Assembly: GCF_000183425.1 (NCBI RefSeq)
Contig: NC_014759.1
Span: 1 to 64,000 of the forward strand
Source: Marivirga tractuosa DSM 4126
Lineage (GTDB): Bacteria > Bacteroidota > Bacteroidia > Cytophagales > Cyclobacteriaceae
Length of the DNA: 64,000 bases
Direction of reading: 5' to 3'
Position numbers and translations under genes: made by a program. Position 1 is the stretch's first letter; the number at the start of each line of letters is the position of its first letter. Shown here piece after piece: positions 1-64,000 of this stretch. The notes beneath the pieces were generated by a model, which did not search any database, had not been told where the DNA came from, and saw only the letters and a program-made list of their open reading frames with translations.

Positions 1-164
1 TTTAAAGAATTTTCGACTGATTTATAAACTTAAATTGACTGAATTGTATTTAATGGCTTGTCAAGTAAAATTCCATTTTTTTCTTCCCTATTTTTTTATC
101 ATTTTTGTCAGCCCTGAGCAAAAATAGGGGACTCAAATTAACAATCCGTCAATTATTAGTGTGA

Positions 165-1580
165 ATGGTTAAAGACTGTCAATCAGTGTGGAATAATTGT
201 CTTCACTCCATAAAGGAGGGAGTAGGGGAGCAAAGTTTTAATACTTGGTTTTCTCCTATTGAGCCGGTAAAGCTTGAAAATAACGTATTAACGATTCAAG
301 TACCGAGCCAGTTCTTTTATGAGTGGTTGGAGGAGCATTATGTACATATTTTACGGAAAGTCATTCACCAGGAATTGGGCCCAGAAGGCAGATTGGAATA
401 CTCTGTTATTGTAGATAAAGGAAATGACAAGTATAAGCCATTTACTATCAACTTACCGAACAATAATAAATCCAATAAACCGAAAGAGCAACAAAGAGAA
501 CAACCACTCAATCCTTTTGCTCTTAATGGGGTAGATTTAAGTCAACAAAATTCACAACTAAATCCAAACTATACTTTCGATACATTTATAGAAGGAGATT
601 GTAATCGTTTGGCTCGATCTGCAGGCTATGCTGTGGCTAAAAAACCTGGTATTACTTCTTTCAACCCATTAATGATTTATGGGGGAGTAGGATTGGGAAA
701 AACCCATCTGGTGCAAGCCATTGGAAATGAAATAAAAGATACTTTAAATGGTAAATTCGTTTTGTATGTTTCGTCTGAGAAATTTACCAATCAATTTATC
801 GATGCCTTAAGAAATAATAAAATTCAGGATTTCTCCAACTACTACTTACACATTGATGCTTTAATAATTGATGATGTTCAGTTTTTAGGAGGTAAAGAAA
901 GAACTCAGGAAATATTTTTTCATATTTTCAACCATTTACATCAGAATGGTAAGCAAATTATCATGACTTCTGACCGTCCACCTAGGGATTTGAAAGGATT
1001 AGAAGATAGATTACTTTCCCGTTTTAAATGGGGATTAACTGCTGATTTACAGCAACCCGATTTGGAAACCAGAATTGCCATTATCCAGAATAAAATGGAA
1101 AGCGATGGTATTCATATCCCAGAGGATGTGATTGAATATTTAGCTTATTCTGTAGATACCAATATCAGGGAACTGGAAGGAGTCCTAATTTCATTGATTG
1201 CTCATGCGTCTTTAAACAGAAAGGAAATTGATTTAGAACTTGCCAAGCAGACTTTGAAAAATATTGTACACGATATTGAGTCTGAAGTAGGTATTGATTT
1301 TATTCAAAAAACCATTGCGGAGCATTTTGCGGTAAAAATTGATGATTTAAAAGCGAAAACCAGAAAGAAAGAGATCGTAATTGCCCGTCAGGTTTCCATG
1401 TATTTCTGCAAAGAACACACTAACCATTCTTTAAAATCAATCGGTTACCATTTTGGTGGAAGAGACCATTCTACTGTAATCCATGCAGTGCAGTCAGTAA
1501 ATGACATGATGCAAGTAGATAAGCGTTTCAGAGAAGAAATGGAAGAACTGAAGAAGCGATTTAAAATGAAGAAGGTTTAG
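165..1580 (+). CDS. dnaA: Chromosomal replication initiator protein DnaA
   Basis: DnaA binds the chromosomal origin and, with ATP, melts it to start replication. The 471-aa protein has the full family layout: an N-terminal DnaB/DiaA interaction domain (about 5-85), a polar linker rich in N, Q and K (95-135), the AAA+ core with Walker A GGVGLGKT (173-180) and Walker B DDVQF (236-240), and the C-terminal DNA-binding domain with the signature GGRDHSTVIHAV (431-442). The ATG at 165 gives a full-length N terminus. It stands alone: the next gene is convergent, 366 bp away. I see no consensus TTATCCACA boxes on either side, so the origin may lie elsewhere. Identification is certain. Confidence 0.98.
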   Translation: MVKDCQSVWNNCLHSIKEGVGEQSFNTWFSPIEPVKLENNVLTIQVPSQFFYEWLEEHYVHILRKVIHQELGPEGRLEYSVIVDKGNDKYKPFTINLPNNNKSNKPKEQQREQPLNPFALNGVDLSQQNSQLNPNYTFDTFIEGDCNRLARSAGYAVAKKPGITSFNPLMIYGGVGLGKTHLVQAIGNEIKDTLNGKFVLYVSSEKFTNQFIDALRNNKIQDFSNYYLHIDALIIDDVQFLGGKERTQEIFFHIFNHLHQNGKQIIMTSDRPPRDLKGLEDRLLSRFKWGLTADLQQPDLETRIAIIQNKMESDGIHIPEDVIEYLAYSVDTNIRELEGVLISLIAHASLNRKEIDLELAKQTLKNIVHDIESEVGIDFIQKTIAEHFAVKIDDLKAKTRKKEIVIARQVSMYFCKEHTNHSLKSIGYHFGGRDHSTVIHAVQSVNDMMQVDKRFREEMEELKKRFKMKKV

Positions 1581-1946
1581 GCCAGCCACCTAACCCGCCA
1601 GCTGGCGGGGAATAAAGCACGGTTATACTTTAATGATTAATAGCAATCGACATTCCTTTATTCCTACAGGGAAACACCCCTGTAGTCCCCTCAAGGGGAC
1701 AATCTCATAGATTTAAATCAGTAGAAAATAATGAAATTCATCACTATTTTTGATTATTTGATGAAACAACATTTTCAAATTAAAAAGTCATTGTAAATTC
1801 TGTGCGACTCGCCGCCAGCTGGAGGGGGCGAAGGGGGGTGTGATTCGTCCTAAAAAAGTACGACTGTACTATATTAAATTCCAGTCCTATTTCTTTGTGT
1901 AAATAATGATAGTCTTTGAAATAGAAGTGTTCTAATCCAAAGTATT
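1581..1946. repeat. GC-rich short inverted repeats in the dnaA downstream spacer
   Basis: This 366-bp gene-free stretch separates dnaA from the convergent nuclease gene. It holds several GC-rich inverted repeats in an otherwise AT-rich context: a perfect 16-bp palindrome CCCGCCAGCTGGCGGG (1594-1609), a 7-bp stem CTACAGG/CCTGTAG (1664-1670 with 1679-1685), a 6-bp stem GTCCCC/GGGGAC (1685-1700), and a second copy of the core CCGCCAGCTGG (1812-1822, first copy 1595-1605). Such units look like short interspersed REP/MITE-like repeats, which are common between convergent Bacteroidetes genes. No ORF or RNA gene is recognisable. The repeat nature is inferred from composition and the duplicated core only. 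Confidence 0.55.
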
Positions 1947-3344
1947 TCAAGCAGATTCCGTCCTCTTCAAAAATCCTTCCTTCTTAATTTTCTTATAATG
2001 CCTAGTAGCATGTTCACTGCTCAGTATTTTATAAATTTCAGGATGGTCAGGATACTGAATTAAGTAATTGCTGAATTCTTCCCAGTGCTCTATTGAATCT
2101 TCCTGAGTATAAAAACCAAAGCCTTTGTAAAAACCATCTTCTACTAATACAAAAGCTGTTTCATTGATGTTTCGACCTTCTCCAATTAATAGATAATCAC
2201 TTTTTTCGGCTTTGCAGTGATCTATAAAAGCTTGAATCTTTTCATTGTGTTGAGATACAGATTCTTCTCCAGCGCAGGCTCCTTCACAAAGATTTACGCT
2301 ATAATCAAAGCAAGTCCCGGGACTAGATTGAATTCCAGCAAATTTTGGACAGATTTTCAATTTTTTACTGACTTCATTTAAAAAACTAAATCCAGAAGCG
2401 TGATTAGGAAAGCGCATCAAACTTTGCATTCCAGTTTGTTTTCTGCCTAGTTGCAATCTTTTGTAGCCTTGTCTGTCTTCGTAAAGGTAAATGGAATAAC
2501 CAGGACTGTTATTCTTCTGGGCTCGGTTATAGCGGGGCCAATTCTTTCTGATTTCATGTGATTCATGTAAGAGTGCAATCAGTTCATTGCCAGTCAAATA
2601 ATAATCTACATGATGAATTTGGCTTTGGAAAGCTTGTTTGGCTACTTCCAACTTACTTCCGCCAAAATGATTGCTTACCCTCTTTTTAATGTTTTTGGCT
2701 TTGCCTACGTAAATGATTTGGCTTTTCTGATTAAGAAAATAATAAACGCCTGGCGATTCAGGTAAGTCTTCAAAAACCGTTCTTTCTAGATTTTCGGGAA
2801 TATTTACTACAGCGGCATTCTTTTTCAATGATTTTTGGATGTGATTATCTGTGTCGTGCTGAACTAATTGGGTGAAAAGCTCAGCTGTGGCGATGGCATC
2901 CCCGAATGCTCTGTGTCGGTCATTTATTTTGATTCCCCGATTTTCACAAATGTTTCCTAGACTATAGCTCTTTAATCCTGGAAATATTTTTCTGCTCAAG
3001 CGGACCGTACAGAGTTTTTTCAATTTTAACTCATATCCCAAATCTTGAAATGCTGCTTTAACAAAGGAGTAGTCAAAATTTACACTATGCGCTACAAAGA
3101 TATTCCCTTCTAGTAGCTCATGAATGGTTTTAGCTTCCTCATAAAATTTAGGAGCATCTTCCACCATTTGGTCGTTTATACCATGAATAGCAGAGAGTTG
3201 TGGAGGAATGTGTCTTTCAGGATTGATTAAAGTCTGATATTCTTTGACCACTTTTTCGCCATCATGCAAAATAATGGCGATTTCGCATATTCTGTTTCGG
3301 GCTGCATAACCTCCAGTGGTTTCAATATCAACTATGGCGTACAT
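1947..3344 (-). CDS. DEDDh exonuclease fused to GIY-YIG nuclease domain
   Basis: The protein joins two nuclease modules. Residues 1-165 form a DnaQ/PolC epsilon-type 3'-5' exonuclease with all DEDDh metal ligands visible: D6 and E8 (DIETT), D91 (NFD), and H144 with D149 (HRAFGD). Residues about 195-280 form a GIY-YIG domain like the UvrC or Cho N terminus (GVYYF at 199, IYVGKAKN from 211, then R222). The remaining 180 residues contain a Cys-bearing region (CFDYSVNLCEGAC) as in Cho-like proteins. At 465 aa it is complete. Similar epsilon/UvrC-like fusions are known in other bacteria and are usually called epsilon-like; a role in excision repair or DNA end trimming is inferred. ATG at 3344. Confidence 0.9.
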   Translation of the reverse strand: MYAIVDIETTGGYAARNRICEIAIILHDGEKVVKEYQTLINPERHIPPQLSAIHGINDQMVEDAPKFYEEAKTIHELLEGNIFVAHSVNFDYSFVKAAFQDLGYELKLKKLCTVRLSRKIFPGLKSYSLGNICENRGIKINDRHRAFGDAIATAELFTQLVQHDTDNHIQKSLKKNAAVVNIPENLERTVFEDLPESPGVYYFLNQKSQIIYVGKAKNIKKRVSNHFGGSKLEVAKQAFQSQIHHVDYYLTGNELIALLHESHEIRKNWPRYNRAQKNNSPGYSIYLYEDRQGYKRLQLGRKQTGMQSLMRFPNHASGFSFLNEVSKKLKICPKFAGIQSSPGTCFDYSVNLCEGACAGEESVSQHNEKIQAFIDHCKAEKSDYLLIGEGRNINETAFVLVEDGFYKGFGFYTQEDSIEHWEEFSNYLIQYPDHPEIYKILSSEHATRHYKKIKKEGFLKRTESA

Positions 3345-3360
3345 TCCACATTTAACTTTT

Positions 3361-3762
3361 CTAAAACTTTATTAGTTCGACATTATTGATAAATTTAAAA
3401 TCTTTAATGTTATATGTGAATAGAGGCACTCTTAATTTTACTGCAGATGCTGCTATTAAACAATCTGCTATTCCAATTTTATGGCTAAGATGAAAATTAT
3501 TTAAAAGTTGGGAAGCAGTTAAGCTTATATCTGTATTAATTGGTACGATATCAAAGTTATTTAGCTGGCTATTTATAAGATGTAAATCGTTTTTATTACT
3601 GGCACCAATTGTTAATTCCATTAATGAAATTATAGAAATTAAAATATTATCTAAACCAATTTTATTTTCTATAATATCAACTGTTTTTTCATGCCTTGTT
3701 TTTCTTTTTTCAAAATAATCAATCAATACATCAGTATCGCAAATTATAAGTTTCGATTCCAT
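3361..3762 (-). CDS. VapC-like PIN-domain toxin
   Basis: A 133-aa single-domain PIN protein, the size of VapC ribonuclease toxins, which cleave specific tRNA or rRNA. The acidic metal-binding residues are in the expected places: D9 (with D11) near the N terminus, E49 in the MELTIG segment, D100 in IADCLIAA and D121 in the NIKDF motif. The start overlaps the end of the upstream small gene by 19 nt, the usual arrangement of a translationally coupled antitoxin-toxin pair. It lies 16 nt upstream of the start of the DEDDh nuclease gene on the same strand. The toxin assignment is strong at family level; the target is unknown. Confidence 0.85.
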   Translation of the reverse strand: MESKLIICDTDVLIDYFEKRKTRHEKTVDIIENKIGLDNILISIISLMELTIGASNKNDLHLINSQLNNFDIVPINTDISLTASQLLNNFHLSHKIGIADCLIAASAVKLRVPLFTYNIKDFKFINNVELIKF

Positions 3763-4010
3763 CCTTTTTCTCGTAATTCTTTGGCTGTGCTTTTATATTC
3801 AGAAACTACATCTGACACCAAGTCTAAGTTTGAAAAATCTTTCTTTCCCTTCTTTATTTTAACTCCGTTTAAATCATAATAATCACTAGAATCCGGATAT
3901 AAGTTTTGTACTGTGCCAATTTCAAAATTGTATTTTTTTGAAGCATCTTTTATAAATTTCAAAGCTGCATCATCAACATTATTTAGAATTAAATTATTCA
4001 TCATTTTCAT
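3744..4010 (-). CDS. Probable antitoxin partner of VapC-like toxin
   Basis: An 88-aa protein encoded just upstream of, and overlapping by 19 nt, the PIN-domain toxin. Position, size and coupling make it the likely antitoxin. Its sequence does not show the usual AbrB, RHH or Phd motifs that I can recognise. It has a short N-terminal helical region (about 10-27), a YYDLNGVKIKKGKK segment and a C-terminal helix (60-85) that may wrap the toxin. Its ATG lies 1 nt after the stop of the dioxygenase gene, so it may be co-transcribed with it. Alternative ATGs at codons 3 and 4 are possible. Function rests on context. Confidence 0.65.
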   Translation of the reverse strand: MKMMNNLILNNVDDAALKFIKDASKKYNFEIGTVQNLYPDSSDYYDLNGVKIKKGKKDFSNLDLVSDVVSEYKSTAKELREKGWNRNL

Positions 4011-4011
4011 T

Positions 4012-5172
4012 TTATTCAGTCCAACTCATAGGATATTTCTTATCCATAAATTCTTTGCCTTCTTCTGTAACATAAAGGGGTCTGAAAGTATCTAACATAA
4101 CTGCTAGTTCTTCAGTTTCTTTGGCTCCTATGCTTTTTTCAACAGTTCCTGGATGAGGTCCGTGAGGAAGTCCACCAGGATGAAGCGTAAAAGAACCTCT
4201 GTCGATTCCTTTTCTGCTCATAAAGTTTCCTTCCACATAATACAATACTTCATCAGAATCAATATTACTGTGGTTATAAGGTGCTGGAATAGCATCTGGA
4301 TGATAATCAAATAATCTTGGCACAAAAGAGCAAATCACATAACCAGCTGCCTGAAAGGTTTGATGTACGGGAGGCGGCTGATGGATTCTTCCTGTAATAG
4401 GCTCGAAATCATGGATAGATAAGGTGTAAGGATATAAAAAACCATCCCAACCTACTAAATCAAATGGACTATGATCATAAACATAATGATGGATATAGCC
4501 TCCCTTTTTGATTTTTACATGGTAATCTCCTTTGGTTTCTTCTGTGATCAATTCTTGTGGAGGATGGATGTCTCGCTCACAATAGGGAGAGTGTTCCAAT
4601 AGTTGACCTAAATCATTTCTATATCGGCTTACTGTTTCAACTGGGCTAGCTGATTCTATTACTAGGTAACGGATTTCACTTGTATCCCATTCTAATTTAT
4701 AAATGGTGGTTCTTGGAATCACTACATAATCACCCGCTTGGATTTTCAGTTTTCCAAATTGGGAATACATATAACCACTGCCATCATGAATGAATAATAA
4801 CTCATCTGCTTCAGCATTTTTATAGTAATAATCCATACTTTGGCGGCTCGGCATACAAAGCGCCATGGACACATCATCATTCATCAATAATACTTTTCTG
4901 CTGTCCAGAAAATCACTCCCTGTATTTTTAACGCCAGAAGTATTTAGGTGTACTTGCTGAAGTGTTAAATCTTTGTCAGGCTTAGCTCCATAAGCCACAG
5001 ACTTTTTAATCTGCTTTACTCGTGTAGGAGGGTTAATGTGGTATAAATTTGAATAAATACCTGAAAATCCTAAAGAGCTTACTAATTCTTCAGCATACAA
5101 ACTCCCGTCTGGTTGTCTGAATTGAGTATGTCTTTTAGGTGGTATGTTTCCTTTTCTTACGTAAAATGCCAT
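4012..5172 (-). CDS. hmgA: Homogentisate 1,2-dioxygenase family protein
   Basis: Homogentisate dioxygenase opens the aromatic ring of homogentisate to maleylacetoacetate in tyrosine and phenylalanine catabolism, using non-haem Fe(II). The 386-aa protein starts with the family's N-terminal segment (MAFYVRKGNIPPKRHTQF), contains the cupin-like core, and shows candidate iron ligands in PYNHSN (H301), SDEVLYY (E308) and GGLPHGPHPG (H337). Length matches the short Bacteroidetes form rather than the 430-445-aa proteobacterial/eukaryotic form. The usual partners (hppD, maleylacetoacetate isomerase, fumarylacetoacetase) are not in this window; it sits 21 nt downstream of the S41 peptidase gene. Ligand assignment is by eye. 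Confidence 0.88.
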   Translation of the reverse strand: MAFYVRKGNIPPKRHTQFRQPDGSLYAEELVSSLGFSGIYSNLYHINPPTRVKQIKKSVAYGAKPDKDLTLQQVHLNTSGVKNTGSDFLDSRKVLLMNDDVSMALCMPSRQSMDYYYKNAEADELLFIHDGSGYMYSQFGKLKIQAGDYVVIPRTTIYKLEWDTSEIRYLVIESASPVETVSRYRNDLGQLLEHSPYCERDIHPPQELITEETKGDYHVKIKKGGYIHHYVYDHSPFDLVGWDGFLYPYTLSIHDFEPITGRIHQPPPVHQTFQAAGYVICSFVPRLFDYHPDAIPAPYNHSNIDSDEVLYYVEGNFMSRKGIDRGSFTLHPGGLPHGPHPGTVEKSIGAKETEELAVMLDTFRPLYVTEEGKEFMDKKYPMSWTE

Positions 5173-5193
5173 AATAATATAAGTTCTAAAAAA

Positions 5194-6819
5194 TTATTTC
5201 TTAGCCAATGATTCAGCTCGATCAAAAAGTTTAAGTGCTTCTAGGAAGACTTCATTCTGCTGATTAAAGATAGGGTAGAAGCCTTCATTATTCCAAATAT
5301 TCCTAGCGATGTAAGCCTTGCTATACAATTTAATTAAATCTTTAGATTTATTAAATCCGTCTTCATTGAATTTCACGTCATTGGTTTTAGCCAAGTTTGT
5401 TAGCTCATTCAACATTTTATCAGTAACCTGAAAGTTATTGATGAAGCCTTCCATTCCCATGTTTTCCAACATTTTTTTATTTTTTTCATAATAAGAGAAA
5501 GTGTATTGTCTTAAGCTATTGCTCAAGAAAAGTCTATTCAAATACGTTGAAGTTTGTGCAGTATCCAGTGGTACGAAATAGTCAGGCATGATTCCTCCAC
5601 CTCCGTAAACTATTCTCCCATTTGAAGTTGTATACTTTAATGAATCATCAAATTCAATGCTATCAGCAACAAAATATTCACCGTGTTCATATCTGTAATT
5701 CATCTCATTCCTATATTCATTAGGGTCTTCGCCAAATGGTTTTTGAATTGATCTTCCTGAAGGAGTGTAATATCTGGAAATAGTCAATCGCAATTCAGAA
5801 CCGTCTTTTAACGGCACTGGCATTTGAACTAATCCTTTACCAAATGATCTTCTTCCTACTATCAAGCCTCTATCATTGTCCTGGATGGCACCTGAAACAA
5901 TTTCTGAAGCAGAAGCACTGCCCTCATTGATTAAAACGATTAACGGGCTGTCCTCAAATTCTCCATCTTTGATAGCTCTTGCTTCAGAATTATATCTTTT
6001 TTCTTTCCCTTTGGTATAAACAATCATGGCATTATCTTTCAGGAATTCATCAGCCATGTTGATGGCTTTGTCCATGTAACCGCCAGGATTGTCCTGTAAA
6101 TCCAGAATTAGTTTTTGCAAACCTTGTTCTTTCAATTTGTTCAGGGCTTCCATGAATTCATTATAAGTTGTGGCGGAAAAACGACTAACTTTTATGTAAC
6201 CGATTTCATCATCTACCATATAACTGACATCCACAGAAAATTGAGGGATTTTATCTCGAACGATTTTATATTCAACGGGCTCTTCTAAGCCAGAACGCAT
6301 AATTTGTAATTTCACTTCACTGCCTTTTTCTCCCCTTAAATTTTCATGTACTTGCCTGTTAGTAAGTCCTACACCTGCAATGTTTTTACCATCCACCGCA
6401 ATGATTTTATCGCCTGATTGAAGCCCGGCAGTTTCTGACGGGCCACCACTTAAGGGGGCAACGACATAAAGTGTGTCATTAAAGATGTTGAATTCTATTC
6501 CAATCCCTTCAAAATTACCTTTTAGATCAGCTGAAACCATTTCTAAATCTTTAGCTGGGATGTAGGAAGTATGAGGATCTAACTCTTTTATTATACCAGA
6601 GATAGCACTATTTACTAATTTATCGGTATCAACTTCTTCAACATAATTTTGATCCACTTGTAAAAGAATCTCTTTTATTCTTGTAATCCCCTCTAAAACA
6701 GTATCTTTATTGGAAGAGGGGTTTGCCATAGTGGCACCAATCAATATTCCTGCTGCCAAAGTTGAAAAAATGATGATAGGCAGTTTGATTTGAAATGAAC
6801 TATTTTTATTATTATTCAT
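5194..6819 (-). CDS. S41 family C-terminal processing peptidase
   Basis: A CtpA/Prc-type serine protease that trims or degrades envelope proteins from their C termini. An N-terminal membrane anchor or signal segment (about 12-32) places it in the periplasm. A PDZ domain follows (about 100-185, containing the GDKIIAVDG loop), then the S41 catalytic domain with NPGG (244-247), the Ser region GSASASEI (S303 by alignment with Prc spacing) and the Lys in SFGKG (K328), exactly 25 residues apart as in E. coli Prc. A further 200-residue C-terminal tail is present, common in Bacteroidetes members. ATG at 6819; a 223-bp divergent promoter region separates it from the next gene. Confidence 0.93.
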   Translation of the reverse strand: MNNNKNSSFQIKLPIIIFSTLAAGILIGATMANPSSNKDTVLEGITRIKEILLQVDQNYVEEVDTDKLVNSAISGIIKELDPHTSYIPAKDLEMVSADLKGNFEGIGIEFNIFNDTLYVVAPLSGGPSETAGLQSGDKIIAVDGKNIAGVGLTNRQVHENLRGEKGSEVKLQIMRSGLEEPVEYKIVRDKIPQFSVDVSYMVDDEIGYIKVSRFSATTYNEFMEALNKLKEQGLQKLILDLQDNPGGYMDKAINMADEFLKDNAMIVYTKGKEKRYNSEARAIKDGEFEDSPLIVLINEGSASASEIVSGAIQDNDRGLIVGRRSFGKGLVQMPVPLKDGSELRLTISRYYTPSGRSIQKPFGEDPNEYRNEMNYRYEHGEYFVADSIEFDDSLKYTTSNGRIVYGGGGIMPDYFVPLDTAQTSTYLNRLFLSNSLRQYTFSYYEKNKKMLENMGMEGFINNFQVTDKMLNELTNLAKTNDVKFNEDGFNKSKDLIKLYSKAYIARNIWNNEGFYPIFNQQNEVFLEALKLFDRAESLAKK

Positions 6820-7012
6820 GTGTATAAATTAATTTGTCAATGGGTACAACTTGTCCCGCATTTATCTGGAATTCGCAAAAAACATTTCTTCAGTTGGTTA
6901 TTTAACTTGACCTTAGAATTATTTTTGCTCATTCCACGTTTTAAGATTTTTATTTTAACAAATAACGCAACAATTTAACAAATCGTTGGATTGAAAAGCT
7001 TTAAAATTAAAT

Positions 7013-7020
7013 TACCTTTG
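7013..7020 (+). promoter_or_regulatory. Bacteroidetes-type -7 element of RIC-like/ruvX/def operon
   Basis: TACCTTTG matches the Bacteroidetes -7 consensus TAnnTTTG exactly. A TTG at 6991-6993 lies 19 nt upstream, as expected for the -33 element. The GTG start of the hemerythrin-like gene is 23 nt downstream. Confidence 0.6.
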
Positions 7021-7042
7021 TAAAATACCTAAATTAGTTAAT

Positions 7043-7792
7043 GTGGAATACTCTCAAAAGAAAATAAAAGAATTAGTAGCGGAAAATTACGTTTTTGCAT
7101 CGGTTCTCTATTATTTAGGTATTGAGTATTATGAATATGCAGAGGATTCTCTTGAAAAAGTTTGTCTGCATATAGGAGTTGATTTAAATTACGTAGTTTC
7201 AGAATTAGAGAAAATAAATCAAAATGAGGAAATTGAGAATGTTAAATTGTTATCTTTTCCAATAGATTTAGTCATCACATATCTTAAACATGCTCATTTT
7301 ATTTTTATTAAAAAGGATTTGCCTTTTTTAGTAAAATTAGTGAATAAATTAAACAGTGTTTCTCCAAGTTTAGCTTCAGTAGAAAAGGAGATTAAAGATG
7401 TTTTCCCCTTATTCGTGGAAGATTTTGTTCATCATATTTATGAGGAAGAGGACACGCTTTTTGAATATATTAGCCAACTAAAAGCAATAGAAGATAAAAA
7501 GAAGAATCCTTCGGCCTTTTTTTATAAGCACCCAAATTTTAATATGCAGAAATTTGCTATTGATCATGAAGTGCATGATGATGAAATGAAAGGAATCCGA
7601 TTCTTAATGGATCAATATCCTGTAGAGAAAGATTCTCCTTTGAATGTTAAAGTTTTGTTTTCAGAACTGGAAAGATTTGAAGAAAAACTTAAAGTTCATG
7701 CCAAAATTGAAAATGAAGTGCTTTTTCCAAAAGCCTTGATGTTGGAAAAATCAGTAAGGAAGAAATTTGATTCCCTTATTCGACTGAATTAA
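7043..7792 (+). CDS. RIC/ScdA-like hemerythrin-domain protein
   Basis: The protein resembles RIC (YtfE/ScdA) proteins, di-iron proteins linked to repair of nitrosatively or oxidatively damaged Fe-S clusters. Residues about 6-58 look like the ScdA N-terminal DUF542 module, but the family's CCGG motif is replaced by YYEY (29-32). Residues about 75-240 form a hemerythrin-like four-helix bundle with candidate iron ligands H83/H85, H130/H131, E135, H175, H219 and E223. The start is GTG at 7043; the ATG at 7041 is out of frame. It is 2 nt upstream of ruvX, so the two are co-transcribed. Metal binding is inferred from the residues, not shown. Confidence 0.85.
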   Translation: MEYSQKKIKELVAENYVFASVLYYLGIEYYEYAEDSLEKVCLHIGVDLNYVVSELEKINQNEEIENVKLLSFPIDLVITYLKHAHFIFIKKDLPFLVKLVNKLNSVSPSLASVEKEIKDVFPLFVEDFVHHIYEEEDTLFEYISQLKAIEDKKKNPSAFFYKHPNFNMQKFAIDHEVHDDEMKGIRFLMDQYPVEKDSPLNVKVLFSELERFEEKLKVHAKIENEVLFPKALMLEKSVRKKFDSLIRLN

Positions 7793-7794
7793 TA

Positions 7795-8208
7795 ATGCCC
7801 AGAGTTTTAGCAATAGATTATGGTACCAAAAGGGTTGGTTTAGCAGTAACAGATCCATTGAAAATTATTGCCTCACCTTTAGAAATGATACATTCTAAAG
7901 ACTTGGTTCAATACTTAGCCAATTATTTCTCGAGTGAAGAAGTAGAAGCTGTGGTTTGTGGTTATCCTACCAACGAAGAAGGGGAAGCCACAGATGCAAC
8001 CCGTCATGTTGATGCATTTATTAATCTCTTTAAGAAGAAATTTCCGACAATGCCCTTACATTTGCAGGATGAAAGCTTCAGTTCGCAAGAAGCTATGCAA
8101 GCCATGATTCATTCTGGATCCAATAGGAAACAAAGAAATAAGAAATCAGGTAATATAGATAAAATTAGTGCAGCAATTATTTTACAACAATTTTTAGAAG
8201 AATATTAG
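7795..8208 (+). CDS. ruvX: Holliday junction resolvase-like RuvX/YqgF
   Basis: YqgF/RuvX has an RNase H-like fold and is implicated in 16S rRNA 5' processing and possibly Holliday junction resolution. The 137-aa protein has the family's opening motif AIDYGTKRVGLAVTD (catalytic D8), the VVCGYPTNEEGE strand-loop, the LQDESFSSQEA motif with its Glu, and the C-terminal IDKISAAIILQ segment with Asp. Length is typical. It lies between the hemerythrin-like gene (2-nt gap) and def (3-nt gap) in one tight operon. Confidence 0.96.
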   Translation: MPRVLAIDYGTKRVGLAVTDPLKIIASPLEMIHSKDLVQYLANYFSSEEVEAVVCGYPTNEEGEATDATRHVDAFINLFKKKFPTMPLHLQDESFSSQEAMQAMIHSGSNRKQRNKKSGNIDKISAAIILQQFLEEY

Positions 8209-8211
8209 ATT

Positions 8212-8769
8212 ATGATATATCCTATAGTAGCTTATGGGCATCCGGTTCTTAAAACCAAAGGGAAAGATATTGATAAGGGTGAGATAGATGTTAAAACATT
8301 GGTGGATGATATGTTTGAAACCATGTATAATGCAAATGGTGTTGGGCTTGCGGCTCCTCAAATTGGCAAGAGTTTGAGATTGTTTGTTATAGATACTGAT
8401 CCTATAGATGATGAAGAAGATCAACCAAAAGTAAAGCAGGCTTTTATAAATCCGCAAATTTTAGAAGAAGAGGGTGAGGAATGGGCTTTTGAAGAAGGTT
8501 GTTTAAGTATTCCTAATATTAGAGAGGACGTAAACCGTAAGCCAACTATAAGAATTAAGTATTTTGATGAAAATTGGAATGAGCATGAGAAAGAGTATGA
8601 TGGTTTTGTTGCCAGAGTTATTCAACATGAATATGATCATATAGAGGGAATACTTTTTACAGATCATGTTTCTGCTTTCAAAAAAAGGATTTTGAAAGGT
8701 AAATTAGCTAATATCAGTAAAGGGAAGGTTTCTGCAGATTATAAAATGTTATTCCCTCTTAAAAAATAA
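8212..8769 (+). CDS. def: Peptide deformylase
   Basis: Removes the N-formyl group from nascent proteins with a metal in the active site. All three family motifs are intact in the 185-aa protein: GVGLAAPQIG (43-52), EEGCLSIP with metal ligand C97, and QHEYDHIEG with H139, E140 and H143. It is the last gene of the RIC-like/ruvX/def operon, 3 nt after ruvX. The following 142 bp before the TPR gene contains a new promoter-like element. Confidence 0.98.
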   Translation: MIYPIVAYGHPVLKTKGKDIDKGEIDVKTLVDDMFETMYNANGVGLAAPQIGKSLRLFVIDTDPIDDEEDQPKVKQAFINPQILEEEGEEWAFEEGCLSIPNIREDVNRKPTIRIKYFDENWNEHEKEYDGFVARVIQHEYDHIEGILFTDHVSAFKKRILKGKLANISKGKVSADYKMLFPLKK

Positions 8770-8832
8770 ATAGATGTAAGTTCAGCTTGAATTTAGCTGT
8801 TAATTTGTTTAAATTTTTAAATATATTTGAAT

Positions 8833-8881
8833 AATGCAATAAACTGATCGCTTTTAGGGATATTGGCAAACTTATTGCATT
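8833..8881 (+). promoter_or_regulatory. Inverted repeat in leader of TPR gene
   Basis: A perfect 10-bp inverted repeat, AATGCAATAA (8833-8842) and TTATTGCATT (8872-8881), encloses 29 nt and ends 30 nt before the TPR gene's ATG. A TAnnTTTG match (TATATTTG, 8822-8829) lies just upstream but without a well-spaced -33 element. It may be an operator or a leader hairpin; function unknown. Confidence 0.35.
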
Positions 8882-8911
8882 GGTTTTTATTCAACATATT
8901 TAATTTTTATT

Positions 8912-9565
8912 ATGAATAAATTATCGAAAACATTAATCTTAAGCCTGATAATGGTTTTTTGCATTTCAGTTGTCTCAGCTCAACAGAAAAAGGCTGCAGA
9001 TTTTATTGAAAATGGCATCAATAAATTTGAGGAAAAAGAGTATATGGAAGCCATTGTGAGTTTTAATGAAGCCATTAAATTGGACGCAAAAGCATATCAG
9101 GCTTACTATATGAGAGGTAATATCAAGCAAAAATTTGCAGATGTTCATGGTGCTATGAAAGATTACAATAAGGCAATTGAAGCAAAATCTGATTTTTCTG
9201 AAGCTTATTTTGAAAGAGGGAACATTAAATATTTGTTGCAAGATTATTACGGAGCAATCAATGATTATTCTAAAACCATTGAGCTTAACGAAAATAACTT
9301 AGATGCTTATTATAAAAGAGGGCAAGCGAAGCAGCAGCTAGAGGCATATCAAGATGCCATAAATGACTGTACCAAAATAATTGAAAAAGACAGTGATAAT
9401 GTTGATGCCTATTATTTAAGGGGTGTTTTAAGAATTGAATACGGCCAACTTTCCGAAGGTTGTCTTGACTTAAGTAAAGCTGGTGAACTTGGAGATTTGA
9501 AAGCCTATGAAATGATTCGTGAAAGATGTAATGATGTGAAATGTTATCCTTCTGAATTCGAGTAA
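8912..9565 (+). CDS. Secreted tetratricopeptide repeat protein
   Basis: A 217-aa protein with an N-terminal signal peptide (about 1-23, ending VVSAQQ) followed by about five tandem TPR units (residues 30-190) with the typical DAYYKRG and AIKLDAKAY-type repeats. TPR arrays act as protein-protein scaffolds; the location should be periplasmic. The partner cannot be read from context, since it stands alone between def and a terminator. The C-terminal tail contains two cysteines (CNDVKC). Confidence 0.85.
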   Translation: MNKLSKTLILSLIMVFCISVVSAQQKKAADFIENGINKFEEKEYMEAIVSFNEAIKLDAKAYQAYYMRGNIKQKFADVHGAMKDYNKAIEAKSDFSEAYFERGNIKYLLQDYYGAINDYSKTIELNENNLDAYYKRGQAKQQLEAYQDAINDCTKIIEKDSDNVDAYYLRGVLRIEYGQLSEGCLDLSKAGELGDLKAYEMIRERCNDVKCYPSEFE

Positions 9566-9585
9566 AATTTTTAATTGCTATTAAT

Positions 9586-9622
9586 AAAAGCCAGCAAAAT
9601 GTCGATATTGCTGGCTTTTTTT
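9586..9622. terminator. Bidirectional rho-independent terminator
   Basis: A 12-bp perfect stem AAAAGCCAGCAA (9586-9597) and TTGCTGGCTTTT (9608-9619) with a 10-nt loop, with an A-run on one side and a T-run on the other. It sits between the convergent TPR and DUF4442 genes and can end both transcripts. Confidence 0.88.
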
Positions 9623-9625
9623 GTT

Positions 9626-10132
9626 TTAAAGCTTGGTTTTTACTTTTTCCCAAGATTTAATTTGCCAATAGATTTTACCCGTGCTAAGATGATTTTCATT
9701 TTTATCATATAATTTGATCTCACAGGGGATAACAACTGCATCTTCTGTTTTCAAAGGGCCTTCTACTTCATTTTTCACCCAATGATCATCAATTGAAAAT
9801 TCAGCGTAAGCATCCATTTTTGCTTGAAAGTGGTAATCCATTTCCAGCTTTTGCATGATTATGCGATACTTCTTAACATCTAATTTATATAAAATCATTA
9901 AGCCAGTTGTGTATTCTGAAATAGTAGCCATTGCACACGCATGAATTCCTTTAATATGATTCAAATTCCTTTTCTTATAGGGCAGCTTTGTTTTGATTTT
10001 ATCAGGAGAGATCTCTGTGATTTTAAAACCATGCGGTTTGTTAAAGGGAATCATTTTGCTTAATCCAAGATTTAGAAGCCATAAATAGAATCCAGAGTGC
10101 TGTGCTTTATTAATTATGGAAGTTAAGTTCAT
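9626..10132 (-). CDS. DUF4442 hotdog-fold protein, probable thioesterase-like
   Basis: A 168-aa single-domain protein with the features of the DUF4442/PaaI-like hotdog family: the HIKGIHACAMATISEYTTGLMILYKL segment around residues 58-85 corresponds to the central hotdog helix and its surrounding loop, and two beta-rich halves flank it. Members are suspected acyl-CoA or acyl-ACP thioesterases, but no substrate is known here. No signal peptide is seen, so it is cytoplasmic. It ends at the shared terminator and has its own promoter region facing the oxidoreductase gene. Confidence 0.75.
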   Translation of the reverse strand: MNLTSIINKAQHSGFYLWLLNLGLSKMIPFNKPHGFKITEISPDKIKTKLPYKKRNLNHIKGIHACAMATISEYTTGLMILYKLDVKKYRIIMQKLEMDYHFQAKMDAYAEFSIDDHWVKNEVEGPLKTEDAVVIPCEIKLYDKNENHLSTGKIYWQIKSWEKVKTKL

Positions 10133-10255
10133 GAAATTGAGTGTTTACCAGATTGAATTGAATTTGTAAGTGATTTTTATAAAATATTACTTTATTATAA
10201 AGCAATCTCGTTGAAATAGACCTATTTTTCAACTATCGATCAAAATTTATTATGC

Positions 10256-11386
10256 ATGCTGAGTTTTTGGGAAAGAGAAAGTTTATCTAAATATGATTAT
10301 GTAATAATAGGCGGAGGCATAGTGGGATGCTCCACAGCTTATCATTTAAAAAAGAAAAAACCTAAAGCCGAGATTGCCATCATTGAAAGGGGAGTATTTC
10401 CAAGTGGGGCAAGCTCAAAGAATGCTGGTTTTGCTTGTTTTGGAAGCCTTACAGAATTGGTCGATGACAGAAAAGGACTTAGTGATGATGAGCAGTTGAC
10501 TTTAGTTGAAAAAAGGTGGAAAGGTTTACTAGCTCTTCGAAATATCTTAGGAGAGAAAAATATAGGCTTTGAGGATAATGGAGGCTTTGAAGTCATAAGA
10601 AAAGCGGAACTGCCTGCTTTGGAATATTTAGACCATTATAATCAATTGCTTAGAAGTATTTTTAAGAAAAATGTATACAGCTTAAAACCGAATTTCATTA
10701 ATGAATTTGGTTTTAATAAAAGTGATATTGAAACCATTGTTTCTAATCCATTTGAAGGCCAGATTGATACGGGTAAAATGATGAAAAGCTGGTGGTCATT
10801 GTGCAGCGAGATGAGCATTAAAATTATAACAGGTTGTGAATTGAAGGGATTTGAAGAAAAAAATGACTATGTAAATTTAAATTGTCAATCTGGTAATCAA
10901 TCTGTTCAGCTTCAGGCGAATAAAATTGCCATTTGTACCAATGCTTTTGCACATAAATGGTTCAATCAAGAAGATATTAATCCTGGAAGAGGAATGGTGT
11001 TAGTTACAGACCCAATTGAAAAATTGAAATTTAAAGGTGTTTTTCACTACGATGAAGGTTATTTTTATTTTAGAAATGTGGGAAACAGAGTCTTGATTGG
11101 AGGTGGCAGAAATTTGGATAAATCCACTGAAGATACTGTGGAATTTGGGATTAACCCTAAAATCAAATTGGCTATCTTACATGATTTGAAAGAACTAATT
11201 TTACCTAATCAGGATTTTTCCATTGATATGGAGTGGTCAGGTATCATGGCGTTTGGTGCCATCAAATCACCGATTATCAAAAAAATTTCTGATAAAATCG
11301 CTATTGGAGTACGGTTAGGAGGGATGGGAGTAGCCATTGGTACTCAAGTAGGCAAGGAATTACATGAATTGCTTGCTGACGGATAA
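10256..11386 (+). CDS. FAD-dependent oxidoreductase (DAO family)
   Basis: A 376-aa flavoprotein of the D-amino-acid oxidase/glycine oxidase type. The N-terminal Rossmann motif YVIIGGGIVGCSTA (GGGIVG at 19-24) and the acidic residue in AIIER bind the FAD ADP part; GASSKNAGFACFG is the family's second flavin contact. The C terminus carries the second FAD-binding segment GGMGVAIGTQVG. The substrate is likely an amine or amino acid but cannot be read from sequence. The downstream NhaC gene is 55 nt away on the same strand and may be co-transcribed. ATG at 10256 chosen; the overlapping ATG at 10252 is out of frame. Confidence 0.88.
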   Translation: MLSFWERESLSKYDYVIIGGGIVGCSTAYHLKKKKPKAEIAIIERGVFPSGASSKNAGFACFGSLTELVDDRKGLSDDEQLTLVEKRWKGLLALRNILGEKNIGFEDNGGFEVIRKAELPALEYLDHYNQLLRSIFKKNVYSLKPNFINEFGFNKSDIETIVSNPFEGQIDTGKMMKSWWSLCSEMSIKIITGCELKGFEEKNDYVNLNCQSGNQSVQLQANKIAICTNAFAHKWFNQEDINPGRGMVLVTDPIEKLKFKGVFHYDEGYFYFRNVGNRVLIGGGRNLDKSTEDTVEFGINPKIKLAILHDLKELILPNQDFSIDMEWSGIMAFGAIKSPIIKKISDKIAIGVRLGGMGVAIGTQVGKELHELLADG

Positions 11387-11441
11387 CTTATTTTTATTAT
11401 ATTTCGAATTCATTTAAAATTAATATCTTGATTTAAATTAC

Positions 11442-12884
11442 ATGACGGACAAGCAGCTCAAGCCAAGCTTAATTCAAGCACTGATTCCAATTATATTTTT
11501 AATTTCTCTTTTAAGCTTAAATGTCTACTTCTTTGGAGATGGCACTTTAGATGGTTCCAACCAAATCGCTCTAATTTTATCAGCAGGAATTGCTGCAATA
11601 GTGGCATTGAAGGTAGGCTTTAAATGGACGACAATGCTGGATGGTATAGTGAGTAGTATTAGTTCCGCTATGTCTTCTATATTGATTTTATTATTGATTG
11701 GATCTTTAGCTGGCACATGGTTGCTGAGCGGTATCGTTCCCGCCATGATTTATTATGGATTAAACATTCTTAATCCCACTATATTTCTTTTCGCAGCTTG
11801 TATTGTGAGTGCAATTGTCTCGGTGGCAACCGGGAGCTCATGGAGTACAATAGCTACCTTAGGGCTAGCATTGCTTGGAATTGGTCAAACCTTAGGTATG
11901 AGTGAGGGAGTAGTGGCCGGAGCCATCATTTCTGGTGCTTATTTTGGAGATAAAATGTCACCTTTAAGTGATACAACTAATCTGGCACCAGCAATGGCTG
12001 GAACTGACTTATTTACACATATTCGCTACATGGCCTATACCACAATACCGTCTATTGTTATAGCATTAATAATATTTCTGGTATTAGGTTTGATGAATAA
12101 TTCCGAAACTGACATTCAGCAAGTTGGCTTGGTTCAAGCAGCAATACAGGATAAATTTAATATCAATTTATGGTTGTTTTTAGTACCTGCGATTGTGATT
12201 TTCATGATTGTTAAAAAGATATCAGCTATTCCAGCATTGCTAATTGGTTCTTTATTAGGTGGGGCGTTTGCAATTATATTTCAACCACAAATTATTGAAA
12301 CTATAGCTGGTGGTACCGGTAACTTCTTTGAACAATCATACAAAGCTGTAATGGTGTCAATGTACGGAGATATAAGTATCAGTACCAATAATGAAATGGT
12401 AAATGATTTACTCTCTACTGGAGGCATGGCAGGCATGTTGAATACCATCTGGCTAATTGTTTGTGCGATGGTATTTGGAGGTGTGATGGAATCTACCAAT
12501 ATGTTGCGAGTAATCACAGCTTCTATCATAAAATTAGCCAACTCAACTGGTTCATTGGTGGCTTCAACTGCTGGAACATGCGTTTTCTTTAATGTAACCG
12601 CTTCTGACCAATATTTAGCTATTGTAGTACCTGGCAGAATGTTTGCCGAAACCTACAGAGAGCGCGGCTTAAAACCTGAAGTATTGAGTAGAACCCTAGA
12701 AGATTCAGGTACAGTTACCAGTGTGCTTATTCCATGGAATACTTGTGGAGCTACGCAATCCTCCGTTTTAGGAGTTTCTACGTGGACTTATGCACCTTAT
12801 GCGTTTTTTAATATCATAAGTCCATTTATGACCATACTGTTCGCATACCTTAATATTAAAATTAGAAGATTTACTGATAAATGA
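11442..12884 (+). CDS. nhaC: NhaC-family Na+/H+ antiporter
   Basis: A polytopic inner-membrane protein of 480 aa with about 11-12 hydrophobic segments. It exchanges cytoplasmic sodium for protons (or sodium-lactate/malate in some relatives). Diagnostic stretches include the GSSWSTIATLG segment, GAYFGDKMSPLSDTTNLAPA, and the C-terminal PWNTCGATQSSVLGV, all strongly conserved in NhaC. Its stop overlaps the next start by 4 nt (ATGA), so translation is coupled to the RNase D-like gene. It suits a sodium-rich marine habitat. Confidence 0.92.
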   Translation: MTDKQLKPSLIQALIPIIFLISLLSLNVYFFGDGTLDGSNQIALILSAGIAAIVALKVGFKWTTMLDGIVSSISSAMSSILILLLIGSLAGTWLLSGIVPAMIYYGLNILNPTIFLFAACIVSAIVSVATGSSWSTIATLGLALLGIGQTLGMSEGVVAGAIISGAYFGDKMSPLSDTTNLAPAMAGTDLFTHIRYMAYTTIPSIVIALIIFLVLGLMNNSETDIQQVGLVQAAIQDKFNINLWLFLVPAIVIFMIVKKISAIPALLIGSLLGGAFAIIFQPQIIETIAGGTGNFFEQSYKAVMVSMYGDISISTNNEMVNDLLSTGGMAGMLNTIWLIVCAMVFGGVMESTNMLRVITASIIKLANSTGSLVASTAGTCVFFNVTASDQYLAIVVPGRMFAETYRERGLKPEVLSRTLEDSGTVTSVLIPWNTCGATQSSVLGVSTWTYAPYAFFNIISPFMTILFAYLNIKIRRFTDK

Positions 12885-13465
12885 ATTTTGTAAAGGAGAT
12901 TTCAAAGGAAGAGATCAATGATTTACCACTTTGGAAGTTTGAAGGTGAAATTACATTGGTGGAGAAAGATGAAGATTGGGAAGAAGTGATACCTAAACTG
13001 TGGAAAGCAGAAATTTTGGGATTCGACACAGAAGCTAAGCCAGTTTTTAAGAAAGGGCAGTATAATCCAGTTTCACTCATTCAATTGGCCACTGAAGAAG
13101 AGGTTTTCCTTATTCGAAATTTGATGTGTGGCTTTCACGGTGATTTGGTAAGGATTTTTGAAGATCCTTCAATTATTAAAACAGGAGCTGCTATCCATGA
13201 TGATTTAAAAGATTTACAAAAATTAAGGAAATTTAGACCTGAAGGATTTGAGGATATTGGTTCCATTGCAAGGCAAAATGGGATGCTCCAAAGTGGTGCA
13301 AAGAATCTGACCGCTATATTTCTTAACAAAAGAATTTCAAAAGCCCAGCAAACCTCTAACTGGGAAAAATCAGAGTTGACCCAAGCTCAAATAGATTATG
13401 CCGCTACAGATGCCTATCTGGGTTTAAAGGTATATGAAGTTTTTGAGAGGATAGGTTGGGTTTGA
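12881..13465 (+). CDS. RNase D-like 3'-5' exonuclease
   Basis: A 194-aa protein made of a single DEDDy exonuclease domain, as in RNase D and WRN exonuclease but without HRDC. Catalytic residues are visible: D49 and E51 in GFDTEAK, an Asp in AAIHDDLKDL, and Y plus D in the final YAATDAYLGLKVYE motif. It overlaps nhaC by 4 nt. It likely trims RNA 3' ends or DNA; the substrate is unknown. It ends 69 bp before the convergent giant ATPase gene. Confidence 0.92.
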   Translation: MNFVKEISKEEINDLPLWKFEGEITLVEKDEDWEEVIPKLWKAEILGFDTEAKPVFKKGQYNPVSLIQLATEEEVFLIRNLMCGFHGDLVRIFEDPSIIKTGAAIHDDLKDLQKLRKFRPEGFEDIGSIARQNGMLQSGAKNLTAIFLNKRISKAQQTSNWEKSELTQAQIDYAATDAYLGLKVYEVFERIGWV

Positions 13466-13493
13466 TGTTTTACCTTCATTCTAAAGTTGAATA

Positions 13494-13525
13494 AGAATTA
13501 TGTTATAAGAGAATAACATAATTCT
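13494..13525. terminator. AT-rich hairpin between convergent genes
   Basis: A 13-bp perfect stem (13494-13506 with 13513-13525; core GAATTATGTTAT/ATAACATAATTC) with a 6-nt loop lies between the RNase D-like gene and the convergent ATPase gene. It lacks a long T-run, so termination is likely but not certain. Confidence 0.55.
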
Positions 13526-13534
13526 ATGATTTAT

Positions 13535-16500
13535 TTAATTTTTACGATTTATTAAAGCTTTCTCAATATTTTCTAAACCTTCTATAAACAAAGTCATTTG
13601 CCCAATAATTTGAGACATTCTATCAGAATCACCTAGACCTTTTAATTTATTGTTTTTCACAAAGGTTTCTTTTATTGAATTCCATCTTTTAGCTTTTACT
13701 TCATCTAAGTCGTCCATTAGTTCTCCTAACTTTAATAGATTAGCCTCTGCATCAGAAGTTAAGGTCTGAGATTCGTTTTGATAGTGATCTATCAATAGTT
13801 GATATACCTCTCGATCTTCTAATATAGGAACTACTTGACTCATAAGTTTATTCATATCTCTGTATGAACCCTGTAATTTAAAAGGAGGTTCTACTCTATA
13901 ATCATCACTCATTGCAGCAGATGTGATGTATTGTGCGTTTACTTTTAATACTACATCCCTGATATACATTACCTTTTCCAATACCTTCAAACAATCTTGT
14001 ACCTCTTGAGGGGAAAGGTTACCTTCCATATCCGGCATGTTCTGTTCGTCATTTTCAATGTATTTAACCAGCTTATACAAATTGTCCAAACCATATTGCG
14101 TTATGGATTTTAAATAAGGATTTGAAGTAAGTCCATTTTCTATTAAACTTAATCTAAATAAGTCTGCACGATTGGTAGCCGTATCTCCTAGATTATAAAT
14201 ATCAGCTCTATTAGATAGCATATCTGGAATTTGAAATTTGTCACCACTTTCAGTGTAAGGGTTTCCAGCCATCACCACACAGAAACGCTTACCTCTAAAA
14301 TCGTAAGTTTTTGATTCTCCATTAAATACCCCCTCGATTTTGCGTTGTCCATCTGCTAATGAAATAAATTTCTGTAAAAATTCAGGATTACAATGCTGGA
14401 TATCATCTAAGTAGAGCATGACATTATCGCTCATTTCAAATGCTAGATTTAGTTTTTGCAGTTCTTGTCTGGTAGCAGCATTTCGCGCTTCCCCGGGATC
14501 AACGGAAGTGATTTCATGTCCTATTGAAGGACCATTGATTTTCATGAAAATTAAGCCTAGTCGATCTGCTACGTATTCCATCAGAGTAGTTTTACCGTAG
14601 CCAGGAGGAGAAATTAACAATAGCATACCAGATCGGTCGGTACGCTTATCATTACCATAAGCCCCCATTTGTTTGGCAAAATTGGCACCTATTAAAGGAA
14701 AATAAACCTGATTTATCAATTTATTTCTTACAAAAGAGGTCAATACCTGAGTTTGGAATTCGTGTAATTTTAAGGCTTTTCTTTTCTGCTCAACTAAATC
14801 ATGTTTAAGCTTTTGCAATTCCATATACCGAGGCTTTACCTTCTTCACGAAGTTTGTTAACCTATTTACAAATTCATGATAATCGAAATGATAGGATTTT
14901 GTGGATTTATCATTATCCTGCTCATTATGACTAATTACAGCTTTTAAATTATCTATTTTTTCTACACCAGAGATAGTCTGTACCTGTTTACTATCAGCGG
15001 AGTCAGTCATTATAAATCCTGCAACCTCATTGATTGTTTGTTCAGAACTTTCATATTTACTGTTTTCAATAAAAGAAACAATCCATTGCTTGCATAGATG
15101 CCAATTTTCTGCTGGGTGGTCATTTAGCTGGTTTTGCGCATCCTTAAAGTTTAGGTCTGCATTTTTGGTTTTAAGGTGTTTTTTAAATGCGACCAATATA
15201 TCGAAGGCCGTTTTGTCTATTACAAATCCATCTGAAACCTGTTCTTCTGCCAAATAAATTGCCGCCTGACGCACATCAATCTTTTGAAATAAATGATTCT
15301 CCTCAGTGAAATTTTTGATAGCCTCAGTAAGCTTTTCAATTAAATGAACATGCTCTTTGGGGTTGGAGAAGGCTTGTTTTAATAAATTTACGAATACGAA
15401 TTGTTTTTTAAAATAGGCCTTTTTATCAGCATGGGTAAAATGCCAAAATAACTGAGCCAAAATCCTAACATTAGGGGAAAAACGCAATAAGCCCAAATCA
15501 TTGTGCTTCTTAAGTAGTGTTTTTACAATATAGAGTGCGTCATGATCGTGTACTCCTTTTACGTAACCTTCTCCATAATTTGCTGCTGTGTATTGATTAA
15601 TTTCTTCTTTTAATTCTTGATCAGTATATTTTTTTTGCTGATTAAGACTATTGAAAATTTTCCAGGATAAATATTCCGTTCTATTGACATTTTTGTTTTC
15701 AGAAGGAAGTTCCTGTTCCCAAACATCTTTTAAGTCATTGATGTTTGTGGCATCAATTTGTTCGTAATAAGATGTGCCTGTCAGGTGATAAAAGTACTTT
15801 TTATCTTTTATTACCAATGCTAAGTCTAGCTTTTGAGTATTGGTTGAAAATCGATATTCTCCTAATTTAATGATATTATCACCATCTTCAAATAGCTCTT
15901 TTTTGTCTTTTAAAGCTCTTAAGGCTTCTTGTTGCAATACTTGAAGTTGGTTTAATAAGTCTTCTGATTTAGCTGAGTCACCTAAATTTTCCAGTTTTTC
16001 AGCCACATCACGGACTTTATCAATCATGAGATCAGAAGCGAAATAACCATTAATCTCTACATCAGAATCAAAGCTTGCAGCCCTTGATTTTATGCCTTTT
16101 AAGACGCGTTCTGCTGATCCAAATAAAGAATTGGTTTTTTTATTCCGCGCTTCAGTAAGATTAACTTTCTTTGATTCAAACGCGGCATAAATAGATTCTC
16201 TTTTTATACTTATTTTCTCAATAAACTCCTCAAAATCCACAAATCTGCTTTCCAATTCTTCTAACTGTATGGATAATTTGGTTAGATATTCATCGCATTT
16301 TTGAGGATCGGTTGCTAAATCTAAATAGTTTACAATTGACTGTTCAAAAAGGGTCATTTGTGCTTGAAAATCTGCTCTAGCCTCACGTTCCCCCAGTTGT
16401 TTGCGCTTATTGTTTAGGGCTATTCTTTGTTGATTGAGTTGTGCGAATATTAATGAGATGTTCTCTATAATTTGAGTAGAATGAGCAGTGTCTTCTACCT

Positions 16501-18391
16501 TTAAGTTATTGACAATATCAATCAGTAATTCTAATTGAAGAGAGAGCTCATCAAACTCTTTTTCCAATTCTTTTGCGTCAATTACTTTAGTAAGTTTTTC
16601 AACAGACTTTACTAAGGAGTTCATCTGTTTTTGGTAGTAATCAAGTGCATTATCTTTTAGCAGGAATTGCACACATGCCTCTGAAAGTTCATCTGCTCGT
16701 TCAGCTATCTGATTTTCCATTTCCTCTACCAGCTCTAAATCAATATAGCGCAAATTTTTTAGCCCAATAATTTCGCCCCTTATGCTTCTCATTTGAGAAA
16801 GTAAAGAAACATACTGTTCAAGAGTGTCGTAATTGGCACTTCGAGTGTCAAATAGTATTTTCTCTACCTTAGCTTTAGTTTCTTCTAGTGTGTCATTGGT
16901 TTTATTACGGATTTCTACTACTTTTTCAAATTCATCAATAGCTGAAACAGCAATTTTTTTGACAGCCTTTATAGGTTGATTTAAACCTTCAGGCGAATCA
17001 CTTTTTAACCAAAAGTAGCCATCTAATATGCCTTGACTTCTCTTTTCAATGTCTTCATAGAGCCCGTTATAACTATCTTCTTTATTTAATAAAACAATAA
17101 GCTCTTGTATTTCTGCCATGGCATTTACAATCTGCCTATTTCCTATTTTGTAAAGTTCATGGTCTTTAAATTCATCATTTGGAATTAACTCCTTGGTATA
17201 AGGTGTTTGCCAAATTTGTATTAAATGGGTTTTACTAGGCTCTTTTTCAGTATTGAAATAACACATTTCTCCATCTGCAAAAAGAGTGTAGCCATTACAG
17301 AAAATCGGAGTCTTAACCGTTTGTTCAATTACATTGTAAGAGAGAATAACGAAATCATGGTTTTTTTCTTCATAAAAAACGAATAGGTAGTCCTCCCCAT
17401 TTGGAGATTGAACTTTTCTTAAAAATTTTACTCCTTCTATTCGCCTATCAAATATTTTATTTTCACCTGTTTGTAGATAATAGCCATTAGACAATATTAT
17501 CCCTTGTTCATCTGGTAGTAATATTCCTGCGTCTTCAAGCGTATCTACCCTTACTACTTTTTTGACCCTGTAGTTAAAAATGAAATAGCGGTTGCTTTCT
17601 AAATAGGGCTTTATTTTCAGTAAAACTAAATTACCTAAATCACAATAGGATACTTCTGCATCATCTAATGATTGATCTCTTTGCTCAACATCCTCACTAT
17701 ATATTCCTTCCCCATCATCTGTATTATCCTCAATTTTGATTGTCAGATTGCCATTTACTGTTTCAACGAAAACTTTATCGACAATAGAAATATGCGGGTT
17801 TTTACCTGTTCTTTGCATGTCTCTAGTGGCTTTAGTCCACTCAAACTCATGCTGCGCTGGGAATTGTACTTCAGCGGCACTGCGTGAATCTACGAAGGTT
17901 AGTTTTTCATCTTCTATGAGCCATTTAAAAGCTTTTATATCTGTAGGGCTTTCAGATAATTGAAAGACCAAATACAGAAAACTTCCTTTTTTAAAGAAGC
18001 GTGAAAATTGCGTGTTTCTATAAAATTTATAGAGGTTCTGAAGTTCTTCTGAAAAAGTATCATCCTTTATTATATCAGAAGAAATAGGATGAAATTCATC
18101 ATTTTCAAATTTGAATACACTAAATACATCATCAATTTCGAGAATTGATTTAAGGCCTAATCTGACATTATAGCCAAATAAGCAAATATTGCCAATAGAA
18201 ATAATATCTCTTGCCAGACAATTATGTTCAGTTTTAATACGAACATTTGATAGAAGTTTGAATTCAACAGCCCCAAATATATTTTGACGTTCTTTATTTA
18301 GTTTTTGAAGCTTTTCAACCAGATTTTCACGTTGCTCATGTAGTCGGTTTTGAATAATCTCGTAGGTACCTCTTTCAATATTATTATCCAT
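13535..18391 (-). CDS. Giant AAA+ ATPase of the PspA/flotillin operon (DNA repair ATPase-like)
   Basis: A 1618-aa protein, last gene of the envelope operon. Residues 1-430 are beta-rich, with repeated short strands that could form a propeller. Residues about 470-830 are charged and helical, probably coiled coil. Residues about 1225-1480 form an AAA+ module: Walker A PPGYGKTT (1262-1269), Walker B LYLDDI (1326-1331), sensor 1 MAGNP (N1377), and a possible arginine finger in LSNRAD (R1395). Similar proteins are labelled DNA repair ATPase, but I see no DNA-binding domain here. Its place after PspA and flotillin genes suggests remodelling of a membrane-bound assembly. A 152-bp spacer with a strong hairpin precedes it. 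ATG at 18391. Confidence 0.8.
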   Translation of the reverse strand: MDNNIERGTYEIIQNRLHEQRENLVEKLQKLNKERQNIFGAVEFKLLSNVRIKTEHNCLARDIISIGNICLFGYNVRLGLKSILEIDDVFSVFKFENDEFHPISSDIIKDDTFSEELQNLYKFYRNTQFSRFFKKGSFLYLVFQLSESPTDIKAFKWLIEDEKLTFVDSRSAAEVQFPAQHEFEWTKATRDMQRTGKNPHISIVDKVFVETVNGNLTIKIEDNTDDGEGIYSEDVEQRDQSLDDAEVSYCDLGNLVLLKIKPYLESNRYFIFNYRVKKVVRVDTLEDAGILLPDEQGIILSNGYYLQTGENKIFDRRIEGVKFLRKVQSPNGEDYLFVFYEEKNHDFVILSYNVIEQTVKTPIFCNGYTLFADGEMCYFNTEKEPSKTHLIQIWQTPYTKELIPNDEFKDHELYKIGNRQIVNAMAEIQELIVLLNKEDSYNGLYEDIEKRSQGILDGYFWLKSDSPEGLNQPIKAVKKIAVSAIDEFEKVVEIRNKTNDTLEETKAKVEKILFDTRSANYDTLEQYVSLLSQMRSIRGEIIGLKNLRYIDLELVEEMENQIAERADELSEACVQFLLKDNALDYYQKQMNSLVKSVEKLTKVIDAKELEKEFDELSLQLELLIDIVNNLKVEDTAHSTQIIENISLIFAQLNQQRIALNNKRKQLGEREARADFQAQMTLFEQSIVNYLDLATDPQKCDEYLTKLSIQLEELESRFVDFEEFIEKISIKRESIYAAFESKKVNLTEARNKKTNSLFGSAERVLKGIKSRAASFDSDVEINGYFASDLMIDKVRDVAEKLENLGDSAKSEDLLNQLQVLQQEALRALKDKKELFEDGDNIIKLGEYRFSTNTQKLDLALVIKDKKYFYHLTGTSYYEQIDATNINDLKDVWEQELPSENKNVNRTEYLSWKIFNSLNQQKKYTDQELKEEINQYTAANYGEGYVKGVHDHDALYIVKTLLKKHNDLGLLRFSPNVRILAQLFWHFTHADKKAYFKKQFVFVNLLKQAFSNPKEHVHLIEKLTEAIKNFTEENHLFQKIDVRQAAIYLAEEQVSDGFVIDKTAFDILVAFKKHLKTKNADLNFKDAQNQLNDHPAENWHLCKQWIVSFIENSKYESSEQTINEVAGFIMTDSADSKQVQTISGVEKIDNLKAVISHNEQDNDKSTKSYHFDYHEFVNRLTNFVKKVKPRYMELQKLKHDLVEQKRKALKLHEFQTQVLTSFVRNKLINQVYFPLIGANFAKQMGAYGNDKRTDRSGMLLLISPPGYGKTTLMEYVADRLGLIFMKINGPSIGHEITSVDPGEARNAATRQELQKLNLAFEMSDNVMLYLDDIQHCNPEFLQKFISLADGQRKIEGVFNGESKTYDFRGKRFCVVMAGNPYTESGDKFQIPDMLSNRADIYNLGDTATNRADLFRLSLIENGLTSNPYLKSITQYGLDNLYKLVKYIENDEQNMPDMEGNLSPQEVQDCLKVLEKVMYIRDVVLKVNAQYITSAAMSDDYRVEPPFKLQGSYRDMNKLMSQVVPILEDREVYQLLIDHYQNESQTLTSDAEANLLKLGELMDDLDEVKAKRWNSIKETFVKNNKLKGLGDSDRMSQIIGQMTLFIEGLENIEKALINRKN

Positions 18392-18451
18392 AATCGGTTT
18401 ATTCCCTTATCCTAAATGATTAGATTTTTTGGCAATTTGTTGGTGTTTAGA

Positions 18452-18488
18452 TTTAGCTACTGGCTATTAATTAAAGCCAGTAGCTAAA
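18452..18488 (-). promoter_or_regulatory. 14-bp perfect hairpin between flotillin and ATPase genes
   Basis: TTTAGCTACTGGCT (18452-18465) and its exact complement (18475-18488) form a hairpin with a 9-nt AT loop inside the 152-bp spacer. On the transcribed minus strand it follows the flotillin stop by 56 nt and is not followed by a U-run, so attenuation, mRNA processing or 3'-end protection is as likely as full termination. Confidence 0.6.
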
Positions 18489-18543
18489 GTTTAATTGTAT
18501 TTGTAGGAAAGTCCTATTAATATGAAGCTTTTGGGTAATTAAT

Positions 18544-20571
18544 TTATTGTAGCTTTTTTTGATCTAAACCCATTCCGCTAACAAACTTACTTATATTCGA
18601 CAAGAAGCTTTTATCCTCATCAGTTGCTTTCATTTGTACACGGGTAATTAGAGCTGCAATAGATAGATTTTTTATATCTTCTGCTGTAACTCCATATTTG
18701 AAAGCCATATTTTTAATCTTCTCAATTAAATCAGTTTGCTCACCGTTTTCACCGTTACCACCAAAAAAGGAATCTTTGAAGCTCGTAAGTGTATTGGAGT
18801 TTTCTACCAATTTATCAATTCCCTTTCCGTTGGAAACTTGCTTGATAAGATTGTCAAAGAAAGTGTTGTCACCACCGACAATATCAATTTTCGCAGTTTT
18901 AAATGCTTCAGATAGTACTTGAGCTTGTGCATTAGCAATATCTTTTTGTATGCCAATGTCTGCAAGTTGTACTTCTTTCTCTTTATTGAGTTTCAGTCTG
19001 AATTCTTCATGTTCTTTACCAGCATCATTCAATTTCTTCATTGCTTCAGCTTTTTCATGAATTCCTTTAGCCTCAGCAACTGCTTTTTCTTGGATGACAC
19101 TAGCTTCTGCTAGTCCTTGTTTTCTTTTTGCTTCTGCTAGTTTCTCAACTACTATTGCATCCACAGTACCTTGTCTCTCGTTTGCGTCAGCTTTTGCATG
19201 CATGACTTGTGCTTCAGACATTCCAATCGTAGCTTCTTCCTTAGCTTTTGCATCTGCAATTATTTTTCTTGCTTCTGCTTCCATATCAGCAGCATCCTTC
19301 TTAGCCCCCGCTTCAATGAGTACCTTTTGTGCATCAAACTTAGCAGCTTGTTCTCTTGATTCTGCAGCTTTTACATCTTCAATTAAGTGTTGCTCTGCTT
19401 CTTTATCAGCATTAATAATGGCAACTTCTTTTAATCTATTCGCTTCTTTTAAAGCAACAACATCTTTGATTTTTTCTTGTTCTTCAACAACAGTTTTTTC
19501 CATTACAACACGTTCACGGATGGCGTCTTGGATATTTCTTTTTTCAATTTCTACTGCTTTTTCTTTTTCGATTTGAGCGAGTGAAACTATCCTTTCTCTT
19601 TCTGTTGCCTCAATATCACGATCTTTTTGTACTCTTTCAGTTTCAACTGCTTCAGCCCTTTCTTTATTTTTGGCAGCAATAATTACCTGACGAAGTTTGT
19701 TTTCTTGTTGTATTTCAAGCTGTTCCTCAGTTCTAATACGTACTTCCTCTGACTTCAGTTTTTCTTGTGAGCTTACAGTGTCAATCTCAGCTTGTTCTCG
19801 GGCTATAATTGTTTCAATTTCCCTGCGTTGCGATTCTTCTTTCTCTTTTTGTTGCTTTTCAAGTTCTAAGATAGCTTCCCTAGCTTCAACATCTTGTTTT
19901 TTGATAGTTTTCTCCTCATCTCTGCGGATCAAATTCGATTTAACCTTTTGAGCAGCAGTTAATTCTGTGATTTTTTTGATACCCTCAGCATCTAAGATAT
20001 TGTCAGCATCCAGGTTTACTACATTAGTCTGTTCTAAATAATCAATCGCACAATCATCTAAAACATAGCCGTTTAAATCTGTACCTATAATGTCGATGAT
20101 TTCATTTCTAAATTCTCTCCTAGCTTCATATAACTCTATGAATTCAAACTTTTTACCTACACTTTTTAGTGCTTCTGAGAATTTTGCTTCAAAAAGGCTC
20201 TCCAACGTTTCATGATCAGATGCTCTTTCACATCCAATAGTTTGTGCAACGTTGACTATATCTTGAACAGATTTATTTACTCTTACAAAAAAAGCTACTT
20301 TAATGTCTGCCCTCATATTGTCTTTGCAGATTAGTCCATCTTTCATCATTCTGGAAATTTCCAGTTTTTTGACAGATATATCCATGATTTCTTCTTTATG
20401 CAGAATAGGGATTACCATACCTGCATTGAAGAATATTTTGACACCACCCTGTCCGGTCCGTACTAAAACACGGCCTTGGCTTACTTTTTTATACATTGAG
20501 ATGAGCCAGATTCCTAGCCCAAATAAAACAACGATGCCTACTGTGGCAACTACGTAAAATGATTCTATCAT
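18544..20571 (-). CDS. YqiK-like flotillin (SPFH protein)
   Basis: Flotillins form membrane microdomain scaffolds. From the ATG at 20571 the protein is 675 aa: a membrane segment (about 5-28), an SPFH/band 7 domain (about 35-200), a very long helical region rich in E, A and K (about 215-590) with the A/E repeats typical of flotillins, and a short C-terminal domain ending in a region also rich in helices. The longer upstream start at 20610 would overlap the preceding gene and adds only polar residues, so M at 20571 is preferred; it lies 16 nt after the yqiJ-like stop. The pairing with a YqiJ/NfeD-type protein matches E. coli YqiJK and Bacillus YuaF-FloT. Confidence 0.9.
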   Translation of the reverse strand: MIESFYVVATVGIVVLFGLGIWLISMYKKVSQGRVLVRTGQGGVKIFFNAGMVIPILHKEEIMDISVKKLEISRMMKDGLICKDNMRADIKVAFFVRVNKSVQDIVNVAQTIGCERASDHETLESLFEAKFSEALKSVGKKFEFIELYEARREFRNEIIDIIGTDLNGYVLDDCAIDYLEQTNVVNLDADNILDAEGIKKITELTAAQKVKSNLIRRDEEKTIKKQDVEAREAILELEKQQKEKEESQRREIETIIAREQAEIDTVSSQEKLKSEEVRIRTEEQLEIQQENKLRQVIIAAKNKERAEAVETERVQKDRDIEATERERIVSLAQIEKEKAVEIEKRNIQDAIRERVVMEKTVVEEQEKIKDVVALKEANRLKEVAIINADKEAEQHLIEDVKAAESREQAAKFDAQKVLIEAGAKKDAADMEAEARKIIADAKAKEEATIGMSEAQVMHAKADANERQGTVDAIVVEKLAEAKRKQGLAEASVIQEKAVAEAKGIHEKAEAMKKLNDAGKEHEEFRLKLNKEKEVQLADIGIQKDIANAQAQVLSEAFKTAKIDIVGGDNTFFDNLIKQVSNGKGIDKLVENSNTLTSFKDSFFGGNGENGEQTDLIEKIKNMAFKYGVTAEDIKNLSIAALITRVQMKATDEDKSFLSNISKFVSGMGLDQKKLQ

Positions 20572-20587
20572 AAGATTTGAGTTTAAA

Positions 20588-21220
20588 TTATTGTGGATAT
20601 TTTTGTGCAAGAAAGTATTTCTTGTCTGGTGATTCTTCTAAAATTATCACTGTTTCATTAAAGGCTACTAGCTGTTCATCAATGGATTTTGCATAAACTT
20701 TAATGATGTCGCCATTTACCTGAATTTCTAATTGACCAATTTTATCAAATCCTATCGGAGAAAGTACTTTTCCAGTTTTACCGATAAAATCAATTGCTAC
20801 TTCTCCTTTATGATTAAATTGTGCATATAGTTTGACAAATGGTTTGGCAACTACTTTTGTAATAAGCATACTTACTATTAAGCCCGGAATATATAGTAAA
20901 AATCCAAACAGGTTGTTTTCTATCCCAAGTATAGCAGTGATATTCACATTTATAAGCCACATGCAAAAAATCACGATAGTAATTATGAACATGACGGGAA
21001 GCTCCCCAATGTAAAAGAAGGATAAAAATGAGTTCCAGAAGCTAGGGCTTTCTATTTCTCCTGCCTCTATTGCTCCTGAATCAGCATCAACATCGGCATT
21101 GGCAAAGTCTAAATCTAAGCCAGTAAAAATAATTAAAAGCCAATAAAACACCATTAAAGCCGCCAACATGGTTAAGATGAAATTAGCAGGTGCTAAAGCG
21201 ATATTTATTAAATTCTCCAT
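20588..21220 (-). CDS. YqiJ-like membrane protein with OB-fold domain
   Basis: A 210-aa membrane protein of the YqiJ/DUF1449 type. There are three hydrophobic segments (about 13-33, 72-92 and 98-125) and a C-terminal soluble OB-fold domain (about 135-200) like that of NfeD proteins, with GKTGKVLSPIG and GQLEIQVNGD strands. Such proteins accompany flotillins and are thought to anchor or organise them. It lies directly upstream of the flotillin gene (16 nt) and 80 bp downstream of pspA on the same strand. Confidence 0.87.
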   Translation of the reverse strand: MENLINIALAPANFILTMLAALMVFYWLLIIFTGLDLDFANADVDADSGAIEAGEIESPSFWNSFLSFFYIGELPVMFIITIVIFCMWLINVNITAILGIENNLFGFLLYIPGLIVSMLITKVVAKPFVKLYAQFNHKGEVAIDFIGKTGKVLSPIGFDKIGQLEIQVNGDIIKVYAKSIDEQLVAFNETVIILEESPDKKYFLAQKYPQ

Positions 21221-21300
21221 AGTTGCAATTAAAAATATTGTTTTCAGAATGATTTTATTGTGATCCCTTTATTTTGGGCCATGCATGGGCTCTCTGAAAA

Positions 21301-21993
21301 TTATATTCCTAATTGCTTTTTCATTTGTGCTAATTCATCTTCCACCGAAAGATTTTCAATGGCTTTGTTCATTTTTTCTTCATTAGTTTCACTTGCTTCA
21401 GCCATTTCACCATAAGCCTGAGCCAAAGCTTCATCTTGCATTACTTTGCTCTTCATTCTTTCCAACATTGAAACCACGCTATGACTATCCATATTGGTCA
21501 TTTGCTTATTGATTTTTTGAGTGGCACTGCTTACTTTAACACGAGCTTTTAGAGTGCTTAATTCATTTTCCCATTGTTTTATACCAGTTTTGATGCTGTT
21601 TACATTTTTTTCTAATGTTGCAACTTGCTTCTCTAAATTGGCCACATCATCTTTTATTAAAAGAATGTCTTTAGCCAATTGCGCTTTTCTTTTTAGGTTT
21701 TCTTTAACAAAATTGTCTGCTTCCGCACTATCAATTTCTTTCTGCTGAGCTTTTTTCAATAGCAATACTGATTTGTTTTGAAGGTCTTCTTCAGCCTCTT
21801 TAGTTTCGTTGAGTTCTCGTGTTCTTTTTATATGCATGGCTTTTACTTCTGCTAAAGAACGCATGGCAACATCTTGATTTTCACGCATATCTCGTAACCC
21901 CTGTTCAACCATTTTGATTGGGTCTTCCAGTTTATCTACTGCCGAGTTGGTTTCAGCTTGTCCGATTTTAAATAGTCTTCTTAGTACATTCAT
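21301..21993 (-). CDS. pspA: PspA/IM30 family protein
   Basis: PspA/IM30 (Vipp1) proteins are ESCRT-III-like helical proteins that coat and repair stressed inner membrane. The 230-aa product begins with the amphipathic helix MNVLRRLFKIGQAETNSAVDKLEDP, followed by the family's long helical hairpin (about 25-145) including EDPIKMVEQGLRDM and further helices to 230. The ATG at 21993 is preferred over one at 22032 because the latter overlaps the upstream gene and spoils the amphipathic start. It lies 10 nt after the YjfI-like gene. Confidence 0.93.
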   Translation of the reverse strand: MNVLRRLFKIGQAETNSAVDKLEDPIKMVEQGLRDMRENQDVAMRSLAEVKAMHIKRTRELNETKEAEEDLQNKSVLLLKKAQQKEIDSAEADNFVKENLKRKAQLAKDILLIKDDVANLEKQVATLEKNVNSIKTGIKQWENELSTLKARVKVSSATQKINKQMTNMDSHSVVSMLERMKSKVMQDEALAQAYGEMAEASETNEEKMNKAIENLSVEDELAQMKKQLGI

Positions 21994-22003
21994 GATTTTA
22001 AAT

Positions 22004-22396
22004 TTAGTTTTTTGAAAATGAAACAAGCTCATTGGAAAATTCTGATAGCAATAATCCCAATGAGTTAATAGTGCTTTCTAATTCTTCAAGATCCAAAGTT
22101 TCAACTTGCAAAGTGTTTCTAAAGATTACCTTTTCGCCTTTTTCGTCTAATACAAAAGCACCATGAACAATATCCCGATTTTTGATAAGTAGTTGTTTGT
22201 AAATATTTCCTTCATCTTTTACTTCAAATAGATATTGCTCAATAATTACAATTGGAGATGCTACACCAATTACCATGTTTTTCACACCTAGTTCTTCATT
22301 CTCCACTACTAATAAGCTATCGGTTTCACTTTCATGTAGAATTACTGACTCAAGCTCCAAAACAAACTCTTTAACTTTTTTGAAATGCGGTTCCAT
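22004..22396 (-). CDS. YjfI-like DUF2170 protein
   Basis: A 130-aa protein from the ATG at 22396 (upstream alternative start rejected because it adds a poorly conserved leader across the promoter region). It matches the YjfI/DUF2170 pattern: a central NRDIVHGAFVLDEKGEKVIFRNTL motif and a C-terminal DLEELESTINSLGLLL helix. In enterobacteria yjfI sits next to a PspA homologue (yjfJ), as here. The function is unknown; the likely role is as a PspA partner in the cytoplasm. First gene of the minus-strand operon. Confidence 0.85.
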   Translation of the reverse strand: MEPHFKKVKEFVLELESVILHESETDSLLVVENEELGVKNMVIGVASPIVIIEQYLFEVKDEGNIYKQLLIKNRDIVHGAFVLDEKGEKVIFRNTLQVETLDLEELESTINSLGLLLSEFSNELVSFSKN

Positions 22397-22466
22397 TAAT
22401 GGCTTATTTTTTATTTTAAAAATTGATATGGTGATTAAACCATAGCACAATATCCATGAAAATATT

Positions 22467-22514
22467 TATATTTGCAAATAGTATTTGCATTATATGATAA
22501 TATTATTTGCAAAG
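22467..22514. promoter_or_regulatory. Divergent control region with repeated TATTTGCA sites
   Basis: Between the operon (start 22396) and the divergent XRE gene (start 22539) lie three copies of TATTTGCA at 22469, 22482 and 22504. The first is part of a perfect 12-bp palindrome TATTTGCAAATA (22469-22480). It overlaps an exact TAnnTTTG match (TATATTTG, 22467-22474) that would be the -7 element of the XRE gene. This looks like an operator for autoregulation and control of the operon; the assignment to the XRE protein is inference. Confidence 0.6.
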
Positions 22515-22538
22515 TATTGTTATTTAAATTATTGGAAT

Positions 22539-23183
22539 ATGTCAAAATACGGAGAAAACATAAAGAAAATACGTAGTGTAAGAGGATTAACGCAATCTCA
22601 ATTAGCAGATATTATTGATGTGAGTAGAGGAGTGATCAGTTCATACGAAGAGGGTAGGGCAGAACCAAAAATTGAGACGATTATAAAAACAGCTGAGGTA
22701 TTTCAAGTTACAATTGATACATTGTTGAAGAAAAATATTACAGTAAATCAACTAAGCGGATTTGCCATACCAGATATTTTGACTGATAATAAACAGATAG
22801 CTACATCTTCTGGAAATGAAGAGTTTGCTAAATTTTTTCCTAGTGGATTAATAATTTTAGAAGCATCTAAAGTAAATGAAAATATTTACTGTACTGGCAA
22901 TGACTTAATATTTGGACTTAAAGATGAGGCTACAAAAAATAAGTTATTTGTAATAGAATTGTATAATGAATCAATAATTGGGAGAGTCACACAAATAACT
23001 GATGAATTTATTTTCTTAAATAGATCAAAGATTCTAATTAAAGATATAAAAAGGACTATTAAAGTGATTGGCATCTACCAGCCTTTTAAAACTGTTTCTC
23101 CTTTAGAGAATAGGCTTATGTTATTGGAAAAAAGGCTCAAGAAAATTGAAGAAGCAATCGAGAGTGATTGGTCAGATATATAG
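22539..23183 (+). CDS. XRE-family regulator with S24-like C-terminal domain
   Basis: A 214-aa regulator. Residues about 5-62 form a helix-turn-helix of the XRE type (IRSVRGLTQSQLADIIDVSRGVISSYEEG). The C-terminal half resembles the S24/LexA beta fold (NDLIFGLKDE, then IIGRVTQI), but I see no Ser-Lys catalytic pair, so it probably senses a ligand or dimerises and does not self-cleave. The ATG at 22539 fits the HTH; codons upstream of it are AT-rich and overlap the operator repeats. It is divergent from the PspA/flotillin operon and is its best candidate regulator. Confidence 0.85.
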   Translation: MSKYGENIKKIRSVRGLTQSQLADIIDVSRGVISSYEEGRAEPKIETIIKTAEVFQVTIDTLLKKNITVNQLSGFAIPDILTDNKQIATSSGNEEFAKFFPSGLIILEASKVNENIYCTGNDLIFGLKDEATKNKLFVIELYNESIIGRVTQITDEFIFLNRSKILIKDIKRTIKVIGIYQPFKTVSPLENRLMLLEKRLKKIEEAIESDWSDI

Positions 23184-23324
23184 TGAATCTTTTAATCAGA
23201 TTTTTTAATTCAGCCTTCTGTTAAGGATGGTTCCGATGATTTCACAACAATTTAACAATTATCAATAGTTGTTATACTAACAATTTGTTTACTTTGTAGT
23301 TAAATCGGTGGAAGGAATAAAAAT

Positions 23325-25280
23325 ATGGAAATCTCAACTAAAAATTTTCAGCAGTATTGTAATAGCTTAGTTGCTTATAAGCGTAGAAAAACTATTCCTG
23401 TAAAAGTGGGTGATGTTACTATTGGAGGTGATAATCCTATTGTTTTGCAATCCATGACTACTGTTGACACCATGGACACAGAAGGCTCCATTGAGCAATC
23501 CATCAGAATGATTGATGCAGGGTGTCAGTTGGTAAGAATTACCGCTCCCTCGATCAAGGAAGCTGAAAATTTGAGAGCCATTAAAGAAGGCCTAAAGAAA
23601 CGAGGCTACAACTCTCCTTTGGTAGCCGATATCCATTTCACACCCAATGCAGCAGAATTAGCAGCCAAGATAGTAGAAAAAGTAAGGGTGAATCCTGGCA
23701 ATTATGCCGATAAAAAGAAATTTGAGAATATTGAATATACAGATGAGAGCTATCAAGCGGAATTAGATAGAATAAAAAAGCGTTTTAAGCCCTTGGTCAA
23801 GATCTGTAAAGAACATGGCACTGCGATGAGAATAGGCACCAATCACGGTTCGCTTTCTGATCGTATTATGAGCCGGTATGGTGACACTCCTTTTGGTATG
23901 GTGGAATCCGCCTTGGAATTCATCAGGATATGTGAAGAAATGGAGTTCTATGATATAGTAGTTTCCATGAAGTCAAGTAATCCGCAAGTGATGGTGCAGG
24001 CCTATCGTTTGTTGGTGCAAAAGCTCGATGAAGAAGGTCTAAAACCTTATCCCTTGCATTTAGGTGTAACAGAAGCAGGAGAGGCAGAAGATGGTCGTAT
24101 CAAAAGCTCTGTAGGTATAGGAACTTTGTTGGAAGATGGTTTAGGAGATACCATTCGGGTTTCTTTAACAGAAGAGCCAGAGGAAGAAATCCCAGTTGCC
24201 AAGGTTTTAGCTGATCGTTATAATGAGAGAGAGGATCATGATGAAATCCCGCTGATAGATAATTGCCTTTTCAATCCTTATGAATATGAAAAAAGAGATA
24301 GCAGGCAAGTAGCAAATATAGGTGGTCAGGAAGTGCCAATAGTCATGGCTGATTTTTCTTTGAAACAGAATATTACACCGGCTTCATTTTTTGGAGTAGG
24401 TTATAATTACTCAGTCCCCTTAGATAAATGGTCAATTTCTGACTTTGCTTGTGATTACATATTCACCAATGACAAAGCAGTAGATTTTGAAATTCCGGGT
24501 ACATTAGGAATAGTACATTCCCACAAAACTTGGTTGGATGAAAAGCATAAGGAAAGAAGATTTCCTTTTATCAATCCTAAAGATTATTTAAAAGGAGTTG
24601 AAGTGCATCCTAAATTAAACTTCATATACGCCATTTTATCTGATTTATCGGAGGAGTTAATTGTAAAATTAAAAAATGACCCAACTGCTGTTTTATTGAT
24701 AGATACCTACAATACACATGGAATGGCTGAACAGCGCAGATTATTTATGGAATTGATGCAAAAGAGTTGTGATGTTCCGGTTGTAATTGGTAGAGCGTAT
24801 CAAGACTTATCATTAGAGAAACTTCAGTTATATTCAGCTACCGATATGGGCGGTTTATTGATTGACGGTTTTGGAGATGGTGTATTTATAGCGGCTGAAA
24901 ACTGTGGAGGTGATAAAGCTATTAATGAAACTGCTTTTAATATTTTGCAGGCGAGCCGAACTAGAATTTCCAAAACGGAATATATTTCCTGCCCTTCTTG
25001 TGGAAGAACTTTGTTTGATTTACAGGAAACCACGGCCATGATTAGAAATAGAACTAATCACCTGAAAGGTGTGAAGATTGGGATTATGGGCTGTATAGTA
25101 AATGGGCCAGGTGAGATGGCCGATGCAGATTATGGTTATGTAGGCTCAGGAAAAGGTAAAATCACCTTGTATAAGGGACAAGAAGTTATGAAAAGGGGAG
25201 TGCCTTCAGAAAGAGCAGTAGATGAGTTAATTGATATTATCAGGCAAGATGGCAAATGGTTAGAACCACAAGAGGCTTAA
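23325..25280 (+). CDS. ispG: 4-hydroxy-3-methylbut-2-enyl diphosphate synthase IspG (long form)
   Basis: IspG (GcpE) makes HMBPP in the MEP isoprenoid pathway with a [4Fe-4S] cluster. The 651-aa protein is the three-domain form with an extra domain inserted between the TIM barrel and the cluster domain, as in Bacteroidetes and plants. The N-terminal barrel motif NPIVLQSMTTVDTMDT is clear, and the cluster cysteines appear as C556 and C559 (CPSCGRT) and C590 (MGCIVNGPGE). The gene has its own upstream region of 141 bp after the XRE gene and is followed by two short genes on the same strand. Confidence 0.97.
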   Translation: MEISTKNFQQYCNSLVAYKRRKTIPVKVGDVTIGGDNPIVLQSMTTVDTMDTEGSIEQSIRMIDAGCQLVRITAPSIKEAENLRAIKEGLKKRGYNSPLVADIHFTPNAAELAAKIVEKVRVNPGNYADKKKFENIEYTDESYQAELDRIKKRFKPLVKICKEHGTAMRIGTNHGSLSDRIMSRYGDTPFGMVESALEFIRICEEMEFYDIVVSMKSSNPQVMVQAYRLLVQKLDEEGLKPYPLHLGVTEAGEAEDGRIKSSVGIGTLLEDGLGDTIRVSLTEEPEEEIPVAKVLADRYNEREDHDEIPLIDNCLFNPYEYEKRDSRQVANIGGQEVPIVMADFSLKQNITPASFFGVGYNYSVPLDKWSISDFACDYIFTNDKAVDFEIPGTLGIVHSHKTWLDEKHKERRFPFINPKDYLKGVEVHPKLNFIYAILSDLSEELIVKLKNDPTAVLLIDTYNTHGMAEQRRLFMELMQKSCDVPVVIGRAYQDLSLEKLQLYSATDMGGLLIDGFGDGVFIAAENCGGDKAINETAFNILQASRTRISKTEYISCPSCGRTLFDLQETTAMIRNRTNHLKGVKIGIMGCIVNGPGEMADADYGYVGSGKGKITLYKGQEVMKRGVPSERAVDELIDIIRQDGKWLEPQEA

Positions 25281-25309
25281 TGTTGTTAGCTTAGAAATCA
25301 AAAGTAGTT

Positions 25310-25540
25310 ATGTCAAAAGAATTTAATTCAAATCAAGAGAATAAAACATCCGATCATTGGTCTGCCTATTTTCGGTTAGGTGCAGTGCTTGGTTATTTTA
25401 AAAGATTATTTGGTAAAAAAGATCCTAACGCTCCAAGTAATTTCAATTTAAAAATGATGCACGGAATCAATAAGATATCTATTGTCATGTTTCTTATTGC
25501 AGTAATTGTAATGGTAACAAGGGCGATTTTGCGGTCTTAA
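25310..25540 (+). CDS. Small single-span membrane protein, unrecognised
   Basis: A 76-aa protein with a polar N terminus, a short basic region (YFKRLFGKKDPN) and one C-terminal hydrophobic segment (about 53-71, SIVMFLIAVIVMVTRAIL). I do not recognise a named family with confidence; similar small proteins occur near ispG in related bacteria. It lies 29 nt after ispG and may share its transcript. Likely an inner-membrane protein of unknown role. Confidence 0.65.
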   Translation: MSKEFNSNQENKTSDHWSAYFRLGAVLGYFKRLFGKKDPNAPSNFNLKMMHGINKISIVMFLIAVIVMVTRAILRS

Positions 25541-25572
25541 CAATAATTAAGAGTGATTTTGATTTGCTCCAG

Positions 25573-25929
25573 ATGAATATTGAAGAATTTAGAAATTTCT
25601 GCATTCAAAAATATGGTGTAACTGAAGAGTTTCCCTTTGATGAAAACACATTGGTTTTTAAGGTAGTGGGTAAAATGTTCGCTTTGATCGATGTAGATTT
25701 ATTTGAAAGTGTGAATTTGAAATGTGATCCTGAGCAAGCTATAAAATTACGTGAAAAACATGAAGCCGTTAAACCTGGTTATCACATGAATAAAAAGCAT
25801 TGGAATACCATTGAATTTGACGGAAGCCTGTCAAATAAGGAAATCTTTCATTGGGTAAACCACAGTTACGATTTGGTGGTATCCAAATTATCTAAGAAAA
25901 TCAGAGAAGAAGTGAATCAGAATAAATAG
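25573..25929 (+). CDS. MmcQ/YjbR family protein
   Basis: A 118-aa protein of the MmcQ/YjbR family (CyaY-like fold, suggested DNA-binding). Typical parts are the N-terminal helix NIEEFRNFCIQKYGVTEEFPF, the VFKVVGKMFALID strands, KPGYHMNKKHWNTIEFDG and the final helices. ATG at 25573 fits the family start. Its last 13 nt overlap the 3' end of the convergent OmpA/PD40 gene. Role unknown. Confidence 0.85.
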   Translation: MNIEEFRNFCIQKYGVTEEFPFDENTLVFKVVGKMFALIDVDLFESVNLKCDPEQAIKLREKHEAVKPGYHMNKKHWNTIEFDGSLSNKEIFHWVNHSYDLVVSKLSKKIREEVNQNK

Positions 25930-27374
25930 AATTCTACCCTTCTATTGAGTTCTCTACCTTCGAATTCATCATCATTTGTAGCAATTGGACGTTCTTTTCC
26001 TTCACAGCTGATTTCAATTCTATATTGATTTATGCCTCTATCAATTAAGGCATCTTTAACTTTGTTGGCACGACTACATGATAAGTCAATGTTTATATCC
26101 TCACCTCCGATTGCATCAGTATGACCTTCTAGCATGATCTTAATTTGAGGGTTTTTCTCAAGCTCTTCACTTATTTTGTCTAGAAGACTATTGAATTTTC
26201 CTTGTAATTTGTCAGAGTCAAATTTAAAATAGACATTTCTATTAATTTTTTGACCTTTTGCCCCGGCATCTATCAATTTGATTTCCTCGTCTTTACCTCC
26301 TAAACCGATTTTTTCTCCAATTTGAGCTAGAAAACCTTGATTGTTTCTTTCTTGCTCCTTAACATAGTCCATTTCTTGGTCTATCTTTACTGCAACAGGT
26401 TGAGACTCCATTGCTGTAGTAGGTTCATCCTGCAATGGTTGCTTCGCATTTGCCACAGATTCAGCATTCTCTGTAGGAATCTTTTCACTCTGCTTGTCGC
26501 TTTCTTTAGCTATAATTTCTTCACTTTGAGGTTCCTCAATGATTTCTTTTTTCTTGTTTTGATCTCTAGCTTTTATAATTTCTTCTTTTAATTCTTCGGA
26601 AAGCGTTGCTCGCCAAATGTTTCTGTTTTGAGCACCAGAAGGATAGGAATCATAGTAGAGGTAATCGAAACTAGGATCAATTGAAACAAAGGTCTCTTCG
26701 AATTTAGTATTAATGACATTTCCTAAATTTTTAGGTTCTGTCCATTCATCCCACCCATCTCCAATTCGGTGCGATATAAATAGATCGGCTGAACCTTCTC
26801 CATCATGCCCATAACTAGCAAAGAGGAGTGTATTTCCATCGACTGTTAAGAAAGGAGCGAAATCAGCTTTATCGGTATTGATTGTTTTTCCCATGTGCAT
26901 GGGTGTACTAAATGTTTTAGAGTTTTCTTGGTAAACGCTGTAATATAAGTCCTGATTACCCTCAGAGTCTTTTCTTTCTACAGCCATTAAAATAACTTTG
27001 TACTTGAAATTATAATCATAATCAACATAGGGATTATTATTATAAAAACCATCTATGGGTAATTCTTTTGGATCAGTACTACCTTTTGTGAAAAGAGCTA
27101 ATTCCGAACTAACTCCCCTGTATTTAGTATTTACGAAAATAAGAGAGTCATCATTTTTGCTGGCTCTTACAAGATCATTTGCTTTTTTGTCATTATAATC
27201 TTTACCCAAATTTTTAGGTTTGCTCCAAACTCCTCTTGGATCATACTGACTCACCCATACATCCTGAAAATCTTTTTCGCCTCTGATGTTCTCTGGATGA
27301 AATCTTCGGTTCAGATATAGTTTTTTACCATCATCTGAAATAATTGGTCTTACATCTTGCGATTTGCTATTCAC
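25917..27374 (-). CDS. OmpA-family protein with PD40-like repeats (N terminus disrupted)
   Basis: Residues 1-265 contain PD40/WD40-like beta-propeller strands (VRPIISDDGKKLYLNRR, FAPFLTVDGNTLLFAS and similar). A charged linker rich in E, K and Q (about 265-370) follows, then a C-terminal OmpA/MotB peptidoglycan-binding domain (VYFKFDSDKL, LEGHTDAIGGEDINIDLSCSRA, RELNRRVEFYL). Such proteins tether the outer membrane to peptidoglycan. The longest open frame starts at a GTG (27374) inside a region that in relatives follows a signal peptide. The preceding codons still encode a signal-peptide-like stretch but are broken by a TAA, so the gene may be inactive or the protein unexported. Confidence 0.8.
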   Translation of the reverse strand: MNSKSQDVRPIISDDGKKLYLNRRFHPENIRGEKDFQDVWVSQYDPRGVWSKPKNLGKDYNDKKANDLVRASKNDDSLIFVNTKYRGVSSELALFTKGSTDPKELPIDGFYNNNPYVDYDYNFKYKVILMAVERKDSEGNQDLYYSVYQENSKTFSTPMHMGKTINTDKADFAPFLTVDGNTLLFASYGHDGEGSADLFISHRIGDGWDEWTEPKNLGNVINTKFEETFVSIDPSFDYLYYDSYPSGAQNRNIWRATLSEELKEEIIKARDQNKKKEIIEEPQSEEIIAKESDKQSEKIPTENAESVANAKQPLQDEPTTAMESQPVAVKIDQEMDYVKEQERNNQGFLAQIGEKIGLGGKDEEIKLIDAGAKGQKINRNVYFKFDSDKLQGKFNSLLDKISEELEKNPQIKIMLEGHTDAIGGEDINIDLSCSRANKVKDALIDRGINQYRIEISCEGKERPIATNDDEFEGRELNRRVEFYLF

Positions 27375-27464
27375 ATCGCCAGGTATCCCTTCTGTGGTAA
27401 TTTTATCTTGTGCCTGTACTGTTAGCGCAAATTAGAAAAATAAAAATGCTAAGAGAGTTCTCAA
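27375..27464 (-). pseudogene. Broken signal-peptide region of the OmpA/PD40 gene
   Basis: In the same frame as the downstream gene this stretch reads TTG (27464) RTLLAFLFF stop FALTVQAQDKITTEGIPGD, then joins the GTG at 27374. It has the shape of a Bacteroidetes signal peptide ending in AQ-D, but a TAA lies in the hydrophobic core (27432-27434) and no ATG is present. A single base change (TTA or similar to TAA) would explain it. It may also be a sequencing error. Confidence 0.7.
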
Positions 27465-27759
27465 TTATGACTTTATTTTTGAAGGTTTGAGTGAATAAGC
27501 TGTTATTAAATAATCAAATACTAAAAAAAACGAAAAATATTGAGACGGAACAAACTTTTTCGATCAAGCAGGTATAATTGTATATGAATATTAAAAATTC
27601 TCGATATTGAGCCTAATATTTGCGATATTTGTATAATTACTATGTGATAAAACATTGTTTAATTGAATAAGCAACTGTAGTTTTGATCAAACAATGTGAT
27701 AAGATAATTCCTATTTCAATAAATATATTTTAAATTGCATTTTATTGATAATATGTATT

Positions 27760-28446
27760 ATGAAAATCCTTAGTTCCATCTTAATTTTACCCTTAGTTTT
27801 TTTGCTTAATCATAATATAATGGCTCAAGACAAATTATCGTATTTAGCACTTGGAGATTCTTACACTATTGGAGAAGCCGTAGATGTTGCTAAAACATGG
27901 CCCAAAGTATTAAGTGATAATCTTAAAAATAGAGGAATTGAGTTACAGCTAGATAGAATGATTGCAACTACGGGTTGGACCACTGATGAGTTGCTAGAAG
28001 CAATAGAAGAAGACAGTGTGATCAAAAATACTGAATATAATCTTGTTAGCCTTTTAATTGGGGTTAATAACCAATATAGGGGGTATGGTACTCAACAATA
28101 TGAAGAAGAATTTGAATTGCTTTTAAGGAAGGCAATTAAATTAGCAGGGAAAAAGGTAGATAGAGTTTTTGTTGTGAGTATTCCGGATTATGGCGTTACG
28201 CCATTTGCAATAGAAAGTAATAAAAATACCGATTTGATTGCTAAAGAGTTACATGAATACAATAGCATTGCTAAGAACATTTCTGACCAATATGGTGTTA
28301 AATTTTTTGATATTACACCTATCTCATTGAAAGCGATATGGGATGAGGATTTTATAGCTAAAGATAAATTACATCCTTCAGCAAAGATGTATGCTGAATG
28401 GGTGGAGTACATAGCCCCTGGAGTATATCAGTTATTAAAAGATTAA
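27760..28446 (+). CDS. Secreted SGNH/GDSL hydrolase
   Basis: A 228-aa esterase/lipase-like protein. The signal peptide is about 1-22 (ending IMAQ). Block I GDSYT carries the nucleophile S34, the SLLIGVNNQYRG stretch gives block III Asn, and DKLHPS near the C terminus supplies the catalytic Asp and His. ATG at 27760 gives a clean signal peptide. The substrate is unknown. Its stop codon overlaps the next gene's ATG by 1 nt, so the two are translationally coupled. The 385-bp region upstream, apart from the broken OmpA signal-peptide part, holds only AT-rich DNA with short repeats. Confidence 0.9.
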   Translation: MKILSSILILPLVFLLNHNIMAQDKLSYLALGDSYTIGEAVDVAKTWPKVLSDNLKNRGIELQLDRMIATTGWTTDELLEAIEEDSVIKNTEYNLVSLLIGVNNQYRGYGTQQYEEEFELLLRKAIKLAGKKVDRVFVVSIPDYGVTPFAIESNKNTDLIAKELHEYNSIAKNISDQYGVKFFDITPISLKAIWDEDFIAKDKLHPSAKMYAEWVEYIAPGVYQLLKD

Positions 28447-29093
28447 TGAAGAAGCACATCCATTTATATATAGTAGTAATGCTTGTTTTTACAGCTTGTA
28501 AGGACAAAATGGTATGTGCTGCATTTCAAAGTAGCTATATTTTAGATGAAGAAGAACAGAAAAAGAGGTTCTCTCTTTTTGAAGGTGATTCTCTTGTATT
28601 GACAGCTTCCGCCTCAACTAGCAATTACAAAACTAATATTTATGGGATTTCCGAAAAGAAGTATGGATATTGGAAGGAACAGGCTTTGTTAAAGGTAAAA
28701 CAAAAGAATGTATATAGTGAAGAAGTAGATTCATTACTGGATGTACGAAAGAATGGTATTCCAGAAATGGCTGAAGGAGGAGAAGTACAAGAAAAATCCC
28801 CCTTTACACCAGAACTAGACTCAGCTCAATTAGCACAAGGAGAAGATGCTTGGGACAATACAAAGAGGTTTAATTATAATGTGGATTTTGTTAACTATAT
28901 GTTACTTGTCGGCAACGATGTATTAAAGCAGCAAGCCGTTGCTAGGGACTCCGCACAAGCAAAAGCGGAAAGAAATGAGTTAGCGCAATCTAGTGATTCA
29001 ACAGCTAATGAAAAAAAGGGTTTTCTCAAAAGGATTTTCAGTCCAAAAGAGAAAACTGAAGATGTTGCATCGGACAGTAGCAAAGTAAACTAA
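28446..29093 (+). CDS. Lipoprotein of unknown function
   Basis: A 215-aa protein from the ATG at 28446, which overlaps the hydrolase stop. It has a lipoprotein signal peptide (MKKHIHLYIVVMLVFTAC, lipidated C18). The mature part is polar and rich in E, K, S and Q with a proline-glutamate central stretch and a C-terminal tail ending in KGFLKRIFSPKEK. No family recognised. Coupling with the GDSL hydrolase suggests a shared job at the cell envelope. Confidence 0.75.
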   Translation: MKKHIHLYIVVMLVFTACKDKMVCAAFQSSYILDEEEQKKRFSLFEGDSLVLTASASTSNYKTNIYGISEKKYGYWKEQALLKVKQKNVYSEEVDSLLDVRKNGIPEMAEGGEVQEKSPFTPELDSAQLAQGEDAWDNTKRFNYNVDFVNYMLLVGNDVLKQQAVARDSAQAKAERNELAQSSDSTANEKKGFLKRIFSPKEKTEDVASDSSKVN

Positions 29094-29124
29094 TTCAAGT
29101 GAATAATTAACAGATATGAAAAAC

Positions 29125-29162
29125 AAAAAAAGCTGTTTCAAATTGTTGAGACAGCTTTTTTT
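29125..29162. terminator. Bidirectional rho-independent terminator
   Basis: A long stem (29125-29141 with 29146-29162, one G-T pair) with core AAAAAAAGCTGT/ACAGCTTTTTTT and flanking A and T runs lies between the lipoprotein gene and the convergent methyltransferase gene. Confidence 0.88.
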
Positions 29163-29182
29163 GGTTGTTTTTATAAATTGAG

Positions 29183-29932
29183 TTACCTGTCTTCTTGCTG
29201 CATAAGAGCAGATTTTTTAAGAGCTTTTAGAATTAAGTAAAGCACAATTGATATTGCTGCTGCAATGATTAAGTAGATATTAAAATTTTGCGTTCCTTTC
29301 AATAGTTCTGCTGTTACGTCAAAAGCACAAAAGATTATAAAAATAGCTGCAAACCCATTTTTTTCCTTTTTCAACACTTTCTTCCAGCTGAATGATAAAT
29401 TTGGCTTTACAAAATTTTTAAATGAAGGAATAAAGGCGGGTGTTTTTTCTGCCCAATCTGTGTATGTTTCTTTGAATTTTCTCCTTAAGAATTGCTCTTC
29501 AGCAAACATAATTCTTTCATAATATACCCAGTAGAAAAGAATGAAAGCCACAATAAACCATATGTTCTCCGTCACCAAAGCAGGACCTAACCACATGAAA
29601 AAGTTTCCGACATATAAAGGGTGTCTTACCGTTGAATAAATCCCTGTTGTATTTAGAGTGTCGGCAACTTGCTCACCGGTATTTCTTCCAGAAGTGTTTT
29701 TAGGGGTGTGTCCTACCGTATAAGCCCTAATATATTGCCCAAATAAACTTACAGCAATACAAAAGATCAGAAAATAGTTTTTTATTGTGGGGTCTTGAAT
29801 GAAAAACAATTCGGGATTTAAAGCTGCGTAGACATAAATCGCCATTCCGATAAATAAAATAATAACGGGTAGTGTACCCCTGTATTTGAAAAGCCAAACG
29901 CCCTGTTGTTCAAATTCTTCCTGTAATGCCAT
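29183..29932 (-). CDS. ICMT/PEMT-like membrane methyltransferase
   Basis: A 249-aa polytopic membrane protein. The central region carries the isoprenylcysteine carboxyl methyltransferase/phospholipid methyltransferase signature: GIYSTVRHPLYVGNFFMWLG (SAM-binding RHPxY) and, further on, YYERIMFAEEQFLRRKFKETYTDW (the EExxL-type motif). Two extra hydrophobic segments follow at the C terminus. Bacteria lack prenylated CaaX proteins, so a lipid or lipid A phosphate is a more plausible substrate, by analogy with such enzymes elsewhere; this is inference. Confidence 0.85.
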   Translation of the reverse strand: MALQEEFEQQGVWLFKYRGTLPVIILFIGMAIYVYAALNPELFFIQDPTIKNYFLIFCIAVSLFGQYIRAYTVGHTPKNTSGRNTGEQVADTLNTTGIYSTVRHPLYVGNFFMWLGPALVTENIWFIVAFILFYWVYYERIMFAEEQFLRRKFKETYTDWAEKTPAFIPSFKNFVKPNLSFSWKKVLKKEKNGFAAIFIIFCAFDVTAELLKGTQNFNIYLIIAAAISIVLYLILKALKKSALMQQEDR

Positions 29933-30104
29933 TAATGATAAAGTTCAATTTAAAAAGTTGCAAATTAACTATTATCTGCGCAAATAATTAAGCTAAATCT
30001 TATAAAAAATACTACTATTCTAAATAATATGATTTTGAGGGTTATAAAGAATGATTAATTAGAATTATAATGTAATTTGTAATTCAACTTATAAATGATT
30101 CAAA

Positions 30105-30644
30105 ATGCAAAATATCTATTCCTTATTTATTGCTTTTATACTCTGCAGTTCCTCTCTTTTAGCGCAAGAAGCTCAGTTTCCTATTGTCAAAGGATTCGGG
30201 GGAATTTATGAAATAGATAATGTTGTGGAGCAATTAGAGAAAAGTCAGCAAGTTAAAATAATTATTGAGCTGGTGTCAGGTAATGAAACTCCAGAAGAAC
30301 ATTCGTTTTGGATAAACAACATTGCTCGACTGATGAATTTGCATGGTATTGAAGGGTTATCCACAAGTGATTTGGAAGTTAAAGTAATTGTTCACGGACC
30401 AGCTGTTTTCGATTTACTTTCCCATGGTAATTATTTTGAAAAATATAGAATTCCTAAAAATCCAAATATTGCAGTATGGGAAGCTTTAGAGGAGGCTGGA
30501 GCTAATGTTATTATTTGTGGGCAGTCATTAATTGCAAGAGATTTGGGGAGAAATGAAATATGGGAAAAAACTCATGTAGCAACATCTGCATTAACAACCA
30601 TTACAAAAAACGTTGCTGATGGATATGTATTGATTAAGTTTTGA
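30105..30644 (+). CDS. Secreted DsrE-family protein
   Basis: A 179-aa protein with a signal peptide (about 1-20, ending LLAQEA) and a DsrE/DsrF-like domain (residues about 45-178: VKIIIELV, EVKVIVHGPAVFDLL, GANVIICGQSL). DsrE proteins carry sulfur or act as small-molecule binders; one Cys (in IICGQ) is at the position often used in sulfur relay. The periplasmic form is common in Bacteroidetes and of unknown function. It stands alone. Confidence 0.8.
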   Translation: MQNIYSLFIAFILCSSSLLAQEAQFPIVKGFGGIYEIDNVVEQLEKSQQVKIIIELVSGNETPEEHSFWINNIARLMNLHGIEGLSTSDLEVKVIVHGPAVFDLLSHGNYFEKYRIPKNPNIAVWEALEEAGANVIICGQSLIARDLGRNEIWEKTHVATSALTTITKNVADGYVLIKF

Positions 30645-30736
30645 GTGGGATGATTGTATAGGTATAAGTGAGATGCTAAAGCCAAAATGAACTTTTCATT
30701 TCCTTCTATACTTTCTTGTGAATTTAGTACTGTTGT

Positions 30737-33019
30737 TCACAAGTTTAGCCAGTAAGTTAATTTTAAAACAAGTGCTCTGTTTTTAGTGTTTTCGCCTGGT
30801 ATAAAATCGACAGGCCCGCTTGGTGCAAAATTTTCAGTGTAGACTAGAAAGATATCAGAGGCTGGCGCAAATCTCCATTGAAAACGTAAGTTGTAATTCA
30901 CATTATCAAACCGATTATTGTATTGAGCAAAGCCTGTGAAAAATATAGCATCGGTCATGGTCAGATCCAACCTTGGCCCTATTAAGTAAAAGTTGGCTTC
31001 TCCAAAGCCTTCTGCTAATTCTATTGAATTGAAATCGTATCGAACTGAAAAAGAACCATATGGCTGGAAACGGTAGCCAACATTTCCATTAACGTTAAAT
31101 CTGCTACCATTATAAAAACCACCGTAGCTGGTGCTAATATCATAGTTTAACAATGATCTTCTGTCTGATGTGTAATTGGCTTGCAAAACATTCCATTCAT
31201 AATCTGTCCCTTGCAAGAGCAAGCTGTCATTAAATGGAGCTATAGGGCTGAAGTCAAAAAACATATATTCATAATTTCTACTCAAATTAACAGAAGCAGA
31301 AGAAGTATTGGTGAAATTAAAATCATGTGACAGACTGAAAGAACGATCGGTTATTCTACTAAAATCTGAATTGGTGGTATAGGATACATCTAGACTTACG
31401 CTATGATTGATGATTTTATTATTTTCAGGATAAAATATGTAAGAAGGACTAAACGATCCTTGATTATAACCCACTCTGGGGACAAATCCCATTTCTGCAT
31501 TAAAGCCATCTCCAATAGCAGTATGAACCCATCTAACAGAATAGTTTCTTCTTTGATAACGTAAAAAAGCTCCGTGATTATAGGTGCCGTTTTTATTCCA
31601 ATTATCGAAAGATCGTTGATAATAAAAATCCCCTGCCCAGCGCGTATCTTCGGTAAACAGGTTGAACTCTGCCCCTAAAACTCTATTATAGAGTTTATAA
31701 CTCGTGGTAGTATCATTTCCTTGGATCTCTCTTCTGGCCACTTGAGGATTATATTCGCTTATATCTTTCCCTTTTTCTATACCTAAGTTTTCTTTGTTGG
31801 CAAATACGAAAGCTACATTAGATCTTTTCAGAATATTCTGTTGTAGTGCTACAACGCTATAATTTTGATAAGGAAGTTGTAAATCATCTCTTTTATCAGT
31901 CAACATATTTAAAACGCCTATTCGTAGTTTTTCATTGAGTTTACCGCTCATTCTGGCTCCTCCCAAAATAGGTACTTGTTCAGAACGCCCTAAAGTATCG
32001 GTTGTAATTCCAATTCTTCTTGAGAAGAAAGCCCTTGATTGTGGAAAACCAAATTTGCTAAAAAGGTCTGCGTTTTCTAAAAAGAATTGTCTGCGCTCTG
32101 GAAATTGTACTTCAAAACGACTTAGGTTAATGACTTGCCTATCTACTTCAACTTGCGAGAAATCAGGATTCACAGTCAAATCCAAATTTAAAGAAGGGGA
32201 GAGGCCTATTTTTGCATCAAAGCCCGCATTGGCGTTCAGGCCTTTTTCCAATTCAGGCTCTGTGAAATTCTTATCATAATTCCCTAGCGCATAAGGAATG
32301 AATGAAATATTAGTTCCAGCAGGGGGTGGATTTTCAGGCCATTTTACTTTTCCAGAAAAAGTAAGTGCTGAAGGGGTATATTGTTGTTCAACTGCAATCC
32401 ATGAGCTTCTTTCGTTCCTTTTTAGGTGGTTTCGGAAAAACTGCATATTCCAAACCTTATTTTCATCACTATACCTTATGGATTTAAAAGGAATGGCAAT
32501 TTCTGCCACCCAACGATCATCATATCTTTTTACGTTTGAATACCACTTATTGTCCCAATCTTCATTCACATTGGTGCCTTCATCTATAGTGCCCTCTCTT
32601 TGTACACCATAAGGTGTAATACCAAATGAAAATCCATTGGTGAAATCATTATAGGGGTCTATATAGATAGAGAAATTTTCATTAAGGGGCCAATCCCAAT
32701 CCCTCCTTAAGGATTGCACTACATAACCCTCCTGACCATCAAAACAGGTGATGGCAAAGTAGAAGTTCTTATCATCGTAGGTCATCCTTACTTCTGATTC
32801 CATGGCGCTTGGTCGGTCATCATAGGGGATGTTCATATAGAAATTGGTGGCCGCTTCAGAATTGGACCATACAGATTCATTTAATTCACCATCTAAAACA
32901 ATATTTTCTTTTGTCTTCTGAAGGTTGTATTGTGTTTCTTGTGCCTGGTTTTGGGCATTACAAACTTGTATAAATCCCAAATATAATGATCCTAATATGA
33001 GTAGAATAGTCGTTTTCAT
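30737..33019 (-). CDS. DUF5916 outer-membrane protein with CBM9-like domain
   Basis: A 760-aa protein from the ATG at 33019, with a signal peptide (about 1-22). The first 200 residues form a carbohydrate-binding-module-9-like beta-sandwich (IVLDGELNESVWSNSEAATNF, VRMTYDDKNFYFAITCFD). The remaining part is rich in aromatic beta strands of a probable outer-membrane barrel (DUF5916), ending LVLKLTYWLNL, a typical final barrel strand. Role unknown; suspected in binding or passage of extracellular material. A weaker TTG start 9 nt upstream is less likely. Confidence 0.85.
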   Translation of the reverse strand: MKTTILLILGSLYLGFIQVCNAQNQAQETQYNLQKTKENIVLDGELNESVWSNSEAATNFYMNIPYDDRPSAMESEVRMTYDDKNFYFAITCFDGQEGYVVQSLRRDWDWPLNENFSIYIDPYNDFTNGFSFGITPYGVQREGTIDEGTNVNEDWDNKWYSNVKRYDDRWVAEIAIPFKSIRYSDENKVWNMQFFRNHLKRNERSSWIAVEQQYTPSALTFSGKVKWPENPPPAGTNISFIPYALGNYDKNFTEPELEKGLNANAGFDAKIGLSPSLNLDLTVNPDFSQVEVDRQVINLSRFEVQFPERRQFFLENADLFSKFGFPQSRAFFSRRIGITTDTLGRSEQVPILGGARMSGKLNEKLRIGVLNMLTDKRDDLQLPYQNYSVVALQQNILKRSNVAFVFANKENLGIEKGKDISEYNPQVARREIQGNDTTTSYKLYNRVLGAEFNLFTEDTRWAGDFYYQRSFDNWNKNGTYNHGAFLRYQRRNYSVRWVHTAIGDGFNAEMGFVPRVGYNQGSFSPSYIFYPENNKIINHSVSLDVSYTTNSDFSRITDRSFSLSHDFNFTNTSSASVNLSRNYEYMFFDFSPIAPFNDSLLLQGTDYEWNVLQANYTSDRRSLLNYDISTSYGGFYNGSRFNVNGNVGYRFQPYGSFSVRYDFNSIELAEGFGEANFYLIGPRLDLTMTDAIFFTGFAQYNNRFDNVNYNLRFQWRFAPASDIFLVYTENFAPSGPVDFIPGENTKNRALVLKLTYWLNL

Positions 33020-33076
33020 CGGGTGCAATACTACTAAAAGTAAATAAGGTTATGGAGTAAAATTTTATAAATGGAT

Positions 33077-34093
33077 TTATTTGTCTTTTGAACTAGATTT
33101 AGTCACAATACTTCTTATAACATCATCAATTTCATGAGCAGATTTCAATACATTTTTTAGTAATAATGAACACTCTTCATCTACTTCCATAATATGAGCC
33201 ATATGCTTTTCTTCCAACCTGTTAATAATTCCCATCATTCTGGTTAATGGTGCTCGAACTAAATGAGATTGTTCCCACGCTATGTCCTTTAATTGTTGGT
33301 TTTGTTCTTCTATTTGGCGGATATAGGATTCTGTTTCGCTCAAATCAATGGACATTAAAAGTGTGGCATCTATCCCTTGGTACTCAATGGGGTTAACATA
33401 AAGCCGCACTTGGATATTATGACCATTTTTTAATTGATGCTGATGCAGATTACCATCTCTTAATATTTCACTTGCATCATGATATTTTTGTAAATCTAGC
33501 TTATCAAAATCAGGGTCAATATCTTGCATGCTCATTTCTAAGAATTCTTCCTTCTCATATCCATATTTATCTATGGCTGATTTATTTACCTCGAGAAATC
33601 CACCTGTGTTATTATTGATCACCCAAATAGGCTGAGGATTTAATTGGAAAAGTTGTTGATATCTTTTGACAGAATTTTCCAGTTGTTTGTCGATATGTTT
33701 TCTTTCAAATGCATAGGTGATGCTTTTTCTCAGTCCTTTACTCGTGATTTCATTCTTAAGTAAGTAATCAGTACAACCCAAGGTTAAGGCTTGAATGGCC
33801 GTGTGTATATCATCTTGACCTGTTAAGATGATGATGGGTGTAGAAGGAGCTAAAGCCAAGATTTCTTTTAACAATGTGTCTTTATCAACATCAGGTAGGC
33901 TTAAATCCAACAAGATTATTTTGTAAGGATTATTTGGCTCTTTAAGTAAACATTTAGTTTCCTTAAAATCAGAGGCTATATCTAGGTTTAATTTCGGGAA
34001 TTCATCTTCAAGATAGTCTTTTATTAAAATTTGATCACCTAAATTATCTTCTATTAGTATTACTTTAAGTCCATGATTTTCATTTAATGACAT
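33077..34093 (-). CDS. REC-PAS-HisKA protein without ATPase domain
   Basis: A 338-aa signalling protein. Residues 8-130 form a response regulator receiver domain with phospho-acceptor D63 (LLDLSLPD) and a TGQDD loop. Residues about 143-255 form a PAS domain, and residues about 260-325 look like a HisKA dimerisation helix pair with the H-box SHLVRAPLTR (H277). It ends there without any HATPase domain. It could therefore accept phosphate at D63 and at H277 from other kinases and relay it. It lies 81 nt downstream of the CheB-CheR kinase gene on the same strand, which makes that kinase the first candidate partner. Confidence 0.85.
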   Translation of the reverse strand: MSLNENHGLKVILIEDNLGDQILIKDYLEDEFPKLNLDIASDFKETKCLLKEPNNPYKIILLDLSLPDVDKDTLLKEILALAPSTPIIILTGQDDIHTAIQALTLGCTDYLLKNEITSKGLRKSITYAFERKHIDKQLENSVKRYQQLFQLNPQPIWVINNNTGGFLEVNKSAIDKYGYEKEEFLEMSMQDIDPDFDKLDLQKYHDASEILRDGNLHQHQLKNGHNIQVRLYVNPIEYQGIDATLLMSIDLSETESYIRQIEEQNQQLKDIAWEQSHLVRAPLTRMMGIINRLEEKHMAHIMEVDEECSLLLKNVLKSAHEIDDVIRSIVTKSSSKDK

Positions 34094-34174
34094 AAGTAGA
34101 GGATTTTTTTTTAGTATAGAATTGCATTAAATTATGGTTTAAAAAATACTTTCTAAAGTTCTGGCTTTGTTATT

Positions 34175-37100
34175 TTAAGAATCAAGTTTTTTACTAATAC
34201 TAAAATGGATAGTGGTCCCATATCCTTCTTGGCTTTCCACCGTGATTTCACCTAAATGAGTTTCCACAATTTTTTTACATACGGCTAGTCCAATTCCATG
34301 GCTCTCATTATCTTCTTGATGTACCTTCTGAAAAATTTTAAATACTCGGTCAAAATCACGCTGAGATATGCCAATGCCATTATCAGCTACAGAAAAAATG
34401 TAACTGAATTCATCTTCTGAGGCTTTGAGGGTTATTTCAGGCTTCTTTTCTGACCGATATTTAATGGCATTTTGTATTAAGTTTTGTAATAATCTTCCGA
34501 ATAGGATAGGATATGCTTTGAAATCACCAATATTATCATTCACGCTAATAATGGCATTGTTTTCTTTTATAAGTTTTTGAAGCGAGAATTTCACTTCCTC
34601 GGTCATGTCGTTAAGGTTAATGGTTTTCAATTCCTCATTTAAAACTCCTGACCTAGAATACTCCAACAATGAGTTGATCATCTGGTTCATTTTATCTCCT
34701 GCTCCTGCTGCCATTCGCATGTAATTCTCTAATTTTTCATTCAACTCTCCTTTAGATTTTTTCAATATTAATTCTAATATGCTTTTAATATTTCGGGCTG
34801 GTTCCTTTAGATCATGTGAGGCAACATAAGCAAATTCTTCTAAGGATTTATTCAAATCTGTAAGCTTATTATTTCGGGATCTTAGTATTTGGTTCAATGA
34901 CTCAATTTGATTTTCAAATTCTTTTTCACGACTTATTTCAGCTTGAATGGAAAAGAAACCTATAGGTTTTCTGAATCTATCATGTAAAAGTTCACATTGG
35001 ATATTAGTCCAATACTTATGTCCTTTGTCAGTATAATTAATGATATCCACCTCAAAACCTTTTCTTTCTTTTATGGCATCACTCATGATTTTTACCGTTT
35101 TAGGATCTGTTTCCTTTCCTTGTAAAAAATCTCCCGGCTTTCTACCTAACACATACGATTCCTTATAGCCTGTTAATTTAAGAAATGATTCATTTACATA
35201 ATTAATTTTGCCTTCTAAATCGGTAATGATCACCGCATATTTAGTCTGTTTGGCAATTAATGATAGTTTTTGAATTTCTTCCTCGAAATAAATCCTTCTA
35301 CTAACGTCCTTACTAATAGCTAGTATTTTAAATAATTCACCACCTTCATTATTAACGGCCGCAAATCGAGTTTCCAACCATTTCGACTCCTTCTTTCCTG
35401 TTTTGAGTTCAATTTGGATAGTAGCTGTATTTTCCCCTTTCTTTATTTTATTAAATGTGCTTTTCCATAAGTTTCGGTGGTCTTTGTCTTTAATAAATTT
35501 ATTGGGATTTATGGTAAGTAAATCTTCAGGGGTCACACCTAAAATTTCTTTTGAAGCAGGTGAAATATACTCTATTTTCCCGTTCAAATCGAGCAAACTA
35601 ATCATTTCACTTGATTGATTTATAATCAATTTGAATAGCTCAATTTGTGTTTCGAAATCCTGATTAATTTGATTTAAAGCATTTTCATTAAGTTGTATTG
35701 AATTATTGGCTTGGGAATATGATGTGATTTCCACAAATGATATTACAACACCTTTAATCTCATTTTTATTCGTTCTAAAGGGAGAAACCCTCATCATAAA
35801 CTTACGGTCGTTGGGGTCCTGAATGGTCGTTTCAAAAGGCTGTAAATCTCTGTGAACTCCCTCTATTTTATCGGTGAAATTTTCAATTTGAAAGCGAGAC
35901 CTAAAATGACTGATATGCCTACCTTCATCATGTGGCATCAAATTAAGTATGTCTTTAAGTGCAGGGGTAAACTTCCTAATATTGAGTTCTTCATCTAAAA
36001 AAAGTATCGCAATATTGGTGCTGTAAATAAGGTTGTTTAAATCATTATTGGAAGCGGTCAGTTCTTCTACTTTTTCTTGAAACTCTGCATTTACAGTATG
36101 TAATTCCTCATTTACTGACTCTAATTCTTCATTTGAACTTTGCAGTTCTTCATTGGATGCTTGTAGTTCCTCGTTGCTTGATTCAAGTTCTTCAATGGTT
36201 GTTTGAAGGTTTTCTTTATTTACCTTTAATTCTCTTTCCAGTAGCTCGATTTTTTCTTTGGAGGCTAAATCTAAGTTGATAGGAGAGGTTTTACCTTTCT
36301 TTTGTATGCTTTTATTCCCTTCAAACAATGCAATAATCAATACAGACCCATCATCACTTTCTATTTTTTTGAAATAAATATTGAGGAATTTTGTGTCATA
36401 TATTTTTTCCATTTCCGGAGTGAGCTCCGCATTTTTTAAGCTTACTTCCTTGTCTTCTTGAATAATTTTATTGGCAGCGACCTCAAAAGTTAAACTTAAA
36501 TTTTCAGGCAACATTCTAAGGATATTGATGCTGACTACGCCTAAAGGTAATTTGAGCCATTGATTAGTTCTTCCTGTGGTATGAACCAAATCAAAATTCT
36601 GATTAAATATGACTGCATCAGGGACATATTCTTGAATTAAAAAGTCTCTGATGTTTTCCAACATTTTTTTAGGAGAGATTGAAAATTTACTGTTTGCCGA
36701 GCTGATTTGATTTTGGTCTGTTGAAGGAGTCATTTTCATCCTAATGGGTTTCTTATTGGCTCCTTGATCCATTGGTTTTAAGACCTTTTGATTCTTTTTA
36801 TTTTGAAATATTTTATGTTTTTTATCGAACTCTTGAAATGCAGTATCTTTCTCTCCAACTGATTCACTTGAGCCTAATACTAGGAATCCATTTGATTTCA
36901 AGGTGAATTGAAAGAGAGAAAAAAGCTGTTTTTGAATATTAGGATTCAGATAAATTAAAAAATTCCGGCAGCTGACTAAATCAATTTTACTAAATGGAGG
37001 ATCCTGAATGATATTGTGAACCGTAAAGACAATCATATCACGGATTTCATTCGCAATCTTGTAGCCTTCTTTTTGATGGATAAAATATGCTCCTAAAATA

Positions 37101-38197
37101 TTGGGTTCTATTTCATTCGCAATATTTTCCGGAAAAAAGGGATTGCTAGCCGCTTTTATGGCCTCGACATCCAAGTCCGTTGCAAAGATTTTTACATCAT
37201 ATTGAAGATTATTTTTCCGTAAATAATCTTTTATTAAAATGGCTATAGAGTAGGCTTCTTCCCCACTAGAACAAGCAGGAACCCATACTCTAATATTTTT
37301 GGTTTCTGATGCTTGTCTAATTAATTCTGGAATGAGTCTATCTCTGATGGCATCAAAAGTATCGGAATCTCTGAAAAAACGGGTAACTCCTATAAGTAAT
37401 TCTTTTGCCAATAAAGCCCCTTCAGATTTATTCTTTTTGAGATAATCTAAATATTTATCCAAATTGGAGAAGCCTTGTATACCCATTCTTCTTACCGTTC
37501 TCCTGTACATAGTGGAGAATTTGTATCCAGAGAAATCAATTTGGGTTTGATTTTCAACTTCTTTTAGGATATTCTTGATTTGCTTGCTGTTTTCATCTGT
37601 CTGAAAATCAAGTAATGTTAACTTTTTATTGCTATTAAAGAATATATCAAGTTCTTTAGGTAAGTCCTCAACGGCACATACTTTATCAACAGAACCGGTA
37701 TGGATGGCATTTTTGGGCATCCCATCAAATTTTGATGATTCCGGGTCTTGCACTAATACAATTCCTCCTTTTTCTTTAATAAATTTAATTCCTTCGGAGC
37801 CATCACTGCCAGTTCCTGATAAAACAATGGCTGCTGAGAGTTCTTGGTTATGCTCAGCTAAAGATTGGAAAAAGGTAGTAATGGGAAAGCTTAACTTTTT
37901 ATCTTCCTTATCGCTTAATTTTAATTTATTCCCTGAAAGAGTGACAAACTTTTTAGGTGGATTAAGGTAGATGGTATTGGGATCAATAGCCATCCCATCT
38001 TCAATAACTTTGATGGGTAAATTAGTATGCCTTGCCAACAACTCATCCATCAAGCTTTTATGGTTGGGGGCTAAATGCTGAATGACTACATAAGCATATC
38101 CTGCAATATGATTAGCATAATTAAAAAAGACTTCCAAGGGCTCTAGGCCTCCCGCAGAAGCACCGATGCCTATGATTGGTGTTCGGTTTGTTACCAT
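34175..38197 (-). CDS. CheB-CheR-PAS hybrid sensor histidine kinase
   Basis: A 1340-aa multidomain protein. Residues 1-190 form a CheB methylesterase domain with catalytic S14 (GASAGG), H41 and D132 (GTGSDG). Residues about 205-475 form a CheR methyltransferase with the SAM site in VWVPACSSGEEAYS. A coiled coil of repeated S-N-E-E-L units spans about 645-715. PAS domains lie around 720-830, 860-975 and 985-1100. The kinase part has the H-box SHDLKEPARN (H1128) and a HATPase with DNGIGIS. There is no transmembrane segment, so it is cytoplasmic. No chemoreceptors are nearby, so esterase and methylase targets are unknown. It starts 3 nt after the upstream kinase gene. Confidence 0.9.
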   Translation of the reverse strand: MVTNRTPIIGIGASAGGLEPLEVFFNYANHIAGYAYVVIQHLAPNHKSLMDELLARHTNLPIKVIEDGMAIDPNTIYLNPPKKFVTLSGNKLKLSDKEDKKLSFPITTFFQSLAEHNQELSAAIVLSGTGSDGSEGIKFIKEKGGIVLVQDPESSKFDGMPKNAIHTGSVDKVCAVEDLPKELDIFFNSNKKLTLLDFQTDENSKQIKNILKEVENQTQIDFSGYKFSTMYRRTVRRMGIQGFSNLDKYLDYLKKNKSEGALLAKELLIGVTRFFRDSDTFDAIRDRLIPELIRQASETKNIRVWVPACSSGEEAYSIAILIKDYLRKNNLQYDVKIFATDLDVEAIKAASNPFFPENIANEIEPNILGAYFIHQKEGYKIANEIRDMIVFTVHNIIQDPPFSKIDLVSCRNFLIYLNPNIQKQLFSLFQFTLKSNGFLVLGSSESVGEKDTAFQEFDKKHKIFQNKKNQKVLKPMDQGANKKPIRMKMTPSTDQNQISSANSKFSISPKKMLENIRDFLIQEYVPDAVIFNQNFDLVHTTGRTNQWLKLPLGVVSINILRMLPENLSLTFEVAANKIIQEDKEVSLKNAELTPEMEKIYDTKFLNIYFKKIESDDGSVLIIALFEGNKSIQKKGKTSPINLDLASKEKIELLERELKVNKENLQTTIEELESSNEELQASNEELQSSNEELESVNEELHTVNAEFQEKVEELTASNNDLNNLIYSTNIAILFLDEELNIRKFTPALKDILNLMPHDEGRHISHFRSRFQIENFTDKIEGVHRDLQPFETTIQDPNDRKFMMRVSPFRTNKNEIKGVVISFVEITSYSQANNSIQLNENALNQINQDFETQIELFKLIINQSSEMISLLDLNGKIEYISPASKEILGVTPEDLLTINPNKFIKDKDHRNLWKSTFNKIKKGENTATIQIELKTGKKESKWLETRFAAVNNEGGELFKILAISKDVSRRIYFEEEIQKLSLIAKQTKYAVIITDLEGKINYVNESFLKLTGYKESYVLGRKPGDFLQGKETDPKTVKIMSDAIKERKGFEVDIINYTDKGHKYWTNIQCELLHDRFRKPIGFFSIQAEISREKEFENQIESLNQILRSRNNKLTDLNKSLEEFAYVASHDLKEPARNIKSILELILKKSKGELNEKLENYMRMAAGAGDKMNQMINSLLEYSRSGVLNEELKTINLNDMTEEVKFSLQKLIKENNAIISVNDNIGDFKAYPILFGRLLQNLIQNAIKYRSEKKPEITLKASEDEFSYIFSVADNGIGISQRDFDRVFKIFQKVHQEDNESHGIGLAVCKKIVETHLGEITVESQEGYGTTIHFSISKKLDS

Positions 38198-38200
38198 ATT

Positions 38201-40771
38201 TTATTTCTTTGGGACAGTAAAATAAAAATTGCTTCCTTTTCCAAATTGAGACTCTACCCAAATATTCCCTCCGTATTTTTCTACTATCTTCTTGCAAATG
38301 GCCAAGCCTAATCCAGTACCTGAATATTCAGACTTTGAGTGTAATCTTTGAAAAATTATAAAAATTTTCTCGTGATATTTTGGGTCAATTCCTATTCCGT
38401 TATCCGATATTTTAAATTGATAGTGCTTTTTAAATTCCTTAAACCTTATCTCAATTTTTCGTCCTTCTCCTTTTTTAGAATACTTGATGGCATTTCCAAT
38501 AAGATTATGAAAAAGTTGCCTAATGGCTGTTTTGGAATAGTCAATTTCAGGAAGTTCGTCTATTTCCAATTCAATGTTTTTCTTATTGATACTAGAATGA
38601 AGGAGACTTAAAACTTCAGCTATTTCATTGTTTAAATCCAGTTTTTGAAGTTCCACTTTCTGCGTGCCAGCTCTTGAGTACTCTAAAAGATCAATGATGA
38701 TTTGACGCATTCGCTGTGCCCCATCCACTGCAAAATTTATGTAGGTTTGCGCTTTATCATCCAATTGATTCTCATATTTCTTTTGTAATTGTGTTATAAA
38801 GCTGGACACCATTCTCAGGGGTTCTTGTAAATCATGAGAGGCGATATAGGCAAATTGCTCCAATTCTTGATTGCTTTGCTCTAATTTGTGCGTATAGTCT
38901 TGAAGTTCTTGATTTAATTTCTCCAATTCTTCCTGCTGTTTTTTCTCTAACGTTATATCCCTGAAATAGATGGAGAGACCTCTCTTAGAGGGGTAACTTC
39001 TGATATTAAACCACTTATCTAAAAGCTCATCATAAAAGTCGAAAGTTCGGGTTTCATTATTCTTTAAGGCTTTATTGTATTCCTCTTCTGCTATGGTCCC
39101 TTTTGCATAATTGAACAAATCCCATTGGTTTTTTCCCAATGCCTCCTCTTGGGTAATATTTAATAATTTTTCTGCTTTTTTATTAAAATAGGTAAAATTT
39201 AAATTTTGGTCAACTGCTACAAATGCATCCGAAATACTATCCAAAATTTCACTTTCTTTTTCATAAGCTTCCTCTAAAGCTTTGTCGATGATTTTCTTTT
39301 TGGTGATATCTTTATAAAATACAGAAAATCCATGTTCACTTGGATAGATACTTTCGTCAAACCATAAATCATAAAATTGATAATAAAATTCAAATTGAGC
39401 TGGTTTCCCTGTCCTGTTTACTTCTTCTAAATAATCTTTGAAAATAGATTTTTTAAGTTGTGGAAACTCTTCAAATGCATTTTTTCCTATAAGATCGTTT
39501 CGATCTTTCCCCATGGTTTTTAGTGCACTATTGTTCACATAGGTGAAATTGTAATCTTTATCTAGTGCATAAAAAGCATCTGAAATACTTTCTAATATAT
39601 TTTCTTTTTCCTTAAGTGTCTCTTCAAGGACTTTTCGATTCCCTACTCTGTCCGTTACATCTGTTACGGTCGAGATCATTAAATCTTGCTCGGTTAGAGG
39701 AATATTTTTAGCATCAACATATTTGGTATTTCCTTTTTTGGTGGTGATTTTAATTTCGCTCCACTGCATACGACTCATATTGCCGCTCTCTATATCTGCT
39801 GTTATTCTAGCAATAATCTCTTTACGATAATTTTCTTCTGGATATATTTTGTTAAAAAAAGTTGAAACATCTGTTAATTCATTTTCTGGCCAGCCATAAG
39901 CTTTGCTAAATTGTTGATTTATAAGGATTTGTTTTCCAGTGCTATTCTCATTCACCGCAACCCCCATAGGTATATGCTGTAAAATGTTTTGTACTAAATC
40001 ATTTTGTTTTTGTAATTCTAATTCAATTTCTTTCTTTTCTGTTATGTCTGTGCTATGGCAAACTAATCCAATTACTACTTCATTTTCATAGATGGGAGTG
40101 AGGTTTGCATGAATCCAAGCCGGTTTAACATAGTCAGCTTCTGATGGAGGAATTTCAATACTTATTTCTTTTCCCTTAAAACATTCATCAAATAAAAGTT
40201 TCCATTTATCAATATATTCCGCAGGTAACAACGGGATTTGAAGAATATTCTGACCTACCGTTAAATCAAAACTTGTATCATCCAAAATGCGATTTTTCAT
40301 GGCCTGATTACTAGCCAATAAATTATAATCTTTATCTATGCTATAGATGAGATTTTGAGTTCCATTAATTAAAGCATGGGAAGATTTAAGAATTTTTTCA
40401 CCTTCACTTTCCTTATTTTTAATTGAAGTAGATTCTTTTGCAACACAATAGAGTAATTCTTTTTTCTTGTCATATTTAGCAGACCAAACTATTGGCACTG
40501 AAAATCCTTTTTTATGAACAAAGTGGTTTTCAAAAAAAGCTACTTCTTTTCCACTTTTTATTTCTTGCTGGATATTAGCTGTCTTATTGAAATCCTGCGG
40601 GGCTACAAAATCTAAAAATAGTTTACCTTCTAATTCTTGAGGTTCATATCCCCATATTTTTTTGCATGCATGGCTTACTGAAAGGAAATAGCCTTTCTTA
40701 TCAATAGTACATAGGATATCCAGACTTAATTCCATGAATTTATCTAAGGATATCTGGATTTGGTTGGACAT
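38201..40771 (-). CDS. Multi-PAS sensor histidine kinase
   Basis: An 856-aa soluble kinase with four to five consecutive PAS domains (about 1-115, 125-245, 260-375, 385-495 and 505-615), each beginning with the typical F-x-S/A-V-D or LDSISDAFVAVD motif, followed by a HisKA domain with H-box ASHDLQEPLRM (H646) and a HATPase with DNGIGIDPKY and GTGLGLAICKKIVE. There is no receiver domain. It is the first gene of a three-gene minus-strand group with the CheB-CheR kinase (3-nt gap) and the REC-PAS-HisKA protein, which suggests a phosphorelay. The stimulus is unknown. Confidence 0.9.
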   Translation of the reverse strand: MSNQIQISLDKFMELSLDILCTIDKKGYFLSVSHACKKIWGYEPQELEGKLFLDFVAPQDFNKTANIQQEIKSGKEVAFFENHFVHKKGFSVPIVWSAKYDKKKELLYCVAKESTSIKNKESEGEKILKSSHALINGTQNLIYSIDKDYNLLASNQAMKNRILDDTSFDLTVGQNILQIPLLPAEYIDKWKLLFDECFKGKEISIEIPPSEADYVKPAWIHANLTPIYENEVVIGLVCHSTDITEKKEIELELQKQNDLVQNILQHIPMGVAVNENSTGKQILINQQFSKAYGWPENELTDVSTFFNKIYPEENYRKEIIARITADIESGNMSRMQWSEIKITTKKGNTKYVDAKNIPLTEQDLMISTVTDVTDRVGNRKVLEETLKEKENILESISDAFYALDKDYNFTYVNNSALKTMGKDRNDLIGKNAFEEFPQLKKSIFKDYLEEVNRTGKPAQFEFYYQFYDLWFDESIYPSEHGFSVFYKDITKKKIIDKALEEAYEKESEILDSISDAFVAVDQNLNFTYFNKKAEKLLNITQEEALGKNQWDLFNYAKGTIAEEEYNKALKNNETRTFDFYDELLDKWFNIRSYPSKRGLSIYFRDITLEKKQQEELEKLNQELQDYTHKLEQSNQELEQFAYIASHDLQEPLRMVSSFITQLQKKYENQLDDKAQTYINFAVDGAQRMRQIIIDLLEYSRAGTQKVELQKLDLNNEIAEVLSLLHSSINKKNIELEIDELPEIDYSKTAIRQLFHNLIGNAIKYSKKGEGRKIEIRFKEFKKHYQFKISDNGIGIDPKYHEKIFIIFQRLHSKSEYSGTGLGLAICKKIVEKYGGNIWVESQFGKGSNFYFTVPKK

Positions 40772-40890
40772 ACTCTTTTGTTAAAAAAAATAAACTATAA
40801 AAATATTATTATGTAATTACATAAGTTAATAAATATAGTTATAAGTAAATTCTTTTACAAAGGGAAGGATTTTGAAGCTAGGAAAAAAAG

Positions 40891-41394
40891 CTATTTCCGG
40901 TCATACACTACATAGTCAAATTCAAAAGCATGCCTATCATCCCTAGGGTGGTGTTCTCTACTTAATTCTTTCCACTGTGATTTGTCAAATTCGGGAAAAT
41001 AAGCTTCTGCATCGGGAAATTCTGCATCAACCTCTGTGATATACATCCTATCCGCATATTTTAAACCTTGCTTATAGATTTGACCACCTCCTATGATAAA
41101 CAACTCCTCTTCATTATTAGATTTGGCAAATTCAATTCCATCTTTAATGTCATGAAATACTTTTACGCCATCATGCTCCCAATCTTTATTTCGGGTGATG
41201 ACGATGTTCACTCTTTTGGGTAAAGGCTGATATTTCTCGCCCAGAGAATCAAAGTTTTTTCTCCCCATCAAGATATGATGGTTTCTAGTTTTGTCTTTGA
41301 AATATTTTAAATCATCTGGCAGGTGCCAAATCATATCATTGTCTTTTCCTATGGCATTATCATTAGCCTTTGCCACTATCATGGATATTTTCAT
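40891..41394 (-). CDS. folA: Dihydrofolate reductase
   Basis: Reduces dihydrofolate to tetrahydrofolate with NADPH. The 167-aa protein shows the classical pattern: MIVAKANDNAIG, then WHLPDDLKYFK with the substrate-binding Asp, LMGRKNFDSLG, RVNIVITRN and ELFIIGGGQIY (NADPH binding). Length is typical. No thymidylate synthase gene lies beside it in this window. Confidence 0.96.
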   Translation of the reverse strand: MKISMIVAKANDNAIGKDNDMIWHLPDDLKYFKDKTRNHHILMGRKNFDSLGEKYQPLPKRVNIVITRNKDWEHDGVKVFHDIKDGIEFAKSNNEEELFIIGGGQIYKQGLKYADRMYITEVDAEFPDAEAYFPEFDKSQWKELSREHHPRDDRHAFEFDYVVYDRK

Positions 41395-41598
41395 TTCCTA
41401 TATATTTTAAGAACTTTAACTTAAAGAATTAAAGTGAGGTCTATATGTTTATAATTTTTGTCCCGTTTTGATTTTTTTACCAAAACAAGCTTGATGCATA
41501 TTAAAACAACCGTGAATTACGCACATTTTTTTTGACTTCTTTACTGTTTTGTAAGTAAATTAATTTCAATAAATTATCATAAGAATAAAGACTTATTT

Positions 41599-42459
41599 AT
41601 GCTTCCAAATTCTATTATTAAGTTTTTGAATTCACTACATCATAAGCAAATCAAACAGTTTAACCCCGTGGGTGGAGGAAGTATTAATCATGCTTATCGC
41701 TATTCAGTTGATGGAAAGGATTTTTTTATAAAATATAATAATGAAGTAGAAGGTATAATTGAAAAGGAAGTAGGTGGACTTAAGTCAATAGCTAAATTTA
41801 ATTGTATTGCCACACCAGAAGTAATAGCCTTTGAGCAAATGGATGGGTATGAAGTGTTAATTATGTCGTACATCCAAGGCGGATTAAAAACTGCAAATGC
41901 TTGGGAGAATTTTGGAAAGCAATTAGCAGCAATGCATCAAAAGCCAGCCCCTTATTATGGCTGGCATCAAGATAATTTTATCGGCAGCTTACCTCAAAGC
42001 AATGAAAAAAGGGATGATTTTATTGAATTTTTCATTCATCAAAGACTAAAACCTCAAATTAGGTTGGCTCAGCAACATCAGTATTTTGCTTCAAAAGAAC
42101 TCAGTTTATTCGAAAATTTATTTCAAAAGCTAGATACAATTCTACCCGTCACCAAACCATCTCTAGTTCATGGAGATTTATGGAGCGGTAATTTTATGAT
42201 AGGAGAGAAGAATACCCCTTATTTGATTGATCCATCCATTCATTATAATTTTAGGGAAACCGATATTGCTTTTACTCATCTTTTTGGTGGCTTTGATAGC
42301 AAATTCTATGATGCATACCATCACCACTTTCCATTAGATCCCGGATTTCAAGATAGGATTTCGCTTTACAATATTTACCCCTTACTGGTCCATTTGAATT
42401 TATTTGGTAGCGGATACTATGGTTCAGTAATGAATAGTCTCAATCAATATGTAAGATAA
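41599..42459 (+). CDS. Fructosamine kinase family protein
   Basis: A 286-aa kinase-like protein of the fructosamine/ketosamine-3-kinase family, which phosphorylates sugars bound to proteins so that they detach. It shows GGGSINHAYRY (nucleotide loop), VEGIIEKEVGGL (with the Glu that pairs with the lysine), the catalytic loop HGDLWSGNF and the metal site LIDPSIHYNFRETD. No signal peptide. Preceded by a 204-bp AT-rich spacer; stands alone. Confidence 0.92.
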   Translation: MLPNSIIKFLNSLHHKQIKQFNPVGGGSINHAYRYSVDGKDFFIKYNNEVEGIIEKEVGGLKSIAKFNCIATPEVIAFEQMDGYEVLIMSYIQGGLKTANAWENFGKQLAAMHQKPAPYYGWHQDNFIGSLPQSNEKRDDFIEFFIHQRLKPQIRLAQQHQYFASKELSLFENLFQKLDTILPVTKPSLVHGDLWSGNFMIGEKNTPYLIDPSIHYNFRETDIAFTHLFGGFDSKFYDAYHHHFPLDPGFQDRISLYNIYPLLVHLNLFGSGYYGSVMNSLNQYVR

Positions 42460-42632
42460 TTGTCCGCACTTGGGATTTTTTATGTTCATTAGTGAACACT
42501 TTTTCATTTCCTAAAACCCATAAAACCCTTTTTAATGCGTTTAAACGCATATCTGCAACTATTCAATTTTTGGCAGCGTCTTAGCTATAGAAACAATAAC
42601 AAAATAATATTTTAACAAAAAATCTAAAAAAA

Positions 42633-42998
42633 ATGAAAACTATTAAGACCACCGCCAAAATGATTGCTTTAACCTTAATAATGGGATTAGCAATTAACGT
42701 AACAGCTTCTGCAAGTTCAGAAGAAATGTCCACTAATCCATTTTATTCGGATGATGAAATGATTAGTCTATTAGAATTGGATAGTAAATTTGATAAACTT
42801 GAAGCCAATTTAAGAGAAGAAGGAATTTTAGAATGTGAAAACACTGAAATCATTGTAGTATTAGGTGAAAATGATGAAATCGTTTACCAAGGAAGTCATC
42901 AGTTAGAAGATGAAAACAATGCTTTTTTAACAAGACTTTTGACAAAAGCAGATTTCATTATGTCATCAGGAAATAAAAATTTCTACAAAGTATTCTGA
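42633..42998 (+). CDS. Small secreted protein, unrecognised
   Basis: A 121-aa protein with a clear signal peptide (about 1-27, ending TASASS). The mature part is acidic and contains an alternating strand-rich stretch (TEIIVVLGENDEIVYQG) followed by a short helix. I do not recognise a family. It is followed by a terminator; nothing nearby gives its role. Confidence 0.75.
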   Translation: MKTIKTTAKMIALTLIMGLAINVTASASSEEMSTNPFYSDDEMISLLELDSKFDKLEANLREEGILECENTEIIVVLGENDEIVYQGSHQLEDENNAFLTRLLTKADFIMSSGNKNFYKVF

Positions 42999-43043
42999 TT
43001 TAAGGTTCAACTCTAAATATTGATTTTATGGAAGATCTATAAA

Positions 43044-43077
43044 AAAGGCTGCCCCAAAAAGGACAGCCTTTAATTTT
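43044..43077. terminator. Bidirectional rho-independent terminator
   Basis: An 8-bp stem AAAGGCTG (43044-43051) and CAGCCTTT (43064-43071), extended by two further C-G pairs past one mismatch, with flanking A and T runs. It lies between the small secreted protein gene and the convergent symporter gene. Confidence 0.82.
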
Positions 43078-43095
43078 TTCATCAGAATCAAGATT

Positions 43096-44820
43096 TTATT
43101 TAAACTTCGGATGATTTTCCCCTGGAAAATTTTCTTCAAAGAAATCTCCATATTCCCCGATCGTTTTCTTCATATCTTTTCTTAGCCATAAAATACCTAT
43201 TAAGTTAGGTATAGTCATCAAGGCTATAGTGATAGCAGATAATGTCCAAATTATGGTAGTGTCTTGGAAAGCAGCAAAGAAGAATGCCACCACGTAAACT
43301 ACTCTATAATAGATAACTGACTTAGGACCGAATAAATAAGTCATTGCCCTATCTCCATAGTAAGACCAACTAATGGCTGTACTGAATGCAAACAATAACA
43401 ATCCTATCGATACTATATATTGGCCCCAATCTCCAAAGAACCCTCTTTTGAAAGCCAGAGCAGTTAGGGGTGCACTATGAACCAATGATTCTCCAATAAA
43501 TTTGATCGGTCTGTCATCCGATACCTTACCGTTTGTTATGTTAACCGAGCCAGTGAAGAGTTCATCTGTTAATAAACCTTCATCCTTATAAACCTTTATG
43601 TTATCGGCAAAGCTTCTACTGTGAATAAAGGTGAAATCATCATTTTGAATGGTTCCATCTACAACTTTTAATTCACCCGAGTAGGTAGGAAGTTTTTCTT
43701 CATCATTGATGTGGAGATAGATTTTGTTTTTATGTTCTTCATTGGATTCCACATATTGCTTTTCCAATATTTCTATTTCCGAATACTCAAATTTATTAAT
43801 ATGCTTTTCATTCCAAGCTCCAGATGAAAGCAATACTAAACCCGTAACAGTACAAATTATAATGGTATCGATAAAAGGCTCTAAAATAGCCACCATACCT
43901 TCAGAAAGTGGTTCATTAGCTTTTGCTGAAGCGTGAGCGATCGGAGCAGAACCTTGGCCTGCTTCATTGGAGAATAAACCCCTGTTCACCCCTCTATTGA
44001 ATGCATAGGCAATATTGGCACCAATAAAACCACCAGTTGCGGCAGAACCAGTAAATACATCCCCGAAAATCGCCATCAGGGAAGGAATGATGTTTTCGTA
44101 ATTAAAAAGGATAACAGCAAAAGCTCCAATAAAGTAAATAATAGCCATTGCCGGAACCAATTTTGACGTAACTGCTGCTATTCTTTTAATTCCTCCAATG
44201 ATCACTAATGCCAAAAGCACAGCCAAAACAGCACCAGTAACAACTTGGTCAATACCGAAAGTCGCTAAAAGCGTGCTAGAAATACTGTTGATCTGAGGTA
44301 AACTACCTGTTCCAAAGGATGATAAAACAGTTGCAAAAGCAAAAATAGCTGCTAACCATTTTAAATTTACCTTTTTGCCATTGAAAGTGAAATTGGCGTT
44401 TTTCATGTAGTACATCGGGCCACCCGCCATAGTACCATCACTTAGCTTTGTTCTATATTTGTGAGAAAGTGAAACTTCTACAAATTTAGTACACATACCT
44501 ATTGCAGCTGTTACCAACATCCAAAAAAGGGCTGCAGGCCCTCCTAAGTGGATGGCAAATGCAACACCCGCAATATTCCCGGTTCCTACCGTTCCTGACA
44601 AGGCAGTTGCTAAAGCTTGAAAGTGAGAAGTATCTCCTGGTAAATCTTTTCTGTCAAATTTTCCACTTACGATTTTCACCGCATGTTTGAAAAACCGTAT
44701 CTGCGGGAACTTTAAATAAATGGTGAAAAATAAACCCGTACCTAAGAGGGCATAAGGAAACCAAGTGGCACTCCCTATAAAACTGTCAATAAAAATGAGG
44801 AAATTATTTACTTCTTGCAT
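43096..44820 (-). CDS. AGCS family sodium/amino acid symporter with inserted domain
   Basis: Sodium-coupled alanine or glycine uptake protein (AGCS family). The signature runs [29 protein letters not shown] (73-101), then [11 protein letters not shown] and the [23 protein letters not shown] motif (276-297). About ten to eleven membrane segments are visible. At 574 aa it is longer than the usual 440-480 because of a soluble insert (about 337-445), predicted between two helices, that contains short beta strands ([25 protein letters not shown]). The insert would face the periplasm if topology is standard. Substrate not determinable. Confidence 0.9.
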
Positions 44821-45026
44821 AAAGTTTATAGTTCAATCAGTCAATTTTTTAGTGAATGGGGACAAAACTAACAATTTTTAATTTAGATAATTGATTTGCT
44901 ACCACAGTTTTTATAATTGGCAATAAGAAATGATGAGTTTATAGTGTTTTACATAAGTTTATTTGGATAATCAGTAAACAGTATGAATTCAAATAAACAT
45001 ATTTTTCTAATTCGCTTAATTGAGTC

Positions 45027-45034
45027 TATATTTG
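45027..45034 (+). promoter_or_regulatory. Bacteroidetes-type -7 element
   Basis: TATATTTG matches TAnnTTTG exactly and lies 30 nt upstream of the ATG at 45064. This supports that start over an in-frame ATG at 44983 that would be upstream of the promoter. I see no clear -33 TTG. Confidence 0.5.
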
Positions 45035-45063
45035 GACAAATCTTAACAGACCATAAACGAACC

Positions 45064-45924
45064 ATGAAACATTTATTGATAATCAGCTTTATTTTGGCGA
45101 TCCCGCTAATGACTCATGCCCAATTTGAATTAGATAGCTTAAAACAGAAATGGGAAAGTGTTGGTAGAGAACCTATTGAAGGGGTTTATTCCCTATCAGC
45201 CAATAACAGGTCTTATTCCATCGCACTTGCAAAAGCAGAGGATGTTTTTAAATTGGTTTACCTTGAAGGTGGTTTAGAGCATTGGGTTTATGGCGATCTA
45301 AAAGGAATGATAGCCAAATCCGGAGAAATGTATGAAGGAAGGAGGAATGCTGGCAAACCTACCAAACCCAACCTTGAGGATATTAAGATTGTGTTTGGCA
45401 ATAAAAAGTTTATCCTCTATTGGTCTGACTGGTCAATTGATGAATTTAAAATGATTTATCCTGAAGAAGCCAAAGAACCTACAGATATGGATAAAGTTTT
45501 TTTAGATGAGGCTTTTAAAAGAAATGACATTTCTATTCCTATTCAGCTTAGCGACTCAGGTACTGTTGAAATTCCAGTTATGGTCAATGATGTTTTGAAG
45601 ATTTATGTTGGGCTGGAAAAGACTAGTCAGGAAGTAATTGTGTCAAAGGATATTGCAAAGACATTGATTCAAACCAAAACGCTGGGCTATAAAGAATGGA
45701 AAGAAGGAAATTATTATCAGTTTATTGATGATAAGAAAGCCTTTGAACCTCCGCATACATTTATCTTAAATTCTTTAGCTGTGGGCGAAGGGCAATTAAC
45801 TAAGCTCGAAGCCGTTGTCTCGGAAGACATTTCACGGTCAATGCTCATCAGCTTTGATGTATTGGAACGTTTTGGTAAAGTAAACATTGATATGGAAAAA
45901 ATGTTGTTAACCATAAAACCTTAG
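45064..45924 (+). CDS. Secreted retropepsin-like protein lacking the catalytic Asp motif
   Basis: A 286-aa protein from the ATG at 45064, with a signal peptide (about 1-20, ending THAQ). The C-terminal third (about residues 170-285) has the pattern of a clan AA aspartic protease: IPVMVNDVLKIYVGLEKTS, then VSKDIAKTLIQT, FILNSLAVGEG and SFDVLERFGKVNIDMEKMLLTI. The usual catalytic D-T-G-A is replaced by LEKT, so proteolysis is unlikely. The N-terminal half is unrecognised. It lies 2 nt before a DUF2141 gene and heads a group that ends with truA. Confidence 0.7.
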   Translation: MKHLLIISFILAIPLMTHAQFELDSLKQKWESVGREPIEGVYSLSANNRSYSIALAKAEDVFKLVYLEGGLEHWVYGDLKGMIAKSGEMYEGRRNAGKPTKPNLEDIKIVFGNKKFILYWSDWSIDEFKMIYPEEAKEPTDMDKVFLDEAFKRNDISIPIQLSDSGTVEIPVMVNDVLKIYVGLEKTSQEVIVSKDIAKTLIQTKTLGYKEWKEGNYYQFIDDKKAFEPPHTFILNSLAVGEGQLTKLEAVVSEDISRSMLISFDVLERFGKVNIDMEKMLLTIKP

Positions 45925-45926
45925 TC

Positions 45927-46349
45927 ATGATTTTAAGCCAATATTTAATAGTACTGTTCTCTTTATTTGTTCAACCTTCAACATCGACACTTGAATTAGA
46001 AATTAGTGAATTTCGCAACACAAAGGGACATGTTTTAATTTCCGTATTTGATAATGCCACTGATTTCCCTGAAAATGAGGATAATGCAATTGTTAATAAA
46101 AAAGTTAAGGTAACTGACAAGACTCACTTTATTAGCATTAAAAATTTACCGCAAGGTGAATATGCTGTGGTTTTTCTTCATGATGAGAATGATAATGAAG
46201 AAATGGATACTAACTTTGTTGGTGCGCCAGAAGAAGGCTACGGAGCAAGCAATGATGCCGTCAATACTTTTAGTGCACCAAAATACAAGGATGCAAAATT
46301 CCTTCTGGAAGGGGAAAAGAAATCCATAAAATTGAAAATATTTTACTAA
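45927..46349 (+). CDS. DUF2141 secreted protein
   Basis: A 140-aa protein with a signal peptide (about 1-19) and one DUF2141 domain: LELEISEFRNTKGHVLISVFDN, then LPQGEYAVVFLHDENDNEEMDTNFVGAPEEGYGASN. The acidic DENDNEEMD loop resembles a calcium-binding turn. DUF2141 proteins are small secreted beta-sandwiches of unknown function. It follows the retropepsin-like gene by 2 nt, so the two are co-transcribed. Confidence 0.87.
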   Translation: MILSQYLIVLFSLFVQPSTSTLELEISEFRNTKGHVLISVFDNATDFPENEDNAIVNKKVKVTDKTHFISIKNLPQGEYAVVFLHDENDNEEMDTNFVGAPEEGYGASNDAVNTFSAPKYKDAKFLLEGEKKSIKLKIFY

Positions 46350-46457
46350 GTAGAGTCTATTAACAATTACATGAGAACCATTGGAATCAAGCTGAAATTC
46401 AGAATCAAATGTGTATCCTTTGTGTAAATTAATTTTAGAATCCATATAATATATCTT

Positions 46458-46928
46458 ATGCGCTTAAACTTTTTACTAGTCCTTAGTTCATTTTTTGTTT
46501 TGTCTTGCGGACAAAATGATTCGGAAGAAAACAATCAAGATCCTCTTTGGGATTTAGAGCAACAAGTTTTTGAAAAGGGGGAGGATATTGAAATCGAAGA
46601 AATCAATAAATCAATTGAGAAAGCCAATACGATGCGTTTGAGCTGGGCTTATAGCCCAATTACAATTGCTATTAAGATAGCCGGACAGCAAATGATTAGC
46701 CCGGAAGTGAAGATTCTAGCTAAAAGCAAATCGGGCAATGAGTTGATTACTCATACAGTGGTAATGATTGAAAAGAAAAATTTGCAAGATGATTCTGTAA
46801 ATGACCAATATTTCCGTATTGAACTGAAATTGGGCGGAAGCATTTGGCAAGTGATGGACATCAAAAAAGCTTGGAATTGCAAAGCTAATAGGGGACATAG
46901 TGAAATAAATGCCGAACTTTGCAAATAA
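46458..46928 (+). CDS. Lipoprotein, unrecognised
   Basis: A 156-aa protein with a lipoprotein signal peptide (lipobox FVLSC, C17). The mature part starts with an acidic linker and then a compact alpha/beta region (SYPITIAIKIAGQQ-like strand, ELITHTVVMIEKK, LGGSIWQVMDIKKAW). It has two further cysteines near the C terminus. No family recognised. It precedes truA by 6 nt, so it is likely co-transcribed with it. Confidence 0.75.
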   Translation: MRLNFLLVLSSFFVLSCGQNDSEENNQDPLWDLEQQVFEKGEDIEIEEINKSIEKANTMRLSWAYSPITIAIKIAGQQMISPEVKILAKSKSGNELITHTVVMIEKKNLQDDSVNDQYFRIELKLGGSIWQVMDIKKAWNCKANRGHSEINAELCK

Positions 46929-46934
46929 ATCTCA

Positions 46935-47720
46935 ATGGCTTCTCGCTTTAATCATTTCTATTTAGTTGAAATTCAATATCTGGGCTTTCGTTACCATGGG
47001 TGGCAATTTCAACATGGTTTAAAAACACTCCAGGGAATGCTAGAAAAGACCCTCAATTTTCTATTTCAGGGCGAGAAATTTAAAATACTCGGAGCTGGCC
47101 GAACGGATGCTATGGTTTCAGCTGAGTCTGCATATTTTGAGTTATTCACTAATCAAGCATTAGATTTGGAATCTTTTGCACGGGAGTTGAATGAAAATTT
47201 ACCGGCTGATATAAATGTCCTTAATGTTGAAATAGTAGATAGTAAGTTCAATATCATTCAAGATGTACGCTTAAAAACCTATCAGTATTATTTTGCCTCG
47301 GTTAACAAAAAGTACCCTTTTGCAGCACCTTTAATGAATTGTATTCATCATTCCCTAGATATTTCAAAAATGAAGGAAGCGGCTAGGCTTTTTGAAGGGG
47401 AAAATGATTTTAGACATTTCATGGTAGGGGATGCAGAAAATAAAAGTATAGTCCGTGAAATAAAGGAGAGTAGGATAGAGGAGAACACAGCATTAAGAGC
47501 TAGTTTTTTTCCGGAGAAAAGTTATGTGTTTATCGTAAAAGGAAAAGGATTTATGCGCTACCAAGTCCGCATGATGATGGGGGCATTAATTAGGATTGGG
47601 AGGAATGAAATTTCCCTGCAAGATCTTGAACATGCCCTGCAAGGAAATCCCCCTAATTTCACGAAACTGAATGCAGCAGCTTCAGGCTTAATGGTGAAAG
47701 AGGTTGAGTTTAAGTCTTAA
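46935..47720 (+). CDS. truA: tRNA pseudouridine synthase TruA
   Basis: TruA makes pseudouridine at positions 38-40 of the tRNA anticodon arm. The 261-aa protein contains the catalytic motif GAGRTDAMVSA with D58, the RLKTYQYYFA strand, FEGENDFRHFM and the C-terminal FMRYQVRMMMGALIRIG helix, all family-typical. Its final 11 nt overlap the end of the convergent cysM gene. ATG at 46935. Confidence 0.97.
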   Translation: MASRFNHFYLVEIQYLGFRYHGWQFQHGLKTLQGMLEKTLNFLFQGEKFKILGAGRTDAMVSAESAYFELFTNQALDLESFARELNENLPADINVLNVEIVDSKFNIIQDVRLKTYQYYFASVNKKYPFAAPLMNCIHHSLDISKMKEAARLFEGENDFRHFMVGDAENKSIVREIKESRIEENTALRASFFPEKSYVFIVKGKGFMRYQVRMMMGALIRIGRNEISLQDLEHALQGNPPNFTKLNAAASGLMVKEVEFKS

Positions 47721-48591
47721 ACAAACCTGAACTCAAATACCGGTCACCACGATCGCAGGTGATACAAACAATAACTCCCGATTCAATTTCTTCAGCAATT
47801 TGTAAAGCAGCATATAATGCTCCACCACTGCTCATTCCAGCTAAAATGCCTTCTTCTTTCGCCATTCTTTGGGTCATTTTAGTGGCATTTTCTTCGCTAA
47901 TGTCAATGGTTTTATCTACTCTATCAGCTTCAAATATTTTGGGTAAAAATTCTGGCGACCATCTTCTAATCCCGGGTATTCTGGAGCCATCAGTAGGTTG
48001 GGTGCCCACAATTTGAATACTGGGATTTTGTTCTTTTAAAAAGCGCGAAACCCCCATAATAGTACCGGTAGTTCCCATGGCAGACACAAAATGGGTGATT
48101 TCACCATTGGTGTCTTTCCAAATTTCAGGTCCTGTAGTTTTATAATGCTGTTTGTAGTTATCAGGATTCCCAAATTGATTAAGCATATAATATTCACCTG
48201 TTGCTGCCATTTCCTCAGCAACCGTTCTAGAATACTCAATAGTGCCTTCTGCTTTAGTTAAAATTACCTCAGCACCATAAGCTTCCATGCTTTGTATTCT
48301 TTCGGCAGTGGAATTTTCAGGCATAATCAAGGTCATGTGGAGGCCTTTTAGCTTGGCAATCATGGCCAAGGCAATTCCAGTATTCCCGCTAGTGGCTTCC
48401 ACCAATTTATCCCCAGGTTTTATGTCACCTCTTTTCAAAGCGGCACCAATCATTCCCAAGGCTGCACGATCTTTCACGCTTCCCCCTGGGTTTTGCCCTT
48501 CTAATTTGCAATAAATCTTAACATTTTTATTGGTAGGAATATTTTTTAATTCTACTATTGGGGTGTTGCCCACTAAATCTTCTACAAACAT
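47710..48591 (-). CDS. cysM: Cysteine synthase CysM (O-acetylserine sulfhydrylase B type)
   Basis: A PLP enzyme that makes cysteine from O-acetylserine and sulfide or thiosulfate. The 293-aa protein shows the PLP lysine in GGSVKDRAAL (K40), the phosphate-binding loop SGNTGIALA, the VGTQP-type loop (QIVGTQPTDG) and GGALYAA near the C terminus. Length and the EGQNPGGSVKDR start fit CysM. The serine acetyltransferase that makes its substrate lies 1.8 kb away on the same strand. Confidence 0.95.
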   Translation of the reverse strand: MFVEDLVGNTPIVELKNIPTNKNVKIYCKLEGQNPGGSVKDRAALGMIGAALKRGDIKPGDKLVEATSGNTGIALAMIAKLKGLHMTLIMPENSTAERIQSMEAYGAEVILTKAEGTIEYSRTVAEEMAATGEYYMLNQFGNPDNYKQHYKTTGPEIWKDTNGEITHFVSAMGTTGTIMGVSRFLKEQNPSIQIVGTQPTDGSRIPGIRRWSPEFLPKIFEADRVDKTIDISEENATKMTQRMAKEEGILAGMSSGGALYAALQIAEEIESGVIVCITCDRGDRYLSSGLFKT

Positions 48592-48768
48592 TAATAATAG
48601 TTATTAAAATGAATTTGAGTTAATGATAACACAAACGAGCGATCAATTTAACTGTTCGAAATTTATCCGGGAATTTTATATGACTTTATCGATATAAAAT
48701 ATTGTAATTATTATTTTTATCCATAAATTGAGCCTAATAATTATTCATTTACTTAAACTTTTTAAAAT

Positions 48769-49326
48769 ATGTTAGCTATTGGAATAGCCGTTGGAGTGCT
48801 TTTATTAATTATAATATTGATGTATAATAGCCTGGTGAACAAGAAAAACCAAGTTGAGAATAGTTTTTCTACAATAGATGCGATGTTGAAGAAGAGATAC
48901 GATTTGATTCCCAATTTGGTCAATACAGTAAAGGCATTTATGAAACATGAAAAGGAGCTGTTGACGGAAATTACTGAATTAAGATCAAAAGCGGTTTCCG
49001 GTAATTTGTCTGATAGTGAAAAAATTGACGTAGAGAATAAAATTGGCGGTAAAATGAGCGGGATCATGGTGGCGGTTGAAAATTATCCCGAATTAAAAAG
49101 CAATACTAATTTTTTGCAATTACAAGGTGCTTGGACAGAATCTGAAGAACAAATTTCTGCCGCGAGAAGAGCATATAATAGTACGGTGACTGATTATAAT
49201 AATGCGATACAAATGATCCCGACCAATATTTTAGCATCCATGATGAATTATACGAAAAAGGATTGGTTTGAAATTCCTGATACGGAACGAAAAAATATTA
49301 GTGCGAAAGATATGTTTAATGCCTAA
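48769..49326 (+). CDS. lemA: LemA family protein
   Basis: A 185-aa membrane protein: a short periplasmic N terminus, one hydrophobic segment (about 2-20), then a helical bundle with the typical LemA sequence KKNQVENSFSTIDAMLKKRYDLIPNLVNTVK and ISAARRAYNSTVTDYN. LemA proteins are widespread and poorly understood, probably scaffolds at the cell membrane. It is 7 nt upstream of the DUF3137 gene, so the pair is one operon. Confidence 0.93.
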   Translation: MLAIGIAVGVLLLIIILMYNSLVNKKNQVENSFSTIDAMLKKRYDLIPNLVNTVKAFMKHEKELLTEITELRSKAVSGNLSDSEKIDVENKIGGKMSGIMVAVENYPELKSNTNFLQLQGAWTESEEQISAARRAYNSTVTDYNNAIQMIPTNILASMMNYTKKDWFEIPDTERKNISAKDMFNA

Positions 49327-49333
49327 TTTTTGA

Positions 49334-50347
49334 GTGATGGATAACAAGAATTCTTTCGAAGAGTTTTATGAGGCTGAATTGGTTCCGGAAATTACCAAAA
49401 TGGAGATTCTCCGGAAAGACTTTAAAAAGAAGTTCAGTATCTATCTTGCATTTTTGGGTTTTATTCTTCTAATACTCTTTTCTTCAACTCTTGTAGAACA
49501 GCAAAGTGAACTAGTCAATTCCATATTTTCAATTATATTTTTAGTAGCAATTTTTGCTTTTTTTACCATACTAATCGTCTTGATAGTTAAGTATTATTCT
49601 TTTAGAAAGAAATTCATTCCTAAATATAAAGAAGATGTCATTAAAACTATTATTCAATACATAAATGATGAGTTGAAATATGATGCTAAAAGTAAATTTC
49701 CAAGAGATCAGTATTTAAAAAGTAAATTATTTCATCAAAGACCAGATAGATATTATGGTGAGGACTATGTGGAAGGGAAAATAGGTGATACTTTTTGTCG
49801 ATTTTCAGAGCTACATACTCAGTTTAAAACGAGAAGCGGAAAGGATAATAAGGAGTCATGGCATACTATTTTTAGAGGGATATTTTTTGAAGCTGACTTT
49901 AATAAGCAGTTTAAGACTAACACATTTATACTCCCCGATTATTTGGAAAGGTCACTAGGATTTATTGGGAAGAAATTACAGAGTTTAAACTTTACCAGAC
50001 CGCCAATAGTGAAGCTTGAGGATCCTGAATTTGAAAAGCATTTTGTTGTATATGGTGAAGATCAAGTTGAGGCTCGCTACATCTTATCTACTTCCTTGAT
50101 GAAAAGGCTTACAGAGTTTCGAGAGAAGAGAAAGCACCCCGTTGCCATTTCATTTGTTAATAATAGCATTTTTGTGGCCATCACTGAACATAAGAATTTA
50201 TTCGAACCCAGAATTTTCAGGACAAATTTAAATATGGAGGTTTTAGAAGAGTATTATTCCATGTTGGATTTAGTCATAGGGATAGTAGATGATCTCAATT
50301 TGAACAATAGAATTTGGGCTGGATCAAAAATGAAAACGGAACTATAA
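49334..50347 (+). CDS. DUF3137 membrane protein
   Basis: A 337-aa protein with two hydrophobic segments near the N terminus (about 36-52 and 62-90) and a soluble alpha/beta domain after them. The pattern FCRFSELHTQFK, IFRGIFFEADFNKQF and LMKRLTEFREKRKHPVAISFVNNSIFVAI matches the DUF3137 family. These proteins often sit beside LemA, as here (7-nt gap), and are likely inner-membrane partners of it. Function unknown. Confidence 0.88.
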   Translation: MMDNKNSFEEFYEAELVPEITKMEILRKDFKKKFSIYLAFLGFILLILFSSTLVEQQSELVNSIFSIIFLVAIFAFFTILIVLIVKYYSFRKKFIPKYKEDVIKTIIQYINDELKYDAKSKFPRDQYLKSKLFHQRPDRYYGEDYVEGKIGDTFCRFSELHTQFKTRSGKDNKESWHTIFRGIFFEADFNKQFKTNTFILPDYLERSLGFIGKKLQSLNFTRPPIVKLEDPEFEKHFVVYGEDQVEARYILSTSLMKRLTEFREKRKHPVAISFVNNSIFVAITEHKNLFEPRIFRTNLNMEVLEEYYSMLDLVIGIVDDLNLNNRIWAGSKMKTEL

Positions 50348-50387
50348 TATTGAATTTGTTTTGAGCAAGTTCAGCTGCAAAAGCTTT

Positions 50388-51200
50388 TCATTCTATATTA
50401 TTTTTTAACAAATGTTTATTTTCCGAATCATAATAAAGTCTCGAATTTGGTTCTAGACTTTTGGTAATCCAGCTGTTGCCGCCCACTATACAATGATCTC
50501 CAATATGGGTCTTACCTCCTAAAATGGTGGCATTCGCATATATTACCACATTATTCCCAATAGTGGGATGCCTTTTTTGGCTTGCATTTTCTTTTCGAAC
50601 GCTTGTGGCGCCAAGCGTTACTCCTTGATAAATTTTTACATAATCACCAATATCAGTTGTTTCCCCAATGACAATTCCTGTTCCATGGTCTATGCAAAAA
50701 TGAGATCCGATTTTTGCCGCAGGATGTATATCAACACCAGTTTTACTATGGGCATGCTCACTGATCATCCTAGCAATTAAAACATATCCTGAATTGTAAA
50801 TGCAATGCCCTATTCTATAGGCGGCAATCGCTTTAAAACCAGGATAAGTTTTGATTACTTCTAATCGACTCTTTGCTGCAGGATCACCTTCAAAAATAGC
50901 ATTAATGTCTTTTTCGAGTGCAGATTTTATTTTTATTAAATCATTGAAAAGTACTTCTTCTTCACCCGGATATTTTTTTTGAAGGCTCTTACATCTTTTT
51001 TCTAATAGATTATGCCAGTCATTTTTTAGTTCTACATACCTACCTTCTAATTTTCCCTTGTCAGATATTTTTTCATTACCATAATCTGGGAAAATAAATC
51101 CCAAAAGGGATTCATAAAATGTAATGATGCTGTCTGGTGATGGACAGCCCAGTGCGTTTTGGTGTTCTTTATAAATATTTTCTAAAAATTCTTCTTGCAT
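50388..51200 (-). CDS. cysE: Serine O-acetyltransferase
   Basis: Acetylates serine to O-acetylserine, the first step of cysteine synthesis. From the ATG at 51200 the protein has 270 aa: a helical N-terminal half and a left-handed beta-helix of hexapeptide repeats with the active-site loop HPAAKIGSHFCIDHGTGIVIGETTDIGDYVKIYQGVTLGA. It has the EpsC-type extended N terminus. Its ATG shares one base with the pirin stop (TGATG), so translation is coupled to pirin. Confidence 0.94.
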   Translation of the reverse strand: MQEEFLENIYKEHQNALGCPSPDSIITFYESLLGFIFPDYGNEKISDKGKLEGRYVELKNDWHNLLEKRCKSLQKKYPGEEEVLFNDLIKIKSALEKDINAIFEGDPAAKSRLEVIKTYPGFKAIAAYRIGHCIYNSGYVLIARMISEHAHSKTGVDIHPAAKIGSHFCIDHGTGIVIGETTDIGDYVKIYQGVTLGATSVRKENASQKRHPTIGNNVVIYANATILGGKTHIGDHCIVGGNSWITKSLEPNSRLYYDSENKHLLKNNIE

Positions 51201-52219
51201 CAATCTTTGATTTCCTCTCTTCCATCTGCATGTATAGCAAATCTGCCTTTATTTTTATCATGAACATTCTCGTAAGAAGGCCAAGGCCATCCCCCGAATT
51301 CTGTCTTTTGAAATTCCATAATGGTTTCCCTTACCTCAGCTGGGTAATTCAATACAAACGGTCCATGTTGAACTACAGGTTCATTAATAGGTTTTCCTTG
51401 CAGTAATAATAATCTTGCTTCTTCTTCGCCATTTTTCAACTTAATATCTGCTCTGGAATCAAGATATGCTCCATGATAGTGCGGCAAATCTGTATCATTC
51501 AATTTAAAATCTTTGCCTTTAAAGAAATATAAATTTCTATTGACTTTATTTTCGCTGGTAGGTAATGTGAATTCAGCTCCTGCTTCCATTTTAATGTGCC
51601 ATATGGCCACTTCATTTTCTGGATTTGCTGCCCAAGAATCGGGTGCTGGTTTAGGAGCTGTTTCATCACCGACTTTGCCCGCCATTACTTCAATCTCTGT
51701 TGATTTACCATTAGCATCTTTATGCTGGTGAATGGGAATGGTTTCTTTCCAAAGCATAGCAAAATGGGGTTCTACTTTTTTGCTATCTCTCGGTAAGTTC
51801 AACCAAATCTGGAAAAGCTCTAATGGATTTTCTTCATTCTCTTTTAATAATGGAAACATTTCAGAATGTTGAACTCCTTTTCCGGCAGTCATCCACTGAA
51901 CATCACCATTGCCAAATCTTCCAGCTGCTCCCAGTGAATCAGAATGATCCACCAAACCCTTTCTAACTGCTGTAACGGTTTCAAAGCCACAATGTGGATG
52001 AGCTGGGAAGCCTGGCACTTTATTGCCGTGGTACATTCTCCAACCATCCTTAATGGTGAAATCTTGCCCTATCATTCTGCCTTCTAAAGAAGCGGCAGGT
52101 CCCAAATCTTTATTTCCCTTAGGGAAGAAATCCTCATGATGAACACAAAACAAGAAGGGGTCTTGTGTCTGCCATGGGAAGCTTAATTTTTCTATTCTAT
52201 TGATTCCTGAATTTTCCAT
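51200..52219 (-). CDS. Pirin family bicupin
   Basis: A 339-aa two-cupin protein. The metal site of the N-terminal cupin shows [13 protein letters not shown] (H74, H76) and GVQHSEMFP (H118, E120). The C-terminal cupin (about 225-320) lacks the full set. Pirins are iron proteins; some have quercetinase activity and others act as redox sensors, so the activity here is open. The link to cysE (TGATG overlap) could hint at a role in sulfur or redox balance; that is inference. Confidence 0.9.
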
Positions 52220-52269
52220 GTAGATACAACGATTTTAGCGCTAATTATGTTGATGAAAAATGAATCGAT

Positions 52270-53100
52270 TTAAGAAATAGGAGGTAATTTTTCACCGCAA
52301 TTATGACAAAACTTTGCAAAATCGCCATGTTGCTTAGCTCCACAATTTTCGCAGCTTCTACTGTCTACCTTAAATCTACTCCTATTCATTTCAGAGGTTA
52401 CAATTCCAGTGGGTACTGCAATGATTCCATATCCCATGATCATAATAAAGGAGGCGACAATTTGACCTAAGGGAGTGATAGGAGCAATATCTCCATAACC
52501 AACAGTAGTGAGCGTTACTATTGACCAATAAATTCCTCTCGGAATATCAGTAAACCCACTTTCGGGTGGTTCAATTAAATACATAACTGCACCCATTATT
52601 GATACTAAAATCATAACGGTTGCAATAAAAAGTGTTATCTTCTTTCTACTTGCCATTAATGCTGTAGAAAGTTGAGTTGCTTCTCCTAAATATTGTGTGA
52701 GTTTAAAAATTCGAAAAATTCTTAGTAATCTAAGGCTTCTGATGATCATTAAAGATTGAGCACCAGCAAAAACAAAAGCTAATAAAGAAGGTAATATTGA
52801 CAATAAATCTACTATTCCGAAAAAGCTTTTAATGTAGTTCCATGGTTTTTTTACAATGATAATCCTTAAGATATATTCGATAAGGAAAAATCCTGTGAAA
52901 ATCCATTCAGCCCATAAAAAATAAGTACCATAATTTAGTCGAATTCTGCCCACACTTTCTAAAACCACAGCTAATACACTAAGAAAAATGGCAACTAATA
53001 AAATCGCATCAAAGAATTTCCCCCAAAATGTATCGGCCTTAAAAATAATATTAAAAGCTTTTTCTTTCCATTTAGCGTTAGTATTTGCTTGTTCTACCAT
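52270..53100 (-). CDS. Voltage-gated-type K+ channel with C-terminal zinc ribbon
   Basis: A 276-aa six-transmembrane channel. S1-S3 lie around 28-48, 58-82 and 93-112; S4 is RSLRLLRIFRIFK with basic residues every third position (R121, R124, R127, R130, K133). The pore helix and filter TLTTVGYGD (T196-D204) mark potassium selectivity. S6 follows, then a C-terminal CxxC-(11)-CxxC module (C250, C253, C265, C268), likely a zinc ribbon. Proteins of this form with a ribbon tail are known in Bacteroidetes. It starts at a good ATG (53100) and stands alone, divergent from the kinase gene. Confidence 0.9.
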   Translation of the reverse strand: MVEQANTNAKWKEKAFNIIFKADTFWGKFFDAILLVAIFLSVLAVVLESVGRIRLNYGTYFLWAEWIFTGFFLIEYILRIIIVKKPWNYIKSFFGIVDLLSILPSLLAFVFAGAQSLMIIRSLRLLRIFRIFKLTQYLGEATQLSTALMASRKKITLFIATVMILVSIMGAVMYLIEPPESGFTDIPRGIYWSIVTLTTVGYGDIAPITPLGQIVASFIMIMGYGIIAVPTGIVTSEMNRSRFKVDSRSCENCGAKQHGDFAKFCHNCGEKLPPIS

Positions 53101-53246
53101 TTGTGAAATGCTATTGTCTTGTTTTTGAAACTTTTATTTTAAGTTTATTTAAACTTTAAAAATATTGTTGTGTTTTATTTATAAAAATTATAACTTATAT
53201 TTATTTAACTAAGTATTAAATATAACTTACAGTTAAACCATTACAA

Positions 53247-55268
53247 GTGAAATTACTATCCAGAACCTTTTTTTTACCCTTATTATTTCCTTTTATTTTG
53301 TTCGGGCAAGCTAAAAGTAATAATACTTTGCCTCAAAAATCAATTAATTATGGAATTGATAAAACATATGAGCCTTATGAGTTTTTAAATGAGGATGGTA
53401 ATGTGGATGGTTTTAATGTCGAAATCATAAAAGCAATTGGAAATGAACTGAATTGGAATGTTACCATCTACCCTGATGATTGGAAAGTAATTCGAAGAAA
53501 GTTAGAGGAAACAAATGAATTTGATGTTGCAGCATACTTCAAATCTGCAGAACGAGAGGGTAATATATTATTTTCACGACCTATTAGTTTGGTTTATTAT
53601 TCTATTTTTACTCGATCTGATAAAGATCCTGTAGAAGATTTATTTAGTCTTTCTAGTAAAAAAGTAGCTATTCAGGAAGCTACAATAGTAGAAGAGTATT
53701 TTAATCAGCTTGGTTTCTTGGATTTAAGGGAGCTCCAAACCTATTCTTCAGAATCTGAAGCAATTGATGCGGTAGTGAGAGGAGATGCAGATTGTGCCAT
53801 TACTTCCTTTATGACCACAAATTATAAAATGGAAGTTGAAAATATTGATAATATTCAATCTTCTAGTGATCCTGTTTTTATAACTGAATACTGCTTTGTT
53901 GTCAATAAAAAAGATTCGGCTCTACTAGATTCTTTAAACTGGGGATTAAGATTAGTTAAAGCATCTGGTGAATATGATCGGTTATTTCAAAAATGGTTAA
54001 CTCCTAAAAAGGGTTGGTGGTCTCAAAATAAGGAATTGGTTTTAATGTCTTTAAGTGTATTCTTCTTGCTATCCATCATAGCTGTAATATATATCTATTC
54101 TTTACGGAAACTAGTAAGAAGAAAATCTCAGGTCATAAAAAGGGAGATGCAAACAAGGGCTGCGACCGAATGGGAGTTGATAGAGAGTGAGAATTTAAGG
54201 AAGAAAATGGAGGATTTCACTTCTGTCATGCTTGTCGAGACCGACCTGGAACATAATATTATGCAAGCCCCAAAATTGTTTTATTCTATTTTAGGTTTTG
54301 ATGAAGAAGATATTATAGGTGTTAATATTCATCAGTTACTTAAAACCAAGTCGGTGTCAAAGGATAAAAAAATAAAAAATGTTTTAATGAATAAGGAATT
54401 TCCTTATTTGGATGCGGAATATGAATTTAAGACTAGCTCAAATGTTCCTGTTTGGATGGAAAGCAGTACATCTCTTTTATGTGATGAGAAAAAGAGAATC
54501 ATAGGATTTAAGCAGTTTTTGCGAGACATAACGCCATTGAAGCAAGCGAACTTAAATTTAAAGGATTTAAATGCGGAGCTAGCGAATTTCATGTATAAAA
54601 CTTCTCATGACGTGCGAGGGCCAATTGCCAATGTGTTAGGATTGGTGAATCTTGGAAATATGACTTCTAAAGATAAAGACATAATAAATTATTTTCATTT
54701 AATAGAAAAAAGTGTTCATAAGCTTGAGCATATTTTTAACGATTTTAAGGAAGTTAGCTTTATTCTCCATGGTGATTTAAATATCACTACTTTCGATTTA
54801 AATGAATTAATAGAAGAAGTTTCCCAATCGGTATTCTTGAAAAGAAGTAAAGACTTTAAAAAGGCTAAAATTGAATTTGAAGTTTTGGCAGATTCTCGAT
54901 TCATGACTTCCGATCGCGCTTTACTTAAAAGATTGTTTTATCAATTAATTGAAAATGTATTCGAACATAACAACTACTACGACACAAAACTGAAAATCAC
55001 CTTTGAAAGGGATGATACGTCCCACTATAAAATCTACTTTGAAGATAACGGAGTAGGGATTCCTGAAAATTTACAAAAGAAAGTTTTTGAAGTGTTCTTT
55101 AAGGGAAGAAGGAGTGATATCAATGTCGGAATGGGCTTATATATGGCGAAAAAAGTGGTGTCAAGATTGGAAGGTGAATTAAATTTGCAGAGCGAATTTG
55201 AAAAGGGCACCACAATTGAAGTGATTTTACCTGTTAAGCAAATGGCGGAAAATTTAAACTATAATTGA
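53247..55268 (+). CDS. Sensor histidine kinase with periplasmic SBP_bac_3 domain
   Basis: A 673-aa membrane kinase. It starts at a GTG (53247) with a signal-like segment (1-21). Residues about 30-255 form a solute-binding family 3 domain (INYGIDKTYEPYEFLNEDGNVDGFNVEIIKAI), like amino acid-binding proteins, that would sit in the periplasm. One transmembrane segment follows (about 265-287), then a PAS domain (about 325-430) and a kinase core with SHDVRGPIANV (H454), an N-box region and DNGVGIP. No receiver domain is fused and no response regulator is beside it. It probably senses an amino acid or related solute. Confidence 0.9.
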   Translation: MKLLSRTFFLPLLFPFILFGQAKSNNTLPQKSINYGIDKTYEPYEFLNEDGNVDGFNVEIIKAIGNELNWNVTIYPDDWKVIRRKLEETNEFDVAAYFKSAEREGNILFSRPISLVYYSIFTRSDKDPVEDLFSLSSKKVAIQEATIVEEYFNQLGFLDLRELQTYSSESEAIDAVVRGDADCAITSFMTTNYKMEVENIDNIQSSSDPVFITEYCFVVNKKDSALLDSLNWGLRLVKASGEYDRLFQKWLTPKKGWWSQNKELVLMSLSVFFLLSIIAVIYIYSLRKLVRRKSQVIKREMQTRAATEWELIESENLRKKMEDFTSVMLVETDLEHNIMQAPKLFYSILGFDEEDIIGVNIHQLLKTKSVSKDKKIKNVLMNKEFPYLDAEYEFKTSSNVPVWMESSTSLLCDEKKRIIGFKQFLRDITPLKQANLNLKDLNAELANFMYKTSHDVRGPIANVLGLVNLGNMTSKDKDIINYFHLIEKSVHKLEHIFNDFKEVSFILHGDLNITTFDLNELIEEVSQSVFLKRSKDFKKAKIEFEVLADSRFMTSDRALLKRLFYQLIENVFEHNNYYDTKLKITFERDDTSHYKIYFEDNGVGIPENLQKKVFEVFFKGRRSDINVGMGLYMAKKVVSRLEGELNLQSEFEKGTTIEVILPVKQMAENLNYN

Positions 55269-55301
55269 TCTGAACGTACTTATTTTTAGTGCAGCATAGA
55301 C

Positions 55302-57296
55302 TTATTTAGGAATGGAAAAGGAGAAAATCGTACCTTTTCCTTCTTCACTTTTTACCCAAATTTCACCCCCATTTTTTTCAACAAATTCTTTACAAAGAAT
55401 TAAGCCCAAACCGGTTCCTTTTTCCTTGGCTGTTCCCTGAGTGGAATGTTTAGTATCAATTCTGAAGATTTTATTGGCAACTTCTTTTGGCATCCCCACT
55501 CCGTTATCTGCAATTTTCACCACATATCTATTCTTTTCTTCTACAACACCCATCTTGATTTGCCCATCTTCTTCAGTGAATTTTATGGCATTGGACAATA
55601 AATTTCTTATTACGGTGGTGATGGAATTCGGGTGAGCTTTTGCCACAACAGCTTTTGTGTTTTTAACCTCAATACTGATTTTTTTATTTTCAGCCTGTTT
55701 TTCTAACAGCTTTTTATTTTCATCAAGCATTTCAGTAAGATCAAATTCTTCAGCTTTGAATTCAATATTTCCAGTTTGAGATCGAGACCATTGCAATAAA
55801 TTTTCTAACAATGCGAATAGGTTTTTTAAAGATTTATCCAAGTCTTTTGCTAGCATTTGAATTTCTTCTGTGCTCAAACTGCTAGTATGATTCATTAATA
55901 AACCAGAAAAAGATGTCAGTGAATTTAAAGGACCTTTTAAATCGTGTCCAATAATAGAAAAGAATTTATCTTTTGTAGCGTTTAAGTCTTCTAATTCATC
56001 ATTTTGGGCCTTTACTTTAAGGTTGGCTGCTTTAAGTTTTGAATTATTTTTTCTTTGTAAAATAAAAAGTGTGAGGATTAATATCAGAATAATAGCAATA
56101 AGTACTACCATGATAATCAAGAAGTTTTTAAATCTTTTTTCTTCTTCTAGTTCAAACTCTTTTTGAATTCTGTTTAATTCTAATTGATCTATAAGGCTTT
56201 GTTTTTGATTAATAGAATACCTGCTCTGCATTTTCAGTATACTCCTATCATTTTTTTCCTTTTGAAGGAAATCCTCTAATGCTTTAAATAATTCACTATA
56301 TTCTAATGCGCTTTTAAAATTGCCCAGTGCCTTATAAGTTTTGCTTAATAAAGCGTAAGTTTCTTGAACCAACTCTTGGTTTTGAGAACTCTGAGCTAAT
56401 GGGTTTGCTATTCTTAAATTAGCTAAAGCTCGTTCTGGATTATCTTCTTTTAAATAATATCGCCCAACAGAATTATATAATGAAGCCAACTGAGCCTCAG
56501 CATTCTTGATGTTTTTTAAGATGTCTAGTGCTACTGTGTAATTATCATAGGCTTTTTTAGATTTGTTCTGCATCAAATATATATTACCAATTGCATTCAA
56601 ACATTCAGCTTCTGAAAGCGTTGATTTAATTCTCCTATAGGTTTCTAAAGCACTTTTGTAATGGTTCAATGCTTTCTCATATACATTTTCGTTTGTATAA
56701 ATATCGGCTAAATCTGTATGAGCCTCAGCTTCTATTTGAGGTATTCTTTCAGTTTGGGCATATTTTAGGATGTTTTGATGCTGTTCTATGGATTTACCTG
56801 TTTCTCCTGTTGCGTAATAAGTATAGCCCAAATTCTGATTAATATAAAGTCTAAGAGGAGGGAGGTTAAAATTTCGAAGGAGATTAGATGCTTTTTCTAG
56901 GAATTCTTTACCATAGTAATAGTCTTCAACTTGTTCAAAAAGTTGATAAAAGCCAATATATGTGAAAATTAAAGCTATCTCGTTTTCAGCTTTCTCATCA
57001 ATGTCTAATGCCCGGATGAGCAAAGACATAGCCTTTTCCAAATTGTTGGTTTTATGAATGTGAATAAAAGCAAGCTCTTTAGAAACTTTGCTTTCGATAT
57101 CTGTTCTGTCAATATCCTTAGCTGATTGTAGTTCCTCTTGCTTGTTTTCCAGTAATTCTTCGGCATTAGCATTGGAAATGCGTTCTTCCAAAGATTTAAA
57201 CCAATTCCACTCTGAAGCTACTTCACTGGATTGAGCTTCTAGATTACAGATTGAAATCAAAAAAAACGTAACTAAAAATATCGTTTTTCTAAGCAT
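55302..57296 (-). CDS. TPR-domain sensor histidine kinase
   Basis: A 664-aa membrane kinase of a Bacteroidetes type. A signal peptide (about 1-22) is followed by a periplasmic array of six to eight TPR units (about 55-345), a short helix, one transmembrane segment (about 393-416), then a coiled coil and a kinase core with the H-box GHDLKGPLNSL (H451), NLLSNAIKF and DNGVGMP. It has no receiver domain. A sigma-54 response regulator lies beyond a small lipoprotein gene 433 bp away, also on the minus strand, and is a possible partner. Confidence 0.92.
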   Translation of the reverse strand: MLRKTIFLVTFFLISICNLEAQSSEVASEWNWFKSLEERISNANAEELLENKQEELQSAKDIDRTDIESKVSKELAFIHIHKTNNLEKAMSLLIRALDIDEKAENEIALIFTYIGFYQLFEQVEDYYYGKEFLEKASNLLRNFNLPPLRLYINQNLGYTYYATGETGKSIEQHQNILKYAQTERIPQIEAEAHTDLADIYTNENVYEKALNHYKSALETYRRIKSTLSEAECLNAIGNIYLMQNKSKKAYDNYTVALDILKNIKNAEAQLASLYNSVGRYYLKEDNPERALANLRIANPLAQSSQNQELVQETYALLSKTYKALGNFKSALEYSELFKALEDFLQKEKNDRSILKMQSRYSINQKQSLIDQLELNRIQKEFELEEEKRFKNFLIIMVVLIAIILILILTLFILQRKNNSKLKAANLKVKAQNDELEDLNATKDKFFSIIGHDLKGPLNSLTSFSGLLMNHTSSLSTEEIQMLAKDLDKSLKNLFALLENLLQWSRSQTGNIEFKAEEFDLTEMLDENKKLLEKQAENKKISIEVKNTKAVVAKAHPNSITTVIRNLLSNAIKFTEEDGQIKMGVVEEKNRYVVKIADNGVGMPKEVANKIFRIDTKHSTQGTAKEKGTGLGLILCKEFVEKNGGEIWVKSEEGKGTIFSFSIPK

Positions 57297-57553
57297 TATG
57301 AATTGACATTAAATATCAAATTAAGTAAAAAATTACTGATAGTATGTATTCCCCTAAGTGTTTTTTAGCTCAAAAACTATATTTTTTTAGATGGGTCAAA
57401 GGTGCTGAATAAAAATTGGAATATAGCTTAATTATAGTTCAATAAGCGATTTTGATTGATTTCCGGTAGACGAATCTATTTGTTCTAGCTAAAAATGTGT
57501 TTGAAAAATGTAATTAATTTAATAATAGATTTTAAATTTTAGATTAATGGGCT

Positions 57554-57561
57554 TATATTTG
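57554..57561 (+). promoter_or_regulatory. Bacteroidetes-type -7 element
   Basis: TATATTTG matches TAnnTTTG exactly and lies 28 nt upstream of the ATG of the 43-aa lipoprotein. No clear -33 TTG is seen. The rest of the 292-bp stretch 57297-57588 is AT-rich with nothing recognisable. Confidence 0.5.
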
Positions 57562-57588
57562 AATGTAAGATTTTTAAACGCTTTCGAT

Positions 57589-57720
57589 ATGAAAAGACTT
57601 CTATTAGTAATTTTATCAGCATTATTCATCGGAGCTTGTGCTCAAAAAACATGTCCTACATATTCTTTTAATGACTTGGATACTGAACAAGAAACTAGCT
57701 TAGAAGAACAAGCAGTTTAA
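57589..57720 (+). CDS. Small 43-aa lipoprotein
   Basis: A 43-codon gene. It starts MKRLLLVILSALFIGACAQK, with a lipobox (FIGAC, lipidated C17) and a second Cys (C22) in the mature peptide, and ends in an acidic tail (DLDTEQETSLEEQ). A -7-like element lies 28 nt upstream. It ends 8 nt before the convergent regulator gene. Small lipoproteins of this size are often overlooked; function unknown. Confidence 0.65.
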   Translation: MKRLLLVILSALFIGACAQKTCPTYSFNDLDTEQETSLEEQAV

Positions 57721-57728
57721 TCATCTCG

Positions 57729-58883
57729 CTATTCAATATATTTTTTTACATCCTGAGCGGTAATTGTATCTGCTCCTAATATTATCAGTCGCTCCACCAC
57801 ATTTCTAAGTTCACGAATATTACCACTCCAATTGTATTCTTTTAATTGAGTTAAAGCATCTTTATCAATTGATTTCTTTTTGGACCCATGTTCTTCTGCA
57901 ATGTCGCTGAGGAATTTCTCAACTAATTCAGGAATGTCATCCTTTCTATCCTTCAATGGTGGAACATTTATTCTAATAACACTTAATCGGTGGAATAAAT
58001 CTTCTCTAAATTCACCATTTTCAATAGCATCTTTGAGATTTTTATTGGTAGCCGCAATGATTCTTACATCTACTTTAATATCCTTGTCTCCACCGACTCT
58101 GTTGATTTTATTTTCCTGGAGAGCTCTTAATACCTTTGCCTGAGCAGATAAAGGCATATCCCCAATTTCGTCCAAAAACAAGGTTCCTCCTGTGGCTTGT
58201 TCAAATTTCCCTATTCTTTGCTTTACGGCAGAAGTAAACGACCCTTTCTCATGACCAAATAACTCACTTTCTATCAATTCTGAAGGAATTGCTGCACAGT
58301 TGACTTCTACCATTGCTGATTTAGCTCTATCGCTTTGTTCATGGATTTGTCTTGCTACCAGTTCTTTACCAGTACCATTTTCACCTATGATCAATACTCT
58401 TGCATCAGTGGAAGCCACTTTTGCTATTGTCTCTTTTACCTCTTCTAATTCTTTAGAAGAGCCAATCATTTCATACTTTTTGGAAACCTTTTTTCTAAGT
58501 GTTTTAGTTTCGGCCATTAGACTGGATTTATCCAAGGCATTTCTCACTGACACCAATAATCTATTTAAATCTGGTGGCTTGGAAATGAAGTCGAAGGCGC
58601 CTTTTTTAGTAGCTTCCACGGCATTGTCTATTGTGCCATGTGCTGAAATCATAATAAATGGAATTTCAATACCTTTTTCATAAACAGCATTGAGGAGTTC
58701 CATGCCGTCCATTTTTGGCATTTTGATATCGCAAAGCACAAGGTCATAATGCTCATTTTCGATTTTCTTTAAGCCATCAGCGCCATTTGCTACTTCTTCT
58801 ACTTGATATTTTTCATATTCTAGTATTTCCTTTAAAGTTTGGCGAATGCTGGCTTCATCATCTATCAGTAATATTTTGGACAT
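57729..58883 (-). CDS. Sigma-54 response regulator lacking a DNA-binding domain
   Basis: A 384-aa NtrC-like protein. Residues 1-120 form a receiver domain (phospho-acceptor D52 in LCDIKMPKMDG). Residues about 138-375 form a sigma-54 interaction AAA+ domain with Walker A GENGTGKE (167-174) and Walker B FLDEIGD (236-242). The sigma-54-contacting GAFTGA loop reads GSFTSA (214-219). The protein stops right after the AAA+ lid (VKKYIE), so the usual Fis-type HTH is absent. It may activate promoters from solution, or act with a partner. Start ATG at 58883. No remnant HTH is visible downstream. Confidence 0.9.
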   Translation of the reverse strand: MSKILLIDDEASIRQTLKEILEYEKYQVEEVANGADGLKKIENEHYDLVLCDIKMPKMDGMELLNAVYEKGIEIPFIMISAHGTIDNAVEATKKGAFDFISKPPDLNRLLVSVRNALDKSSLMAETKTLRKKVSKKYEMIGSSKELEEVKETIAKVASTDARVLIIGENGTGKELVARQIHEQSDRAKSAMVEVNCAAIPSELIESELFGHEKGSFTSAVKQRIGKFEQATGGTLFLDEIGDMPLSAQAKVLRALQENKINRVGGDKDIKVDVRIIAATNKNLKDAIENGEFREDLFHRLSVIRINVPPLKDRKDDIPELVEKFLSDIAEEHGSKKKSIDKDALTQLKEYNWSGNIRELRNVVERLIILGADTITAQDVKKYIE

Positions 58884-58920
58884 ATTCTTGAAATTTGGAT
58901 ACTTTAAAATAAATAAAAAA

Positions 58921-59327
58921 ATGCAAGCCTATAAGCCGAGTTCTGTTTCCGTCAAAAGACGGACTCTTATCATTTATCTAACGCAGTCTACCCCTTTTTA
59001 CTACCCCGAATACTCGGGATTTTCGGACGAGCAGCCCTTATTCCTCAGCTATAAATAGCCAAGAAAGCAAAAATGTATGTGACCTTACAACCCGAAAGGT
59101 TTACCGTGCACTCGAATATTACTATACGAGACGGTGGGCTCTTACCCCACCTTTTCACTATGACCATAACGATTTAGACAAGCCAAATGTCATGGCTACC
59201 TATTTTCTGTGGCACTATCTGTTCCTGATTTTAACATCAAGACCCTTGGTTTCTCAAGGTACGGTGCTCTATGTTGCTCGGACTTTCCTCCCTCCGATAA
59301 ATCGGAGAGCGATAAGACAGCTTGCAA
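58921..59327 (-). ncRNA. rnpB: RNase P RNA (class A)
   Basis: Read on the minus strand, this roughly 405-nt stretch begins with GCAAGCTGTC at about 59325 and ends near 58923 with the complementary GCTTGC, forming the P1 stem. The universal RNase P core is present: GGAGGAAAGTCCG near the 5' end (around 59277-59292) and AGAACTCGGCTTATAGGC near the 3' end (around 58926-58945). An A-run on the plus strand just beyond (58912-58920) gives a U-run on the transcript. It is the catalytic RNA that matures tRNA 5' ends. Exact ends are approximate. Confidence 0.95.
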
Positions 59328-59431
59328 TTTTTTTTAATACATTATAATTGACAAAAATAAGACCAAAAAATCGATTTGGAAGAGTAAGTAAAGAAATTAG
59401 TTGAAATTAAGGTGTAGAAAGATGGGCAAGT

Positions 59432-59830
59432 TTAGTGTACGTCCTGCCCAGTTAATTTATGTTCCCAAGCATCAGCAACAGTAGCCACTTCCTCAATGAT
59501 ATCTTTTAATACAGCTTCTGTAGCACTTTCTTCTAGAATAGCTGCTTCCACTCTAATAAAGTCATCGACCAAAACAAAGCGTGCTGAACAAAATGTAGCA
59601 TTTGCTCTGATAAGGTTTTCTAGATTAATTCCTGTATTGAATTCACAAACTTTGGAAGTAAATTCTATGCTGGGTTTATTGGTGATATCACTCTTCTTTA
59701 AAGTGCCCAACACAGCTTGATATCTATTTCCGCCTAAAGGATAAATAACTACCGATTTATTGGTGTCATACTCTTGGAATTGCCCACCTACTTCGTTGGC
59801 GTATGATTCCATAAATTCATTAAAATTCAT
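59432..59830 (-). CDS. Small protein, YbjN/chaperone-like fold possible
   Basis: A 132-aa acidic cytoplasmic protein. It alternates strands and helices (VVIYPLGGNRYQAVLGTL, FVLVDDFIRVEAAIL) in a way that resembles the YbjN or type III secretion chaperone fold, but I see no diagnostic motif and do not claim a family. No signal peptide. It stands alone between rnpB and the Smr gene; nothing nearby tells its function. Confidence 0.6.
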   Translation of the reverse strand: MNFNEFMESYANEVGGQFQEYDTNKSVVIYPLGGNRYQAVLGTLKKSDITNKPSIEFTSKVCEFNTGINLENLIRANATFCSARFVLVDDFIRVEAAILEESATEAVLKDIIEEVATVADAWEHKLTGQDVH

Positions 59831-59939
59831 AAGGCTGTTATTATAAAGTTTTCTTAGTCATTCTTAAATGATTCCTCAATCAATAAGGTTCATTTAATAA
59901 CAAATTTAGTAAATTATTGTATAAAATTTAGAAATAATT

Positions 59940-60929
59940 TTATTTAATCTTTATTAAAGTTGCGCCATAACCAAACTTTTCTTTGTGAGTATCTTTAAAA
60001 AACTGGATATTATGATGTTGTGATAGTAGTTTATGAATGTTGTTTCTCAAAACTCCGTTGCCGACTCCATGAATAAAGATAATTTCATCTAAACCAGCCA
60101 TAACAGCTTCATTGAGTTTTTCCTCGAATTTTGACAGTTGAATTCTTAAAATGTCCTCTTTAGGTAGGTTCTCATAATAAGGGTCAATAGTTTCTATATG
60201 TAAATCTATTTCTGGGATTTGAGCATTATTTTTTACTGTTGCTCTAAAATTCTCAATATCTTCCCGTCCCTTAAATAGACTGTCTTTTAATTTATCAATA
60301 TCAATCTTTTCTGGCTCTACTGTTTCTTTTGAAGATTGATTTAAAGGAATTAAATAGCCTTTTTTATTTAGAAATGGAATTTCAGTTTTATCTTTTTGGA
60401 AATGTTTGGCTTTTATTTTAACGGTGATTTTTTCAGGTCTTATTGGAATAGACCATTTGCTGTTTTCTGTTAAGATGGTAAAGGAAAGCGGAGCCCAAGT
60501 ATTGAGATGATCCATATTTCTTTCCGTGATTTTACTGGATTTTTCAGCAAATATTTTTTCCGATAAAATTGTTTTCTCTTCATTATTGCCACTTACTTCA
60601 TTGGCTAATATTAGAATATCTTCTTTGGAAGGATTCAGGAAATATATACTGTTAAGATGATCATTTAAAGGTATGATAGCTAAATGAAAGCCTTTCAATT
60701 GATTGGGTTTTTCGTAAACTGTTTTTTGTTTAGTTGGCTTTTGACTTTCGTATTTAGGAGTATCAAATGCTGTGCTTTCATCAGAAGAAACCACAACCAA
60801 TTCAGATTCCAATACAGGGATAGCAAATCCGTCTTCTATTTCAACTTCTACCAAAGATTTGTCTAGCATCTTCACTACTATGCCTTCTTCAGTGCCTTTC
60901 ATTAATCTTACTCTATCGCCTATTTGCAT
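59940..60929 (-). CDS. DUF2027-Smr domain protein
   Basis: A 329-aa protein. An N-terminal SH3-like/DUF2027 segment (MQIGDRVRLMKGTEEGIVVKM, about 1-50) leads to a central beta-rich DUF2027 domain (about 75-215), and the C-terminal Smr domain (about 240-329) has IDLHIETIDPYY, then IIFIHGVGNGVLRNNIHKLL and a final GYGATLIKI. Smr domains are nicking nucleases or RNA-cleaving modules; this MutS2-less arrangement is common in Bacteroidetes. The role is not known. Its ATG is 12 nt downstream of the DUF2279 gene. Confidence 0.9.
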   Translation of the reverse strand: MQIGDRVRLMKGTEEGIVVKMLDKSLVEVEIEDGFAIPVLESELVVVSSDESTAFDTPKYESQKPTKQKTVYEKPNQLKGFHLAIIPLNDHLNSIYFLNPSKEDILILANEVSGNNEEKTILSEKIFAEKSSKITERNMDHLNTWAPLSFTILTENSKWSIPIRPEKITVKIKAKHFQKDKTEIPFLNKKGYLIPLNQSSKETVEPEKIDIDKLKDSLFKGREDIENFRATVKNNAQIPEIDLHIETIDPYYENLPKEDILRIQLSKFEEKLNEAVMAGLDEIIFIHGVGNGVLRNNIHKLLSQHHNIQFFKDTHKEKFGYGATLIKIK

Positions 60930-60941
60930 GATTGTTCTAAT

Positions 60942-61820
60942 TTAAAAATATAAGGGATGCAAAACTACGTCTTTTCCATTCCATTCTACAGCTGGGAACG
61001 GAATTTTCACCTTATTGATTACCTTCAATATAATTTTTAACCATTGCTGTTCAACTTTTATTTTTTCAAAGTTTAAATCCATGCTCAATAACCATTGTCT
61101 ATTGGAATAATATCCATTTTCCAAATTATCAAATGGGTTTCCGTAAACCATTTGATTTCCACTGTAACCAATTGAAAATTGTAACCAATTGGGGAATTTA
61201 TTCTCTTTACTGAAAATATTAAAATCAGTACTTAGCCAATACGTCTGGCCATTATAATCCTTAATTAGCTGTTCAATGTAGTTTTTGCCAAGGGTATTAG
61301 GCCTTAAATGGGCATACCGGCTTTGTGAAAATGAAAATTTGGGATTGATGTAATTTTGATCAAAAAGAAATTGTTGATAGGGGAGGAAGGCACCAATAAT
61401 ATTTGCTAAAGCATCTCCCCAAGAAGCTCCATAACTTGTAGAAAAGCCATCAAATATCTCTATAGGAAGCATCATGGCAGTAGAGCTTATACTACTGTAG
61501 AGCATGGCTTTTTTAGGCCTCATTCCTGCATTCTTTAATAATAGGTAGTTAATATTGGTAAGATGATAAGCAGTATAAAGATGGCCAACTTTATCCATCT
61601 GTAACCATTGATTATTGTCATTGAAGAATTGAAAGGATTGTGATTCATTGTCTTTATACCACAAAAATCCTAAGCCAGTCATTCCGGCAGCATATAGTGT
61701 GCTTTCTGCAAGAATAATATTTCTCAATTTCTTTCCATCAATGCTGTCTTTTTGTATTTGAGCAGATAACGGATTTTGGAATAAGAGTAAAATTGAAAAG
61801 GCAATAAACAATATCCTCAT
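60942..61820 (-). CDS. DUF2279 periplasmic lipid-type protein
   Basis: A 292-aa protein with a signal peptide (about 1-20, ending PLSAQ) and the DUF2279 pattern: WYKDNESQSFQFFNDNNQWLQMDKVGHLYTAYHL, then IEIFDGFSTSYGASWGDALANIIGA. The C-terminal half is strand-rich. Members are periplasmic or outer-membrane-associated and of unknown function. It lies 26 nt after the photolyase gene and 12 nt before the Smr gene, so all three are probably one transcript. Confidence 0.88.
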   Translation of the reverse strand: MRILFIAFSILLLFQNPLSAQIQKDSIDGKKLRNIILAESTLYAAGMTGLGFLWYKDNESQSFQFFNDNNQWLQMDKVGHLYTAYHLTNINYLLLKNAGMRPKKAMLYSSISSTAMMLPIEIFDGFSTSYGASWGDALANIIGAFLPYQQFLFDQNYINPKFSFSQSRYAHLRPNTLGKNYIEQLIKDYNGQTYWLSTDFNIFSKENKFPNWLQFSIGYSGNQMVYGNPFDNLENGYYSNRQWLLSMDLNFEKIKVEQQWLKIILKVINKVKIPFPAVEWNGKDVVLHPLYF

Positions 61821-61846
61821 AATTCAAAATTAGGGATATTTCGCTA

Positions 61847-63148
61847 TTATGCATTGTCCAAAGCAGATTTGTAGGTGTCCAATGCTCTTTGTCTTGCTTT
61901 TTTATGGTCAACCATTGGTTCAGGATAATCTGATGTGTTAATTTCAGGTATCCACTTTTTAATGTAAGCTTTATTTTTATCAAATTTATCCGTTTGGCTG
62001 TAAGGATTGAAAATTCTAAAATATGGTTGAGCATCGGTGCCTGTGCCAGCGGCCCATTGCCAGCCGCCATTGTTGGAAGCGAGTTCATAGTCCAATAATT
62101 TTTCAGCAAAGTAGGCTTCTCCCCACCTCCAGTCGATTAATAAATGCTTGGTCAAAAAACTTGCAACAATCATGCGGACTCTATTGTGCATATAGCCTGT
62201 TTCATTTAATTCTCGCATACCAGCATCTACTATAGGATAACCCGTTTTTCCTGCACACCATTTTTGGAAATCTTCTTTACTATTTCGCCAAGGAATAGCA
62301 TCGTATTTTGCTTTAAAAGCATTCTTCACTACATGAGGAAAATTAGCTAGGATCATACTGTAAAAATCTCTCCAGATCAATTCATTGAGCCAAGTATCAT
62401 TTAATTTTTGTGCATGAGCCACGGCTTCACGAATACTAATAGTGCCAAATCTCAAATGAATTCCTAACCTGCTAGTACCATTTTTTGCAGGGAAGTCACG
62501 TTCTTGATCATATTTTTGTATAGTGCTTTCTTCATATTCTTTCTTGGGAATAGGAACATCGGATTCCCTAAAACCAATTTCGTCTAAGGTTGGTATTTCT
62601 GGTTCAAATTGAAAGAAATTCTCTGCAGTTAAATGAATTTCATAAGGATGAATATGACCTGATTCTAATTTTTCTAACCATTTGTTTTTGAATGGTGTGA
62701 AGACTTTATAGGGTTCGTTTCCGCCCGTCAGGATTTCATCTTTTTCAAAAATCACATGATCTTTGAAATCATAAAAACCAATCCCTTTTTGTTGCAGAAT
62801 ATTGTCAATTTTTTGATCTCGTTCTAAAGCGTAAGGTTCATAATCTCTGTTGGTAAATACAGCTTGAATATTATATTCCTTTATTAAAGATTTATAGACT
62901 TCTTCTGGTTTTCCGTGTTTTATTAATACGCCAGAGCCTATTTTTTTAAGCTGATCATTAATTTCAGTAAGCTGATCATGGATGAAATTAACTCTGGCGT
63001 CTGACTTATCTTTAAGATCATCTAATATCTCTGAATCAAAAATAAATAGGGGAAGTACGGGGATGTTTTCTTGTATTGCATAGTATAAAGCAGTATTGTC
63101 ATATAGTCTTAAATCTCTTCTGAACCAGAATATTGAAATTTTTTCCAC
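61847..63148 (-). CDS. phr: Deoxyribodipyrimidine photolyase
   Basis: Repairs UV-made pyrimidine dimers with blue light, using FADH-. The 433-aa protein shows the N-terminal antenna domain (FWFRRDLRLYDNTALYYA) and the C-terminal FAD-binding domain: TSRLGIHLRFGTIS, NELIWRDFY, GYMHNRVRMIVASFLTKHL and the WRWGEAYFAEKLLDYELASNNGGWQWAAGTG segment with the electron-transfer Trp residues. The start is GTG at 63148, which fits the conserved N terminus. Divergence into a cryptochrome cannot be excluded from sequence alone. Confidence 0.93.
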   Translation of the reverse strand: MEKISIFWFRRDLRLYDNTALYYAIQENIPVLPLFIFDSEILDDLKDKSDARVNFIHDQLTEINDQLKKIGSGVLIKHGKPEEVYKSLIKEYNIQAVFTNRDYEPYALERDQKIDNILQQKGIGFYDFKDHVIFEKDEILTGGNEPYKVFTPFKNKWLEKLESGHIHPYEIHLTAENFFQFEPEIPTLDEIGFRESDVPIPKKEYEESTIQKYDQERDFPAKNGTSRLGIHLRFGTISIREAVAHAQKLNDTWLNELIWRDFYSMILANFPHVVKNAFKAKYDAIPWRNSKEDFQKWCAGKTGYPIVDAGMRELNETGYMHNRVRMIVASFLTKHLLIDWRWGEAYFAEKLLDYELASNNGGWQWAAGTGTDAQPYFRIFNPYSQTDKFDKNKAYIKKWIPEINTSDYPEPMVDHKKARQRALDTYKSALDNA

Positions 63149-63201
63149 TGTGAAAATGTTTGTTTAAGTCAATAACCAATCAGATTATTATAAGTTTTCT
63201 A

Positions 63202-64000
63202 TTATTCTGAATTTTCATCCTCTTCTCTCAAAACCGCATCTGAATTGATATTTTGGGGCTCTTCTTCTTTTTCTTCTTTCTTTTTCTCAGAATTCTTCTT
63301 CTTTTCTTCTTTATTATTTTCAAAAATCTCTCGCAATTGATCGAAGCTAGTTACATGTACTAAACTGACTCCTGTACTAGTAGAGGCAGTATTATTGATT
63401 CGATCCAAAGCATTGAAATTAGTTCTATTATAGATTTTAGCCCTAAGCTTTCCATCAGGGGTTAGCAAATATTCAACAGACCAATCTCCCAGAATACCTA
63501 AAATTTCTTGGTTTACATTATCGGTTTCTCCTTGAGTAAATCCTCCATCTCTTGTTATTCTTAGTCTTCCACCCAGAAAGCTATAAGATAGCCTTAACTG
63601 GAAGGTATTGAATTGATCTTCATCAAATGAGCCTAAATCAACATCGATTTCAAGGTTTTCATCAATTTGTGTTACCCAATAGCTTAATTGGTTAGATAAA
63701 AACTCGCTCACGGAATTACCTACTGATCCACTCACAGCAAATGATGAACGTGGAGAGAGTCTTCGTAGAATTATTAAACTGAATACTTGTCGCTTTAATT
63801 CTTGCTCATCAGCTTCGAGTTCTGCCTCAAAGGCGGTTACGCTAGTCCTTAAGGGAAAACTTGTACCCGCTTCAGTGTAGATCTGATCTGGGTAGTTGAT
63901 AAAATTAATATCAAAATCTACCTCTGGTTGTAATAAATCTCCTTTCAAATCCAAAAGAACTTTAGCTGGATACCTTCTTTTCAGTTCTGGAGAATTAGCA
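63202..64000 (-). CDS. tamB: TamB-like translocation/assembly protein (C-terminal part, runs off window)
   Basis: The frame stays open to the window edge at 64000, so only the C-terminal 266 or so residues are seen; the annotated start lies outside. The visible part has the DUF490/TamB C-terminal pattern: strands ending in ...FINYPDQIYTEAGTSFPLRTSV, ELKRQVFSLIILRRLSP, SVSEFLSNQLSYWVTQIDENLEIDVDLG, SFLGGRLRITRDGGF and LGDWSVEYLLTPDGKLRAKIYNRTN. A charged tail of repeated K and E (about the last 45 residues) follows. TamB-type proteins carry lipids or assist outer-membrane protein assembly across the periplasm. Confidence 0.85.
   Translation of the reverse strand, partial: ANSPELKRRYPAKVLLDLKGDLLQPEVDFDINFINYPDQIYTEAGTSFPLRTSVTAFEAELEADEQELKRQVFSLIILRRLSPRSSFAVSGSVGNSVSEFLSNQLSYWVTQIDENLEIDVDLGSFDEDQFNTFQLRLSYSFLGGRLRITRDGGFTQGETDNVNQEILGILGDWSVEYLLTPDGKLRAKIYNRTNFNALDRINNTASTSTGVSLVHVTSFDQLREIFENNKEEKKKNSEKKKEEKEEEPQNINSDAVLREEDENSE

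What the first reader, a model, noticed from the sequence alone, without database searches (positions are those of the whole stretch)
13535..23183. PspA/flotillin/YqiJ/YjfI/giant-ATPase envelope operon with its own XRE switch
Five adjacent minus-strand genes encode YjfI (DUF2170), PspA/IM30, a YqiJ-like OB-fold membrane protein, a YqiK-like flotillin and a 1618-aa AAA+ ATPase, with a divergent XRE regulator. PspA, flotillin and NfeD/YqiJ-type proteins are each known in membrane stress and microdomain biology. The combination with a very large AAA+ protein suggests one machine that coats, organises and remodels membrane. The ATPase label of DNA repair seems poorly supported here.
Basis: partly seen in the sequence, partly recalled or inferred. 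Interest (0 to 1): 0.75.

Follow-up and report, generated by a model that had tools for sequence, protein, structure and literature searches.

The report
Flotillin, PspA and ATPase stress cassette
A six-gene cassette probably used to organise and maintain the bacterial inner membrane, of a kind already described from genome comparisons, whose giant protein looks like a propeller-carrying remodelling ATPase rather than a DNA-repair enzyme and which comes with its own linked regulator.

Summary
Five co-directional genes (22396 down to 13535) encode a CesT/Tir-fold chaperone, PspA, a YqiJ/NfeD-like membrane protein, a flotillin-like protein and a 1618-aa AAA+ ATPase, with a divergent XRE gene (22539-23183). 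The combination is in print: Ravi et al. 2024 (PMC11237479, section 19), without this regulator in the main text. So it is a new member of a known kind.

Additions: (1) the DUF3686 part, source of the "DNA repair" label, is predicted to be a beta-propeller; the AAA+ part lies elsewhere and most resembles MoxR-type (NorQ, CbbQ) and dynein modules. (2) The ATPase's constant neighbours are flotillin and YqiJ (61 of 64 loci), not PspA (30 of 64). (3) The XRE gene belongs to the large cassette: 29 of 30 loci with PspA plus ATPase, 0 of 11 with the chaperone-PspA pair alone; its promoter region is enriched in TTWGCAAA sites. (4) The cassette is a ~9.8-kb islet between an RNase D-like gene and ispG, in 2 of 10 genomes of the genus.

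Best reading: an XRE-repressed flotillin-cage and ATPase remodelling module with a PspA branch. Function is inferred, not shown.

The parts
22539..23183 (+). XRE regulator: Cro/CI-type HTH plus a short, degenerate C-terminal region (S24/LexA-like in some orthologues) and a coiled-coil-like tail (by eye)
   Evidence: HTH_3 E 1.5e-13, no S24 hit for the window protein. Of 8 orthologues scanned, PF00717 Peptidase_S24 passes the cut-off in 2 (both Hymenobacter, 3.4e-8 and 7.7e-7), is sub-threshold in 2 and absent in 4. At the recalled catalytic Ser position, aligned by eye, most members with the motif have Glu or Ala, one has Ser.
22397..22538 (.). divergent promoter/operator region between XRE and the chaperone gene
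   Evidence: 46 TTWGCAAA-type sites in 38 such regions; first-order Markov shuffles mean 3.7, max 11; other intergenic DNA of these loci 13 sites in 56,974 bp
22471..22478 (.). candidate operator TTTGCAAA (also fits the recalled Bacteroidota -7 box TAnnTTTG)
22506..22513 (.). candidate operator TTTGCAAA
22004..22396 (-). CesT/Tir-like chaperone (PF22550), 130 aa
   Evidence: E 3.8e-55; frame checked
21301..21993 (-). PspA/IM30 family protein, 230 aa, with conserved N-terminal segment (MNxxxRLFKIGxAE-like)
   Evidence: PF04012 E 1.2e-35; alignment
20588..21220 (-). YqiJ/YuaF (NfeD)-like membrane protein, about 3 hydrophobic segments plus OB-fold-like tail
18544..20571 (-). flotillin-like (SPFH/Band-7) protein, 675 aa, one N-terminal hydrophobic segment, long Ala/Glu-rich region
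   Evidence: Band_7 in 2 of 14 aligned proteins, best 2.4e-13
18452..18488 (-). 14-bp-stem hairpin between flotillin and ATPase genes
   Evidence: z -4.93; core stem kept by a paired change in the congener; perfect 10-bp hairpins in 10 of 51 such gaps of other loci vs shuffle mean 0.36, max 2
13535..18391 (-). 1618-aa AAA+ ATPase
17201..18268 (-). ATPase residues 42-397: predicted beta-propeller (most of DUF3686)
13709..14749 (-). ATPase residues about 1215-1561: AAA+ module, MoxR/dynein-like
13472..23242 (.). cassette as an islet between the RNase D-like gene and ispG
   Evidence: the two genes are 105-1180 bp apart in 7 congeners without the cassette

Best explanation
This is an inducible inner-membrane quality-control cassette. 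The flotillin-like protein with its YqiJ/NfeD-like partner would build a cage or microdomain on the cytoplasmic face of the membrane. The giant cytosolic ATPase would dock there through its beta-propeller and use a MoxR-type AAA+ ring to pull apart or refit proteins held in the microdomain. PspA with its CesT/Tir-type chaperone is an add-on, seen mainly in Bacteroidota here, that patches damaged membrane and is kept in check by the chaperone. The divergent XRE protein represses the cassette through TTWGCAAA operators in the shared promoter and is released under envelope stress. Shown by computation: gene content, conservation, predicted folds, motif integrity, linkage and site enrichment. Inferred: ring and cage assembly, docking, substrate, the inducing signal, repression.
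For: Flotillin and YqiJ both lie beside the ATPase in 61 of 64 loci with more than 6 kb upstream (in one, L093, on the opposite strand). They also do in 10 of 11 fetched plasmid-record loci from Pseudomonadota, Actinomycetota, Deinococcota and Bacteroidota; the eleventh, Streptomyces globosus, shows flotillin only. Walker A, Walker B, sensor-1 Asn, Arg-finger-like NRxD and sensor-2 Arg positions are invariant or nearly so in 90 aligned ATPases. The propeller is supported and the MoxR/dynein-like AAA+. XRE accompanies PspA+ATPase cassettes in 29 of 30 and bare chaperone-PspA pairs in 0 of 11 (Fisher p 4e-9, ignoring relatedness). Site enrichment. The largest cluster of other neighbouring ORFs spans 9 of 80 loci at scattered positions. 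PMC11237479 section 19 reaches a similar chaperone-like, membrane-complex role from context.
Against: No interaction, localisation or phenotype was tested. The MoxR lead over ClpA is only 1.6 Z units in a large model, and sequence searches weakly favour classical AAA proteins such as Rix7 and CDC48. Walker B reads DD, not DE, so hydrolysis may be weak. 2 of 64 loci have neither flotillin nor YqiJ, 1 has flotillin only, and one distant copy stands alone (L029). 11 of 38 promoter regions lack the motif, which was picked from the same data. In P. aeruginosa, SPFH deletions, which include a flotillin of a related operon, gave little phenotype (PMC13086221, passages).
Confidence: 0.45

Rival explanations
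1. ESCRT-III/Vps4-like machine: the ATPase disassembles PspA polymers, so the cassette is a bacterial membrane-scission or repair engine.
For: PspA is homologous to ESCRT-III (PMC11237479, passages), sits beside the ATPase in 30 of 64 loci and within about 6 kb of DUF3686 in 8 of 8 DUF3686 genomes of an even Bacteroidota sample, own genome included.
Against: 34 of 64 ATPase loci have no PspA beside them, while 62 of 64 have flotillin. The AAA+ module resembles MoxR/dynein. 11 of 19 genomes with strong chaperone-PspA pairs in the sample lack DUF3686.
Confidence: 0.18
2. MoxR-type maturation factor: the ATPase refits or loads a cofactor into a membrane enzyme, with flotillin/YqiJ as the platform.
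For: Best structural neighbours are NorQ and CbbQ, which by recalled knowledge activate NO reductase and Rubisco.
Against: No client enzyme recurs beside the cassette: the largest other cluster spans 9 of 80 loci at scattered positions. I did not search for VWA domains specifically.
Confidence: 0.15
3. Anti-phage or plasmid-conflict system: a patchy, XRE-controlled islet acting at the membrane.
For: Islet in 2 of 10 congeners, copies in 12 plasmid records, XRE linkage.
Against: ATPase, flotillin, YqiJ and CesT proteins have no PADLOC hit at E up to 0.01; PspA and XRE hits are coiled-coil or HTH matches. No match in 50,697 phage records.
Confidence: 0.1
4. DNA repair ATPase, as the database name says.
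For: Pfam title of PF12458; RuvB and MCM among Foldseek hits of the C-terminal half; a weak RuvB_N hit.
Against: PF12458 covers the predicted propeller, not the ATPase. RuvB, MCM and Clp hits share the general AAA+ fold. Constant neighbours are membrane proteins.
Confidence: 0.04

Closest known systems
CesT/Tir-PspA + band-7/flotillin + YqiJ/YuaF + AAA+ operon of Ravi et al. 2024 (e.g. ANH61662/ANH61663), PMC11237479 section 19
   Same: Same five protein types; [quoted passage not shown] same wider spread of shorter operons with flotillin, YqiJ and in some cases the ATPase
   Different: Main text has no hit for XRE, LexA or S24 (supplements not readable); here a linked XRE, an enriched motif, a MoxR/dynein-like lean for the AAA+ and an islet with empty sites
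Pseudomonas aeruginosa bac operon (BacA DUF2170/YjfI, BacB PspA, short NfeD, PaFlo3), PMC10948618 and PMC13086221
   Same: CesT/Tir-fold chaperone, PspA, NfeD and SPFH protein in one gene row
   Different: YjfI family rather than CesT_Tir_1; no giant ATPase in the passages I saw
SPFH-NfeD pairs such as QmcA-YbbJ and FloA-NfeD, and HflK/C-FtsH
   Same: SPFH protein with an NfeD-type partner; HflK/C works with an AAA+ protease (papers seen as listing, reference title or passage only)
   Different: Here the AAA+ is a soluble giant with no hydrophobic segment found and no protease domain in Pfam
MoxR AAA+ ATPases NorQ/CbbQ
   Different: Walker B DD where DE is usual (recalled); propeller and coiled coil fused
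E. coli yqiJ-yqiK; Shewanella SO1376-SO1377
   Same: YqiJ-type (DUF1449) plus flotillin-family pair; SO1377 knock-out is peroxide-sensitive (PMC1468410, title, abstract start and passages)
   Different: No ATPase, PspA or XRE mentioned with them in what I read

Membership tests
CesT/Tir-PspA-flotillin-YqiJ-AAA operon (Ravi et al. 2024) | CesT/Tir-superfamily gene next to PspA | tested here: met
   PF22550 E 3.8e-55 and PF04012 E 1.2e-35, 10 bp apart
CesT/Tir-PspA-flotillin-YqiJ-AAA operon (Ravi et al. [quoted passage not shown]
   Hydrophobic segment at 11-41; Band_7 only through relatives (2 of 14); 48-64% identity to the flotillins of relatives outside the genus
CesT/Tir-PspA-flotillin-YqiJ-AAA operon (Ravi et al. 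2024) | 3TM YqiJ/YuaF-type protein | tested here: met
   the window protein alone is below the Pfam cut-off
CesT/Tir-PspA-flotillin-YqiJ-AAA operon (Ravi et al. 2024) | AAA+ with N-terminal propeller and coiled coil | tested here: met
   predicted fold and motifs
ESCRT-III/Vps4 system | Vps4-type (classical, MIT-bearing) ATPase | tested here: inconclusive
   No MIT hit in Pfam; best folds MoxR/dynein, Vps4 not listed
MoxR AAA+ family | MoxR-like AAA+ fold with Walker B DE (recalled) | tested here: inconclusive
   Fold best matched; catalytic Glu position is Asp in 90 of 90. 70 of the 90 come from a scan one of whose two patterns contained DD; the other 20 do not
DNA repair ATPase (PF12458 title) | ATPase domain within the DUF3686 family region | tested here: not met
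   DUF3686 24-460 is largely predicted propeller; P-loop at 1261-1268
LexA/CI-type self-cleaving repressors | S24 domain with catalytic Ser/Lys | tested here: not met
   No S24 hit in the window protein; over the cut-off in 2 of 8 orthologues; Ser position (recalled, by eye) mostly Glu or Ala, Ser in one, L026
Known anti-phage systems (PADLOC) | match of core proteins to a defence model | tested here: not met
Psp response | induction by envelope stress and membrane protection | not testable with these tools
   needs experiments

The most novel reading that the evidence does not exclude
A new kind of cage-coupled remodelling machine: a propeller-bearing MoxR/dynein-type ATPase with a DD Walker B that works almost always with a flotillin-YqiJ cage across several phyla. 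In Bacteroidota it has captured a PspA-chaperone branch and a dedicated, non-cleaving XRE/S24-type sensor that reads the state of the cassette's own products, for example by binding free PspA or chaperone.
Probability: 0.25. Interest if true: 0.65.

Novelty: new member of a known kind. Interest (0 to 1): 0.36.

Why it matters
Bacterial flotillins have no agreed job. An ATPase that is their near-constant partner in one gene family, under a name that points to DNA repair, would give them a motor and make the question testable. Separating the constant core (flotillin, YqiJ, ATPase) from the optional PspA branch changes which interaction should be tested first. The linked regulator and its candidate operator give a handle for finding the inducing stress.

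Tried and rejected
Considered and rejected or left open: DUF2170/YjfI as the first gene's family (CesT_Tir_1 instead). Anti-phage role. A further conserved cassette member: clustering of other ORFs of 90 aa or more in 80 loci gave clusters of at most 9 loci at scattered positions. Sigma-70-type promoters are at shuffle level (39 found, mean 40.0), and Bacteroidota promoters are not covered by that scan. No terminator-like site was called in the flotillin-ATPase gap. No solved structure related by sequence to the flotillin or the chaperone at the limits used. Vps4 is absent from the VIA list, which is not evidence against it. No target-site duplication or recombinase was noticed by eye at the islet ends; not searched systematically. 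Paper searches with DUF3686, PF12458 and 'DNA repair ATPase' showed no functional study of this protein in the rows listed (20 rows each; 1 row; open-licence PMC only).

Of 12 plasmid records, 11 were fetched (not H3, a second Proteus). One search examined all 11 genomes of the sample with strong CesT_Tir_1 and no DUF3686; two of these stretches (L132, L137) were cut by contig ends. The 38 regions include 30 bases of the downstream ORF in most cases, and two are from the window's genus.
Full report
What is there. The window lies in a member of the genus that, by the best evidence, holds Marivirga harenae (Bacteroidota): the closest named ATPase, 88% identical, is from M. harenae, and the congener G004 has a contig of the same length as that record. 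Between an RNase D-like gene (12881-13465) and ispG (23325-25280) lie five minus-strand genes and a divergent plus-strand gene. In order of transcription these are a CesT/Tir-fold chaperone (PF22550), PspA (PF04012), a YqiJ/YuaF-like membrane protein, a flotillin-like protein and an ATPase of 1618 aa. With the likely starts, the gaps are 10, 80, 16 and 152 bp.

Is it conserved? In the first set of relatives, 13 of 59 genomes (own included) carry DUF3686. Thirteen loci were fetched from the 12 others. Seven show all six genes with the XRE divergent, 3 show YqiJ-flotillin-ATPase only, 2 are cut by contig ends, and 1 (L029) is a lone divergent ATPase. In an even sample of 296 Bacteroidota genomes, DUF3686 occurs in 8 (own included). 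In all 8 it lies within about 6 kb of both a strong CesT_Tir_1 gene and PspA. At E up to 0.001, CesT_Tir_1 occurs in 39 genomes (19 of them with E below 1e-44) and PspA in 125 (coordinates compared by eye). Among 80 named loci, 64 have more than 6 kb upstream: 29 have flotillin, YqiJ, PspA, chaperone and XRE; 29 flotillin and YqiJ only; 2 flotillin, YqiJ and XRE; 1 flotillin, YqiJ and PspA; 1 flotillin only; 2 none. All 30 loci with PspA are Bacteroidota by record title. The plasmid collection has 12 records with the ATPase and the phage collection none. Of the 11 plasmid-record loci fetched, 10 show YqiJ, flotillin and ATPase and 1 flotillin and ATPase. Two of the 10 have more: a Hymenobacter record has all six genes, its regulator annotated as LexA family, and pQBR103 has YjfI, PspA, DUF2491, DUF350, DUF1190 and a glutathionylspermidine-synthase gene in the same row. 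Some of those records are chromosome-sized. So the constant core is YqiJ-flotillin-ATPase, and the chaperone-PspA pair is an extension.

The regulator. The module-linked XRE proteins share the HTH. Some carry an S24/LexA-like C-terminal region, over the Pfam cut-off in 2 of 8 orthologues scanned, both Hymenobacter, and sub-threshold in 2 more. The window protein has no such hit. Where the motif around the recalled catalytic serine can be aligned by eye, the residue is mostly Glu or Ala, with Ser in one. XRE accompanies 29 of 30 PspA-containing ATPase loci and 2 ATPase loci that lack PspA. It is not detected, nor are flotillin and YqiJ, in any of the 11 sampled loci with the chaperone-PspA pair but no DUF3686 (Fisher p 4e-9 if loci are taken as independent, which they are not). 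Only one other XRE-profile hit occurs in the 80 loci (L110). In 38 XRE-module intergenic regions, TTWGCAAA on either strand occurs 46 times (27 of 38 regions; first-order Markov shuffles mean 3.7, max 11). Other intergenic DNA of the same loci has 13 sites in 56,974 bp. Caveats: the motif was found in the same data, regions are related by descent, 11 of 38 lack it, and TTTGC can be part of a Bacteroidota -7 box (recalled). A repressor site over the -7 box is the simplest reading.

Mobility. In the genus, the RNase D-like gene and ispG are neighbours on one contig in 7 genomes without the cassette, 105, 105, 127, 127, 473, 705 and 1180 bp apart; in one further genome (G007, 88% complete) ispG was not found. 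The flotillin is found in 2 of 10 genomes. Window DNA matches the empty sites up to about 13472 and again from about 23242. The cassette is thus an islet gained or lost at one site. The congener G004 carries it at the same site with extra ORFs on both sides.

Between flotillin and ATPase. The 152-nt gap folds with a 14-bp stem (z -4.93, 0 of 200 shuffles as stable). In G004 the core of the stem is kept with a paired change. Perfect 10-bp hairpins occur in 10 of 51 such gaps of 26-400 bp in the named loci (shuffles mean 0.36, max 2), in 0 of 28 YqiJ-flotillin gaps, 1 of 9 PspA-YqiJ gaps and 0 of 5 CesT-PspA gaps. Most lack a T tail. A likely use is to make flotillin, a cage protein, in larger amounts than the ATPase; this is inference.

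Mechanism. The best-supported account is a regulated flotillin-cage plus ATPase remodelling module with a PspA branch (confidence 0.45). Steps shown: gene content, linkage, intact ATPase motifs, predicted folds, site enrichment. Steps inferred: cage, docking by the propeller, substrate, stress signal, repression. The ESCRT-like rival is weakened because PspA is optional (34 of 64 loci without) and because of the AAA+ type. It is not excluded for the Bacteroidota form.

What is known. Ravi et al. 2024 (PMC11237479; section 19 in full, otherwise found passages) describe this operon and its short form. Their main text has no hit for XRE, LexA or S24; supplements were not readable. PMC10948618 (passages) gives the P. 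aeruginosa bac operon with the BacA structure. PMC13086221 (passages) reports that SPFH proteins there are largely dispensable. PMC1468410 (passages) reports the Shewanella SO1377 knock-out. The finding is therefore mostly a good rediscovery. The regulator linkage, the core-versus-branch split, the AAA+ lean and the islet are the additions, none of them proved at the bench.

Noticed in passing
18452-18488 (window); flotillin-ATPase gaps in L044, L045, L046, L065, L069, L082, L090, L100, L113, L118: Recurrent strong hairpin between flotillin and ATPase genes, 10 of 51 gaps against shuffle mean 0.36; paired change kept in the congener.
   Followed up: partly
13472-23242: The cassette is an islet at an otherwise tight RNase D-like/ispG junction, present in 2 of 10 genomes of the genus.
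   Followed up: yes
L031 1986-15190 (plasmid pQBR103): YjfI-PspA-rhomboid-DUF2491-DUF350-DUF1190-glutathionylspermidine synthase genes run straight into YqiJ-flotillin-ATPase, joining two operon types that Ravi et al. list apart.
   Followed up: no
L071 9857-19819: In a Gimesia MAG the ATPase ORF is about 3320 aa, twice the usual length; the extra C-terminal part was not identified.
   Followed up: no
L068 9965-14812 and L103 9926-15241: ATPase gene split into two ORFs in Dysgonomonas capnocytophagoides and in a Rubripirellula MAG.
   Followed up: no
L042, L043: Two Chryseobacterium species show no chaperone-PspA pair but keep the XRE divergent from YqiJ.
   Followed up: partly
L029 12093-16922: A second, 33% identical ATPase paralogue without flotillin or YqiJ nearby in genome G019.
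   Followed up: no
ATPase residues 1329-1330: Walker B is DD rather than DE in all 90 aligned members.
   Followed up: partly
34175-40771: Two long minus-strand ORFs (1340 and 856 aa) elsewhere in the window were not examined.
   Followed up: no
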